A stretch of DNA of 40,671 nucleotides from Myxococcota bacterium (GTDB lineage Bacteria; Myxococcota_A; Polyangia; HGW-17), in NCBI GenBank assembly GCA_018821305.1, contig JAHJMN010000012.1, positions 1-40,671 on the forward strand, in the 5' to 3' direction. Of this stretch, positions 1 through 40,671 are shown piece by piece. Numbering within the stretch: position 1 is the stretch's first letter; each line of letters begins with the position of its first letter. A program made the position numbers and the translations under genes. The notes beneath the pieces were generated by a model. The model searched no databases. It was not told the origin of the DNA and saw nothing but the letters and a program-made list of their open reading frames with translations.

Positions 1-2
1 AT

Positions 3-1037
3 GATATTGTTTCCTGCACCGACGATGTTTGTGATGAAAACCTCGATTTGGTAATCCACACACCAAACAATGCCCTCTGCGACGACGGACTCTTCTGCAA
101 CGGAGTGGAAACCTGTAATCAATCAAGCGGCTGCCAGCCAGGCATCCCGCCGGTCCTCTCTGATGGCGTTGCCTGCACCGACGATGTTTGTGACGAAAAC
201 CTCGATATAGTAATCCACACACCAAACAATGCCCTCTGCGACGACGGACTCTTCTGCAACGGAGTGGAAACCTGTAATCAATCAAGCGGCTGCCAGCCAG
301 GCATCCCGCCGGTTGTCGATGACGGTGTTTCCTGCACGGACGACGTTTGTGACGAGAACCTCGATATAGTTGTCCACACACCCAATGACAATAACTGTGA
401 TGACAACGATGCCTGTACATCAAACACCTGTGACCTGGTCAATGATTGTTCCTACGATCCCCTTCCCATCTGTACCGACTGCAATATTATCGTATACGAC
501 AACGGCACCTATGACCTCCTCAATGGTATCGATGGTATCAAAACTACATTTTGGGACGTGGATGGTATAATTGACGACTTCCTGATAACTTCCCCCGCGG
601 ACTCCTGTGGTTTTGAACTTGAGTTTATGACAAACGCAGTCTCATCGCCCCAGTTGAAACGTATCCGCATCCGTATCTATGAACTCCCGGGAGGCATCTT
701 TAGTGCAGGACCATTCTCAAGCGCCGTCCCCATCATTGATGAAACCTTCCAGGAATCCAATGGTTCTCTGGAAATCACTGATACTGGTGACACTGCTTTC
801 ACCTTTAACATAATACGCTTTCGCACCCTGGGTACGCTCGCAAGCCTACCAACTGGCAACTACGGCATCCACGTTACCTTCCCCGACTGGACAGATGCCA
901 TCATTTACTGGGCAAGCGCCCCAAGTGGAGGCACCTCTGACTGTTCCGCAGAGTGGGGCTCCAACATTCACCTTCCCTTGGACAATTGCAGCAGTAGTGA
1001 CCTGCAGAACCTCTCCTTCAGATTGTACAGCAATTAA
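3..1037 (+). CDS. Cys-rich repeat surface protein, 5' end cut by window
   Basis: The reading frame is open from the first bases of the window, so the true start lies to the left; the TTG at 48 is an internal Leu codon. The protein begins with Cys-rich units of 53 residues (motif CDDGLFCNGVETCNQ, then CTDDVCDENLD), two of them nearly identical at DNA level, followed by a degenerate unit (NNCDDNDACTSNTCD). From about base 470 comes a region of about 190 residues without recognisable motif, rich in beta-type sequence and ending FRLYSN. Cys-rich units of this type are common in large secreted or surface proteins of Myxococcota-like bacteria; the paired Cys suggest disulfides outside the cytoplasm. 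Function unknown; adhesion or surface display is only a guess. It converges on the gene ending at 1092. Confidence 0.8.
   Translation, partial: DIVSCTDDVCDENLDLVIHTPNNALCDDGLFCNGVETCNQSSGCQPGIPPVLSDGVACTDDVCDENLDIVIHTPNNALCDDGLFCNGVETCNQSSGCQPGIPPVVDDGVSCTDDVCDENLDIVVHTPNDNNCDDNDACTSNTCDLVNDCSYDPLPICTDCNIIVYDNGTYDLLNGIDGIKTTFWDVDGIIDDFLITSPADSCGFELEFMTNAVSSPQLKRIRIRIYELPGGIFSAGPFSSAVPIIDETFQESNGSLEITDTGDTAFTFNIIRFRTLGTLASLPTGNYGIHVTFPDWTDAIIYWASAPSGGTSDCSAEWGSNIHLPLDNCSSSDLQNLSFRLYSN
51..372 (+). repeat. 159-bp tandem repeats inside the surface protein gene
   Basis: Two 159-bp units start at 51 and 210, with a diverging third at 369. Bases 51-154 and 210-313 appear identical over 104 bp, including third codon positions, which points to recent duplication or gene conversion. 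Each unit encodes 53 residues. Confidence 0.85.
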
Positions 1038-1091
1038 TTGCACATCCGAAGCAGCCCCTATGTCAATCCCCCCTTTTGTAATAAATTCAGT

Positions 1092-2432
1092 TTATTCAGT
1101 AAATTTAAATAAAACGAAATCAGGTGAACTTGTTGAAATAACGTATTTACTTCCCTTTATTTTATCCAGTACAGGTATAGAGAAATATCCATTAAAAACA
1201 GTAATCGGAGCGACTGCCAATAAACTCCATGCTCCATCTGATATTGAACTCAGGGGAATATCTTTAATCTTACTCATTGTTTTTGCTTCAAAAATGCGTA
1301 TCCCACGATAATGAAAACTGTACAGGTATTTTCCCGAAGGCGAAAGAGCGAGAGTGTATGTATTCCGGTGTGTATTAATACGACTGATTTCTTTTCCTGT
1401 TGAAGTATCGATTCTTATTATCAAGCCAAGTTGATGAGATGAGATAAACAAACTTTTCAAATCCTTGCTGAAAACTGATCCGTAAGTAGTTACAGGCACA
1501 CTGAAATTTTTATGTTTTTTATTTTGTACATCGATTATGTATCCCTGCGGCTTTGGGTTGCTCAAGTATCCATTGGGATGCCTTTTATCCTTCTCATCAT
1601 ACTCACGCATGAAAATCCTGGATAAGTCATCCGAAACAAAATAACTGAGTCCAGAACTATCCATGCGACCTTTTTTTACTCGAGTTGGAACAGACACTGA
1701 ATAACTCCAATCCATCTTTCTCGATTTTACATTCAATCGAAGAAAAGTAACTTTGGGGCCATCAGGCCTGGTTACAGGTTGAAATCTTGAAAAAAAGAGA
1801 ATCGCTTGTTGTGATGAACTACTGGCAACTGGATAAACAGTTTCGCCAATATTGATCTTCCATGCCACTTTTTTCGTTTTGGTATCAAGATGATAGTACC
1901 AAGTGGATTTTACTTCTTTGAATTGTTCATCCAGAATATAGGAATTAGTAACCGGGCAAAAATATTTCCCTTTAAAAGGTTCATAAATCCCATTTTCTCC
2001 TCGCGGGCATTTTGGTCTTCCCTTTCCTGTTTTTTTGAAATCACTGCGAACAAGCAGTATTCCAGCTTCCTGTTTTATGGCATCATAATAAATAAAGTTT
2101 TTAGAATACCAGGACCAGTATGTGCCCTTTTCCTTCAGCAAACGGGCTCTCTCGTAAAATCCGGCCCCATAGGCAACTTTGGGAGGAACAGGAATACCCG
2201 GAATTTTCATTAAATCGGCAAGCTTAAGTTGTTTATTATTAATGATATCCATAATTGAAGGAGAATACTTGTAGTAGTCCGGTTGGGAACATAGAATTTG
2301 AGAATTTTTCATCTGAAATTGATTGAGCGTAAAACCTTTGATTTGTCTTATTTTCTTTATTCCCTGAGAATGAGCATTAGTTGATATAATGGTCATAAAA
2401 ATTATCAGGCAAAAAATATTGATTACTTTCAT
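1092..2432 (-). CDS. Secreted beta-propeller-like protein
   Basis: This 446-residue protein starts with a clear signal peptide (residues 1-22, hydrophobic core CLIIFMTIIS, cleavage likely after NAHS). The rest has spaced blade-like motifs such as SLFISSHQLGLIIRIDTSTG and LALSPSGKYLYSFHYRGI, typical of WD40/YVTN-type propellers of the periplasm or outer surface. A Cys pair near CPRGENGIYEPFKGKYFCP could form a disulfide. The ATG at 2432 is preceded by an AAGGA ribosome site six bases away. No catalytic motif was recognised. It stands alone, convergent with the gene ending at 1037. Specific function unknown; fold assignment is moderately sure. Confidence 0.75.
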   Translation of the reverse strand: MKVINIFCLIIFMTIISTNAHSQGIKKIRQIKGFTLNQFQMKNSQILCSQPDYYKYSPSIMDIINNKQLKLADLMKIPGIPVPPKVAYGAGFYERARLLKEKGTYWSWYSKNFIYYDAIKQEAGILLVRSDFKKTGKGRPKCPRGENGIYEPFKGKYFCPVTNSYILDEQFKEVKSTWYYHLDTKTKKVAWKINIGETVYPVASSSSQQAILFFSRFQPVTRPDGPKVTFLRLNVKSRKMDWSYSVSVPTRVKKGRMDSSGLSYFVSDDLSRIFMREYDEKDKRHPNGYLSNPKPQGYIIDVQNKKHKNFSVPVTTYGSVFSKDLKSLFISSHQLGLIIRIDTSTGKEISRINTHRNTYTLALSPSGKYLYSFHYRGIRIFEAKTMSKIKDIPLSSISDGAWSLLAVAPITVFNGYFSIPVLDKIKGSKYVISTSSPDFVLFKFTE

Positions 2433-2896
2433 TTGATTCCTTCCAATGTCATAGTTGCTCTTTTATAAAAAGAAGGCGGATTATTATAATAGTCACTGTT
2501 CTGAAAACCGTATCAATGACGGCATCTTCTCTGACATGTTCATTCTTTTTTTGATTTTATCATAAAGTAATACATATCAATTAATTTACTCATTTTATTT
2601 TTTTCGATACGATGTATTCAAATTCTGAATTTGTGAACGGATTTCCTCATATTGTTAATCATTGTTTACAAATTAGACCGCTTACGGAATAAAAGGATCG
2701 AAACGAGAAAAGTGAATGTTTTCATCCTGCCATTTGTAATTATGCTTTGATTTTGAATGGTAAGCAGTAGCAGCAACATGAAGGCAATTTTTGCTTTGCA
2801 AAAATGCAAGGGGAAAACAGGGGGCTCTTTACTGGAGCATTTCTTTAAAATGAGTCACTATCGTATTACTCAGGAAGCGGTATAACTTGTATCAGT
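2433..2896. other. AT-rich gene-free stretch with a short dispersed repeat
   Basis: No coding region is convincing here. Bases 2672-2692 (ATTAGACCGCTTACGGAATA plus A) match 9051-9071 at 20 of 21 positions. Around 2784-2807 there is an imperfect hairpin (GCAATTTTTGC / GCAAAAATGC). The right side is the 3' flank of the dehydrogenase gene and the left side must hold the promoter of the gene starting at 2432. Confidence 0.5.
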
Positions 2897-4063
2897 TTAA
2901 AAATCGTTAAACAGGACGGAGGGTACGAAGGATGGGGGATTTTCCGTAACAAAAGGTGTTAAATCACCTCCGGGCCACTTTTCCATGCCTTCGAGGTAAT
3001 TTTTAATGTTGAGGCCTGCAATAATCGCCATGTTTTCACGCGTTTCACAATTTGCGGATCCAAGATGAGGCTGCAAAAAAGCATTTTCAAGTTCCGAAAG
3101 CCCTGGAAATATTACGGGTTCTTTTTCATAAACATCCAGACCGGCACGGAAATTACCGTGATTTCGCAAATGCTCATACAAAGCCTGTTCATCGATCACG
3201 CTTCCACGCGAAACATTTATCAGCAGAGCATCTTCTTTCATTAATGAGAGTTGTTCTGAACCAATAAGATGGTGTGTTTCTTCTGACAAATTCACAAAAA
3301 TAGCCGCAATATCAGAGTATTTCAGTAAACTTTCCAGAGTTACAAATGAAACGCTTATCGGATTAAGACCAATTGAAACCCTCATATCGCTTATTTTTCC
3401 GATTTTTTCTTCAAGGTCCGGTTTCCGAGTTCGGCTGTAATACATGATGTTCATTCCGAAACCAGCAGCCATCTTCAAAGCACAGTCAGAACCTATTTTT
3501 CCTGCTCCAATGATACCCAGAATCCCTCCCCTGAGGTTTTTTCCCGTTAACTGATCGGGAGCCCACCCTTGCCACTGGCCACCTCTCACAAGTCGCTCAC
3601 CTTCACCAAGTCGCCTTGCACATCCCAGAATAAGTCCGCATGCCAAGTCTGAAGTGGCGTCAGTTAATACACCGGGAGTATTTCCAACCTGTATCTGTGC
3701 CTGCTGTGCAGCTTTCAAATCAATATTATTTACGCCTACGGCATAGTTGCTAATAATCTTTACACCACATTCTTTGAGATATTTTATCTTATCCCAGTCC
3801 CAATTGTGTTTTAAAAGTGAGATAACACCAGAATATCCTGCGGAAATTTCTTTATCAATCATTTCCATCGTCAGGACATTCTCATCGGATGGCAAAGTAA
3901 CGCTGAAGCCACTTTTCAATAATATATCGAGCCATTTACGGCCATACAGAGCGCTTGTGGAAAGAATTGCAGGCCCGTTTCCTGTGTGTTTTATCCAGAC
4001 CGCTTCCTGCGTAATACGATTGTGTTGAATTTTTGGAATATATTTCATTTTGACACTCGCCAT
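2897..4063 (-). CDS. D-2-hydroxyacid dehydrogenase, glyoxylate/hydroxypyruvate reductase type
   Basis: The 388-residue protein has the D-isomer 2-hydroxyacid dehydrogenase layout: a substrate-domain YAVGVNNID motif (107-115), the dinucleotide-binding GIIGAGKIG (183-191), and the catalytic triad Arg286 (NVSRGSVID), Glu315 (EKEP) and His333 (QPHLGSAN). YSRTRKP after the second strand of the Rossmann fold resembles the NADPH-preferring GRHPR group. Expected reaction: NAD(P)H-dependent reduction of glyoxylate, hydroxypyruvate or a related 2-oxoacid. It is longer than usual (about 320), with an insertion near 218-242 and a C-terminal tail. The start could also be the ATG at 4048 (MKYIPKI). It is the last gene of a leftward group behind two permeases; a link to their substrate is inference. 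Confidence 0.85.
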   Translation of the reverse strand: MASVKMKYIPKIQHNRITQEAVWIKHTGNGPAILSTSALYGRKWLDILLKSGFSVTLPSDENVLTMEMIDKEISAGYSGVISLLKHNWDWDKIKYLKECGVKIISNYAVGVNNIDLKAAQQAQIQVGNTPGVLTDATSDLACGLILGCARRLGEGERLVRGGQWQGWAPDQLTGKNLRGGILGIIGAGKIGSDCALKMAAGFGMNIMYYSRTRKPDLEEKIGKISDMRVSIGLNPISVSFVTLESLLKYSDIAAIFVNLSEETHHLIGSEQLSLMKEDALLINVSRGSVIDEQALYEHLRNHGNFRAGLDVYEKEPVIFPGLSELENAFLQPHLGSANCETRENMAIIAGLNIKNYLEGMEKWPGGDLTPFVTENPPSFVPSVLFNDF

Positions 4064-4107
4064 GATTAGGTTTCGTTCCTTTAATACAGGAAGCGGTCCA
4101 ACTCATT

Positions 4108-5328
4108 TCATCCTCGCTTTTGAATACCTTGAGTAATTGGAAAATTAGTGGCCCGGTAAACGGCATACAAAGATGCTACTACTCCCAGTAAACTCATCCC
4201 AACAATGGAAATCAACGGCGTCAGTATTTCCACCGATGCATGAATTCGATGATTGAAAGCACCTCCGGCGATTTCAAGGGGTTGTCCTCCGGTAAATACC
4301 GAAGGATCCAGACCGTGAACGGAAAAGTACCAGTTCGCCAGAATACCTGCAATAGCACCCACTAAGGATCCCAGAAAAGATAAAATCAGAGATTCCAGAA
4401 TAATCTGCCTTCGAATAAATGATGTTCCTGCCCCCACGGCCTTGAGAATGGAAATTTCCCTTATTCGTTCCATAACCGACATATGCATGGTATTGGAGAT
4501 TGTGATTGTAATTATTATAAAAATGAAAATTTGAAAAATCCATACAGAAGCATTGTGATAAGCAATAAACTGCTCCACTGTGGGCATAATTATGCTCCAT
4601 TTAAAAACACTTACATCCCGGGAGGAGATAACGGATTTAACTCTGGAAAGCAGCTTTTCATCAGAATACCCGGGGTTGCTGACAGCAATAAAATTTGCTC
4701 CATCAGTTATGTTCATTGCACGCCGCATACGCACAAGAGGAATTAAAACCATAGAAGGATTAGAGGCATAACTATCAGAAATAACAGCACTTACCGTTGT
4801 TCTTATTATACTTTTTTGGATCCAGTCTTCGATGAAAATCACTACGCTGTCCCCGGGATTCAAGGCAGCTTTTTTTGCTCCGGATTCAAAAAGAACTATG
4901 CCCCGACCATCAATTTTGCCGGAAACGATGAATTTCTCCGGTCCATACTTTCCCTCTTCCTGCTGGAAATCAATTCCCACAAGAGCGCCCGCCTTAAAAA
5001 GCCCTTTCTCTGACCTGTAAGTCCCTGCGGCAAAAATTCGTTCAGAAACAGTGCAATCGGGAAGTCTTTCCTTTATTAAACTCCGTATTTTACTGGAATC
5101 TTTGAGTATATTGATAGGAATCTGCTTTTTTTCCCAACTATTTGCGGAGACCATAACCTGACCCGCTCTGAGTCGAGTCGAAATATCTTTGAGCTGCCGA
5201 TAGCCACCATCCGCAAGGCCACGGAAAAAAACGAGGACGGCACACGCCGTAAAAACCGAAGTTGCAATGATTCCTGTGCGGATTTTTCGCCGGAGAAGAT
5301 TTCTGAAACTGTACCTGAAAAGTATCAA
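4108..5328 (-). CDS. ABC transporter permease, FtsX/MacB-LolC type (second of leftward pair)
   Basis: About 406 residues. An N-terminal membrane segment (FRYSFRNLLRRKIRTG then a hydrophobic stretch) is followed by a periplasmic domain and three C-terminal membrane segments, with the FtsX-type sequence SVMERIREISILKAVGAG preceding an ILESLILS helix. Open reading extends to an ATG at 5385, but a TTG at 5328 overlaps the stop of the upstream permease as TTGA and has GGAGGA just before it, so 5328 is preferred. The protein lacks an ATPase domain and no ATPase gene lies in this leftward group; the one at 13633 may serve it. Role: conformational partner in extraction or export of lipid-linked cargo or small molecules across the envelope (family knowledge). 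Confidence 0.85.
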   Translation of the reverse strand: MILFRYSFRNLLRRKIRTGIIATSVFTACAVLVFFRGLADGGYRQLKDISTRLRAGQVMVSANSWEKKQIPINILKDSSKIRSLIKERLPDCTVSERIFAAGTYRSEKGLFKAGALVGIDFQQEEGKYGPEKFIVSGKIDGRGIVLFESGAKKAALNPGDSVVIFIEDWIQKSIIRTTVSAVISDSYASNPSMVLIPLVRMRRAMNITDGANFIAVSNPGYSDEKLLSRVKSVISSRDVSVFKWSIIMPTVEQFIAYHNASVWIFQIFIFIIITITISNTMHMSVMERIREISILKAVGAGTSFIRRQIILESLILSFLGSLVGAIAGILANWYFSVHGLDPSVFTGGQPLEIAGGAFNHRIHASVEILTPLISIVGMSLLGVVASLYAVYRATNFPITQGIQKRG

Positions 5329-6797
5329 TTTTCCTCCACAATATCCATAGCTGCAGGACTCTGGGATGCTTTTATTGCGGGCCACAAACTGGCCAGTATC
5401 GTGACGACGGATAAAATTATTACGGGTTTTATTATTACATCAAGGGCAAATCTGGCTTTCCAGATCGGTTCAATCACGAGGCCACTCAACTCAAGGCCAT
5501 CTTGCATCAGAAAAGATAAATCTATCCCGTATACACTTAAATATTTTAGTAAACCTACTCCTGCAGTGCCCCCGATAATCATTGAAAAAAACACCAGAAG
5601 GAAAGATTCAATGGTTACCATTAAAACTAACTTCGAAGGAGACATGCCTAAAGCCCGGAGCATGCCAAATTCTCTCTTCCGCTCCATAACAACCATCATC
5701 ATCGTGTTCATTGTCCCCATGGCCGCCATTAACAAAATAATGGAAAGTATCATTATAGACAGCCCTTCATTGAAATCAACAATTCGGGCCAGAGAAGGAA
5801 GGGATTCCCACCAGGGAATTACCCGGAATTTTTTATCAAGCTTCCTTTTTATAACAGGAATTGCCTCTTTTGTGGGAATTCCCCTCGTCTTTACTGCAAT
5901 TTCATTGGCATATTTGATTTTTCCGTATGGATTTTCAATTCTTCTTAAAACATTTATTGGAACAAGCACTTCCGAGCTATCAAGCTGTTCAATACGACTC
6001 TTAAAAACCCCACCTACAGTGAAATTGTTATCAATGGGAATCCCATCTCTGGGGGCAAAAATAATTGTGACTTTTCCCGTAAGTGAAGTTTCAAGTTTTG
6101 AAAGCAACTTCTGGCCTAAAACTACGGTTTCGCCGTCTGTATCCCACTTTCCTTGCGTTATTTTCTTATGGAGATCAGATACTTCCCTTTCCTTTTGAAA
6201 GTCAGTACCCGTAAACATTATCTGCTCGCTGATTTGATGTATAAGTTCTCCATCCCCGTATGGAATATTATTCTCAAGTGAACAGTCATTTATTTCTACA
6301 GTTTTTTTATCACTGGAGATTCCCTGAACAATGATTGAAATACAGGAAGTACCATCAGCTGGCACGTCAATCATCATTGATATTCCAGTAGATAAATTGT
6401 ATTTCTCCGGAATATACCCATCACAACTACCGGATGAATTTTTCCTGACTGCATTACACTTGCGATAAAGAAAAGGAGCTTTTATTCGTTTCTCTGCGTA
6501 AATCTTCGCTGGATATCGTAATCGCTCAACCCATTTGATCTGTTTTACAGAATCAAGTCCGGCACTGACTTGTGCTACCGTAAAAGTGCTTTTTTGAAAT
6601 GAGTCAGGGCTCGATACTGAAACAGTGATGTCTCCATTTCTGAGTCCCGTTATCCCCGTTTTTAGAGCTCTACTGACTCCAAGAGCCAAGCCGAATGCCG
6701 GAATACATACCAATACCCCGAATCCTATGGCTGCCATTGTGGCAAATGTCCTTGATGGATTTCTGAAAAGGTTGCGGAATGCAATTCTAAAAATCAC
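5325..6797 (-). CDS. ABC transporter permease, FtsX/MacB-LolE type (first of leftward pair)
   Basis: 490 residues: N-terminal helix after FRIAFRNLFRNPSRTFATM, a large periplasmic domain of about 300 residues, then three C-terminal helices with MMMVVMERKREFGMLRALGM, the FtsX signature. The periplasmic part contains the Cys pair of RKCNAVRKNSSGSCDG and another at DCSLENN, possibly disulfide bonded. The start is GTG at 6797, overlapping the stop of the radical SAM gene as GTGA, with GAGG upstream; this indicates translational coupling. With the following permease it probably forms a heterodimeric membrane core similar to LolCE. Substrate unknown. Confidence 0.85.
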   Translation of the reverse strand: MIFRIAFRNLFRNPSRTFATMAAIGFGVLVCIPAFGLALGVSRALKTGITGLRNGDITVSVSSPDSFQKSTFTVAQVSAGLDSVKQIKWVERLRYPAKIYAEKRIKAPFLYRKCNAVRKNSSGSCDGYIPEKYNLSTGISMMIDVPADGTSCISIIVQGISSDKKTVEINDCSLENNIPYGDGELIHQISEQIMFTGTDFQKEREVSDLHKKITQGKWDTDGETVVLGQKLLSKLETSLTGKVTIIFAPRDGIPIDNNFTVGGVFKSRIEQLDSSEVLVPINVLRRIENPYGKIKYANEIAVKTRGIPTKEAIPVIKRKLDKKFRVIPWWESLPSLARIVDFNEGLSIMILSIILLMAAMGTMNTMMMVVMERKREFGMLRALGMSPSKLVLMVTIESFLLVFFSMIIGGTAGVGLLKYLSVYGIDLSFLMQDGLELSGLVIEPIWKARFALDVIIKPVIILSVVTILASLWPAIKASQSPAAMDIVEEN

Positions 6798-8125
6798 GAT
6801 CCATTTGCCTCAAGTCCGAATTTCAAACTGTCCGTCCGGTAATATTCCCACCGGAAAATATAATTGTAAATCAGATAAATCCCTGCTCTGAATACACTTG
6901 ATAGATTGGTTTCACGGTCTATAAACCTGGTAAATATTGATGAATGACTGAAAAATCGCTCCCAACCTGCGGCACAGGCCTCCGAAAGTTGCTCAGGAGT
7001 CATTTTTGCAGGTATAAAAGAAGCACGATTCATGCGGTAATCGGGATGAAGCCACCAGCGACCGTCAAAAAGCAGCCGTCCTTCGTCTGCCAGCATTTGG
7101 TAAAAACGTGTCCCCGGATAGGGTACAAGCATATTAACCGCAGCGAATGCAAACTTCTTTTCTATAATGTATTCAATAAGATTAGCGATTGTTTCCGGAG
7201 TATCGAATTCATGTCCTACTGTCAGAGCCGCCCAGCTTTGAAAACCGTAATCGCGAAAAACTTCAAGGGCTTTATCAAGGCTGTTATTTAAATTGGGAAT
7301 TTTGTTCATGGATTTCAGATTTTCCGAAACCGTTGATTCTACGCCGAGAACATGACCGACACATCCGCTGCGGGCCATGGTTTCCATGAGAAGCGGATTT
7401 GATGTCATTTCAATACTGGCCTGACTACCCCAGCGTATTTTCAGAGGAATGAGCTCTCGAAACAGCTCAACAGCCCGATTTTGATTTGCTGTAATATTAT
7501 CATCCACAAAGAGCACCGTTTTCAATTTCTGTGTTGAAATCTCTCGCACTACCTCGTCGATCCGTCGGTGATAGTGCTTGCGGTTGAAATAAACCGCTGG
7601 ACCGCAGAAACTGCAATCCCACGGGCAACCACGGGAAAACTGAACAAGTTTCAGTGGAAGATATTTCTTTCCTTTGAAAATATCACGATCCGGCAAGAAT
7701 CCCGCTTGTGGAGCAGAATTTTGTCCAAGATACCTGGGTTTAAGTTGTCCTTTTCTCATATCACTGATGATTTCAGGCCAGACATACTCACCGTCATAAA
7801 GACATATGGAATCAACATGTTGCGCTGCTTCTTCCGGAATAAGCGTCACATGAATACCGCCGGCAATAACCGGAATGTTTCTCCTCCGGTATTGAGCAGC
7901 AATTTCCCATGCACGTTTTGCTGTGAAAGTCTCGACGGTAATTACAACGAAATCGGTCGGCTCATCAAAGGGAATATTTTCCACCCGGTCGTCATAAAAC
8001 GCACGGTCAACGTCGGGAGGTGTGATTGCACTCAGCACTGCAATTGATAAAGGTTCAACTGTAGCCCTCTCAGGCTGATCAGGTTTCACTCGTCCGATAC
8101 AGGGTCTTATAAAGGTAATTTTCAT
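6794..8125 (-). CDS. B12-binding-type radical SAM protein
   Basis: 443 residues. The N-terminal 130 residues look like the cobalamin-binding Rossmann domain common to B12-dependent radical SAM enzymes (FVVITVETFTAKRAWEIAA, PVIAGGIHVTLIPEEA). The radical SAM core follows with the [4Fe-4S] motif Cys167-x3-Cys171-x2-Cys174 (RGCPWDCSFC), then FVDDNITAN and GVESTVSENL. Family members carry out methylations or rearrangements on lipids, peptides or natural products; the substrate cannot be read from the sequence. It heads the leftward group and overlaps the first permease by four bases, so it may modify the exported cargo. Divergent from tetR across 8126-8403, hence a candidate target of that regulator. 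Confidence 0.85.
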   Translation of the reverse strand: MKITFIRPCIGRVKPDQPERATVEPLSIAVLSAITPPDVDRAFYDDRVENIPFDEPTDFVVITVETFTAKRAWEIAAQYRRRNIPVIAGGIHVTLIPEEAAQHVDSICLYDGEYVWPEIISDMRKGQLKPRYLGQNSAPQAGFLPDRDIFKGKKYLPLKLVQFSRGCPWDCSFCGPAVYFNRKHYHRRIDEVVREISTQKLKTVLFVDDNITANQNRAVELFRELIPLKIRWGSQASIEMTSNPLLMETMARSGCVGHVLGVESTVSENLKSMNKIPNLNNSLDKALEVFRDYGFQSWAALTVGHEFDTPETIANLIEYIIEKKFAFAAVNMLVPYPGTRFYQMLADEGRLLFDGRWWLHPDYRMNRASFIPAKMTPEQLSEACAAGWERFFSHSSIFTRFIDRETNLSSVFRAGIYLIYNYIFRWEYYRTDSLKFGLEANGS

Positions 8126-8301
8126 AAATTTATATCCCGATAAAATAGGCGTTTTTTGTCCACAGGCAATAAACTATATTTTTTTAATATTAAAAACAGA
8201 CATTTACAACAATTAAACTTCTCATCTGGAAAATATTTTCTCCAAAAATAAATAATAAATTAAAAAAAAACTTGATCATCTTTCCATTTGCGCTAATTTT
8301 A

Positions 8302-8370
8302 GACCAGTGGTCGAACTTCAGTTGTGACTCGTGGTCACACCACCAGTCGGACTTTTAGTCATTTGACCAG
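8302..8370. promoter_or_regulatory. Cluster of short palindromes, candidate TetR operators
   Basis: Four dyads lie side by side in the divergent region: GACCA-G-TGGTC (8302-8312), GTGAC-N5-GTCAC (8324-8338, extendable by one pair), GTGGT-N3-ACCAC (8331-8343) and GACT-N3-AGTC (8350-8360), followed by another half-site TTGACCAG (8363-8370). TGGTC/GACCA recurs. TetR-family regulators usually bind such sites between themselves and divergent targets, so autoregulation and control of the radical SAM group are inferred. The AT-rich stretch 8150-8280 probably contains the promoters. Confidence 0.55.
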
Positions 8371-8403
8371 AACGCTTTTTTCATAACACGAACGAGGTAG
8401 TTT

Positions 8404-9084
8404 ATGCCCGGTCCACGTTTTTATAATCTTTCCGAAGAAAAACAATCTCTTATACTTGAGGCGGCTAAGCTCGAATTTATTGAAAAAGGTTACAATGATT
8501 CATCCCTCAATCGAATTATTGAAAAAGCCGGCATCAGTAAAGGAGCAATGTATTATTACTTTAATGATAAAAACGATCTTCTTGGCACAGTTTTAGAGAA
8601 CGCCATCACGAGTCTTGTGAGCAAACTTGGTACAGATTTCATTTTCTCCTCCCGGGAGGATTTCTGGGAAGTACTAAAACAACTGATGGTAAAAGCAATT
8701 GAAACACCTGAGTTTCATGAATGTCTGATAATTACAAGACAGATTCCATCCCGATATCTTGAATCACTTTTTCATGATCATACCTATCCACAACTTAACC
8801 ATCTGTGGATCGGTTCAATAATTGAAAATGGGCAGAAACTTGGTGCCATCCGGGATCAATTTCCCGGTGACCTTGCTTCGGAAATTACTTCGCATCTTTT
8901 CTCAACGCTTGATACCTGGCTGATTCCGTACATTGACCACATCGATCATGACGTAATTTCAGAACTTGTGGATGCGAACATCGAAATTCTCAAAGCTATT
9001 TTTGCACCGGGTCATGTCTGTGACGGAAACAAATTCCTTGTGTTCCGCCGATTAGAACGCTTACGGAATAATACGGTTGTGTAG
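8404..9084 (+). CDS. TetR/AcrR family transcriptional regulator
   Basis: 226 residues. The N-terminal helix-turn-helix domain is typical (FIEKGYNDSSLNRIIEKAG, then ISKGAMYYYFNDKNDLL, residues about 25-65). The C-terminal two thirds is an all-helical ligand domain. The ATG at 8404 has GAGG nine bases upstream. TetR proteins are mostly repressors released by a small ligand, often for export or lipid genes; here transporter genes flank it on both sides. The last codons lie in an inverted-repeat arm (9054-9071), so the C-terminus may have been altered by repeat insertion. Confidence 0.85.
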   Translation: MPGPRFYNLSEEKQSLILEAAKLEFIEKGYNDSSLNRIIEKAGISKGAMYYYFNDKNDLLGTVLENAITSLVSKLGTDFIFSSREDFWEVLKQLMVKAIETPEFHECLIITRQIPSRYLESLFHDHTYPQLNHLWIGSIIENGQKLGAIRDQFPGDLASEITSHLFSTLDTWLIPYIDHIDHDVISELVDANIEILKAIFAPGHVCDGNKFLVFRRLERLRNNTVV

Positions 9085-9156
9085 AATGTTTGAAATATCA
9101 TTTAATTTCAATATTAATGCAATTTGTTTTCGAGTCTTTTATTCCGAAAGCGTTCT
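9054..9156. repeat. 18-bp inverted repeat spanning the tetR 3' end
   Basis: AGAACGCTTACGGAATAA (9054-9071) pairs with TTATTCCGAAAGCGTTCT (9139-9156), 17 of 18 positions, 67 bp apart. The left arm overlaps the last codons of tetR and also matches 2675-2692. The spacing is too long for an ordinary intrinsic terminator; a small inserted element is possible. Confidence 0.5.
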
Positions 9157-9225
9157 GGTTGATCTCTCTGTCGCAGGAGTAAAATTATGAATTTTTCAAT
9201 CATTGCAGCAGTAATCATAGGTAGA

Positions 9226-9429
9226 TCGTGTCCTGTAATTCGCTTCGCGAAGGATTTTATTAAAAATCCTAACAGGCCACTACAATAAATTCAACACCTT
9301 GCGGTTACTGTCTAAAACGTATTTCCGCAGGAAATCGTCAAAGACGACAACTGTTTTCTTTGAAAACAGTGAAAGTCCTGAGCAAAAAATCGGCGAAAAA
9401 TTTGATTTTCGGTATTTCAGGACAGTAAC
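9226..9429 (+). mobile_element. TGTCCTG element, copy 1 (204 bp)
   Basis: The element runs from TCGTGTCCTG to CAGGACAGTAAC. It is flanked by TAGGTAGA (9218-9225) and TAGGTATT (9430-9437), an imperfect 8-bp target duplication. Inside are small hairpins (TTCGC-TTC-GCGAA, AGGATTTT-ATT-AAAATCC) and, relative to the copy at 22343-22482, about 60 extra bases near 9311-9372 with their own hairpin CTGTTTTC-TTT-GAAAACAG. It encodes no transposase, so it would be moved in trans. Together with its flanks it fills the gap 9085-9488. Confidence 0.7.
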
Positions 9430-9488
9430 TAGGTATTTTTACAGCGGATTTTTTCATTTTTCCGCGAAAATTTCACTGGAGGCTTCAA

Positions 9489-10235
9489 ATGTACCGGTTT
9501 TCACTCCTTTTTGTCCTGTTTCTTTTTGTCTCTCAAAATGCCCATGCTGCAAATTGGGGTAAATGCAGTGCTGATACGAAAACAATTGTGGATCAGGCAG
9601 ATCGAATCATGTTTTCCAAATCATCCGCTGGCAAAATGACCATGGTTGTTAAAAAAACAGGATACAGTTCCTCCATGACCATGAAATTCTGGTCCGAAGG
9701 CCGCGATAAAATGCTCGTTAAAATTACCGCTCCCGCAAGAAACAAAAATACTTCTACGCTGAAAGTTGTTAACAATGTGTGGTATTACATGCCCAGAACT
9801 GATCGCATTGTAAAAGTAAATTCATCAATGATGGGTGAAAGCTGGATGGGAAGCCATTTCACCAACGATGATCTGGTCAGGGAAACTCAACTTTATAAGC
9901 ACTACACCTGTGATTCAAGGACTGATACGGCGGGCGAAGTTATCGTAACTCTAAAACCCAAACCTGATGCTCCCGTCGTATGGGGCAAAATCATCATGAA
10001 AATAAGGAAGAAAGACAATATTCCCATTGAATCCGGTTATTACTCTGAAAAAGGTGTACTGAAGAGAACCATGCAGTTTTCCAACATTAAAACTGTAGAT
10101 GGACGAACTGTTCCCACTGTAATGACACTGAAACCCGCGGGAAGTGCAGAATACACTCAATTGACTTATGAAAAAATACGGTTTGACGTTGCAATTCCGT
10201 CAAGTTACTTCAGTCTGCGTGGCCTGAAAAAATAG
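9489..10235 (+). CDS. Outer-membrane lipoprotein-sorting protein, LolA-like (TP0789-type)
   Basis: 248 residues with a signal peptide (MYRFSLLFVLFLFVSQNAHA, cleavage near residue 20). The mature part has the LolA-like half-barrel signature of the TP0789-type family: SSMTMKFWSEGRDKMLVKIT, NVWYYMPRTDRIVKV, and MGSHFTNDDLVRE. Proteins of this family sit next to MacB/LolC-like permeases and are thought to carry hydrophobic cargo across the periplasm. The start has GGAGG seven bases upstream. It is followed by permease, permease, ATPase and beta-barrel genes on the same strand, which fits a complete envelope-crossing path. Confidence 0.85.
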   Translation: MYRFSLLFVLFLFVSQNAHAANWGKCSADTKTIVDQADRIMFSKSSAGKMTMVVKKTGYSSSMTMKFWSEGRDKMLVKITAPARNKNTSTLKVVNNVWYYMPRTDRIVKVNSSMMGESWMGSHFTNDDLVRETQLYKHYTCDSRTDTAGEVIVTLKPKPDAPVVWGKIIMKIRKKDNIPIESGYYSEKGVLKRTMQFSNIKTVDGRTVPTVMTLKPAGSAEYTQLTYEKIRFDVAIPSSYFSLRGLKK

Positions 10236-10295
10236 TTTTACACAACAGGGCTCAAGATAATTGATACAATGAAATATAGCCATGAACAATCGAAT

Positions 10296-10446
10296 AGAGC
10301 GAAATGTAATGAGCGGAATGTTTTCAATGCCGAAGGCTTGGAAATGAGCGAAACAAAGTGAGCGATATTCTGGCCGCTTTATATATGGAAATGATTGCAG
10401 CGAAATGTAATGAGCGACAAACTCAACTAAGGTGGGCATCGCTCTT
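10296..10446 (+). repeat. AGCGAAA repeat, copy 1
   Basis: This segment between the LolA-like gene and the permease carries three copies of an approximate AGCGAAAYGNARTGAGCG motif, a small hairpin ATGCC-GAA-GGCTT, and ends GGGCATCGC. The same arrangement, with insertions, is found at 22046-22510. It accounts for most of the gap 10236-10473; the last 27 bases hold the GGGAGG site for the next gene. Confidence 0.7.
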
Positions 10447-10473
10447 ACAAAAAGGTTGGGAGGTTAGGTTATC

Positions 10474-12336
10474 GTGAAAACATCAATCACGGATTCTGAA
10501 TCAACTAAGCGAGGGAGAGGCAACTTGGGTCTACTTTTTCGAATGGGATGGCGCAATCTCTGGCGGCAGAAAAGGCGCAGTATCATTACACTTGCGGCAA
10601 TGGCAGCGGGTGTAGCAATCTGCATTCCGACATACGGCCTCATTGCTGGAATGACAAAGTCAATGACCGATGGCATAACCCGAATGCACCTTGGAGACAT
10701 TCAAATCCATCACAAAGGATATCCGGCGGAACGAAAAATCAGGCAGACCCTGCCCTTTGACGGCCTGTTTGACAAACTCAAGAAAACGAAAGGCATTGTC
10801 GGAGTTGCCCCGCGTGTCTACAGTGGTGGAATGGTCAGTGCTGAAAAGACATATAAATTCAATATCATTCCGTGGTCGGGCAATCCACCACCGGGGTTTA
10901 AGCTTCTGAGTGGAAAACTTCCATCGGTCTGCAATATCGTAATTCCTGAAAATTACGGGAAAAAAATCCGCGCCACTCTCGGGTCTGTTTTCATGCCCAC
11001 ACCTTTTCCGAAGGATACAAAGTGCGATTCTTTCCGCATTTCAGGTTTCTCAAGCGGAGATTCCGATGCGGTAATGTTTGTTGATGTAAAATATGCGGTA
11101 ATGTTTAACCCCATCGATGCAGACAAAAAACCGGATACAGAGAAAAAATCCACCCCCGTTGACAGTGATGATGATATCGACAACCTGCCTAAGCTTGGTG
11201 AAACCCCCAAAACTCAGGGGGCCATAAGCGCTAAAACAACTCAGAAATTTACAGATAACGATGATGATATCGACAACCTGCCTAAACTTGGCGAAAATAA
11301 AGAACCAAAAACTGAAAATAATATTATTAATAATCAATCACTTCCGAAAATAATGCATTGGAATTTCATCAGGTCAAGAAGCGCTCCCGTTGGGATTTCC
11401 GCAATTTTACCTGCCGAAGAAAAACTCGTTACAGACTCGTGGAAAGCAATAATCAAGGGGTCTTACCTCAGCAATGATTTTAAAACAACTGATGGAACAC
11501 CGGAAATCGTTATCGGTTATCGCCTTGCGGAGCAACTGAATGTGGGACTCGGAGATAAAATCGGGATGGACAGTGCTACATCTCATTTCTATCCCATGGA
11601 CCGAATTTATCGCGTAAAAGGAATTTTCAAATCCGGTTCTCCCACCATCGATCGCGCCATTGTTTTCATACACATTGAAAACGCCTGGGACAGTAAATTA
11701 ATGGATATCAAAGACTTTGAAAATCCTGGTTCTTCTGCCCGGGGTGTGCATGAGTATGCAATTCATGTGGAGGATCCCGCAGCAAACGCAAGGTATGTAA
11801 ACAGAATAAATGATCATGTTCCACCCATAGCTATGGTTAGAACATGGCAGAAAGTCGATCCCGGCTTGGCAATGATGATTCAAACCACCGACGTCATGAG
11901 CGTTATTATTTTATTCATTATATTAATAATCGCTGCCTTCGGTACGATGAATACAATGCTCATGAGCGTTATGGAAAGAATTAAAGAGTTCGGTGTCTTG
12001 AAGTCCATCGGGATGAAACCGTTCAGCGTAGGACTTCTCATCATGATCGAAACCCTGTTTTTATCCGTTACAGCGTCGATTCTGGGTGCCATTGGCGGAA
12101 TTGCAATGAATTCATGGCTTGTTACAAATGGAATTGATTTAAGAAAAGTCTTGCCCGAAGGCTATACATTTCAAGGTGTTGTACTGGATCCTGTGTGGCG
12201 GAGTGTCTGGGAAACAAAAGCCGTACTGGTCCCCATAGTTCTTCTTTTTGTAATAAGTATTCTCGTTGCTCTCTGGCCAGCTTTTCGTGCAGCCAGAATT
12301 AAACCCGTGGAGGCTTTCCGCCAGAATATTGGCTGA
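10474..12336 (+). CDS. ABC transporter permease, large FtsX/MacB type
   Basis: 620 residues, starting with GTG after a GGGAGG site. An N-terminal amphipathic plus membrane segment (FRMGWRNLWRQKRRSIITLA) is followed by a periplasmic domain and three C-terminal helices with MLMSVMERIKEFGVLKSIGM, the FtsX signature. The periplasmic domain is expanded by a low-complexity acidic stretch (about residues 215-290) that contains DDDIDNLPKLGE twice. Probably the larger half of a permease dimer with the next gene and powered by the ATPase at 13633. Cargo unknown; lipoprotein or lipid is inferred from the LolA-like neighbour. Confidence 0.85.
   Translation: MKTSITDSESTKRGRGNLGLLFRMGWRNLWRQKRRSIITLAAMAAGVAICIPTYGLIAGMTKSMTDGITRMHLGDIQIHHKGYPAERKIRQTLPFDGLFDKLKKTKGIVGVAPRVYSGGMVSAEKTYKFNIIPWSGNPPPGFKLLSGKLPSVCNIVIPENYGKKIRATLGSVFMPTPFPKDTKCDSFRISGFSSGDSDAVMFVDVKYAVMFNPIDADKKPDTEKKSTPVDSDDDIDNLPKLGETPKTQGAISAKTTQKFTDNDDDIDNLPKLGENKEPKTENNIINNQSLPKIMHWNFIRSRSAPVGISAILPAEEKLVTDSWKAIIKGSYLSNDFKTTDGTPEIVIGYRLAEQLNVGLGDKIGMDSATSHFYPMDRIYRVKGIFKSGSPTIDRAIVFIHIENAWDSKLMDIKDFENPGSSARGVHEYAIHVEDPAANARYVNRINDHVPPIAMVRTWQKVDPGLAMMIQTTDVMSVIILFIILIIAAFGTMNTMLMSVMERIKEFGVLKSIGMKPFSVGLLIMIETLFLSVTASILGAIGGIAMNSWLVTNGIDLRKVLPEGYTFQGVVLDPVWRSVWETKAVLVPIVLLFVISILVALWPAFRAARIKPVEAFRQNIG
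11169..11298 (+). repeat. Internal duplication in the periplasmic domain of the permease
   Basis: A 36-bp sequence encoding DDDIDNLPKLGE occurs at about 11169-11204 and again at about 11262-11297 with only two third-position differences seen. It lies in a low-complexity, charged linker, so it looks like slippage or recent tandem duplication. Confidence 0.7.
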
Positions 12337-12373
12337 ACTCCCTGATTTCAGGGGGTGGGAGAATTGGTGAAAA

Positions 12374-13606
12374 ATGCTTATTTTTAAAATCGCCGCAAGA
12401 AATATATGGCGGAGAAAATTCCGTACAATAATTACGATGACAGCCATTGGTATAAGTTTTTCCATGTTACTCTTTTTCGAGCAACTTCACCTCGGGCAGC
12501 ATGAAATGATGGCAAATTCAGGGATGAGGCTGTCTGCGGGAAATATTGTCATTCAGGGTAAAGGATTCAATCAAAATCGAGAACTAAGTTCCAGAGTCCG
12601 GAATCCTGACAAACACATTGAGGTCCTTAAGAAAAACTTTAATTCCCTGCATATCATAAAACGAATTTTTACCAGCGGAAACCTTACGAGTCCTGACGGA
12701 AATATCGTCGTAGATACAATAAACGGAACTGAGCACGCTCAGGAAGGCAAGATTTCTGACCTCAAACCCAAATTAATTGCTGGTAAGTGGCTGAGTGGAA
12801 ATGCCGGCGAAATTGTTATCGGAGCCGTTGCCGCGAAGCTTTTGAAAGTGGAAATTGATTCCAAAGTTCAACTGAGCATGCCCGATCTTGGGGGAAATGT
12901 CGTACGTACAGCTTTAAGGGTCCGGGGTATCTTTAAAACCGGCTCCACAGACACCGATCGTGGATATGCTCTTGTAAACATTGATGAAGCTGCAAAACTA
13001 CTGAACCTGGGTAATGCCGTTTCTCAAATAGCAATTTTCACGGATCTTGAAAAGTCCACTCAAGTGACTCATCAGATCCGGAAACTAATCGATGACCCGT
13101 CCCTTGAAATCATGGACTGGAAAGATGCTCTTCCAACCCTTTCTCAATTCATGCTCGTGGATAAAATATCCATGTATGTTTTTCTTATTATTATTTTTAT
13201 TATCGTTGCTGCCGGGGTTCTTAATTCCGTTCTCATGAGCGTCATGGAGCGTACAAGAGAATTCGGTGTCTTAAAATCGATAGGAATGAAACCGACTTCC
13301 ATTTTGAACCTGATTATCATAGAAAGCGCCCTGGTGGGCCTTTTGAGCATAGTTTTCGGGTTTATTGTGGGTCAGACAATCTCATATATTGTGTACAGAT
13401 ATGGCATTGACCCGGCTTCTTTATTTGGCGGAGAATCCGTTGAAGTAGCGGGAGTCAGCATGACGGAGAAAATTCGAACAAAAATAACCCTGTGGTCCGT
13501 TGTCTGGACAAGCGCATCGGTGCTTCTTTTGACGATAATCAGCGCCATTCCACCGGCTCTCAGAGCCGCAAGAATAATTCCGGTGAAAGCCGTGAGAGAA
13601 CTATAA
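12374..13606 (+). CDS. ABC transporter permease, FtsX/MacB-LolC type
   Basis: 410 residues: N-terminal segment FKIAARNIWRRKFRTIITM plus helix, periplasmic domain, then three C-terminal helices with VLMSVMERTREFGVLKSIGM. It starts 37 bp after the preceding permease; the short gap contains a small CCCTGA-TT-TCAGGG hairpin and the ribosome site. Both C-terminal halves of the rightward permeases are alike (FGVLKSIGMKP), indicating an old duplication. Expected partner of the 620-residue permease and the ATPase downstream. Confidence 0.87.
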   Translation: MLIFKIAARNIWRRKFRTIITMTAIGISFSMLLFFEQLHLGQHEMMANSGMRLSAGNIVIQGKGFNQNRELSSRVRNPDKHIEVLKKNFNSLHIIKRIFTSGNLTSPDGNIVVDTINGTEHAQEGKISDLKPKLIAGKWLSGNAGEIVIGAVAAKLLKVEIDSKVQLSMPDLGGNVVRTALRVRGIFKTGSTDTDRGYALVNIDEAAKLLNLGNAVSQIAIFTDLEKSTQVTHQIRKLIDDPSLEIMDWKDALPTLSQFMLVDKISMYVFLIIIFIIVAAGVLNSVLMSVMERTREFGVLKSIGMKPTSILNLIIIESALVGLLSIVFGFIVGQTISYIVYRYGIDPASLFGGESVEVAGVSMTEKIRTKITLWSVVWTSASVLLLTIISAIPPALRAARIIPVKAVREL

Positions 13607-13632
13607 CACTTCAAAGAATTATGGAGTCTAAA

Positions 13633-14364
13633 ATGGATATTATTTCCCTTGAAAAGATAGAAAAAACCTACATCCAGGGCAAACTTGAAGTCAAAGCTCT
13701 TCGAGGCATAGATCTCAATATCGGCACCGGTGAGTTTACCGCCATCTGCGGGCCTTCGGGCAGTGGTAAAACCACGCTCCTGAATATCATTGGATGCCTT
13801 GACAATCCTACTTCAGGAAAAGCACTTGTTACAGGAAAAGACATTTCCACGTTAAATGCGACTCAACTTTCAAATCTGCGCCTTCATCGAATCGGGTTTG
13901 TATTTCAGGCCTACAATCTAGTGCCTGTGCTCACGGCATATGAAAATGTCGACCTTGTTCTTTCACTTCAGGGAAGGCCAAAAAATGAAAGAACAGAAAG
14001 AGTTATAAAAGTCCTTAAAGAAGTTGGGCTCTCAGACCTGGCATCTCGAAGACCAGCTGAAATGAGTGGCGGCCAACAGCAGCGCGTCGCCGTTGCCCGA
14101 GCCCTCGTGGCGGAACCAAGCCTGATTTTAGCTGATGAACCAACGGCGAATCTTGATTCTCAAACGGGGAAATCCCTCCTGAAACTTATGCGGCAACTGA
14201 ATGAAGAGCATGGAGTTACATTCCTGTTTTCAACTCATGATTCCATGGTTATGGATTTTTCAAGACGAATTGTACGCATAGTCGACGGCACCGTGGCAGA
14301 AGATTATGTAAAAGATTCCCGTGGGGAATCAATTGAAACTACTTCGATTAACCAGCAGGTATAA
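13633..14364 (+). CDS. ABC transporter ATP-binding protein, LolD/MacB type
   Basis: 243 residues from the ATG at 13633, which has GGAG six bases upstream; an in-frame ATG at 13621 is less likely. Motifs: Walker [10 protein letters not shown] (40-48), Q-loop in VFQAYNLVP, signature [15 protein letters not shown], Walker [13 protein letters not shown] and H-loop FLFSTHD. The short length and the [14 protein letters not shown] start match the LolD/MacB group. It is the only ABC ATPase in the window for four permeases, so it may energise both pairs. Cytoplasmic, bound to the permease dimer. Confidence 0.93.
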
Positions 14365-14367
14365 ACC

Positions 14368-15768
14368 ATGTTTAAATACCTGATTTCTCTGACCATAGCT
14401 GTCATCCTCAGTTTTCCCGGTTCCAGCCGGGGAGCAAATATCCACGAATCAGATAATCTGACAATGGATATTGATGGAAACATTAAACTTTTTAACATAG
14501 GGCTGCATATGAACTGGCCCCCCATTGCTCTTGCGGCGGGCCTTGGCTGGGATTCAAAAAGTGCGTTCATGGGCATGGGGGAAACTCGAATCGGGTTTTC
14601 CGGAGCATATAAAGAAGATGTTTTTAAATGGCAATTGCAGCTCAAAGGTGCCTTCGGTTTTTACAGCCAACCGGGACTCATGACGGCTATGGGAGGCGGA
14701 TTAAGCAGCTATGAGCCATCTTATCTGTTTCCGATGCAGTATACTGATAATGATGACCCGGACTTCTTCCTTTCAGGCCTTGTGGACCGTGCTTTTTTCA
14801 AATTTAAACTTGGAAAATTCGATTTCATAGTCGGACGTCAACCCATTGGTCTCGGCGTAGGCTACATCTGGCAACCGGCGGATCTCATGGGTACTTTTTC
14901 GCCCATCGAAATGGACAAAGAATACAAACCGGGGGTCGATGCTATCAGGATAAACTTAAGCCCCGGTAAATTTACGGAAATTTCTATCATCGGTGTCGCC
15001 GGTGGCCCACCCTGTCGACACATTTCCTGGCCCACTGCTGCCAATCCACTGCTGCCATCCGTGTGGCAGACACCAACGGGCAATTCATGCAGTCCCGGAC
15101 AGGTTCGATACGGACAGGATCACTCAAGTGCCGCCATTCGTGCCAGAACGACCATGAAAGAATGGGATTTCGGTATTCTTGGCGGTTACGTCCGGGGAGA
15201 TTTAATTGCGGGATTATTTACAAGTGGAGCTATTGGTAAATTCAACCTGAAAGCTGAAGCTGTTTTTACGCATGATCTTGATCCTGCCGAGGCAGGTGAT
15301 CCCTACTACAGCTCGAAAAACAATTATGTCAGGGCCGTGGCAGGGTTTGAATACAGTTTCAGTACAAAAAAAGCCCTGAGAATTACCGGGGAAGTTTATT
15401 ACAACGGTTTCGGTACAACTGATCCTGCCAATTATATGGACACCCTGAAATCTGCTCGAAGCTCCCTTCACGGTGAAGTTTTAAACCCGGGAATGTTTTA
15501 CGCAGCTTTCGCAGCAATGCTCGAAGCTTCTGATAAAATCAAAATCAATTTTATGACCATGGCAAATCTCCTTGATCCCTCATTTCATTTAAGTTTAAGT
15601 CTGGATTTCCGTCTGGACGATAACTCATCGGTTTTCCTCGGAGGCTATTTGCCCATCGGTGAAAAACCCGAAATCCTGATTACTCCGGAAGGGGCAAGCC
15701 TCAACCTTAAAAGTGAATTTGGCCTGTATCCCGTTATGGTATTTCTCCAATATAAAAGATATTATTAA
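14368..15768 (+). CDS. Outer-membrane beta-barrel (porin-like) protein
   Basis: 466 residues with a signal peptide (FKYLISLTIAVILSFPGSSRG). The remainder shows alternating polar/aromatic strands, Gly-rich turns and a C-terminal run (PVMVFLQYKRYY) ending in an aromatic residue, as in outer-membrane barrels. RQPIGLGVGYIWQPADLMGTF resembles strand-turn patterns of porins. Two Cys-containing segments (GPPCRHISW and NSCSPGQ) could bond. It begins three bases after the ATPase stop, so it belongs to the export operon and may be its outer-membrane exit or receptor. No named family was recognised. Confidence 0.75.
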   Translation: MFKYLISLTIAVILSFPGSSRGANIHESDNLTMDIDGNIKLFNIGLHMNWPPIALAAGLGWDSKSAFMGMGETRIGFSGAYKEDVFKWQLQLKGAFGFYSQPGLMTAMGGGLSSYEPSYLFPMQYTDNDDPDFFLSGLVDRAFFKFKLGKFDFIVGRQPIGLGVGYIWQPADLMGTFSPIEMDKEYKPGVDAIRINLSPGKFTEISIIGVAGGPPCRHISWPTAANPLLPSVWQTPTGNSCSPGQVRYGQDHSSAAIRARTTMKEWDFGILGGYVRGDLIAGLFTSGAIGKFNLKAEAVFTHDLDPAEAGDPYYSSKNNYVRAVAGFEYSFSTKKALRITGEVYYNGFGTTDPANYMDTLKSARSSLHGEVLNPGMFYAAFAAMLEASDKIKINFMTMANLLDPSFHLSLSLDFRLDDNSSVFLGGYLPIGEKPEILITPEGASLNLKSEFGLYPVMVFLQYKRYY

Positions 15769-15875
15769 AATATTTCTATGTCCACAGCCTTAAATTCCAT
15801 TTAAGATCATAAAATATTTGAAAAATAAAAAGAAAATGTTTGATCATAAATTCTCGATAATATATAAATTGGCCT

Positions 15876-17780
15876 ATGGTAGATCCGGTAGATCCAATCA
15901 TTGGGAAAAGTATAGGTAGTTTTGTTGTTCAGAAAGAACTTGGAACAGGTTCTTACGGCAGCGTTTACCTGTGTGTACACCCTACAATTGGGCGCAAAGT
16001 TGCGGTTAAGATTCTGAATAACGCCTTCAGCGGAGACGAGGGTATTATCCATCGTTTTATTGATGAAGCTCGGGCAGCTAACCAGATAAACCATCCAAAC
16101 ATCATCCAGATTTTCGATTTCGGACAGTTGGACGACGGCCGTTTCTTCTGCATTATGGAATACATCCAGGGGCGGGAACTCGGGGATATACTTCAGAATA
16201 AAGGAATCCTCGACATAAAACAGGCCGAAGCAATCCTTGCACAGATTGTTTCCGGTCTCGATGTGGCCCACCACGAAGGGGTCATCCACCGGGATCTTAA
16301 GCCTGACAATATTATGGTGTACCGCGACAATGCCGGGATCAGAATCAAGATCCTTGATTTCGGTATCGCCAAACTTATGGAATCCAAACAGGCCACAAAA
16401 CTGAAAACAAAAGTCGGCTCTGTTATGGGAACTCCCGCTTACATGGCTCCGGAACAGGCTCGTGGTCTTATCGACAAAATCGGCCCTGCAAGCGATGTTT
16501 ACAGTCTTGGTGTCATAACATACGAAATGCTTTCGGGAATTCTTCCCGTTGAAGGTAACAACGTTCCGGATCTTTTAATGAAACTGATCCATGAGGTTCC
16601 CAAACCTCTGAGTTCTGTCAATCCTGAAATCCCGGAAGCTGTTTCCCGGATTGTTGCAAAAAGTCTCTCAAAAGAACCCGGGGACCGTCAGCAGTCTGCC
16701 CTTGAATTCTACAATGATTTCGAAGATGCCATCACCGAAGATCCCATGTATGCCGCTACTCAACTTGATGAGCACAACGATGACGAGATAAGTGATGTTC
16801 CCTGGTACGACTACCAGATGGATTACGATTCCAAAATCGGATATTCCACAAAACCCGGGGAAATTGAACCGGAAATGTTCGGTGAGGAAATCCGCAAAGA
16901 CCGCGAAGAATACCTCAAAAAAGAACACCGGCCTGCACCGAATCTGACTCCTCGACTTGGAGAGATCCTGCGCAGTTCCATGGCTCCGAAATCAACACTG
17001 ATCCTTCAGGAACCACAGCAGCAGGATGAAGCTGGCGTCATTGAAACATCCGACGAACCCGTTCATGATGAGTTTGACTATTATCGTCAGATTTCCGAGA
17101 AAAATTCCCAGATTAAAATTAAAAAGCAGCAGGACGAAGAGACAAAACAACTCAGTGAGTCCAAATCACCCCTGGAAACCATCACTTCTGTTCTGCTTGT
17201 AATTATTCTTGCCGCTGCCATTGCTGTGGGTATATGGTTCTTCTTTTTCCAGAAGGACGAAGCTGAAACTTATCCGGAAAACCGGAAACTTAAAAAACCT
17301 CCGGCAAAGATCATCGAAATGAAGCCCGAAGAAATGAAAGCACCTCCACCGGAGCCTGCCATGGTTGAAATGGGACCCCCTGCCATGAAAATTCAGCCCG
17401 CTGTAAATCCCATGGCGGAAGCAGGAATGAACGAAGATCCTCCAAACGGCGAATGTACAAAGATCTGGTGTATGGCTAAAAATTTCAGCCATCCTTGCTG
17501 CTGCGATAAAAATCTTCTTCCCGTTGATCCCGCTGCAGCCCTGACTGTCATAGCCAAAGCAGCGCCTGCTCTGAACAAATGTCTTTCTGCAAACACACTT
17601 AAAGGCAAAGTAGCCGTGAATTACACAATCAATTGCAACGGCGCTGTTATTTCCGCAACTCAGACGACATATAAAGGTTATCCCAAATTCGATGAGTGCG
17701 TTAAAAACGCCATCCGCAGCGTCCATTTTCCGAAAAGCTCTTCTGTGTCCCAGTCTTTTACCTACTCATTTGGTGAATAG
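15876..17780 (+). CDS. Transmembrane Ser/Thr protein kinase with TonB/AgmX-like C-terminus
   Basis: 634 residues. The kinase domain is complete: glycine loop GTGSYG (23-28), Lys45, Glu64, catalytic HRDLKPDN (138-145), DFG (161-163) and APE (191-193). After an acidic linker comes one membrane segment (about 434-453). The extracytoplasmic part is Pro-rich (PPPEPAMVEMGPPAMK), then has a Cys-rich patch (CMAKNFSHPCCC) and a domain (about 550-634) ending in VKNAIRSVHFPKSS, like AgmX/TonB-type C-terminal domains of Myxococcota proteins. It should sense or transmit signals across the inner membrane. The cyclase gene follows after five bases. Confidence 0.88.
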   Translation: MVDPVDPIIGKSIGSFVVQKELGTGSYGSVYLCVHPTIGRKVAVKILNNAFSGDEGIIHRFIDEARAANQINHPNIIQIFDFGQLDDGRFFCIMEYIQGRELGDILQNKGILDIKQAEAILAQIVSGLDVAHHEGVIHRDLKPDNIMVYRDNAGIRIKILDFGIAKLMESKQATKLKTKVGSVMGTPAYMAPEQARGLIDKIGPASDVYSLGVITYEMLSGILPVEGNNVPDLLMKLIHEVPKPLSSVNPEIPEAVSRIVAKSLSKEPGDRQQSALEFYNDFEDAITEDPMYAATQLDEHNDDEISDVPWYDYQMDYDSKIGYSTKPGEIEPEMFGEEIRKDREEYLKKEHRPAPNLTPRLGEILRSSMAPKSTLILQEPQQQDEAGVIETSDEPVHDEFDYYRQISEKNSQIKIKKQQDEETKQLSESKSPLETITSVLLVIILAAAIAVGIWFFFFQKDEAETYPENRKLKKPPAKIIEMKPEEMKAPPPEPAMVEMGPPAMKIQPAVNPMAEAGMNEDPPNGECTKIWCMAKNFSHPCCCDKNLLPVDPAAALTVIAKAAPALNKCLSANTLKGKVAVNYTINCNGAVISATQTTYKGYPKFDECVKNAIRSVHFPKSSSVSQSFTYSFGE

Positions 17781-17785
17781 TACCA

Positions 17786-19654
17786 ATGACCAGATTGCGT
17801 CTGGAAACCATTCTCAATGATATAAAAAGCAATCCAACCATCGGAAAACTTACGGATTTTATGAGTTCAGTAAGTATTATGGAACTGTCCTCGTATCCAC
17901 AGTTTGTATCTGATTTCTGCCAATTCTGCCTTGATCGCGATGAACCTCTTTCCGTCTGGGAATGGACGGGAAAAGCTGTCATCAGGCCGGAAAACTTTAC
18001 TTATTTTGACCCGGTGCTGGGGCGGATTCATCTCACAGAATTCGAATCCACAGTAAAAATTGAATATGCACACTCATGCCTGAAAATGGGCAATATCGAG
18101 AAAGCTGATCGCCTTATCCGCAACATCTCAAATAATATTTCTGAGTCCGCGGTGATAAAGCGAATTGCAGACTACCACATCGACTCGTGGCTGTCTTCCG
18201 ACTACAGCGACACAATAAAAGAAGTCCAAAGCGTCCTTGAGAATTTAAATCTGAACACTCCCGATGGCTACTATGAAAAGGTTCTTCAAATAATCACCTT
18301 CCTTTCCGACGATAGCCTGACAGCTTTTACCCAAACCGCATCAATGTCTGCAAATCCTGCGGATATTCTTGATGCAATGCTTTGTGTAATCAAGTCTGTG
18401 TCACCCCAATCATCGGTTTTTTCAAACTTCCGGCAGGAAAGACGTCCGGCAATACTTAGAAAAAATCGGAAACTCCTTGGGAAAATTTGCAGTAAGAAGA
18501 ATCTACCGATTGATTTTATTGATGAAGCTATCCCCCCGGGAGACATTATCCTTTTTGCGGACCTTACATGTTCTCAATTGTATAATCCACAGTCCACTTT
18601 TCCCGGGGAGCTGCATTCTTACCTGAAGTCCCTGAACCCCGTGGAAGGATTCTCCACTGCTTCTTCCGGTTTTGACCTTGAGTTTCAAAAAACCCTTCTT
18701 TCTTTCTGCGGTGAAACATCCGCTGTTTTTCCCTATAAACCCGATGATTTCGCCGCAAGCCAAACCCTCCCCCCCGCAGTACGCGAGCTATACAATGAAA
18801 TAATAAGCGAAGGGGGAATAACTAAAATCATTACCGGGGGAAAAAAGGCTCAAATAGATGAAGCTACAGCCTTTTATAATATCCTGTACACTACAGGGCT
18901 CAGTGTTATTAAAGCCCTGCGCACAGGGGGAAGACTGATTCTTATCAAACTGAAATCAGAAAACGATGTTGAAAATGCCACCCATACGGCACTGGAACAA
19001 TTATGGGCTGAACTCAAGAATACCTGTTTTAATCATATTAAAGTCATCGAGAAAGTTTTCCGGACAGGGGGCAATTGCTCCTTCCCGGACAAAACCCGTG
19101 GGGAATCCACAAAAGACACAATGATAGCATCCATGTTTTTTGCTGATTCTGAAGGATTTTCTAAACTCACGGAAGATCAGATTCCCGTTTTTATGAAGGT
19201 TTTTTTAGACAACGTCACAAAAAACCTCGAAGGATTTGAAAAACCCGTGTGGATCAACACCTGGGGTGATGCCATTTACATGGTTTTTAAAAATATTTCC
19301 GAAGCGGCTTTTTTCGCCCTGGAACTTCAGTTATCACTTGCTGACCTGGATTGGACGGCTTACGGTCTCCCGGGGAGGATCAACCTGAGAATCGGGCTTC
19401 ACTGCGGCCCCGTTAATATTGTGGCAAATCCCTTGACGGGTAAAATGAATTACACGGGAAATCATGTAATCAAAACTGCCCGTCTGGAACCCGTCACGCC
19501 CCCGGGAAAAGTCTATGTAACAGAAGGTTTTGCCGCCTGCTGTAGCGCCCTCGGAGTTCCAGGTTTGCATTTTTCTTATGTCGGAAGGCTTGAATATTCT
19601 AAAGGTTTCGGGTCTTTTCCCGTTTACCTGCTGGAAAAGATAAAGCCAGGTTAG
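17786..19654 (+). CDS. Class III adenylate/guanylate cyclase domain protein
   Basis: 622 residues. The C-terminal domain (about 445-620) carries class III cyclase motifs: MFFADSEGFSKLTE with the first metal Asp, WGDAIYMVF with the second, IGLHCGPV, and GNHVIKTARLEPVTPPG, the region that supplies the transition-state Asn/Arg, here with some departures from the usual VNLAARLE. The N-terminal 440 residues have no recognised domain; parts look helical and repeat-like. No membrane segment was seen, so it is likely cytoplasmic. Product cAMP or cGMP cannot be decided. Five bases after the kinase stop, so co-transcribed and possibly in the same pathway. Confidence 0.82.
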   Translation: MTRLRLETILNDIKSNPTIGKLTDFMSSVSIMELSSYPQFVSDFCQFCLDRDEPLSVWEWTGKAVIRPENFTYFDPVLGRIHLTEFESTVKIEYAHSCLKMGNIEKADRLIRNISNNISESAVIKRIADYHIDSWLSSDYSDTIKEVQSVLENLNLNTPDGYYEKVLQIITFLSDDSLTAFTQTASMSANPADILDAMLCVIKSVSPQSSVFSNFRQERRPAILRKNRKLLGKICSKKNLPIDFIDEAIPPGDIILFADLTCSQLYNPQSTFPGELHSYLKSLNPVEGFSTASSGFDLEFQKTLLSFCGETSAVFPYKPDDFAASQTLPPAVRELYNEIISEGGITKIITGGKKAQIDEATAFYNILYTTGLSVIKALRTGGRLILIKLKSENDVENATHTALEQLWAELKNTCFNHIKVIEKVFRTGGNCSFPDKTRGESTKDTMIASMFFADSEGFSKLTEDQIPVFMKVFLDNVTKNLEGFEKPVWINTWGDAIYMVFKNISEAAFFALELQLSLADLDWTAYGLPGRINLRIGLHCGPVNIVANPLTGKMNYTGNHVIKTARLEPVTPPGKVYVTEGFAACCSALGVPGLHFSYVGRLEYSKGFGSFPVYLLEKIKPG

Positions 19655-19686
19655 TGTGAATAGTTTGACTTACGACTTTAAATTTT

Positions 19687-19705
19687 CCCGAAAGTCTCTT
19701 TCGGG
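19687..19705. terminator. Short hairpin between cyclase and peptidase genes
   Basis: CCCGAAAG-TCT-CTTTCGGG forms an 8-bp stem with a 3-base loop. No T-run follows on the plus strand, so it may be a weak terminator or an RNA-stability element rather than a classic intrinsic terminator. Confidence 0.35.
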
Positions 19706-19723
19706 TCACAATCGGAGGAAAAA

Positions 19724-21958
19724 ATGAAATTTGCCAGACTACTGATCCCTGCCCTGATACTGCTGCACTCCTTCTCAGCTTTCGGCGCCGAAGGCATGTA
19801 CCTTCCGGAGGATTTCAGCAAACTGAAGATAAAGGGTGTTAACGCACCCGAGCTCGCAGGACTTAAAACCGCTGTGGCGAAAGTAGCCCGGGGGGGAACC
19901 GGTTCTTTTGTAAGTTCTGAAGGTCTGCTTGTGACAAACCATCACGTTGCCTACCGCTGCATTGCAACCCTCAATGCATCGGAAAAACATCGGAATATCC
20001 TTAAAAACGGATTCTACACTGCGGATCGCAAAATGGAAATCCCCTGCCCCGGCTATGACCTGCTGGTAATTCAAGAACTTGTGGATGTTACCGACATCAT
20101 CAATAAATCGTTCCTTCCACGGGACCCCCTCAAAGTCAAACTTCGCAAAATCATCCGCAAGAGCGAAGAACTTGCCTCCGCCTGTGAAAAGAAAGGGCAA
20201 TACTGTGAAGTAAACTCCTTCCAGAGTGGCCTTCGCTGGATCATGAGCGTCCACATGAATATCCGGGATGTCAGGCTCGTTTACAGCCCTTCTCTCAACG
20301 TTGGAAAATTCGGCGGCGACATCGACAACTGGCGCTACCCGAGACACACCGGAGATTACACATTCTTACGTGCATGGGTTTCTCCCGACGGTAAAAGCGC
20401 CGATTACTCGAAAAACAACGTTCCCTACAAACCCCTTAAATTCCTCAAAGTATCCACCGAAGGTTTCAAAAAAGACGATTATCTTGTAGTTGCGGGCTTT
20501 CCCGGGCGTACCAATCGTTTTGCCACAAGTGTGGAAATCGACTTCCTCATGAAGACCGAAATTCCCACCCGTTTAGCATTTTATAAAAAGCTCCTTTCCA
20601 TCATTGAAGACCCGAAAAACGCTGGCGAAACTCTTCCTTATGAAGGACTTAAAGCTGGGCTGAATAACGCAACGAAATACTATGGGGACCTCACATCTTC
20701 ACTGACAAAATTAAATCTCACAAAACTTAAAACTGCCGAAGAAGAAAAACTTGAAAAGTCTCTCGGAAAAACCGGTACTAAGTATCGCAACACCATAAAA
20801 GAAATTGAAAAGATACTTAAATCCGCCTCCACCTGGTACACGAAAGAAATTATTTTCTCCATTTTAGAACGACTCACCGCTTCCACAAAGGCTGCTGTAA
20901 CCCTCTCCCGATGGGACCGATACAAAAAAATTCCCAGTGTGGAACGCATTGACGAACTGTACCGGGATCGCAACCTGTATCGCGTCAAGGGCTCCCTCAA
21001 GTCCCTGGAAATGACATCATCAAGGCGTATTGAAATCAAATTCCTCCAGTATCTCCTCGGGGAACTGAAAGCAAAAATGCCCAATGATCCCTTAATCCGC
21101 AAAATCGACGCAATTCATAAAAAATACATGAACATTATGAAGGCAGAAGCAGCCCGCAGGCTCATGACAATTAAAGACTACTACCGTTTTGCCCTCGTTG
21201 AAGACTGGACCGATGATGGGCTTCTTCAGTTCCTGCACATTGCATTTGCGAAAACATCCATTTTCAGTTGGACTCGCCTCCCGAGAGAATTCAAAAGAAC
21301 CAGAATCCAGCGTCAACAATATTTCGACCTCAAAGCAGGACAGTTAAGCAAAGTCAATGATCCTCTTGTTGAATTCGGCCTTGCTATTGATCAGGAAATC
21401 GCCGCCCACAAGCAGAAAAACGCTGACTTCTATGCCCGTCTTCCTATGGATGTTAAATCATCAATGATAAAAGAATACCTGAAACCCGCTTATTATGATG
21501 CAAACTTCACTCTGAGATACAGTTACGGTAAAGTTGCCAACTACACGGATACTTCAAACGGCAAAAAGCACCCTTACTTAACGGGCTTTTCTGCCATGCT
21601 CGCTAAATACACGGGAAAATACCCCTTTGATCTTTCATCCAAAGTGAGAATGCTCGGCAAGCAATCTTATTTGACATCGTCCGTTTATGACAAAGTTATC
21701 AAAGATATTCCTCTAAATTTCACCACAAAACTTGATACAACAGGCGGCAACAGCGGCTCCCCGGTTTTAAACGGCAAGGGTGAACTTGTGGGCCTGTTGT
21801 TCGACGGCACCCCGGAAAGCATTGCCAGCGACTACATTTTCGGTGATGACCAGCGAAGCATCTGCTTTGACATCCGTTTCGCCATCTTCCTCCTGAAACA
21901 CCAATTAAAAGACAGCGTGTTACTAAAGGAAATGAACCTGACCCCAGCCAAAATCTAA
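19724..21958 (+). CDS. S46 family dipeptidyl-peptidase (DPP7/DPP11-like)
   Basis: 744 residues with a signal peptide (KFARLLIPALILLHSFSAFG). S46 features are clear: TNHHVAY with catalytic His74, HTGDYTFLR with the likely catalytic Asp211, and GGNSGSPV with the nucleophilic Ser near residue 675. The length suits this exopeptidase family (about 700-740), which removes dipeptides from peptide N-termini in the periplasm. Start chosen at 19724 with GGAGGA upstream. Substrate preference (DPP7 hydrophobic or DPP11 acidic) depends on a residue near DDQRSICFDIRF and was not assigned. Confidence 0.92.
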   Translation: MKFARLLIPALILLHSFSAFGAEGMYLPEDFSKLKIKGVNAPELAGLKTAVAKVARGGTGSFVSSEGLLVTNHHVAYRCIATLNASEKHRNILKNGFYTADRKMEIPCPGYDLLVIQELVDVTDIINKSFLPRDPLKVKLRKIIRKSEELASACEKKGQYCEVNSFQSGLRWIMSVHMNIRDVRLVYSPSLNVGKFGGDIDNWRYPRHTGDYTFLRAWVSPDGKSADYSKNNVPYKPLKFLKVSTEGFKKDDYLVVAGFPGRTNRFATSVEIDFLMKTEIPTRLAFYKKLLSIIEDPKNAGETLPYEGLKAGLNNATKYYGDLTSSLTKLNLTKLKTAEEEKLEKSLGKTGTKYRNTIKEIEKILKSASTWYTKEIIFSILERLTASTKAAVTLSRWDRYKKIPSVERIDELYRDRNLYRVKGSLKSLEMTSSRRIEIKFLQYLLGELKAKMPNDPLIRKIDAIHKKYMNIMKAEAARRLMTIKDYYRFALVEDWTDDGLLQFLHIAFAKTSIFSWTRLPREFKRTRIQRQQYFDLKAGQLSKVNDPLVEFGLAIDQEIAAHKQKNADFYARLPMDVKSSMIKEYLKPAYYDANFTLRYSYGKVANYTDTSNGKKHPYLTGFSAMLAKYTGKYPFDLSSKVRMLGKQSYLTSSVYDKVIKDIPLNFTTKLDTTGGNSGSPVLNGKGELVGLLFDGTPESIASDYIFGDDQRSICFDIRFAIFLLKHQLKDSVLLKEMNLTPAKI

Positions 21959-22045
21959 CGCAATAAATATTGGAGGGAAATTAAAATCCCCCCAAAGGTT
22001 TAATGAGCTTTGAGCCAATGAAATGAACCAAATCCGAAATACAAC

Positions 22046-22510
22046 AGAGCGAAATGAAATGAGCGGAATGTTTTCGACGCCGCAGGCGTGGGGAGTCCAG
22101 AGGGGGCATTGCCCCCTTTGTGCCGATTCAAGGGGGATTGGGGGGAAATCGGAATCCCCCCAACTGAGAGGTTTAAGGAGAGCTGCGCTCTCCTTGATTA
22201 AATATGAGAAGGTTAATTTTAATAATAAAAAAGGCATTTTCAAATAATGCACAAACAGAAATGAGCGAAACCTGAGTGAGCGATATCCTGGCCGCTTTAT
22301 ACATAAAAAACACCACAGCGAAACGAAGTGAGCGACTAACTCGTTACTGTCCTGAAATACAAGAAATCAAATTTTTCGCCGATTTTTTGCTCAGGACAGT
22401 AACCGCAAGGTGTTGCAAATATTACTAGTGGCCGGATAGAATTTTTAATAAAATTCTTCGCGATGCGAATTTCCGGACACGAACTAACTCAACTAAAGTA
22501 AGCATCGCTT
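22046..22510 (+). repeat. AGCGAAA repeat, copy 2, carrying insertions
   Basis: It matches the copy at 10296-10446 in order: AGAGCGAAATG and GAGCGGAATGTTTTC, a variable small hairpin (ACGCC-GCA-GGCGT here), AAATGAGCGAAAC, TGGCCGCTTTATA, GAAGTGAGCGAC, CTCAACTAA and GCATCGCT. It is interrupted by about 160 bp of hairpin-rich sequence (about 22092-22258) and by the TGTCCTG element at 22343-22482. Confidence 0.7.
22343..22482 (-). mobile_element. TGTCCTG element, copy 2 (140 bp), with 8-bp target duplication
   Basis: Flanked by exact ACTAACTC at 22335-22342 and 22483-22490. The uninterrupted counterpart at 10296-10446 shows what the site looked like before insertion. Ends read GTTACTGTCCTGAAAT and, on the other strand, TCGTGTCCGGAAATT. 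Inner hairpins TTCGC-GAT-GCGAA and GAATTTT-TAAT-AAAATTC correspond in place but not in sequence to those of copy 1. Confidence 0.8.
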
Positions 22511-22526
22511 TAAAAAGGAAGTTAAA

Positions 22527-23234
22527 ATGAAAGCTCTTCACATCGAAGCATCACCTGATCAAATTGCACCTTTTGTAATGCTCCCGGGAGACCCCCTGCG
22601 GGCAAAACACATTGCGGAAACATTTTTTGAAAACCCAAACTGTTACAACCAGATCCGCAACATGTTCGGGTTCACAGGAAACTGGCAAGGCCAGCGCGTT
22701 TCCGTGCAGGGAACCGGAATGGGTATTCCCTCCATGAGCATTTACGTAAACGAACTGATTCGGTTTTATAACGCCAAAACTCTCATAAGAGTCGGTACCT
22801 GCGGAAGCATTCATCCTGACCTTAAATGCGGTGATATCATTCTTGCACAGGGAGGATGCAGTGACGGCAACATAAACAATCACACATTTTCCGGCATGAA
22901 CTTCGCACCCATAGCTGACTTCGACCTTCTGCGCAAAGCAGCCCGGAAAGCTGAAGAACTAAACCTGCACTTTAAAACAGGCAACGTCCTCTCTTCCGAT
23001 GTGTTTTACAACGATAATAAAGATTTCTACCGCATCTGGGCGGACCACAACGTCCTCGGTATCGAAATGGAAACCGCAGGCCTCTACACCATAGCTGCTA
23101 AACACAAAGTCCGCGCCCTTTCCATTCTCACCGTAAGCGACAACATCCTCACAGGCGAACTCTCCACCCCCACCGAACGCCAGACCTCCTTCACCACCAT
23201 GGTCCACCTCGCCCTCTCCTGCACCAAGGTATAA
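22527..23234 (+). CDS. deoD: Purine nucleoside phosphorylase, DeoD type
   Basis: 235 residues, the usual length of hexameric bacterial PNP. Motifs: MLPGDPLRAK near the N-terminus, GTGMGIPS phosphate region, RVGTCGSIHPDLKCGDIIL, and GIEMETAGLY with the ribose-binding MET. The base-binding loop TVSDNILTGE followed by TPTERQTSF contains the Asp and Arg used for proton transfer in the E. coli enzyme. It cleaves purine (deoxy)ribonucleosides with phosphate in salvage. The start has AAGGAAG nine bases upstream, just after a repeat block, so promoter signals may lie inside the repeat. Confidence 0.95.
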   Translation: MKALHIEASPDQIAPFVMLPGDPLRAKHIAETFFENPNCYNQIRNMFGFTGNWQGQRVSVQGTGMGIPSMSIYVNELIRFYNAKTLIRVGTCGSIHPDLKCGDIILAQGGCSDGNINNHTFSGMNFAPIADFDLLRKAARKAEELNLHFKTGNVLSSDVFYNDNKDFYRIWADHNVLGIEMETAGLYTIAAKHKVRALSILTVSDNILTGELSTPTERQTSFTTMVHLALSCTKV

Positions 23235-23245
23235 ACCCCAGAACA

Positions 23246-23300
23246 GACATGAATGACGTCACCCCTGAATCATCATGCGACTTTGAATGAACGGATCATG
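23246..23300 (+). repeat. CACCCCTGAATCC-family half-unit
   Basis: CATGAATGACGTCACCCCTG, then AATGAACGGATCATG, matches the consensus half-unit seen near 25120, 26955 and 33545-34220. Directly after it TGAACT-GAAT-AGTTCA (23299-23314) forms a small hairpin at the stop codon of the convergent lipoprotein gene. Confidence 0.7.
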
Positions 23301-23311
23301 AACTGAATAGT

Positions 23312-24844
23312 TCAGGGATGGGAGATGAGATAGCGGCCATCAGCCTGACGAACCACAAGAGTATCTTCATTAATATTCACAACGGGCAGAATGCCAAAAA
23401 GATCAGAGGACCAGGCGCCGGAACTGAAAAGACCGGTGGTAGGCTGAACATAAAAGAGGCTCATGTCATAAAGAATGCCGCTGTAAGATGTAGGAGTACC
23501 TGTACGTGTCCAGTATCTGTCCGGGCCCGCACGACGTTCCGTAGCAGTTGTGGGATCGGAGAACCAATCCAGAACGGGACCGTCGCTGGATAAGAAAGTT
23601 CCACCAAGCTCTGTACGGGAAGGTATGAAAACATAGTTGTCTACAGTTCCTGACGAAGGTGTAGACTGTGGATTATCAAGGGCCCAATCCACGGGAGTAA
23701 GTTCAACTATGCTCTTGAACTCATCGGAAAAACTCTCATAAACGCCTGTAACGTCGTCATTGAGCCAGGTCCTCAATGTGCAAGCTTCCCATTTATTGTA
23801 CCAACCACCATCATGGAAACCACGGAGTGATACAATCCCGGAGCTCATAAGAGTTACTGTTTCAGGGAGATAGGCGCGATGGACTACACGCCACTCAATT
23901 GTATTTCCATCAAAATTCCAGGTATCATCATAAACGATTGCGCCCAGAGCGAGAAACTTAACGGGAACCGGGCCGTAATTGCACATGTGAGTAATGCTCT
24001 CAGAACCGGCAACGCATACACCAGTTCCATCGTCGGCGCAAATTACAATACGAAGCCCGCCTTCAGTACAGTCGCCCTCAACACCAGCGAAGGATGTTGA
24101 AGTAATTATTGGAGTAAGAGCATCGGTACCATCCGTTCCAGTTTCACCGTTACAAACATAGGTTGTTGTCTCAGAACCGGTAACGCATACACCAGCTCCA
24201 TCGTCGGCGCAAATTACAACACGAAGCCCACCTTCCGTGCAGTCTCCCTCAACACCCGTGAAGGGAGTTGTTGTAATTATGGGAGAAAGAGCATCGGTAC
24301 CATTTGTTCCAGCTTCACCGTTACAAACATAGGTTGTTGTCTCAGAACCGGCAACACATACGCCAAATCCATCATCAGTGCAGGCTTCAATACGAAGTCC
24401 GCCTTCCGTGCAGTCTCCCTCAACGCCATCGAAGGGAGTTGTTGTAATTATAGGAGAATTAGCATCGGTACCATTTGTTCCAGCTTCACCGTTACAAACA
24501 TAGGTTGTTGTCTCGGTGCCTTCAGCACACGTGCCAGTACCATCATCGGTGCAAGCTACAATCATCACACCACCGTCGCTACAATCACCCATGGCCCCTT
24601 CAAAGGGAGTAGCGGTCACAAGTGGAGGAGTTGCATTTTCACCAGGGGCGCCATTGCATATAATTTCATCCACTCCATCGACCGTGAGCACAACGCCCCC
24701 ATGAGGGCATTGTTCTATTGTAGCACTCACCATATCCACGTTAGAACCACTGGATGCGGTGCCGTCATCGCAACTGATGGCCAAAAATGTCATTGATAAA
24801 ACCATTGTTGCAAAAATTAAACCTTTAAAAATCGATTGTTGCAT
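23312..24844 (-). CDS. Lipoprotein with tandem Cys repeats and a C-terminal DUF6273-like domain
   Basis: 510 residues. The lipobox LAISC near residue 25 marks an acylated protein. Residues about 70-300 are four 57-residue units (pattern TPFxGVEGDCTEGGLRIxxC, then ETTTYVCNGEAGTNGTDA), resembling the Cys/Gly repeats called DUF7151 in Myxococcota-type proteins. The last 200 residues (IEWRVVHR, TLMSSGIVSLRGFHDGG, CTLRTWLNDD, VFIPSRTELGG) look like a DUF6273 / formylglycine-type domain. Outer-membrane anchored and displayed, function unknown. It converges with deoD. Confidence 0.82.
   Translation of the reverse strand: MQQSIFKGLIFATMVLSMTFLAISCDDGTASSGSNVDMVSATIEQCPHGGVVLTVDGVDEIICNGAPGENATPPLVTATPFEGAMGDCSDGGVMIVACTDDGTGTCAEGTETTTYVCNGEAGTNGTDANSPIITTTPFDGVEGDCTEGGLRIEACTDDGFGVCVAGSETTTYVCNGEAGTNGTDALSPIITTTPFTGVEGDCTEGGLRVVICADDGAGVCVTGSETTTYVCNGETGTDGTDALTPIITSTSFAGVEGDCTEGGLRIVICADDGTGVCVAGSESITHMCNYGPVPVKFLALGAIVYDDTWNFDGNTIEWRVVHRAYLPETVTLMSSGIVSLRGFHDGGWYNKWEACTLRTWLNDDVTGVYESFSDEFKSIVELTPVDWALDNPQSTPSSGTVDNYVFIPSRTELGGTFLSSDGPVLDWFSDPTTATERRAGPDRYWTRTGTPTSYSGILYDMSLFYVQPTTGLFSSGAWSSDLFGILPVVNINEDTLVVRQADGRYLISHP
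23966..24630 (-). repeat. 171-bp tandem repeats inside the lipoprotein gene
   Basis: Four consecutive 171-bp units encode the 57-residue Cys repeats. Neighbouring units share long identical stretches, for example the complement of GCATCGGTACCATTTGTTCC, so copy number may vary between strains. Confidence 0.75.
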
Positions 24845-25017
24845 TACAGTCTTCTTTCGTTTGAGGAAATAACGTTTTCCAATAATTTGAGAAACAAAAA
24901 AACATCATAACATAGCCAGTGGCCGAAATAAAACAAAGAAATAGAATTTTTTTTACACAAAGCAAAATAAGAGCACAATCAACGAAAACCCAATTTTTTT
25001 CCGGGGGGAACCATCTC

Positions 25018-25053
25018 GATTCGCTCGCGAAGGATTTTATCAAAAATCCAACG
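25018..25053 (+). repeat. Fragment of the TGTCCTG element
   Basis: ATTCGCTCGCGAAGGATTTT and ATCAAAAATCC match the first inner part of copy 1 (9238-9270) almost exactly, but both element ends are missing. Confidence 0.6.
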
Positions 25054-25495
25054 TTTTGTAATCGCATCGATGTGAATGCTCACAGGCAAATCCAATCATT
25101 GACAGTGAACCTGGGGATCATAAACCTGAATGACCACACCCCTGAATCCCCACACAATATTGAATGAACGGATCATAAAACGGATTTACGCGAACCTGAA
25201 TGCAACCCACCACCCCAAAAAGAAACACCGGATAAAGAGCCACAACGTGGCTCACACACATTAGCGAAGGAATTAAAAATGCCAAAGGCATTGAAAATCC
25301 CTGGTACGAAACCACCAACACACCCTTTTCCCCTTCAAGTGCGCCGCCTGCGGCGGCGCACTTGAAGGGGAAAAGGAAATGGATTCAAACCAATTCCCAG
25401 AGCTGAAGCACTGGGCTAATTAAGGGCGTTCTACGAACGCGGAAATTCCGACGTTTTATAATCACATAGACATAAATGACCTCACCCCTGAATCC
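25053..25495 (+). repeat. Structured CACCCCTGAATCC repeat, copy A
   Basis: Order of modules: GTTTTGTAATCGCAT, CAGGCAAATCCAATC, GGGGATCAT, half-unit with CACCCCTGAATCC, AAACACCGGATAAA, hairpin GAGCCAC-AAC-GTGGCTC (25237-25253), TTAGCGAAGG, hairpin AATGCC-AAA-GGCATT (25278-25292), the 25-bp hairpin (25324-25376), hairpin CCCAGAGCTGAAGCACTGGG (25396-25415), hairpin GCGTTC-TAC-GAACGC (25426-25440), then a final half-unit. The same modules recur at 33191-34247 and, reversed, at 39745-40386, with different stem sequences. Confidence 0.75.
25324..25376 (+). ncRNA. 25-bp perfect hairpin of repeat copy A (possible structured RNA or DNA)
   Basis: Arms 25324-25348 and 25352-25376 are perfectly complementary, with loop TGC. 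The inner GCGCCGCC / GGCGGCGC is shared with the other copies; the outer part (CCCCTTCAAGT) is not, yet it is still paired. There is no T-run, so a simple terminator is unlikely. Confidence 0.5.
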
Positions 25496-25560
25496 TAATC
25501 AGCACTTTCCACCGTTACCCCCATCCAGACATTCTCCAACCATTCCAGTCGTTTTCCGGG
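25496..25560 (-). pseudogene. DUF5131 gene fragment
   Basis: The minus strand reads LEWLENVWMGVTVESAD, matching LEWPENVWMGVTVESAD of the DUF5131 gene at 27272-27921. At DNA level about 50 bases align closely with 27510-27563. The fragment has no start and no downstream part and begins at the end of a CACCCCTGAATCC half-unit, so it looks like debris from recombination at the repeat. Confidence 0.7.
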
Positions 25561-25685
25561 ATTGGGTCAGGCAGTCATGGGGAATGATCTTCTTGACAAA
25601 TTATATTGCGGAGATATAAATTTTCACACTATGCTTTTTCAAGGAATTTTTATAATCAAAATACAATTGAAAATAGTAATGAGCA

Positions 25686-25781
25686 ATGACTGAACAACAA
25701 ATAGAACAAGGTCTAATCCAAAAACTGTGCGATCTCAAATACACTTATCGCCCGGACATCAGAGACCGCGCCTCTCGGTAG
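25686..25781 (+). pseudogene. hsdR: Type I restriction endonuclease R subunit, N-terminal fragment
   Basis: A 31-codon frame encodes MTEQQIEQGLIQKL then CDLKYTYRPDIRDRASR and stops. This matches the usual beginning of HsdR proteins (TEQ-LE-LI-KL-DLKYTYRPDIRDR), whose full length is about 1000 residues. In the same frame after the TAG the sequence continues QLFHYHLTEHPNE to a stop at 25826, possibly what is left of the far end after an internal deletion. All motor and nuclease parts are absent. Confidence 0.7.
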
Positions 25782-25818
25782 CCACAACTGTTCCACTACC
25801 ACCTCACGGAGCATCCGA

Positions 25819-26820
25819 ATGAATGACATCATCCTCTATACTACAGAAGACGGTCGCAGTCAGATCAAACTCAGAACAAGGAACCAATCCGTCTGGCTCA
25901 CCCAGCGCGAGATGGCACTTCTTTTTGATGTGAGCACGGATAACGTAAGCCTGCACCTTAAAAACATCTTTGCACAGGGGGAGCTCGATGAGCATTCAGT
26001 TACCGAGGAATCCTCGGTAACTGCCGCCGACGGCAAAAACTACCTGACCAGACTCTACAATCTCGATACTATTCTGGCCGTGGGCTATAGAGTGCGTTCG
26101 CCGCGCGGTGTGCAGTTCCGTCGCTGGGCAACCACCATCCTCAAGGAATATCTGTTAAAGGGCTTTGCTATGGATGATGAACGTCTGAAGAATCCGGATG
26201 GCCGGCCGGACTACTTCGACGAGATGCTGGAGCGAATAAGGGACATCCGTGCTTCTGAAAAGCGTTTTTATCAGAAAGTACGCGATCTCTTTGCACTGAG
26301 CAGTGACTATGATAAAACGGACAAAACCACACAGACATTCTTTGCCACTGTGCAAAATGTGCTGCTTTACGCAGTAACCCGGAAAACCGCCGCTGAACTC
26401 ATTACCGACCGAATAAATCCGACTGATCCTCATTTCGGGCTACTCTCCTGGAAGGGTGCCACAGTGCGCAAAGCGGATATCCTTGTGGCTAAAAATTACC
26501 TTACCGAGGATGAGATCGACACATTGAATAGGCTTGTGGTCATCTTTCTGGAAACCGCTGAACTGCGGGCAAAAAGCAAACAGGTGACAACCATGAGTTA
26601 CTGGAGAGAAAATGTAAATCAGATCATAACCTCAAACGGCTTCCCACTGCTAAATCACTCAGGGTCCATAAGTCACGAGAAGATGGAGAGCAAAACAAGC
26701 GCACTTTATCTCGAATACGACCAGCAACGCAAACTTAAAGAAGCAAAGGAAGCAGATCAGGAAGACGAGGTTGACCTCAAAGCCCTCGAAGACGAAATCA
26801 AAGAACGTCCTAACAAATGA
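25819..26820 (+). CDS. rhuM: RhuM-family (virulence RhuM) protein
   Basis: 333 residues. The conserved N-terminal region reads IILYTTEDGRSQIKLRTRNQ, then WLTQREMALLFDVSTDNVSL (DNA-binding-like), YNLDTILAVGYRVRSPRGVQFR and RWATTILKEYLLKGFAMDDE, all typical of RhuM proteins. The C-terminus is charged and helical (ALYLEYDQQRKLKEAKEADQ). RhuM genes often sit inside type I restriction-modification loci; here the gene lies between hsdR and hsdM remnants and its stop overlaps the hsdM start as ATGA. Length is full, so it may still be expressed. Molecular function of the family is unclear. Confidence 0.88.
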   Translation: MNDIILYTTEDGRSQIKLRTRNQSVWLTQREMALLFDVSTDNVSLHLKNIFAQGELDEHSVTEESSVTAADGKNYLTRLYNLDTILAVGYRVRSPRGVQFRRWATTILKEYLLKGFAMDDERLKNPDGRPDYFDEMLERIRDIRASEKRFYQKVRDLFALSSDYDKTDKTTQTFFATVQNVLLYAVTRKTAAELITDRINPTDPHFGLLSWKGATVRKADILVAKNYLTEDEIDTLNRLVVIFLETAELRAKSKQVTTMSYWRENVNQIITSNGFPLLNHSGSISHEKMESKTSALYLEYDQQRKLKEAKEADQEDEVDLKALEDEIKERPNK

Positions 26821-26970
26821 CCAAAAAACCTGGTAACGCACAGTGGGATATAGTTGACCAATTGCGCGGTGCTTTGAACGCGGATGACTTTCGCGATTAC
26901 ATGCTATCTTTCCTTTTTCTGCGCTATCTGTCTGACAACTATGAGGTGTGCGGTGGGGTAATCACATAGA
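26817..26970 (+). pseudogene. hsdM: Type I restriction methylase M subunit, N-terminal fragment
   Basis: Starting in the ATGA overlap with rhuM, the frame reads MTKKPGNAQWDIVDQLRGAL, then NADDFRDYMLSFLFLRYLSD and NYE, the standard beginning of HsdM. After about 43 residues the sequence enters a CACCCCTGAATCC half-unit (GGGGTAATCACAT) and stops at TAG. The methyltransferase domain is lost, so the type I system is not functional here. Confidence 0.8.
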
Positions 26971-27022
26971 CGTGAATGACCACACCCCTGAATCCTCACA
27001 CATCCTTGAATGAACGGATCAT
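26955..27022 (+). repeat. CACCCCTGAATCC-family half-unit at an hsdM/DUF5131 junction
   Basis: GGGGTAATCACATAGACGTG through TGAATGAACGGATCAT matches 33944-34011 nearly base for base. Upstream is truncated hsdM; 24 bases downstream is the 3' end of the split DUF5131 gene. Confidence 0.8.
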
Positions 27023-27045
27023 TCGCCCTGCCCTTATCTCAACAA

Positions 27046-27120
27046 TCATCCTACGGCCTGTCGTGGGAACTCGTCCCAGGTCCGACCGTCGAGCTCGCGA
27101 CCAGCGGCTTTCTTATTAGT
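27046..27120 (-). pseudogene. 3' remainder of the split DUF5131 gene
   Basis: Read on the minus strand from the target duplication, this encodes KKAAGRELDGRTWDEFPRQA then VG and a stop. That is the normal ending of DUF5131 proteins, and it joins exactly in frame to ...FFKQWGGVNK of the main part once the 151-bp element and one target copy are removed. Confidence 0.85.
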
Positions 27121-27271
27121 TCGTGTCCTGAAATTCAATTTTTGTCAAAATTGAGCATGTTTAAGAAAACATGCTATTCAGAACACTACAATAATTTCAA
27201 GCTTTTCATTCTTAATGTCCTGTGTATAAATTCGTCATTAACTTGAAAATGTCGAATTACAGGACATTAAC
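27121..27271 (+). mobile_element. TGTCCTG element, copy 3 (151 bp), inside the DUF5131 gene
   Basis: Runs from TCGTGTCCTGAAATTC to AATTACAGGACATTAAC. Flanks are TTATTAGT (27113-27120) and TTATTAAC (27272-27279), an 8-bp duplication with two changes. The inner hairpin AGCATGTTT-AAGA-AAACATGCT has no sequence match in the other copies. It supplies the new C-terminus and stop of the interrupted gene. Confidence 0.8.
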
Positions 27272-27921
27272 TTATTAACACCACCCCATTGTTTAAAGAA
27301 AAATGAGATTTTCTGCTTTGTACATTGATCCCGGATATCTTTTACCCACAAAGGATTCATTTTGCGGGCTCCGGGCCCGGATTCACCACCGGCAATTACC
27401 CAGTCAATTCCTGATAAATCAACTTCCGGAATCCCGGAAATAAGGGGCTCCATGCTTATAAACTTCACGAAAGAAGGCACCGATTTCAAATCATCAATAC
27501 GATGAACATAATCAGCACTTTCCACCGTTACCCCCATCCACACATTCTCCGGCCATTCCAGTTCCCCCGCCATTTCCGCCAGTATGTCTGACCTCTTCGT
27601 AAGAACCTGAAACGTATGCTGCTTTGCCACCGTCATCACTCTGAAAATCTCCCGGATAAACTCTCCCGGAACATCCTCATGAAACAAATCACTCATACTG
27701 TTAACAAAGATCATCCTCGGCTTTTTCCACAGAAGCGGATACCCCACAACACCCTCATGACACCGCACTTCAAATCCATCTCTATAATTTACCTGCCCCA
27801 TTGCCTGAAGCCGCAACGCCATCCTCTCGGCATAACAGTTCCGACACCCCTCACTGATTTTAGTACACCCCGTAACAGGATTCCAGGTAACCTCAGTCCA
27901 CTCAATCCGAGTACTCGCCAT
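27238..27921 (-). CDS. DUF5131 (phage Gp37/Gp68-like) protein, C-terminus replaced by an insertion
   Basis: 227 residues. It starts STRIEWTEVTWNPVTGC and has the family's Cys set Cys19-x6-Cys26-x2-Cys29 (GCTKISEGCRNCY), MIFVNSMSDLFHEDVP, FQVLTKRSD, VWMGVTVES, FISMEPLI and WVIAGGESGPGARKM. From NKLMSCNSTFSS onward the residues are encoded by the TGTCCTG element; the native end lies at 27046-27120. About 24 native residues are replaced, so activity is doubtful. The family occurs in phages and defence islands, often with a TcmP partner, which was not seen here. Biochemical role unknown. Confidence 0.85.
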   Translation of the reverse strand: MASTRIEWTEVTWNPVTGCTKISEGCRNCYAERMALRLQAMGQVNYRDGFEVRCHEGVVGYPLLWKKPRMIFVNSMSDLFHEDVPGEFIREIFRVMTVAKQHTFQVLTKRSDILAEMAGELEWPENVWMGVTVESADYVHRIDDLKSVPSFVKFISMEPLISGIPEVDLSGIDWVIAGGESGPGARKMNPLWVKDIRDQCTKQKISFFFKQWGGVNKLMSCNSTFSS

Positions 27922-27934
27922 GATTGGGTTATTC

Positions 27935-28318
27935 CTATTTGGGGATATTCAATAAAACTACAAAGCTTGCCATTAGTTCATCATATTTGATAGGAGCATT
28001 ATGACCTTGAAGTGCTTTATACCCTGATTCCATCAATTCTAGTAGCGAAATATTTTTATTGAATTCTTTTTTTAGGTGCTGCTGGGTATTAAAAGTAATA
28101 TCAGCGATACGTTCCGGTTTTTCTTTTGTACGTTTTGATAATTCACTAATAAGAAATTTAAATCTTTGAACAGAACTGTGGTTCTTATCGATCAATTTTC
28201 CTGCATTTAAAGAAGCTAATCTATATTCAAGTGTTTCGGGAGTTTTCTCTTTTTTTACAGAAGTCCCACATGATACAAATAGAATTGAAAATATCGAAAA
28301 GAAAAAAATATATCTCAT
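27935..28318 (-). CDS. Small lipoprotein of unknown function
   Basis: About 127 residues from the ATG at 28318, which overlaps the stop of the preceding gene as TAATG; an upstream TTG at 28327 is less likely. Lipobox LFVSC marks an acylated Cys near residue 18. The mature part is Lys-rich and helical without a known motif. It is translationally coupled to the next lipoprotein gene upstream, so the two probably act together. Confidence 0.75.
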   Translation of the reverse strand: MRYIFFFSIFSILFVSCGTSVKKEKTPETLEYRLASLNAGKLIDKNHSSVQRFKFLISELSKRTKEKPERIADITFNTQQHLKKEFNKNISLLELMESGYKALQGHNAPIKYDELMASFVVLLNIPK

Positions 28319-28896
28319 TATCTGCAATCCTTACTTTTTATATCGTCATTGGTATTTTGTATTAAATCAGGCCCACTACTAATGACACAAAAACCATCTC
28401 CAACTTTTTTTACAAAAATCGTATTTCCCCATGCGTCCTTTAAATCAGGTTTCTTGATCATTCCTGCTTTTATTAAAGCATTTAATAGCTCGGGACCGGA
28501 CATTCCTTTATGTTCAGGCTCCTCATTACTTTCAGTCATTACTGAAGAAATATTATCCAATTTAAGCCTGGTGGTTACCTCTTTAGCTTTCTTAAATTTC
28601 CCCGAATTAACTTCACTCTTTTTAGGTTCCATATCAAGGAAAGAAAGCCTATTTGTAGCAAGTAAAAGATTTTCACAATTATAAGCGTTTTTCACTTCCT
28701 TAAATAAATTCCTGTTTTTATTGTCCTTAAAGAATCTAAAACACTTTTCAACAAAAACCTCTTCCTCTGCCATGAGAGGCAAAACTTTACATTTTTTTAA
28801 TTCTCCAAAAAGCTTTGTACAAAACATTTTATCTTCAGGTTTTTTGTTGCATCCCGAAAACACAATTATCAATACTGCCAAAAATAAAATTCTCAT
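28318..28896 (-). CDS. Lipoprotein with GspG-like C-terminal segment
   Basis: 192 residues from the ATG at 28896, seven bases after AAGGA; a GTG at 28902 sits too close to that site. Lipobox VFSGC gives an acylated Cys near 16. Four further Cys follow (FCTKLFGELKKCK, KCFRFF, NCENLL). The C-terminal stretch LKDAWGNTIFVKKVGDGFCV then SSGPDLIQNTNDDI resembles the calcium-loop end of type II secretion pseudopilins of the GspG type, but there is no pilin-like N-terminus. Probably an envelope protein using this small domain; function unknown. Confidence 0.75.
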   Translation of the reverse strand: MRILFLAVLIIVFSGCNKKPEDKMFCTKLFGELKKCKVLPLMAEEEVFVEKCFRFFKDNKNRNLFKEVKNAYNCENLLLATNRLSFLDMEPKKSEVNSGKFKKAKEVTTRLKLDNISSVMTESNEEPEHKGMSGPELLNALIKAGMIKKPDLKDAWGNTIFVKKVGDGFCVISSGPDLIQNTNDDIKSKDCR

Positions 28897-29139
28897 TTTC
28901 ACGTCCTTTTTAAAACTATCTATTGAAAAGAATTTGCTGTCAACATTTTCTTTAAAACGACATTGAGAATCTCAAATAATAAAAATTTATTAAAAAATCC
29001 ATCATGAACTTGATAAAGTAAAGAAATGGTTCAATTGTTTTGGACAGCATCAATACCAGAATCCAGGTAAACAACTGGAAACGGTTTCAAAGTGATAAGC
29101 AGAGTTGAGATTTACGCAAAACGTTTTTGGGGAGGACTC

Positions 29140-29553
29140 TCAAAAGGGAATGTCCTCATCATAATCAAAAGGCATAGAATCTTCCTTGTGTCCGACTGGA
29201 ATAACTATGCTGAGCAACCTTTCTCCTTGCGCTAATAGTTGATCATAAGTCATTATAGTTACACTGCTCAATCGGTGATTTAATCCGTGTAGTGCCCGTA
29301 ACTTTTGATCTTCCCAGCCCTTAGAGCGACCAATAATGATTTCGATGGGCGGAGTCAAATATTAGTACCTGCATATCTGGGCGCTTCAATTCGACAAGGT
29401 CTCGATATCCTGCAATTACGGTTGGAAGTAACAGATCCGTAAAAAATATTTTGTTTTCCAATGTTCTGAATTTGGGGACAAATTGATAATGCAATCTGGT
29501 TTTTTCAAGAGTAACTCTCTGTTCTTCCACAAAAACGTTTTCTTTGACGTAGT
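29140..29553 (-). pseudogene. sduA: Shedu-type (DUF4263) nuclease remnant, internally deleted
   Basis: Two frames on the minus strand carry pieces of one protein. The first reads FVPKFRTLENKIFFTDLLLP then AGYRDLVELKRPDMQVLI, with a PD-(D/E)xK-like Asp and ExK; it runs out of frame to a stop at 29321. The second (from about 29358) reads PPIEIIIGRSKGWEDQKL then LRALHGLNHRLSSVTIMTYD and QLLAQGERLL, the typical Shedu C-terminus. The part between is missing and the join is out of frame; the N-terminus is also lost, with a stop just before 29553. It lies immediately after the ATPase gene on the same strand. Confidence 0.75.
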
Positions 29554-29562
29554 TTTAAACAT

Positions 29563-31665
29563 TTATATCTTCTGCATTTTTATGTGTTTATTACACTCTT
29601 CTATTACATAATCTGGAATCATATCAAATTTTTCTGGACTCAATTGATTAATATATTCATTTTCTACATGATAAGTTTCATTTATGAATTTCTGAATTAC
29701 TGAGTTTTCTACATCATAATCAAATAGCCTAAATACTTGCAGTTTCTCATAACCATTATCGCACGATAAGTAAAGCGATTTCACTTCTTCGATATTAGAT
29801 GCTCGGTTCACTAACAATTGGTATTTAAAACCATTTATGGAGTCATCTATTGATGAACACCCTGCTTTAAATCGACTACTTTCCATTGTTGGATATTTAC
29901 CATTTTCGCACTTTGGCTCACGAGTGTCAATTGCAATTGGTCGTTTGTGTAGCAAATTTGACAATACCTGATATCCATCTCCTTTTTCATCCGTTATTTC
30001 TAGTAACCTTCTCAAATAGACTGCCTTAACAAGAACATCCTTATTCGAAGCAAGAGCGCCCTTGCATATTTCTGAGAATGTTTGAATGTCCCTCTTCTCA
30101 ATAACCACCTCTGAAATTTTGCCCTGTTTGTATTTCAAAAATGCGGCTTTAGTTTGATTCTGAAACTGGCTTGCGACAGCCTTAATGGTATCAATTATTG
30201 GCTCAACATCATGAGTCAGCATTAATACTGTCTTCCCTTTAAAGCAGGATTCCGCTTTTCTTCTGAAAAGCATTTCTAGTATTGCGTACTTCTTGTTCTT
30301 ATCAAATGAGGATATTGGGTCATCCAAGATAATAAGATTCGGTTTCTTCGCCAGACATTCGTACATGAATAAAACAATAGCAAAAGCATTCCGCTCGCCG
30401 AAGCTAAGATGCTGCTTCCCGCCACTTAGATGATCATCAAAATCCATGTGTAATAGTCTTAGTTGCGATTTTGCATCATCTCCAGCGATTTCTACTTTGT
30501 ATTTGTAGCCGGCATAAGCGAGGAAATCATTTATATCAGATTGATGTTTTTGTATTACTTTCTTCATTATCGAACGGAGAGTATTTAGTTTTATTTTTAA
30601 ATTTTCAGCCTCTTCAATTAGCTCGTCAATCGATGAATTTATTGACAAAACAGCCTTTCTGGTTTTCTCAGAGTCTAATCCAGAAAAAAAGTCTAGTTCC
30701 AACTTGTAAGAACTGAGTTTTTCAGCAATCATCTCTCCGGATTTAAAATCAAATCCGGTCAGGGTTCTCAACTTCTCGAGCTTTTCAACGAAGTTATCTA
30801 TTTGCATCTTAATGCCAACCAAAAACTCTATGTGTTCATTTTCAAGGCCATATTTTAACATTGTTATTTTTTCGAGCGTTGACCTTGCATTTTCTGAAAA
30901 ATATTCCCCCAGCTTTTGTATTACATCAATTATTCCGATCAAATTCTTAATAACGGTTTTGTTATATTCTTCGCTGACCTTTTTTATCTGCTCTCTTTTA
31001 CTTGTTGCGTCTACTGTACAAAATGGGCAGCTATCTGATAATTCCGTGAATTCATTTCCTTTGATCTGCCAATCTATCCAACTGATATTTTTATCACTCT
31101 GAATAAATGGGGAATATTGCTCAAGTCCAACTGGAATATGTTGAATCTTGTTTCCTTCTGCCAAACACTTCATACCAATAGATGATTTATTTAATCCAGT
31201 CTTCGTTAATTTAAATGCACCACCAAGTTCTTTCAGTTTGGCGATTAGATTTTCAAGACCTTCGTTCTTTAAAAACAATGATTTGATTTTTTGCATAATG
31301 ATTTCTATATCTCTTTCCAACTTCTTATAGTTATCGTTCTTTACAAAAACATCAAAGCTATTACTTACAAGTTCATCTGGCCGAAACACAATGTTGTTGA
31401 CGTAATCCTCATTAAAACACATCACACTTGAGATTTGGTTAGCTCCCGCCACCTGCGGAACTAGACCATCTGGATTAGTCTTCTTTAGTTTGAACGGCAT
31501 TAGCTCTTTGAGATTATATTCATTATCAGACATACAACATTGAATAGCCTTCGCGATAGTGCTCTTTCCTGCACCATTGGGCGCAAATTTTATGTTTAAC
31601 CGGCCTTCAACTATCTCAATACTCGCGGAGTCCAAGTTGTTGCAATTTTTTATTTCGAACTTCAT
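29563..31665 (-). CDS. RloC/PrrC-like AAA ATPase with CPFC hook (candidate anti-phage nuclease)
   Basis: 700 residues. Walker A is APNGAGKST (28-36); a central coiled-coil-like region holds SCPFC (212-216), as in zinc-hook proteins; the ABC-type signature LSFGERNAF (420-428), Walker B LIILDDP (444-450) and His485 (LTHD) follow. The C-terminal third has RRLLE (552-556) with His573 (NLLHKRP), and a late YHVENEYINQL (His666). An Arg-x3-Glu plus His set is what the anticodon nucleases PrrC and RloC use, so a tRNA-cutting defence protein is possible; this is inference. AAGGAG lies five bases before the ATG. No DNA-modification partner is intact nearby. Confidence 0.75.
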   Translation of the reverse strand: MKFEIKNCNNLDSASIEIVEGRLNIKFAPNGAGKSTIAKAIQCCMSDNEYNLKELMPFKLKKTNPDGLVPQVAGANQISSVMCFNEDYVNNIVFRPDELVSNSFDVFVKNDNYKKLERDIEIIMQKIKSLFLKNEGLENLIAKLKELGGAFKLTKTGLNKSSIGMKCLAEGNKIQHIPVGLEQYSPFIQSDKNISWIDWQIKGNEFTELSDSCPFCTVDATSKREQIKKVSEEYNKTVIKNLIGIIDVIQKLGEYFSENARSTLEKITMLKYGLENEHIEFLVGIKMQIDNFVEKLEKLRTLTGFDFKSGEMIAEKLSSYKLELDFFSGLDSEKTRKAVLSINSSIDELIEEAENLKIKLNTLRSIMKKVIQKHQSDINDFLAYAGYKYKVEIAGDDAKSQLRLLHMDFDDHLSGGKQHLSFGERNAFAIVLFMYECLAKKPNLIILDDPISSFDKNKKYAILEMLFRRKAESCFKGKTVLMLTHDVEPIIDTIKAVASQFQNQTKAAFLKYKQGKISEVVIEKRDIQTFSEICKGALASNKDVLVKAVYLRRLLEITDEKGDGYQVLSNLLHKRPIAIDTREPKCENGKYPTMESSRFKAGCSSIDDSINGFKYQLLVNRASNIEEVKSLYLSCDNGYEKLQVFRLFDYDVENSVIQKFINETYHVENEYINQLSPEKFDMIPDYVIEECNKHIKMQKI

Positions 31666-32245
31666 TTCGCTCCTTTATATTTGATTGAAGATACTCTTAA
31701 TGTTTTCTTTTTCATGCACAACCTATATCTTTTTGTCATTTATACCAATATTATCTAGGCTAAAATACAACTCAACAAAACTGTATCTACGAAAATTTTA
31801 TAACGAGTTTATGCGTCCACTAACTTTTTTAGTAACCCGAACTCGTTTTGTCAAGGTGGAAAACCTAAAAAATTTAAGTGTGTTTATCAGCAAGTTTTTG
31901 AATATATTAGTTCCCATTTTGAGTGGAATTTCAATTTAATATTTTGATACAGATTGGTTTCGATCTTCAAATGAAGACTACTAAACGAACTTGATTATTA
32001 AACACCTTGATTTTCCATGGGTTCGTGGTTTTCTTCCTTGGAGACAGGGAAAGCGAATGAATGAAATTTTCAAAGCAATCAAGAGTGATAGTGATCGGTT
32101 AAGGCCTCCAGACATCATAATGATTTTTTAAGATATAAAACAAGAGAACTTACATCGATTAGGAAACCAAACTAATCTGATTTTATGCGGTCATTTAAAA
32201 CAACTATCGTGGGCTTTTTATATTTGTGAACACTTATGACTATAT
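31666..32245. other. AT-rich stretch with a dispersed repeat
   Basis: No convincing gene. Bases 31782-31930 are a copy of the GTTTATGCGTCCACTA repeat. The remainder (31931-32245) shows nothing recognisable. Confidence 0.5.
31782..31930 (+). repeat. GTTTATGCGTCCACTA repeat, copy 1
   Basis: Shared core with 37906-38045: ATTTTATAAC, AGTTTATGCGTCCACTA, TTTTTTAGTAACC, GTTTTGTCAAGGTGGAAA, GTGTTTATC. A shorter version is at 33106-33175 (TTTTTTAGTAGCTAGAAAC, AGTTTTGTCAAG). Confidence 0.7.
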
Positions 32246-32776
32246 CTACGGCAGGTGAACACAAAGCCCTGAGTTTGGTCCTGGAGGGAGGCCGAAAGCA
32301 GTATCAACGCCTGTATTCTTACGAAGGTCATCAAGCAATGCTTTTGCAGAAATTGATTTACCTACCTTTAGCTCAGATTCTGCGCGTGGATTCTGCACAT
32401 TCTTCGCCCGATAGACGACAAGCTCTGCGATTCCATCTTCAATGGCTCGCAGGCAGATGGCACGAATATAGAAGCGGTTAAACTCACCTTCTGCAAGCAT
32501 TTCGTGCGCGTTGCAACGCATTTTAGGCCTAGAATAACTACCATTTTTCAGTTTACGTTGTTTTTCATAAAGGTTAAGGAAATTCAAAATTGCTTCACCT
32601 AACGTTATGTCGCTTCCTTGTCTGGCCGCTTCACGAATCAAATCCGGATAGTTTATTTGTCCCATCTGGTTTAGATTGTCGCTTATATAGAGGTCATTAT
32701 TAGAAATATCAAGTTCGATCTCTCTCAACATAAGATTCCTTGTCCGTTCGTCCAACTCTTTGTAATTCAGTGCCAT
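32246..32776 (-). CDS. Conserved hypothetical protein
   Basis: 176 residues, starting MALNYKELDERTRNLMLREI after a GGAGGA site. Other apparent conserved blocks are LAEGEFNRFYIRAICLRAIE and ELVVYRAKNVQNPRAESE, with a Gly/Pro-rich end (GLPPGPNSGL). I recall proteins of this type in many bacteria, often in accessory regions, but know no function. Cytoplasmic, no membrane segment. The C-terminal HLP may be original. Its downstream flank is unremarkable; upstream lies repeat DNA. Confidence 0.7.
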   Translation of the reverse strand: MALNYKELDERTRNLMLREIELDISNNDLYISDNLNQMGQINYPDLIREAARQGSDITLGEAILNFLNLYEKQRKLKNGSYSRPKMRCNAHEMLAEGEFNRFYIRAICLRAIEDGIAELVVYRAKNVQNPRAESELKVGKSISAKALLDDLRKNTGVDTAFGLPPGPNSGLCVHLP

Positions 32777-33190
32777 TGTTGTCTTCCTCCTTAATCAATT
32801 AAAAAGTTTTTTGTACCCCGCACAACCATTGCCGCATCATTTAAACTCCCAATCAGAAATATGTTCTGTGCTTTTAGTTTTATCCGAACAACTCGGCCTC
32901 TTCTGAACTAGGATTGATATATATAATTCTTTTTGCATTTTATAAAAACGTACAGTACGGAAATAAACTGTGGGTTTTATACTGTTCGGTTTATAATGAC
33001 GAAAGCCTTTTCTAATGCAATAAGTTTGCAAAATTTTGTTAAAGTTCGATTTTGATTATAAAAACTCCTTGTTAGAGGAAAGTCTGAAAATCACTTTTGT
33101 ACGCTTCTTTTAATTTTTTAGTAGCTAGAAACAGTTTTGTCAAGTTAGAAAATTGACTTAATTGAATTTATCCCTGACGAGCGGAGGGAA
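32777..33190. other. Gene-free stretch before the repeat array
   Basis: AT-rich; contains the promoter side of the gene starting at 32776 and, at 33106-33175, a short copy of the GTTTATGCGTCCACTA repeat. No credible coding frame. Confidence 0.5.
33106..33175 (+). repeat. GTTTATGCGTCCACTA repeat, partial copy 2
   Basis: TTTTTTAGTAGCTAGAAACA and GTTTTGTCAAG match the right half of the other two copies; the left half is absent. Confidence 0.55.
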
Positions 33191-34247
33191 CGGCGTTTTG
33201 TAACTTGAATCTGGGAGACATAATCACATAAACCAGAATGATCACAATATTGAATCCGCGGATCATGAGCCTGTGCCTGCACAGGCGAAAGCTTATCAGC
33301 CCGGTTCGTAAGAGCCGGGTTCGAAAATGCACGGACCCCTTTCCCCCTTTGCTTGCGCCGCCGCAGGCGGCGCAAGCAAAGGGGGAAAAGAAAGGGATAT
33401 GAACATCTGATCCCAGAGCTGAAGCACTGGGCTAATTAAGGGCGTTCTACGAACGCAGAATTTCCGACGTTTTCTAATCACATCAACGTGAATGCTCACA
33501 GGCAAATCCAATCGTTGGCGGTGAACGTGGGGATCATAAACATGAATGACAACACCCTGAATCCTCACACATCCTTGAATAAACGGATCATAAAAAACAC
33601 GGAATTACGCGATTCTGAATGCAAACTTCCGACCCTAAAAAGAAACACCGGATAAAGAGCCACAACGTGGTTCTCACACATTAGCGAAGGGTTCAAAGAT
33701 GCCAGCGGCATCAAAGATCCCTGGTGGGCGCCGGGGTAATCACATCATCCTGAATGACCACACCCCTGAATCCTCACACATCCTTGAATGAACGGATCTT
33801 TAAAAAAAACGGAATTACGCGATTCTGAATGCAATCAACCATCTTCAAAACGAAACACCGGAAAAAGAACCTGCATCGCGGGTTCCACACATTAGCGAAG
33901 GGATCAAAGATGCCAGCGGCATCAAGGATCCCTGGTGGGCGCCGGGGTAATCACATAGACGTGAATGACCACACCCCTGAATCCTCACATCCTTGAATGA
34001 ACGGATCATAAAAACACGGAATAACGGAATAACGCGATTCTGAATGCAACATCCCGACCTCAAAAAGAAACACCGGATAAAGAGCCACAACGTGGTTCTC
34101 ACACATTAGCGAAGGGATCAAAGATGCCAGCGGCATCAAGGATCCCTGGTGGGCGGTGGGGTAATCACATCAGCCTGAATGACCTCACCCCTGAATCCCC
34201 TTGCGACGCTGAATGAACGGATCATACAAAACACGGAATTTATTATT
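33191..34247 (+). repeat. Structured CACCCCTGAATCC repeat array, copy B
   Basis: The left part holds hairpins GCCTGTGC-CT-GCACAGGC (33269-33286), CCCGGTTC-GTAA-GAGCCGGG (33300-33319), a 23-bp hairpin (33340-33388), CCCAGAGCTGAAGCACTGGG (33412-33431) and GCGTTC-TAC-GAACGC (33442-33456). The right part is a tandem array with GGGG starts at 33529, 33733, 33944 and 34158, a 204-214 bp period. Each full unit has CACCCCTGAATCC (or a close variant), ACACCGGA, a variable hairpin with AAC/ATC loop, TTAGCGAAGG and GATGCC-AGC-GGCATC, then CCCTGGTGGGCG. Confidence 0.8.
33340..33388 (+). ncRNA. 23-bp perfect hairpin of repeat copy B (possible structured RNA or DNA)
   Basis: Arms 33340-33362 and 33366-33388 pair perfectly, with loop GCA. 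It is in the same position relative to flanking modules as the hairpins at 25324-25376 and 39820-39872, but its middle (TTTGCTTGCG) differs. Confidence 0.5.
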
Positions 34248-34300
34248 TCGTTACACGCAGGTACCAGACGGCAGCCCTTAAGACCAACCATCCGTATAAA

Positions 34301-34440
34301 CTATACTTCTGGGGTATCGGGGGTGTCTTCGTTGCGGGTGGGGGAGGAGATGCCCATCATGATTCGGAGTTGTTTGTTTGGAACTATTGTGCGGGCGGTT
34401 TTTGCCCAGTCCTGATACCATGCCCACATTTCCTCACGGG
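34301..34440 (-). pseudogene. Duplicated 3' fragment of the 38118-38744 gene
   Basis: The minus strand encodes REEMWAWYQDWAKTARTIVP, then NKQLRIMMGISSPTRNED and TPDTPEV with a stop. It equals the C-terminal 45 or so residues of the gene at 38118-38744 apart from a 9-base loss near the end. There is no start or upstream part; upstream DNA turns into an unrelated AT-rich sequence. The 3' flanks of both copies also share TTTATTATTTCGT. It sits at the end of the copy B array. Confidence 0.8.
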
Positions 34441-34525
34441 AAAAAAACAAACCAGAGTTTTCTTTTACCTTCAGGCAATAATGGATTGAAGAAACTTTTG
34501 CAACTAGAATAGATTGAAGAAAATG

Positions 34526-34891
34526 TTAAATATATGTAAATGATTGAGGTGGTAAAATACCATATGCTTCTTTTAAATCTAATCTTGGTGAGTATTCTAC
34601 CGCATCTTTTATTTTAATAGCGAATCCGTAGTCTTTGTTTATAAAGTAGGAATAAAAAAATTCAGATGTTATTCCAGACTGATCACATGTATTTTTCCAC
34701 AACAAATCTAGCTCGTCACATTCAATCCTTTCAATCTTGAATTCTCCAATAACTTTTTTTATTGGAGAACTAGCATATACTACAACTGTATCTATTTCCT
34801 TTTTAAATATTTGTCTCCTATATTCATATTTTTTTTCACCAGAAAATATCAATGCTGCAAATTGTGGTTTAATTGATAATAAGGCTTTCAT
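34526..34891 (-). CDS. ASCH/PUA-like domain protein
   Basis: 121 residues. MKALLSIKPQFAALIFSGEK then KYEYRRQIFKK is the classic ASCH opening, followed by VVVYASSPIKKVIGEFKIE and, late, EAYGILPPQSFTYI. ASCH domains belong to the PUA-like fold and bind RNA or modified bases; some act as small nucleases or regulators. The start overlaps the 3' end of the PIN-GNAT gene by 23 bases, so it is the third gene of this operon and probably works with it. Confidence 0.85.
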   Translation of the reverse strand: MKALLSIKPQFAALIFSGEKKYEYRRQIFKKEIDTVVVYASSPIKKVIGEFKIERIECDELDLLWKNTCDQSGITSEFFYSYFINKDYGFAIKIKDAVEYSPRLDLKEAYGILPPQSFTYI

Positions 34892-36404
34892 TTGTTCCAG
34901 TCTCCTTCAAAATTGTTAAGAATTGTTTCTGCGAGAGTTGTTTTAAGCCTCTGAGCTCATCTTTCTCACCAGTCAGTATACCTAGTTCTAATAGTCTCTG
35001 TCTATTTATCCTTTTTCCCGTTGGAAACGAGTGTGTGTAAAGAAAATAAATAATAAATGGACGCATCCTCGCATTCCAGTTCCAAAAATCACTTAACTCG
35101 TCGTCAGAAAATACACTTCGCTTTCTACATTTTAAAATAAAATCATCAACATCTTTAATATCGTCGATTTTACCCTCAGCAATTGCAATTGTAGTAATAA
35201 CGCTACTGTAATATGCACTTCTATCTTTTGCAGCTGTTCGATAGAAAATAATAATATCACCTTTAGTTATACTCCTCTCGAACGAGCGAGTAATGTATAC
35301 TTTACTTATTGCATTGCGGTGTGGTTGATTTTCAATAAAATCATATGGGGATTCGGTTGTAAGTATTGAGTCTGGGAGTAATTCAGTATGATAATCAGGA
35401 TAAATGGGGATCATAAAAATATTATTTTTTGTTGTGATATATGGAAAAGTCAGCCTAGGATTACTTACGTTAAAACTTGGTCTAAAATCGCGAACATAGA
35501 CAGCTTCTTTTTTTTCGTCATTGTTTTTTTCACCATAATATTTAAATCCCCAATCTTCTAGTAAATTTATAAGTCGCAGTTGTTCATCAGTACTGCGGAA
35601 TAATGTTACATATATTTCATCTACTTTAGCTATCAAAGCATTATCAAAAATTATTTTTATAAACCGTTCTCCAAGTCTAACCCCGTTATTCGAAACCTTG
35701 AATGTACCAATCTTAAGTCGTTTTTTTCTACTAAATATTGGAGTTATATCCGAATAAGACTCATCTTCATTTTCTATTTTTAAATATAGAAATGATAATA
35801 TCTTACCTTTATTTATTGTTACGTAAGCAGTTTCATCTGATTTTCTAAGGAACCATTTTTCAAAACCTGGGTAATCCATTCGGAAACTGTCAAAGAAATC
35901 ATCAGCAATTGATACTTCACTGAAATATTTCTTGGTTACAGATAGTACTTTATAATCAACAAGCTCAGGATTTTCTGATAAAATCTTTTCTAAAAATGAG
36001 TCAATTGTAAAGACTCGTTCTGATATATTTAACGCAAAAGCTTTCTTGTGTATTTTTTTGTCTTCAGTTATTAGAAAATCAACCCTACTCAGATAGACTT
36101 CATTTAATAAACAAGTATCATTTTTATCATTTTCATTCAGATCATATAGTTTTGCTATACTTATAACTTCAGGAGCAAGATCAGAGTTCGATCGTAGTAT
36201 CTTGTAACTATCAATTTTAACTCTCAATGAATTTGCAGTTTCTTTATTACTATTTTTTTCTATCTCATTTATTGTTATAGAATGCACACATTTTAAGTAC
36301 TTACCCTTATCCAGCCATCTAAAGAGAACACCAATGTCTTTATTAAGTACGCGGCTTGCTTCCCTATGAATAACTATATTGGTATCTAACAGTACTTCCT
36401 TCAT
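34869..36404 (-). CDS. PIN-GNAT-PUA-like multidomain protein
   Basis: 511 residues. Residues 1-140 look like a PIN RNase domain: LLDTNIVIH (first Asp), ITINEIEKNS (Glu), NDTCLLNE and FLITEDKKIH (later Asp). Residues about 165-320 read like a GNAT acyltransferase (KILSFLYLKIENED, LKIGTFKVSNNGVRLGERFI, LINLLEDWGFKYYGEKNN). Residues about 345-460 (PHRNAISKVYITRSFERSIT then KGDIIIFYRTA) resemble an EVE/ASCH-type PUA-like domain. Thus a likely nuclease toxin joined to an acetylating and an RNA- or base-sensing part. The start overlaps the upstream stop as ATGA. Domain assignments by eye; PIN is the surest. Confidence 0.75.
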   Translation of the reverse strand: MKEVLLDTNIVIHREASRVLNKDIGVLFRWLDKGKYLKCVHSITINEIEKNSNKETANSLRVKIDSYKILRSNSDLAPEVISIAKLYDLNENDKNDTCLLNEVYLSRVDFLITEDKKIHKKAFALNISERVFTIDSFLEKILSENPELVDYKVLSVTKKYFSEVSIADDFFDSFRMDYPGFEKWFLRKSDETAYVTINKGKILSFLYLKIENEDESYSDITPIFSRKKRLKIGTFKVSNNGVRLGERFIKIIFDNALIAKVDEIYVTLFRSTDEQLRLINLLEDWGFKYYGEKNNDEKKEAVYVRDFRPSFNVSNPRLTFPYITTKNNIFMIPIYPDYHTELLPDSILTTESPYDFIENQPHRNAISKVYITRSFERSITKGDIIIFYRTAAKDRSAYYSSVITTIAIAEGKIDDIKDVDDFILKCRKRSVFSDDELSDFWNWNARMRPFIIYFLYTHSFPTGKRINRQRLLELGILTGEKDELRGLKQLSQKQFLTILKETGTNESLIIN

Positions 36405-37459
36405 TGCAATTTTCCTTTACCAAGTTTACCAAATAGCTTGCAAATCTTATTAATTGTAGGCCAAACAAAATAGAAGAATATAGACAGCCCTATACTAAGT
36501 GAAATATAAACTTCGAGGGGCAATCTAGACCAAAATTCGCTTGAAAAAAATGAAACATGATTATCAAGTTTAAATGAAGGGATGAAAAGTAAAAAACCGC
36601 TAATAATACTTACAAGCATTGCTAAAGCAAATTGTCCAGTACCTATACGTTCTTTCGTATATACAGAAAAGAAACTATAACTTTCTTCTCCCTTTTGTTT
36701 ATTAAATACAACAATATACTCATCTTTTCTTATTCTCTTGTCTCCTAAATATTTGAAAGACGGATCATACTCAAGAGTTCGTATATTTTTAAGTGAAACA
36801 CGATCAAAGAATGATAACTCATATGTGTTTGGAATAACATTAAAACAAAAACAATTTTTAATTTTAGAAAGAACTTTTTCTTGTAAATTAAGACTAGTAG
36901 GTAAATTTCTGCGTTCATTAATCTTTAGATCATAAAGAATGCTGGATTTACTAATACCTGTTTTTCTAGTGGAAATTAAATTTAAATCAACATTGACTGA
37001 GATTCTAAAATAGATATGAGTTTTGTTATCACTACCTAATTTCTCCTTAAGCATTCTTGTGTTAATCAGTATTTTTAGAATGTTTTCTTTTTCGATTGAA
37101 TTGTCTAATATTACTGGAAGAATGCATAGTGGGTCCCGAAAGGAGAAACGGTGAACAACACCTTTTTCTCTAACCCCGCCATCTATATAAATATTACTCT
37201 CAATCGCGTCGTTAAAAATAAACTTACTATTTTCCGGATCTTTTAACCTTTCGTAAAGGTCAGTTCGCTCCATGGATGAAGTAAGCCAAGGAAGATACAA
37301 ATAAAGAGCAATGTCATCCGGATAATCGTTTTCGGAACTAAGCTCGCCACCAAATTCAACAAGAGCAGTATTATTTTTAAATTCCCAAGTGCAAATATGA
37401 AAGCGTTCGAATTCAACAGAAAAATCCTTGTCATTAAAAATAAAAAAGTTATTTTCCAT
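36401..37459 (-). CDS. Membrane protein with two C-terminal helices, unknown function
   Basis: About 352 residues from the ATG at 37459, six bases after AGGTG; the frame is open to a GTG at 37522 with no clear ribosome site. The first 270 residues are soluble, mixed alpha/beta, without a known motif. Two membrane segments follow: FALAMLVSIISGFLLFIPS and YISLSIGLSIFFYFVWP, then a basic tail (GKLGKGKLQ). It overlaps the PIN-GNAT gene by four bases (ATGA), so it is the first gene of a three-gene operon and may anchor or sense for it. Very AT-rich and low in rare-codon avoidance, suggesting acquisition. Confidence 0.7.
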   Translation of the reverse strand: MENNFFIFNDKDFSVEFERFHICTWEFKNNTALVEFGGELSSENDYPDDIALYLYLPWLTSSMERTDLYERLKDPENSKFIFNDAIESNIYIDGGVREKGVVHRFSFRDPLCILPVILDNSIEKENILKILINTRMLKEKLGSDNKTHIYFRISVNVDLNLISTRKTGISKSSILYDLKINERRNLPTSLNLQEKVLSKIKNCFCFNVIPNTYELSFFDRVSLKNIRTLEYDPSFKYLGDKRIRKDEYIVVFNKQKGEESYSFFSVYTKERIGTGQFALAMLVSIISGFLLFIPSFKLDNHVSFFSSEFWSRLPLEVYISLSIGLSIFFYFVWPTINKICKLFGKLGKGKLQ

Positions 37460-37522
37460 ATTTACACCTGCCCAAAGGGTTTTATGTGGAGCTGTATTCG
37501 ATAACAAAAACATTTTCCACAC

Positions 37523-38117
37523 CTAGCTCGTCCACTATACTTTACCTTTGTATAAAATAAAGCTTTTTGTAATTCTGAAGACCCAGAGTTGCAATATTTT
37601 TCTGATACCTCATCAAATTGTTTACTATTAAAATTCTATGCCTATGACTTTCCGCAAGATGTTTTCCATGAAAGATCCTAGCGTTGTAGTAGTAGGATGA
37701 ATCATTTATATCGATTGAGATGCTTAAATAAATAAGTACTGATTGTTGTTAAAGTTCGGATTTTAATATTTTGCCATTTAAAATTCATAAAACTCATTTA
37801 AGACCATAGACTGAAAACAATCAATCTTTGAACTACTTTTTCAAGGTTATTATCCTGACGGCCATTATTGTTTAAGCCACTAATATACAAAACTCATTTA
37901 AATTGTGTATTTCTGGAAATTTTATAACAAGTTTATGCGTCCACTATTTTTTAGTAACCTGAAACAGTTTTGTCAAGGTGGAAATCCATAAAAGTTAAGT
38001 TTGTTTATCGGCGGGTTTATGAATAGAGATCTATTGGAAATTTGAAAAGGATCTTTTTTTATTATTTCGTCAAAGGCGGGTTTCCAAATTCAGGTCTGAT
38101 TTTAGACGTCCTAGCGC
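37523..38117. other. AT-rich gene-free stretch
   Basis: It holds the upstream region of the three-gene operon and, at 37906-38045, the third GTTTATGCGTCCACTA repeat. Nothing else was recognised. Confidence 0.5.
37906..38045 (+). repeat. GTTTATGCGTCCACTA repeat, copy 3
   Basis: AAATTTTATAACAAGTTTAT, GCGTCCACTA, TTTTTTAGTAACC, GTTTTGTCAAGGTGGAAA and GTTTGTTTATC match copy 1 at 31782-31930 in order and spacing. The two long copies bracket the block 32.2-37.5 kb. Confidence 0.7.
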
Positions 38118-38744
38118 TTATACTTCGGGGTTTTCTGGGGTTTCGGGGGTGTCTTCGTTGCGGGTGGGGGAGGAGATGCCCATCATGATTCGGAGTTGTT
38201 TGTTTGGAACTATTGTGCGGGCGGTTTTTGCCCAGTCCTGATACCAGGCCCACATTTCTTCCCGGGCTGCTTCCAGTTCAGCTTTGTTTATCATCCAGGA
38301 ATCATCGGGGGTATTTTTACCCTTTGCCTGATCAAGAAGGGTAGTTACTTCGTTGATTTTTTCATTTGTAAGACCACGCTTGGCTAAAAGAGCCATGGCA
38401 TCGGTCCAGGGAGCAGAGGTTTTTCCGGCAATGCTATTAAGGCGGTTTGTAAACTCATTTACATTTGCCACAACTTCAATTCCGCTTGTTTTATTGAGAT
38501 TTGTAAAAAGTTCCTTGTGTACTTCGGGGTGTTTTCTTGAAAGGGCTGCATCTGCAACGTCAAACCAGGTGTTTTCCCAGTTATCAATAGCTGAAATAAG
38601 ATCGGAAGTAGCACCTACATCCGGATTGGATGATGCCCCGAGACTACGGCCTGTGGCTTTTTCAAACAACTGCCATCCTTCTGTTAATTCTGCTTCGTCA
38701 AATCCGCGCTGCAGCATGATTGAACGAATCCTTGTGTTCTGCAT
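38118..38744 (-). CDS. Conserved hypothetical helical protein, probably interrupted by an in-frame stop
   Basis: 208 residues from ATG 38744. The sequence is helical (RIRSIMLQRGFDEAELTEGW, DAALSRKHPEVHKELFTNLN, AELEAAREEMWAWYQDWAKT) and ends in a Pro/Glu tail. No known domain was recognised. No ribosome site is visible before 38744, while the 18-codon frame just upstream, in the same frame and ended by TAA directly before this ATG, has AAGGAG. The natural protein therefore probably began at 38801 and has acquired a stop, unless readthrough or re-initiation occurs. A 3' fragment is duplicated at 34301-34440. Confidence 0.6.
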   Translation of the reverse strand: MQNTRIRSIMLQRGFDEAELTEGWQLFEKATGRSLGASSNPDVGATSDLISAIDNWENTWFDVADAALSRKHPEVHKELFTNLNKTSGIEVVANVNEFTNRLNSIAGKTSAPWTDAMALLAKRGLTNEKINEVTTLLDQAKGKNTPDDSWMINKAELEAAREEMWAWYQDWAKTARTIVPNKQLRIMMGISSPTRNEDTPETPENPEV

Positions 38745-38801
38745 TTACATGAGGAATTTTAAAACTTTTGAATATTTTGCTTCGTATGAGAATCTTGGCA
38801 T
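38745..38801 (-). CDS. 18-residue frame with strong ribosome site, likely original start of the next gene
   Basis: MPRFSYEAKYSKVLKFLM followed by TAA and then, without gap and in the same frame, the ATG of the 208-residue frame. AAGGAG lies eight bases before this ATG. It could be a leader peptide, but contiguity in frame favours a nonsense mutation in one long gene. Confidence 0.5.
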   Translation of the reverse strand: MPRFSYEAKYSKVLKFLM

Positions 38802-39744
38802 CTAGTGCTCCTTTCGTTTAGGGGTACAATAAAATAATAAATGCTACATTTTACAACACAATATTTATAGACAATGTCATTTTTATTACCGTCACACTGT
38901 AATTTTTCAATGACATTGTATTTGCTGCCTTTTTGGAGAGATCTTTTTCTATGTATCAGCACATTTACTATTATATTCAATTATAGCAGCCATTTTCCGC
39001 AGGGATTTTGAAATATATTTTCTGTGCTAATTTCTGTTATTTGTACTCCAGGATTTTGCAGAATCCTTGTATTTTTGTTTCTTTTAAAGGATATGAAAAG
39101 AGTACAATTCTCGTACCGGTATTTTTAACCTCATCCCTCTTGAGAAAGGTCATTTCCCCCGATAAAAATGCCGGTAAAGTGTTCCTTAACGCATATTTTT
39201 TAATCACTCAAAAAATTTTTTATTGCTGAAATTGTGACCTACCAGTCTTCAATGCACAAAAAGAATGCTTTTGTGATCACTTTTGTGGCTTGAGCGATAA
39301 TAAATCAGGGTTCAATCGTCGCTTTTCTTATTTCAAACGCAAAACATCATCCGTCTTCCTTCATTTCCCTACATTCAAATTTCGCGTCCCTCAGTCGGGA
39401 TGAACTTCATTTAAAAGGGAGGAACTTTTTTTCCGAGGGAACTGACCACTGAAGTCCGGGAAATAACCAACCCAAAGTGGGAAATGACCAGAGAAAGCAG
39501 GGAAATGAGGTTATTAATATTTTTTTGATGTTTAAATAAAGTGCAGGCAACGGAAAATTGTTGGGAACTAAGGATTCAAGCCGCAGAGTTAACCATTAAG
39601 GCCGGGGAAATGACGTTTCAGCATAGGTCTGGTAACTCTTCATGCAAGGGAAACGACGTGTACACACCCAAGACCCAATTGCCACGGGCGGGGAAGAGGT
39701 GCCTGATAGCAATTTTGCCAGAAGGCGTAATGTGATTCCGGGTG
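38802..39744. other. Long gene-free stretch with 20-21 bp phased repeats
   Basis: Open frames here (for example 39008-39229 and 39541-39735) have no ribosome site and no protein-like composition. The notable content is a run of GGGA-led repeats at 39397-39512. The rest is AT-rich and shows nothing recognisable. Confidence 0.5.
39397..39512 (+). repeat. Phased 20-21 bp GGGAAATGACC-like repeats
   Basis: GGGA starts occur at 39397, 39417, 39437, 39458, 39479 and 39500. The last four are exactly 21 bp apart and read GGGAACTGACCA, GGGAAATAACCA, GGGAAATGACCA and GGGAAATGAGG. AT-rich DNA (TTATTAATATTTTTTTGATG) follows. Such spacing resembles iterons or stacked protein-binding sites; no Rep-like gene is in the window. 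Confidence 0.6.
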
Positions 39745-39819
39745 TCCGATTTTCCGCGTTCGTAGAACGCCTTTATTTAGCCCGGAGTTTCAACTCCGGG
39801 ATCAGGAGTTAAATCCTTT

Positions 39820-39872
39820 CCTTTCGCCCTTTTGCTGCGCCGCCGTCGGCGGCGCAGCAAAAGGGCGAAAGG
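39820..39872 (-). ncRNA. 25-bp perfect hairpin of repeat copy C (possible structured RNA or DNA)
   Basis: Arms 39820-39844 and 39848-39872 pair perfectly, loop GTC on the plus strand. The terminal GCGCCGCC / GGCGGCGC is as in copies A and B; the outer stem (CCTTTCGCCCTTTTGCT) is different but fully paired. Confidence 0.5.
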
Positions 39873-39950
39873 GGCATGCGTGTTTTCTTACCCGGCTCTT
39901 ACGAACCGGGCTGATAAACTTGCGCCTGTGTTGGCACAGGCCCATGATCC

Positions 39951-40190
39951 GATCATTCAGCATCGGCGGGTGGATTCAGGGGTGTCGTCATTCACGTCTA
40001 TGTGATTGCCCCACCGCCCACCAGGGATCCGTTCATTCAGCATCGACGGGTGGATTCAGGGGTGTGGTCATTCATGTCTATGTGATTACCCCAGCGCCCA
40101 CCAGGGATCCGATCATTCAACGTCGGCGTTTGGATTCAGGGGTGTTGTCATTCAGGTCTATGTGATTACCCCGGCGCCCACCAGGGATCC
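39951..40190 (-). repeat. Three tandem 80-bp half-units
   Basis: CCAGGGATCC starts at 40021, 40101 and 40181, exactly 80 bp apart; each unit has GGATTCAGGGGTG, TCATTCA and TATGTGATTACCCC on the plus strand. Open frames through this region are translations of the repeat and are not genes. Confidence 0.85.
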
Positions 40191-40399
40191 GCGATGCCGC
40201 TGGCATCTTTGATCCCTTCGCTTACACCGTTTTTCGCAGAAAAACGGTGAATGTGTTGAAACCGCGTTGCGGGTTCTGGTTCCGTGGTTTCTTTTGAGGT
40301 TGGTTGTTTGAATGCAGTATCGCGTAATCCTGTGTTGGCACAGGCTCATGCTCCGATCATTCAGCATTGGCGGTTGGATTCAGGGGAGAAATATTTGTT

Positions 40400-40671
40400 T
40401 TAATTGAAGGGATACCAGTTGTCGAGAGATCCTGTGTACGGTACATCAAGAGAATCAGGGTCTTCCACGCTGCATACATCTTCACCATTTGATACATCCG
40501 GAGCATTAAATCCAATATCGTACTCCCAACCATCCAGCCACCCTTCAATGCAATTTCCTATTGTAAATAATAAACTACCGTCATCAAGTTCCTTATAAAT
40601 CCAATTGATTACTGTATTTGAATTACAGTCGACTTTGGGAGCCACACACATAGAACCATAGAATTTTCCAA
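40400..40671 (-). CDS. C-terminal part of a secreted Cys-containing protein, 5' end outside window
   Basis: The frame is open to the right edge (GKFYGSMCVAPKVDC upstream of the ATG at 40651), so the start is outside. Visible are about 90 residues with Cys at VDCNS, GNCIEGW and EDVCSV, and an acidic, aromatic C-terminus (DVPYTGSLDNWYPFN). Composition suits an extracellular protein. No family was recognised. The stop lies 14 bases from repeat copy C. Confidence 0.65.
   Translation of the reverse strand, partial: GKFYGSMCVAPKVDCNSNTVINWIYKELDDGSLLFTIGNCIEGWLDGWEYDIGFNAPDVSNGEDVCSVEDPDSLDVPYTGSLDNWYPFN

Follow-up and report, generated by a model that had tools for sequence, protein, structure and literature searches.

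Does the 700-aa ATPase encoded on the minus strand at 29563..31665 of this DNA (40,671 nucleotides in full, hereafter the window) belong with the anticodon nucleases, and if so, does it work alone or with a restriction partner? PrrC has been described as an hsd-dependent tRNase, and RloC as a stand-alone tRNase that responds to DNA breaks. The original prediction called the protein RloC/PrrC-like, with an uncertain nuclease assignment, and thought a stand-alone role more likely, reasoning that the hsd genes near this ATPase are only remnants.

An intact ABC-ATPase gene with a CxxC hook

The gene is intact and is preceded by a ribosome-binding site read from the sequence (AAAGGAG, 31670..31676, minus strand), with the ATG 4 nt downstream. 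Its G+C content is 0.351, compared with 0.431 for window positions 1-22000. The PADLOC model PDLC04889, a subfamily model of the PDC-S06 system (models PDLC04886-04898), aligned its columns 1-689 of 693 with protein residues 1-697 (E=1.4e-280). The PHROGs profile phrog_2801 (function unknown) matched the protein at E=1.5e-92. Homologues in E. coli carry the annotation 'AAA family ATPase' only.

We assembled a family alignment of 21 sequences, made up of the window protein plus 20 homologues, which come from genome contigs, genomes and plasmids, have identities as low as 26% and include two partial rows; residue numbers below are those of the full-length window protein. As comparators, we picked 11 proteins (L045-L055) by AAA_13 search and tblastn, which are RloC-type by motif rather than by test. 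Each comparator has one CxxC, and an Arg-x3-Glu followed by Ser-His.

The predicted ABC-type ATPase with a CPFC hook was borne out by a Pfam AAA_13 match to the 700-aa protein at E=7.9e-15, with ABC_tran and SMC_N matching more weakly, and by a CPFC at residues 213-216 (31018..31029). Walker A, APNGAGKST (residues 28-36, 31558..31584), lies in a conserved region of the 21-sequence alignment. The ABC signature LSFGE (residues 420-424, 30394..30408) and the H-loop THD (residues 484-486, 30208..30216) occupy invariant columns, and the columns of Walker B plus the D-loop, LIILDDPISSFD (residues 444-455, 30301..30336), are invariant or nearly so; all of these motifs are on the minus strand. CPxC is kept in all 20 homologue rows that cover the hook. 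In a joint MAFFT alignment of 30 sequences, from which the partial rows L004 and L026 were excluded, one hook column and one His column served all 30, and the hook column was the CxxC column of 11 out of 11 RloC-type proteins. By hhalign, the 21 homologues matched the 11 RloC-type proteins at a probability of 99.7 (E=1.7e-25); the match spans the ATPase and the hook, with the hooks aligned. ABC-ATPase motifs and a CxxC hook within the ATPase are present, as in RloC. Mutants of the GkaRloC hook are reported to be hyperactive. In an unrooted tree (19 family and 11 RloC-type sequences), the family and the comparators separated with support 1.000.

The C-terminal domain

The original prediction named Arg552, Arg553, Glu556 and either His573 or His666 as nuclease residues placed as in anticodon nucleases. 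All five are at those positions. According to the accessible part of PMC2610378, the RloC motif is Arg-X3-Glu-X36-52-His, often with Ser before the His, and Arg692, Glu696 and His737 of GkaRloC are each needed, mutation abolishing activity. Arg552-x3-Glu556 (29998..30012, minus strand), the putative RloC/PrrC-type Arg and Glu, is conserved in 21 out of 21 sequences, and Arg553 in 19 (Lys in two). The placement therefore agrees for Arg and Glu but not for the distance to the His: the Glu-His spacing is 109 residues in the window protein and 103-115 throughout the family (21/21), versus 39-44 in ten of the 11 comparators and 63 in L046. This reflects residues 557-658 (29692..29997, minus strand), a segment before the His helix that exceeds its counterpart in most RloC-type comparators by about 60-70 residues.

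Between the two candidate histidines the alignment gave a clear choice. We rejected His573 as the catalytic residue because five of the 21 family members have Lys there, the other 16 having His. His666 is invariant (21/21), and so is Lys659; the Asn/Asp between them is likewise kept in 21/21. Together they form a putative HEPN-like active-site motif, Lys659-x2-Asn662-x3-His666 (KFINETYHVEN, 29659..29691, minus strand). The pattern [RK]-x2-[NHD]-x3-H occurs in all 21 family members and in 9 out of 11 RloC-type comparators, and Lys takes the HEPN-Arg position in 21/21 and 3/11, respectively.

To locate the His columns, we cut proteins at the His and then aligned them with phrog_2801. This profile matches RloC-type L051 end to end (E=2.7e-48) and the window protein in three stretches that cover most of its length, C-terminal domain included; window residues 495-700 (206 residues) match it alone at E=1.6e-10. 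Column 688 held the catalytic-type His of RloC-type L045, L047 and L051 (3/3 tested), as well as His666 of the window protein, His666 of L002 and His663 of L005 (3/3 family proteins tested). It also held His666 when the window's C-terminal piece was aligned alone (E=9.7e-7). Segment alignment of the His stretch, family against RloC-type, was in register with a local P of 0.024 for these hand-chosen segments. Judged by its profile column, His666 is homologous to the catalytic His of RloC. The predicted RloC kinship thus stands on a shared hook column, a significant ATPase profile match and a catalytic-His column shared through phrog_2801.

The Arg and Glu probably, not certainly, correspond to those of RloC, as judged from the alignments. 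AAA_13 column 647 (Pfam) holds both Glu556 and the Glu of the four RloC-type proteins cut there (4/4), and the hand-chosen Arg-x3-Glu segments of family and RloC-type proteins align in register (local P 0.0099). The joint MAFFT alignment places the family Arg552/Glu556 in columns 892/896 and the RloC-type Arg/Glu in columns 954/959. With the window protein cut at Glu556, the phrog_2801 alignment ends at 552<->626, before column 648 (the Glu of L051); the AAA_13 alignment ends at 566<->631 in L041 and before the Arg-x3-Glu motif in L002.

Compared by their C-terminal domains alone, the family and RloC-type profiles gave no significant match (E=0.13). Restriction to C-terminal core columns gave E=0.081, with 9 out of 300 column shuffles equalling the score and the reversed profile reaching 15.9 vs 16.6. 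None of the HEPN families was matched by the C-terminal piece in a profile search.

These results bear on a rival reading, in which the RloC RNase domain is the ancestor of the C-terminal domain but nuclease activity has been lost, or the target is not tRNA (other RNA, or binding only), leaving a sensor or decoy ATPase. Points in its favour are the replacement of the HEPN Arg by Lys in 21/21, the extended stretch ahead of the His helix and the lack of a HEPN profile match; in addition, the accessible part of PMC3710099 regards HEPN domains without the catalytic motif as probable RNA binders. However, Lys, Asn/Asp and His together with Arg-x3-Glu are kept in 21/21 down to 26% identity, which a dead domain would hardly do, and three of the 11 RloC-type comparators also have Lys at the HEPN-Arg position. 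We consider this reading unlikely, and a HEPN-like nuclease domain is preferred.

Structure models

The model of residues 495-700 (pLDDT 81.6, pTM 0.79; one good model of five) is almost entirely helical beyond residue 530; Arg552/Glu556 and Lys659-His666 lie in two different helices. Fold comparison of this model, a check put forward in the original prediction, found no significant PDB match (best Foldseek E=0.33, best Z 2.3) and no significant match in BFVD (best E=0.16). HEPN was absent from the fold-search rows shown, which neither supports nor excludes a HEPN fold, and sequence searches of the PDB with L051 or L045 found no RloC-type structure. The full-length model (pLDDT 69.5) matched SMC and Rad50 heads in Foldseek, with AriA of PARIS at rank 50. 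A long antiparallel coiled coil was looked for around the hook; the model has broken helices there, at a pLDDT of about 50-60.

Distribution of the family

With the window protein as query, only one of the 377 genomes of its own phylum matched at E<=1e-20, namely the window's own genome. Among 59 genomes of relatives, six matched at E<=0.001, one of them again the window's own; in the other five, the matches were short ABC stretches no longer than 164 residues (best E 1.4e-5). In the class of G061, 4 out of 369 genomes matched, including the seed, one match being a C-terminal piece only. Searches with the PADLOC model at E<=1e-30 found 1 out of 297 genomes (the seed) and 4 out of 299 (including the seed), respectively. 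The distribution of the gene is sporadic.

In plasmids, 905 out of 72,556 records matched, 781 of them with coverage of at least 80%, mostly from E. coli and at about 51% identity. By megablast, the E. coli homologue was present in 725 out of 5426 complete E. coli genomes, 544 of these at >=80% coverage, and its placements were on plasmids in 750 out of 763 cases and on chromosomes in 13.

We rejected a phage or viral origin: among 50,697 phage records, none was a relative at E<=1e-6, and none of four pattern matches in viral_contigs was confirmed as a relative. A C-terminal piece from G259 (L027) was considered as a stand-alone effector and rejected as a remnant beside a transposase-like frame, judged by eye only. 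Also by eye, the homologue of G388 is interrupted at about residue 324 by a transposase-like frame (L043:8347-9054).

Neighbourhoods of the homologues

The count covers 18 loci with annotated or scanned neighbours (the window, L002, L003, L014-L018, L034-L039, L042 and L056-L058); L004, L005, L040, L041 and L043 were excluded from the count, as these offered frames only. Restriction, methylase or BREX genes were in view at 10 out of 18 loci and absent at 8. In L003, the homologue lies inside a BREX locus (L003:3426-11323, with pglX and pglZ), between brxL and a nuclease-like gene, its start overlapping the end of brxL. The next genes there look SbcD/SbcC-like, by eye only. Homologues sit directly behind a type III Mod-Res pair in L015 and L042, behind a type I HsdR-like gene in L002 and behind a BsuBI/PstI type II pair in L037.

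Of four E. coli plasmids viewed, two (L014 and L056; 5605-10139) carry a SMODS nucleotidyltransferase and S-4TM effector pair (CBASS-like) together with a type I system, the nucleotidyltransferase being named as such in L056; the surroundings in L014 and L056 are a plasmid defence island. At the other E. coli plasmid loci, the homologue stands without type I hsd genes or a SMODS/S-4TM pair. A vapBC pair adjoins both an RloC-type gene on a Klebsiella plasmid (L054:1429-4665) and the family gene on E. coli plasmids (L014:8001-10944), as if RloC-type and family genes were exchanging in the same plasmid slot.

No partner gene is constant across the homologue loci, so that autonomy is still plausible. 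The predicted stand-alone role has nevertheless lost some of its force, because the host genome has type I genes elsewhere and many homologues lie beside restriction systems or BREX.

The same loci allow another explanation to be weighed, namely a Rad50/SMC-like DNA-end or plasmid-maintenance ATPase that has no effector role and is found in defence islands incidentally. The SMC and Rad50 heads that head the full-length model's matches, the strong plasmid bias, and SbcC/SbcD-like genes beside the homologues in L015, L017 and L038 are in its favour. Most loci, however, have no SbcD partner; the distribution is sporadic, as in the window's own phylum; and R-M, BREX, CBASS-like and toxin-antitoxin genes accompany the homologues. 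Rad50 is not known to have such a C-terminal domain with a conserved polar motif, which also counts against this explanation. We regard it as improbable and retain a defence effector as the preferred reading.

Neighbourhood in the window and the host genome

Directly downstream of the 700-aa gene are two frames of Shedu (SduA) gene remnants (29140..29530, minus strand; PADLOC SduA 6e-24 and 4.6e-17). An apparently intact PADLOC PDC-M11 A and B pair, encoding PIN-domain and ASCH-domain proteins according to Pfam and PADLOC, occupies 34526-36404 (minus strand), in a region (34526-37522) with a G+C content of about 0.31. A DUF5131 protein is encoded at 27238-27921 (minus strand) and also matches PADLOC PDC-M41B and PDC-M30B, with radical SAM mobile pair protein A below the cut-off. 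A RhuM-family gene (25819..26820, plus strand; Pfam E=1.8e-106) shares an ATGA overlap with a 50-aa HsdM N-terminal fragment (26817..26969, plus strand; HsdM_N E=1.2e-9), which ends where a dispersed repeat (copy from 26945) starts.

Dispersed and tandem repeats, with units of about 80 and 211-214 nt that are 60-97% alike, fill the intergenic stretches of 24800-40671. Copies lie at 25099, 26945, 33555-34242 and 39946-40386, and one marks the break of the HsdM fragment.

Among the window ORFs scanned, the HsdM_N fragment was the only trace of hsdM, hsdS or hsdR linked to the 700-aa gene. The statement that hsd genes are only remnants is therefore correct for the window but not for the genome, where HSDR_N matched one frame each on C131 (1053 aa), C61 (1064 aa) and C216 (811 aa), N6_Mtase matched on the same three contigs, and a broken frame on C145 also carries HSDR_N.

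An hsd-dependent nuclease of the PrrC type, orphaned in the window, would account for the decayed hsdM fragment and the RhuM gene within 6 kb, and a partner could be supplied in trans by the type I genes on other contigs. Yet the PADLOC PrrC profile (PDLC02360) gave no match to the window protein at E<=0.1, although it matches L045 and L046; the protein has the hook insert, described in the accessible part of PMC2610378 as distinct to RloC; and homologues have no constant hsd partner. The PrrC alternative raised in the original prediction is accordingly disfavoured, and we rate it as very improbable, the RloC-like reading being preferred.

Proposed mechanism and significance

We think it likely that the gene encodes a horizontally acquired, single-gene abortive-defence protein of RloC-like kind with a C-terminal HEPN-like RNase. 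An RloC-like mechanism is our best guess because the head, hook and His column are shared and Arg-x3-Glu is retained. In this model, the ABC-ATPase head, which resembles Rad50 and carries a CxxC hook in its insert, would restrain the C-terminal HEPN-like RNase. Infection or failed restriction, sensed as DNA ends, restriction intermediates or an anti-restriction protein, would shift the state of the ATPase; a phage-encoded anti-restriction protein as the trigger is suggested by analogy with PrrC. The freed RNase would then cut host RNA, most likely tRNA, and translation would stop. For the window protein, we infer the HEPN fold, RNase activity, tRNA target, zinc binding, trigger and anti-phage effect.

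A bolder proposal, which we put forward tentatively and hold to be possible rather than probable, is that the family is a third ABC-ATPase nuclease lineage beside PrrC and RloC: an autonomous, plasmid-carried zinc-hook guard whose partnerships with type I, II and III restriction and with BREX are opportunistic and which would cleave RNA through a Lys-based HEPN-like site, the extra 60-70 residues setting a new target. If true, this uncharacterised effector would be common, with roughly one in ten complete E. coli genomes carrying it at close to full length.

The existence of the family and its suspected defence role are already known, as PADLOC lists it among phage-defence candidates. New, as far as the literature searched goes, are the connection of the C-terminal domain with RloC, the selection of His666 rather than His573, Lys-x6-His, the long spacing and the plasmid prevalence. 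A functional study of the subfamily was not found in the literature searched, including the accessible parts of PMC11514479, PMC11878078, PMC12839542 and PMC12322248, preprints and most subscription papers being outside the scope of the search. Common on E. coli plasmids but uncharacterised, the family offers a new branch, open to testing, within a known type of defence, with a concrete, mutable active-site prediction for a gene that is nearly always plasmid-borne in the 544 out of 5426 complete E. coli genomes carrying it at >=80% coverage. The family keeps the hook and the His, departs from RloC in the segment ahead of the His helix and occurs in several restriction settings, so that hook-ATPase sensing could be tested in E. 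coli K-12.

Comparison with known systems

The window protein resembles PrrC in combining an ABC-ATPase with a C-terminal domain containing Arg-x3-Glu...His, the architecture given for PrrC in the accessible part of PMC2610378. It differs in having a hook, which PrrC lacks, and in having neither a PrrC profile match nor an hsdMSR partner. To PDC-S06 it is linked by the full-length match to PDLC04889, and RloC-type L045 and L046 are also assigned to this PADLOC system, through other models; PDC-S06, however, is a database phage-defence candidate. phrog_2801 is a profile of viral proteins, whereas the window protein has no direct relative in the phage collection. Relative to the HEPN R-x4-6-H motif, the family has Lys for Arg, with the polar Asn/Asp and the His kept in 21/21. 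HEPN domains have been proposed for both RloC and PrrC and linked to R-M and RhuM neighbourhoods, according to the accessible part of PMC3710099.

Further traits of RloC are tRNA wobble excision and a response to Zn. The closest likeness is to RloC, known from Geobacillus kaustophilus and Acinetobacter baylyi, with which the family shares a Rad50-like ABC-ATPase split by an insert that bears a CxxC hook, the C-terminal position of the effector, a His in the same profile column, the Arg-x3-Glu motif and [RK]-x2-[NHD]-x3-H. The differences are equally specific. The Glu-His spacing is 103-115 in the family versus the 36-52 published for RloC (PMC2610378, accessible part), the residue before the His is Tyr or Phe rather than Ser, Lys-x6-His stands in place of Arg-x6-His, and the family protein has about 700 aa versus 728-841 aa. 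Homologues are often found beside restriction systems, whereas RloC, a DNA-break-responsive switch, is said in the accessible part of PMC3874168 to be rarely linked to R-M. We call the protein RloC-like, and not RloC, because its Glu-His spacing lies outside the published range and Lys-x6-His replaces Arg-x6-His; on sequence grounds, the family is a branch of its own beside RloC.

Follow-up and report, generated by a model that had tools for sequence, protein, structure and literature searches.

From our point of view, the tandem repeats described here are best read as belonging to a mosaic of the REP/BIME-like kind that is associated with a TnpA of subclass 1.2, and we give a probability of about 0.7 to the reading that the array is a cluster of such a family which is run by a Y1 HuH transposase with the subclass 1.2 signature. 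The array lies in the window (the whole analysed stretch of 40,671 nucleotides, contig C146 of a 5.2-Mb host genome in 216 contigs), and it is probably mobilised by a single-strand transposase of the Y1 HuH type, the genes of which are located elsewhere in the genome and are bracketed by hairpins of the mosaic. The system works like a REP system; because neither the GT[AG]G foot nor the Y---NP signature is found in it, we do not file it as a canonical REP family.

The array was located by TRF at positions 33535-34240 (period 214, 3.4 copies, score 973), and a profile of the unit placed the starts at 33534, 33737, 33948 and 34162. Its layout is X-Y-Z three times and then X, namely three units on the plus strand at 33534..33736 (with X truncated at the start), 33737..33947 and 33948..34161, and an array end at 34162..34240 (+) that consists of the terminal X and the beginning of Y. 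An earlier note on this DNA had proposed tandem units with a spacing of 204, 211 and 214 bp, and both methods bear this out with three full units and a partial fourth. Tandem units do occupy the extent it had claimed, but its boundaries cut a larger mosaic that reaches from about 33221 to 34240.

Module X is a 66-bp connector (TAATCACAT...GGATCAT) without a clear hairpin, module Y comprises about 55 bp, and module Z consists of two paired hairpins (Z1 and Z2). The proposed first hairpins match letter for letter on the plus strand, with GAGCCAC-AAC-GTGGTTC in unit 1 (33657..33673, one G-T pair) and again in unit 3 (34082..34098), and GAACCTGC-ATC-GCGGGTTC in unit 2 (33867..33885). Z2 follows at 33689..33721, 33900..33932 and 34114..34146 (all +), and in unit 1 its outer stem GGGTTC..GATCCC encloses GATGCC-AGC-GGCATC; this second hairpin had been described correctly, as had its counterpart AATGCC-AAA-GGCATT in copy A (25113-25305). 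A further palindrome, CACCGTTTTTC-TGC-GAAAAACGGTG, was seen at a constant place between Z1 and Z2 at about 40225-40251 and on contigs C106, C69, C57, C87 and C103. When the whole unit was folded as a single strand, it did no better than its shuffles (z -0.88 on the plus and 0.29 on the minus strand), the folding excess being limited to the local hairpins. An integron attC array was rejected by inspection, which revealed neither cassette ORFs nor the layout of attC core sites.

The differences between copies are mostly paired, as the earlier note had claimed for all of them; an uncompensated T-T mismatch between GGGTTC and GATCCC in unit 1 is the exception to its rule of pair-preserving or G-T changes. 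Among 38 copies of the Z2 inner stem there are 17 distinct versions, which together hold 101 Watson-Crick pairs, one G-T pair and no other mismatch, with positions 1, 4 and 6 altered on both sides, and copies from across the genome gave no sign of one arm changing without the other at most positions. On the plus strand, Z1 shows seven distinct G-T pairs and zero A-C pairs, an asymmetry suggesting that one strand matters, be it as DNA or as RNA. The loops, by contrast with what had been claimed, are not constant, since Z1 has AAC or ATC in the array and AAGCC elsewhere, and Z2 has AGC, GGA, GGAA, ACC, AAA and GCA among others. Most copies of the long palindrome P, collected via an anchor in one arm only, pair at 22 of 22 scored arm positions and the others at 19-21; the arms come in about 18 different sequences. 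Some copies of P on contig C86 have two arms that belong to different neighbouring palindromes, and in view of this exchange between copies, arm-to-arm copying has to be taken seriously as an alternative to compensatory mutations that arose independently.

A genome-wide search with the unit, as the earlier note had suggested, returned about 98 BLAST matches in the host genome, many at contig ends and all of them mosaics of X and paired short hairpins, and the modules are present on more than 30 contigs. The same unit had no match in 38 relatives, the congener included, and a scan of the genome collection with module X as a DNA pattern likewise gave none; in the congener, the genes that flank the repeats are not syntenic. 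Short palindromes occur in many copies, paired or clustered, in this genome. Directly upstream of the array lies the block M1-P-mid-outer (33269-33456). Its M1 module is a hairpin pair, with GCCTGTG-CCTG-CACAGGC (M1a) at 33269..33286 (+) and CCCGGTTC-GTAA-GAGCCGGG (M1b, with a 5' foot TCAG) at 33296..33319 (+). Palindrome P follows at 33340..33388 with perfect 23-bp arms, then the mid hairpin CCCGGAGC-TGAA-GCTCCGGG at 33412..33435 on the minus strand with the foot TTAG, and the outer hairpin GCGTTC-TAC-GAACGC at 33442..33456. The outer hairpin has 73 genomic sites versus 3 for a reversed control pattern. The foot of the mid hairpin reads [AT]TAG in 30 of 34 copies (NTAG in 31 of 34); no clear TAG foot was seen at the Z hairpins.

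The array modules recur twice more in the window. At 25113-25496, copy A of the unit (25113..25305, +) stands next to P, mid and outer (25324..25440, +, with an RF01687-like match at 25396-25439), and a third mosaic at 39756..40389 on the minus strand contains a unit, three copies of X, M1, P, mid and outer; orientation relative to the neighbouring genes is inconsistent within the window. An isolated X is found at 26945..27022 (+), where an hsdM-like frame ends right at X (both within 26820-27022) and the remainder of the gene does not follow. Near-identical fragments from the end of a single gene (the ORF 38118-38744) stand beside X at 34300-34430, at 38120-38260 and on C126 near 25200-25330, and it looks as if X marks rearrangement breakpoints. 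The DNA harbours other repeats as well, namely a further dispersed family, about 200 bp long, whose ends resemble AGTTCGTGTCCTG and CAGGACATTAACT (about 27115-27290 in the window, 3115-3340 at locus L068), and, inside reading frames at 9-382 and 23998-24514, tandem repeats of 159 and 171 bp that keep the frame.

Three Y1 transposase genes are encoded in the genome, namely L066 (contig C8), L067 (C84) and L068 (C131), the proteins of the first two being 85% identical; the L067 protein has 142 aa and is encoded at 1489-1914 of its locus. In an alignment of nine sequences, drawn from the window's own family and from relatives in Victivallales, Acidobacteria, Blastocatellia and Planctomycetota, WQ, Y---Q--HH and both histidines of the HuH motif are conserved throughout. 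The motifs DH[IV]H, WQ and Y---Q--HH, a length of about 142-153 aa and a low copy number are those of TnpA-Y1 subclass 1.2, an assignment that rests on motifs and not on the clustering of Quentin et al.; the class 2 signature Y---NP is replaced by Y---Q--HH. L067 scores 78.6 with the NCBIfam model for IS200/IS605 transposases (cut-off 55), and the REP-associated NCBIfam model gave 23 bits, below its cut-off of 80. In the table of Quentin et al. (2018, PMC6006769), REP is entered as 'no' for subclass 1.2, and according to that paper the subclass does not share the properties of IS elements; here, by contrast, hairpin blocks dispersed over the genome bracket the gene.

L066 and L067 are both flanked by outer, mid and P on either side, in mirror image, and we conclude from this arrangement that these hairpins of the mosaic form the two ends of a unit which carries the transposase gene. 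The M1-P-mid-outer block in the window looks like a gene-less version of it, in which P lies between two hairpins whose feet point outwards. The L066 unit (G000:C8:12434-15060) is embedded in a CRISPR array, and beside it a hairpin block plus CRISPR repeat is tandemly duplicated. Beside L066 or L067 no tnpB was noticed. The flanks of L068 showed no mirrored hairpins, and the idea that this gene is the counterpart of the Z hairpins was accordingly dropped. Z hairpins were not observed adjoining any tnpA gene; Z2 lies within 600 bp of tnpA-type hairpins in 61% of copies, compared with 26% for positions drawn at random from these loci. This neighbourhood and the like paired design are consistent with the Z hairpins being moved by an enzyme of the L066/L067 type.

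Mirrored hairpins also accompany such genes in relatives. From 284 genomes of the phylum and the loci of earlier searches, 39 signature proteins with usable flanks were obtained, and the flanks of these Y---Q--HH genes hold a mean of 2.41 hairpins versus 0.36 in shuffles, with mirroring that exceeds every shuffle in 27 of the 39. Within the clade of the tree to which the host's own genes belong, 12 of 18 genes had mirrored flanks (at least 15 bases), whereas among 65 control ORFs taken from these loci 7 had them (p = 5e-6, a value that ignores kinship); the absence of REP or terminal hairpins that is ascribed to subclass 1.2 does not apply to these 12 loci. Five of the 18, L068 among them, lacked mirrored flanks. 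The mid foot reads GTAG, the tag of classical REPs, in the relatives L070, L121 and L133, and hairpin blocks were dispersed in the three relatives tested, with 21 (G006), 36 (G269) and 49 (G203) matches. Two Cytophagales plasmids also carry genes of the subclass 1.2 type, and the flanks of the one on CP012861.1 contain mirrored TAG-footed hairpins.

At gathering thresholds Rfam found no match in the window, and a sensitive scan aligned mid plus outer (33412..33455, +) with the full length of RF01687, Acido-Lenti-1 (1-46/46), at 29.6 bits, below the cut-off of 37. Next to the subclass 1.2 gene L118 the score is 37.8, above that cut-off. The layout of the family (hairpin, CUA, linker, second hairpin) is that of mid plus outer, and whereas Rfam files it as an sRNA, matches to it lie inverted on both sides of tnpA in L066, L067 and L118. 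Of the 284 genomes, 8 match the protein profile strongly, and 7 of these contain RF01687, as do 16 of the 276 others (p = 7e-8, again ignoring kinship); in some genomes 18-20 or more copies are dispersed. When the genomes that contain RF01687 but lack a strong protein match were searched more loosely, most of them still yielded none, so that the co-occurrence with the transposase is strong in one direction only. G040, G097 and G187 have about 18-20 or more RF01687 matches each, and the subclass 1.2 profile matched weaker in G097 and G187 and not at all in G040, so that a different mover or the loss of the gene may be involved there. Acido-Lenti-1 is a probable RNA of unknown function according to its authors (PMC2864571), and a 2026 paper proposes that it may regulate Tannerella proteases (PMC13298647). 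In a literature coverage that is incomplete, we found no paper that connects REP elements with subclass 1.2 or with Acido-Lenti-1. The microRNA matches of palindrome P were set aside as chance hits of a long perfect hairpin.

One could imagine that the array represents a tandem structured RNA, i.e. transcribed small RNAs or RNA-processing elements with a pairing that is kept under RNA selection. Such a view could draw on the paired stem changes, on the Z1 stems with G-T and no A-C pairs on the plus strand and on the match to a family catalogued as sRNA. DNA hairpins, however, tolerate G-T pairs too, and the mirroring of the blocks on both sides of a transposase gene, the tens of dispersed copies per genome and whole units that fold no better than shuffles make an RNA quite improbable. 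From our point of view, hairpins that belong to a transposase system and act as DNA agree better with the evidence than a structured RNA in tandem copies does.

Given that the NCBIfam score for IS200/IS605 exceeds its cut-off, that the closest solved structures are IS608 TnpA and its relatives, and that one gene copy lies within a CRISPR array, an ordinary IS200/IS605 insertion sequence accompanied by internally deleted copies, with no REP-like behaviour, has to be weighed as well. The catalytic core is shared with IS608 and recognition of hairpins is to be expected; the ends, however, are mirrored multi-hairpin blocks here, gene-less pairs and clusters predominate, and instead of the several nearly identical full-length copies to be expected of IS200/IS605 there are only two related, divergent gene copies as against 73 outer hairpins. 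As the protein signature is moreover that of a subclass described without shared IS properties (PMC6006769), we consider this explanation unlikely. Very unlikely, in our opinion, is a passive satellite, in which X and the hairpins would have spread by recombination or slippage, with pairing from arm-to-arm copying and no transposase. The tandem chains of X alone (39946-40191), the C86 palindromes with arms from different neighbours and the Z hairpins that were not seen adjoining tnpA would suit it, but the same modules are scattered over more than 30 contigs, and modules shared with the mosaics make up the mirrored flanks of tnpA.

We therefore return to the REP/BIME-like reading. The modules, their copy number, the mirrored tnpA flanks, the paired stem changes and the complementary arms of P can be read directly from the sequence. 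In the mechanism that we propose, the paired short hairpins and the connector X would spread as non-autonomous elements: hairpins would form once the DNA is single-stranded, and the transposase would recognise a hairpin with its TAG-type foot as a guide, cut and rejoin single strands and put copies elsewhere. Recombination between directly repeated copies of X could subsequently have amplified the X-Y-Z segment into the tandem array, the Z hairpins may be mobilised by the same enzyme, and the pairing might be maintained because selection favours the hairpin, because one arm is copied from its partner, or for both reasons.

As in the REP/BIME/REPIN systems with TnpAREP (RAYT, class 2 TnpA-Y1), many species-specific intergenic hairpins are paired and clustered, a Y1 HuH gene lies between inverted hairpins (here outer, mid and P, with no Z hairpin of the array type seen there), a TAG-type foot is present (here at the mid hairpin), and the stems come in alternative complementary versions. 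The transposase, however, carries Y---Q--HH instead of Y---NP, the foot in this genome is [AT]TAG instead of GT[AG]G, and the long perfect palindrome P, the conserved X and the tandem X-Y-Z units are further differences. The earlier note had regarded tandem arrangement plus covariation as unusual for ordinary intergenic repeats. The repeats are indeed non-random and their pairing is kept, but these traits do not by themselves make them a new class of element, as both tandem clusters and alternative complementary stem residues have been documented for REP elements (PMC3733652).

Whether subclass 1.2 as a whole represents a further REP-driving lineage, found in several phyla, with blocks that include Acido-Lenti-1 as a DNA-element end and with the present units as a second, non-autonomous hairpin family amplified by that system, appears to us evenly balanced. 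If this is true, a subclass that has been reported without REP partners would gain its partner DNA, which would bear on the origin of REP systems from IS200-type transposases, and Acido-Lenti-1 would be reassigned from a catalogued small RNA and possible regulator to an end structure of a DNA element. The many different, nearly perfect palindromes within one genome further provide material to separate selection for pairing from arm-to-arm correction.
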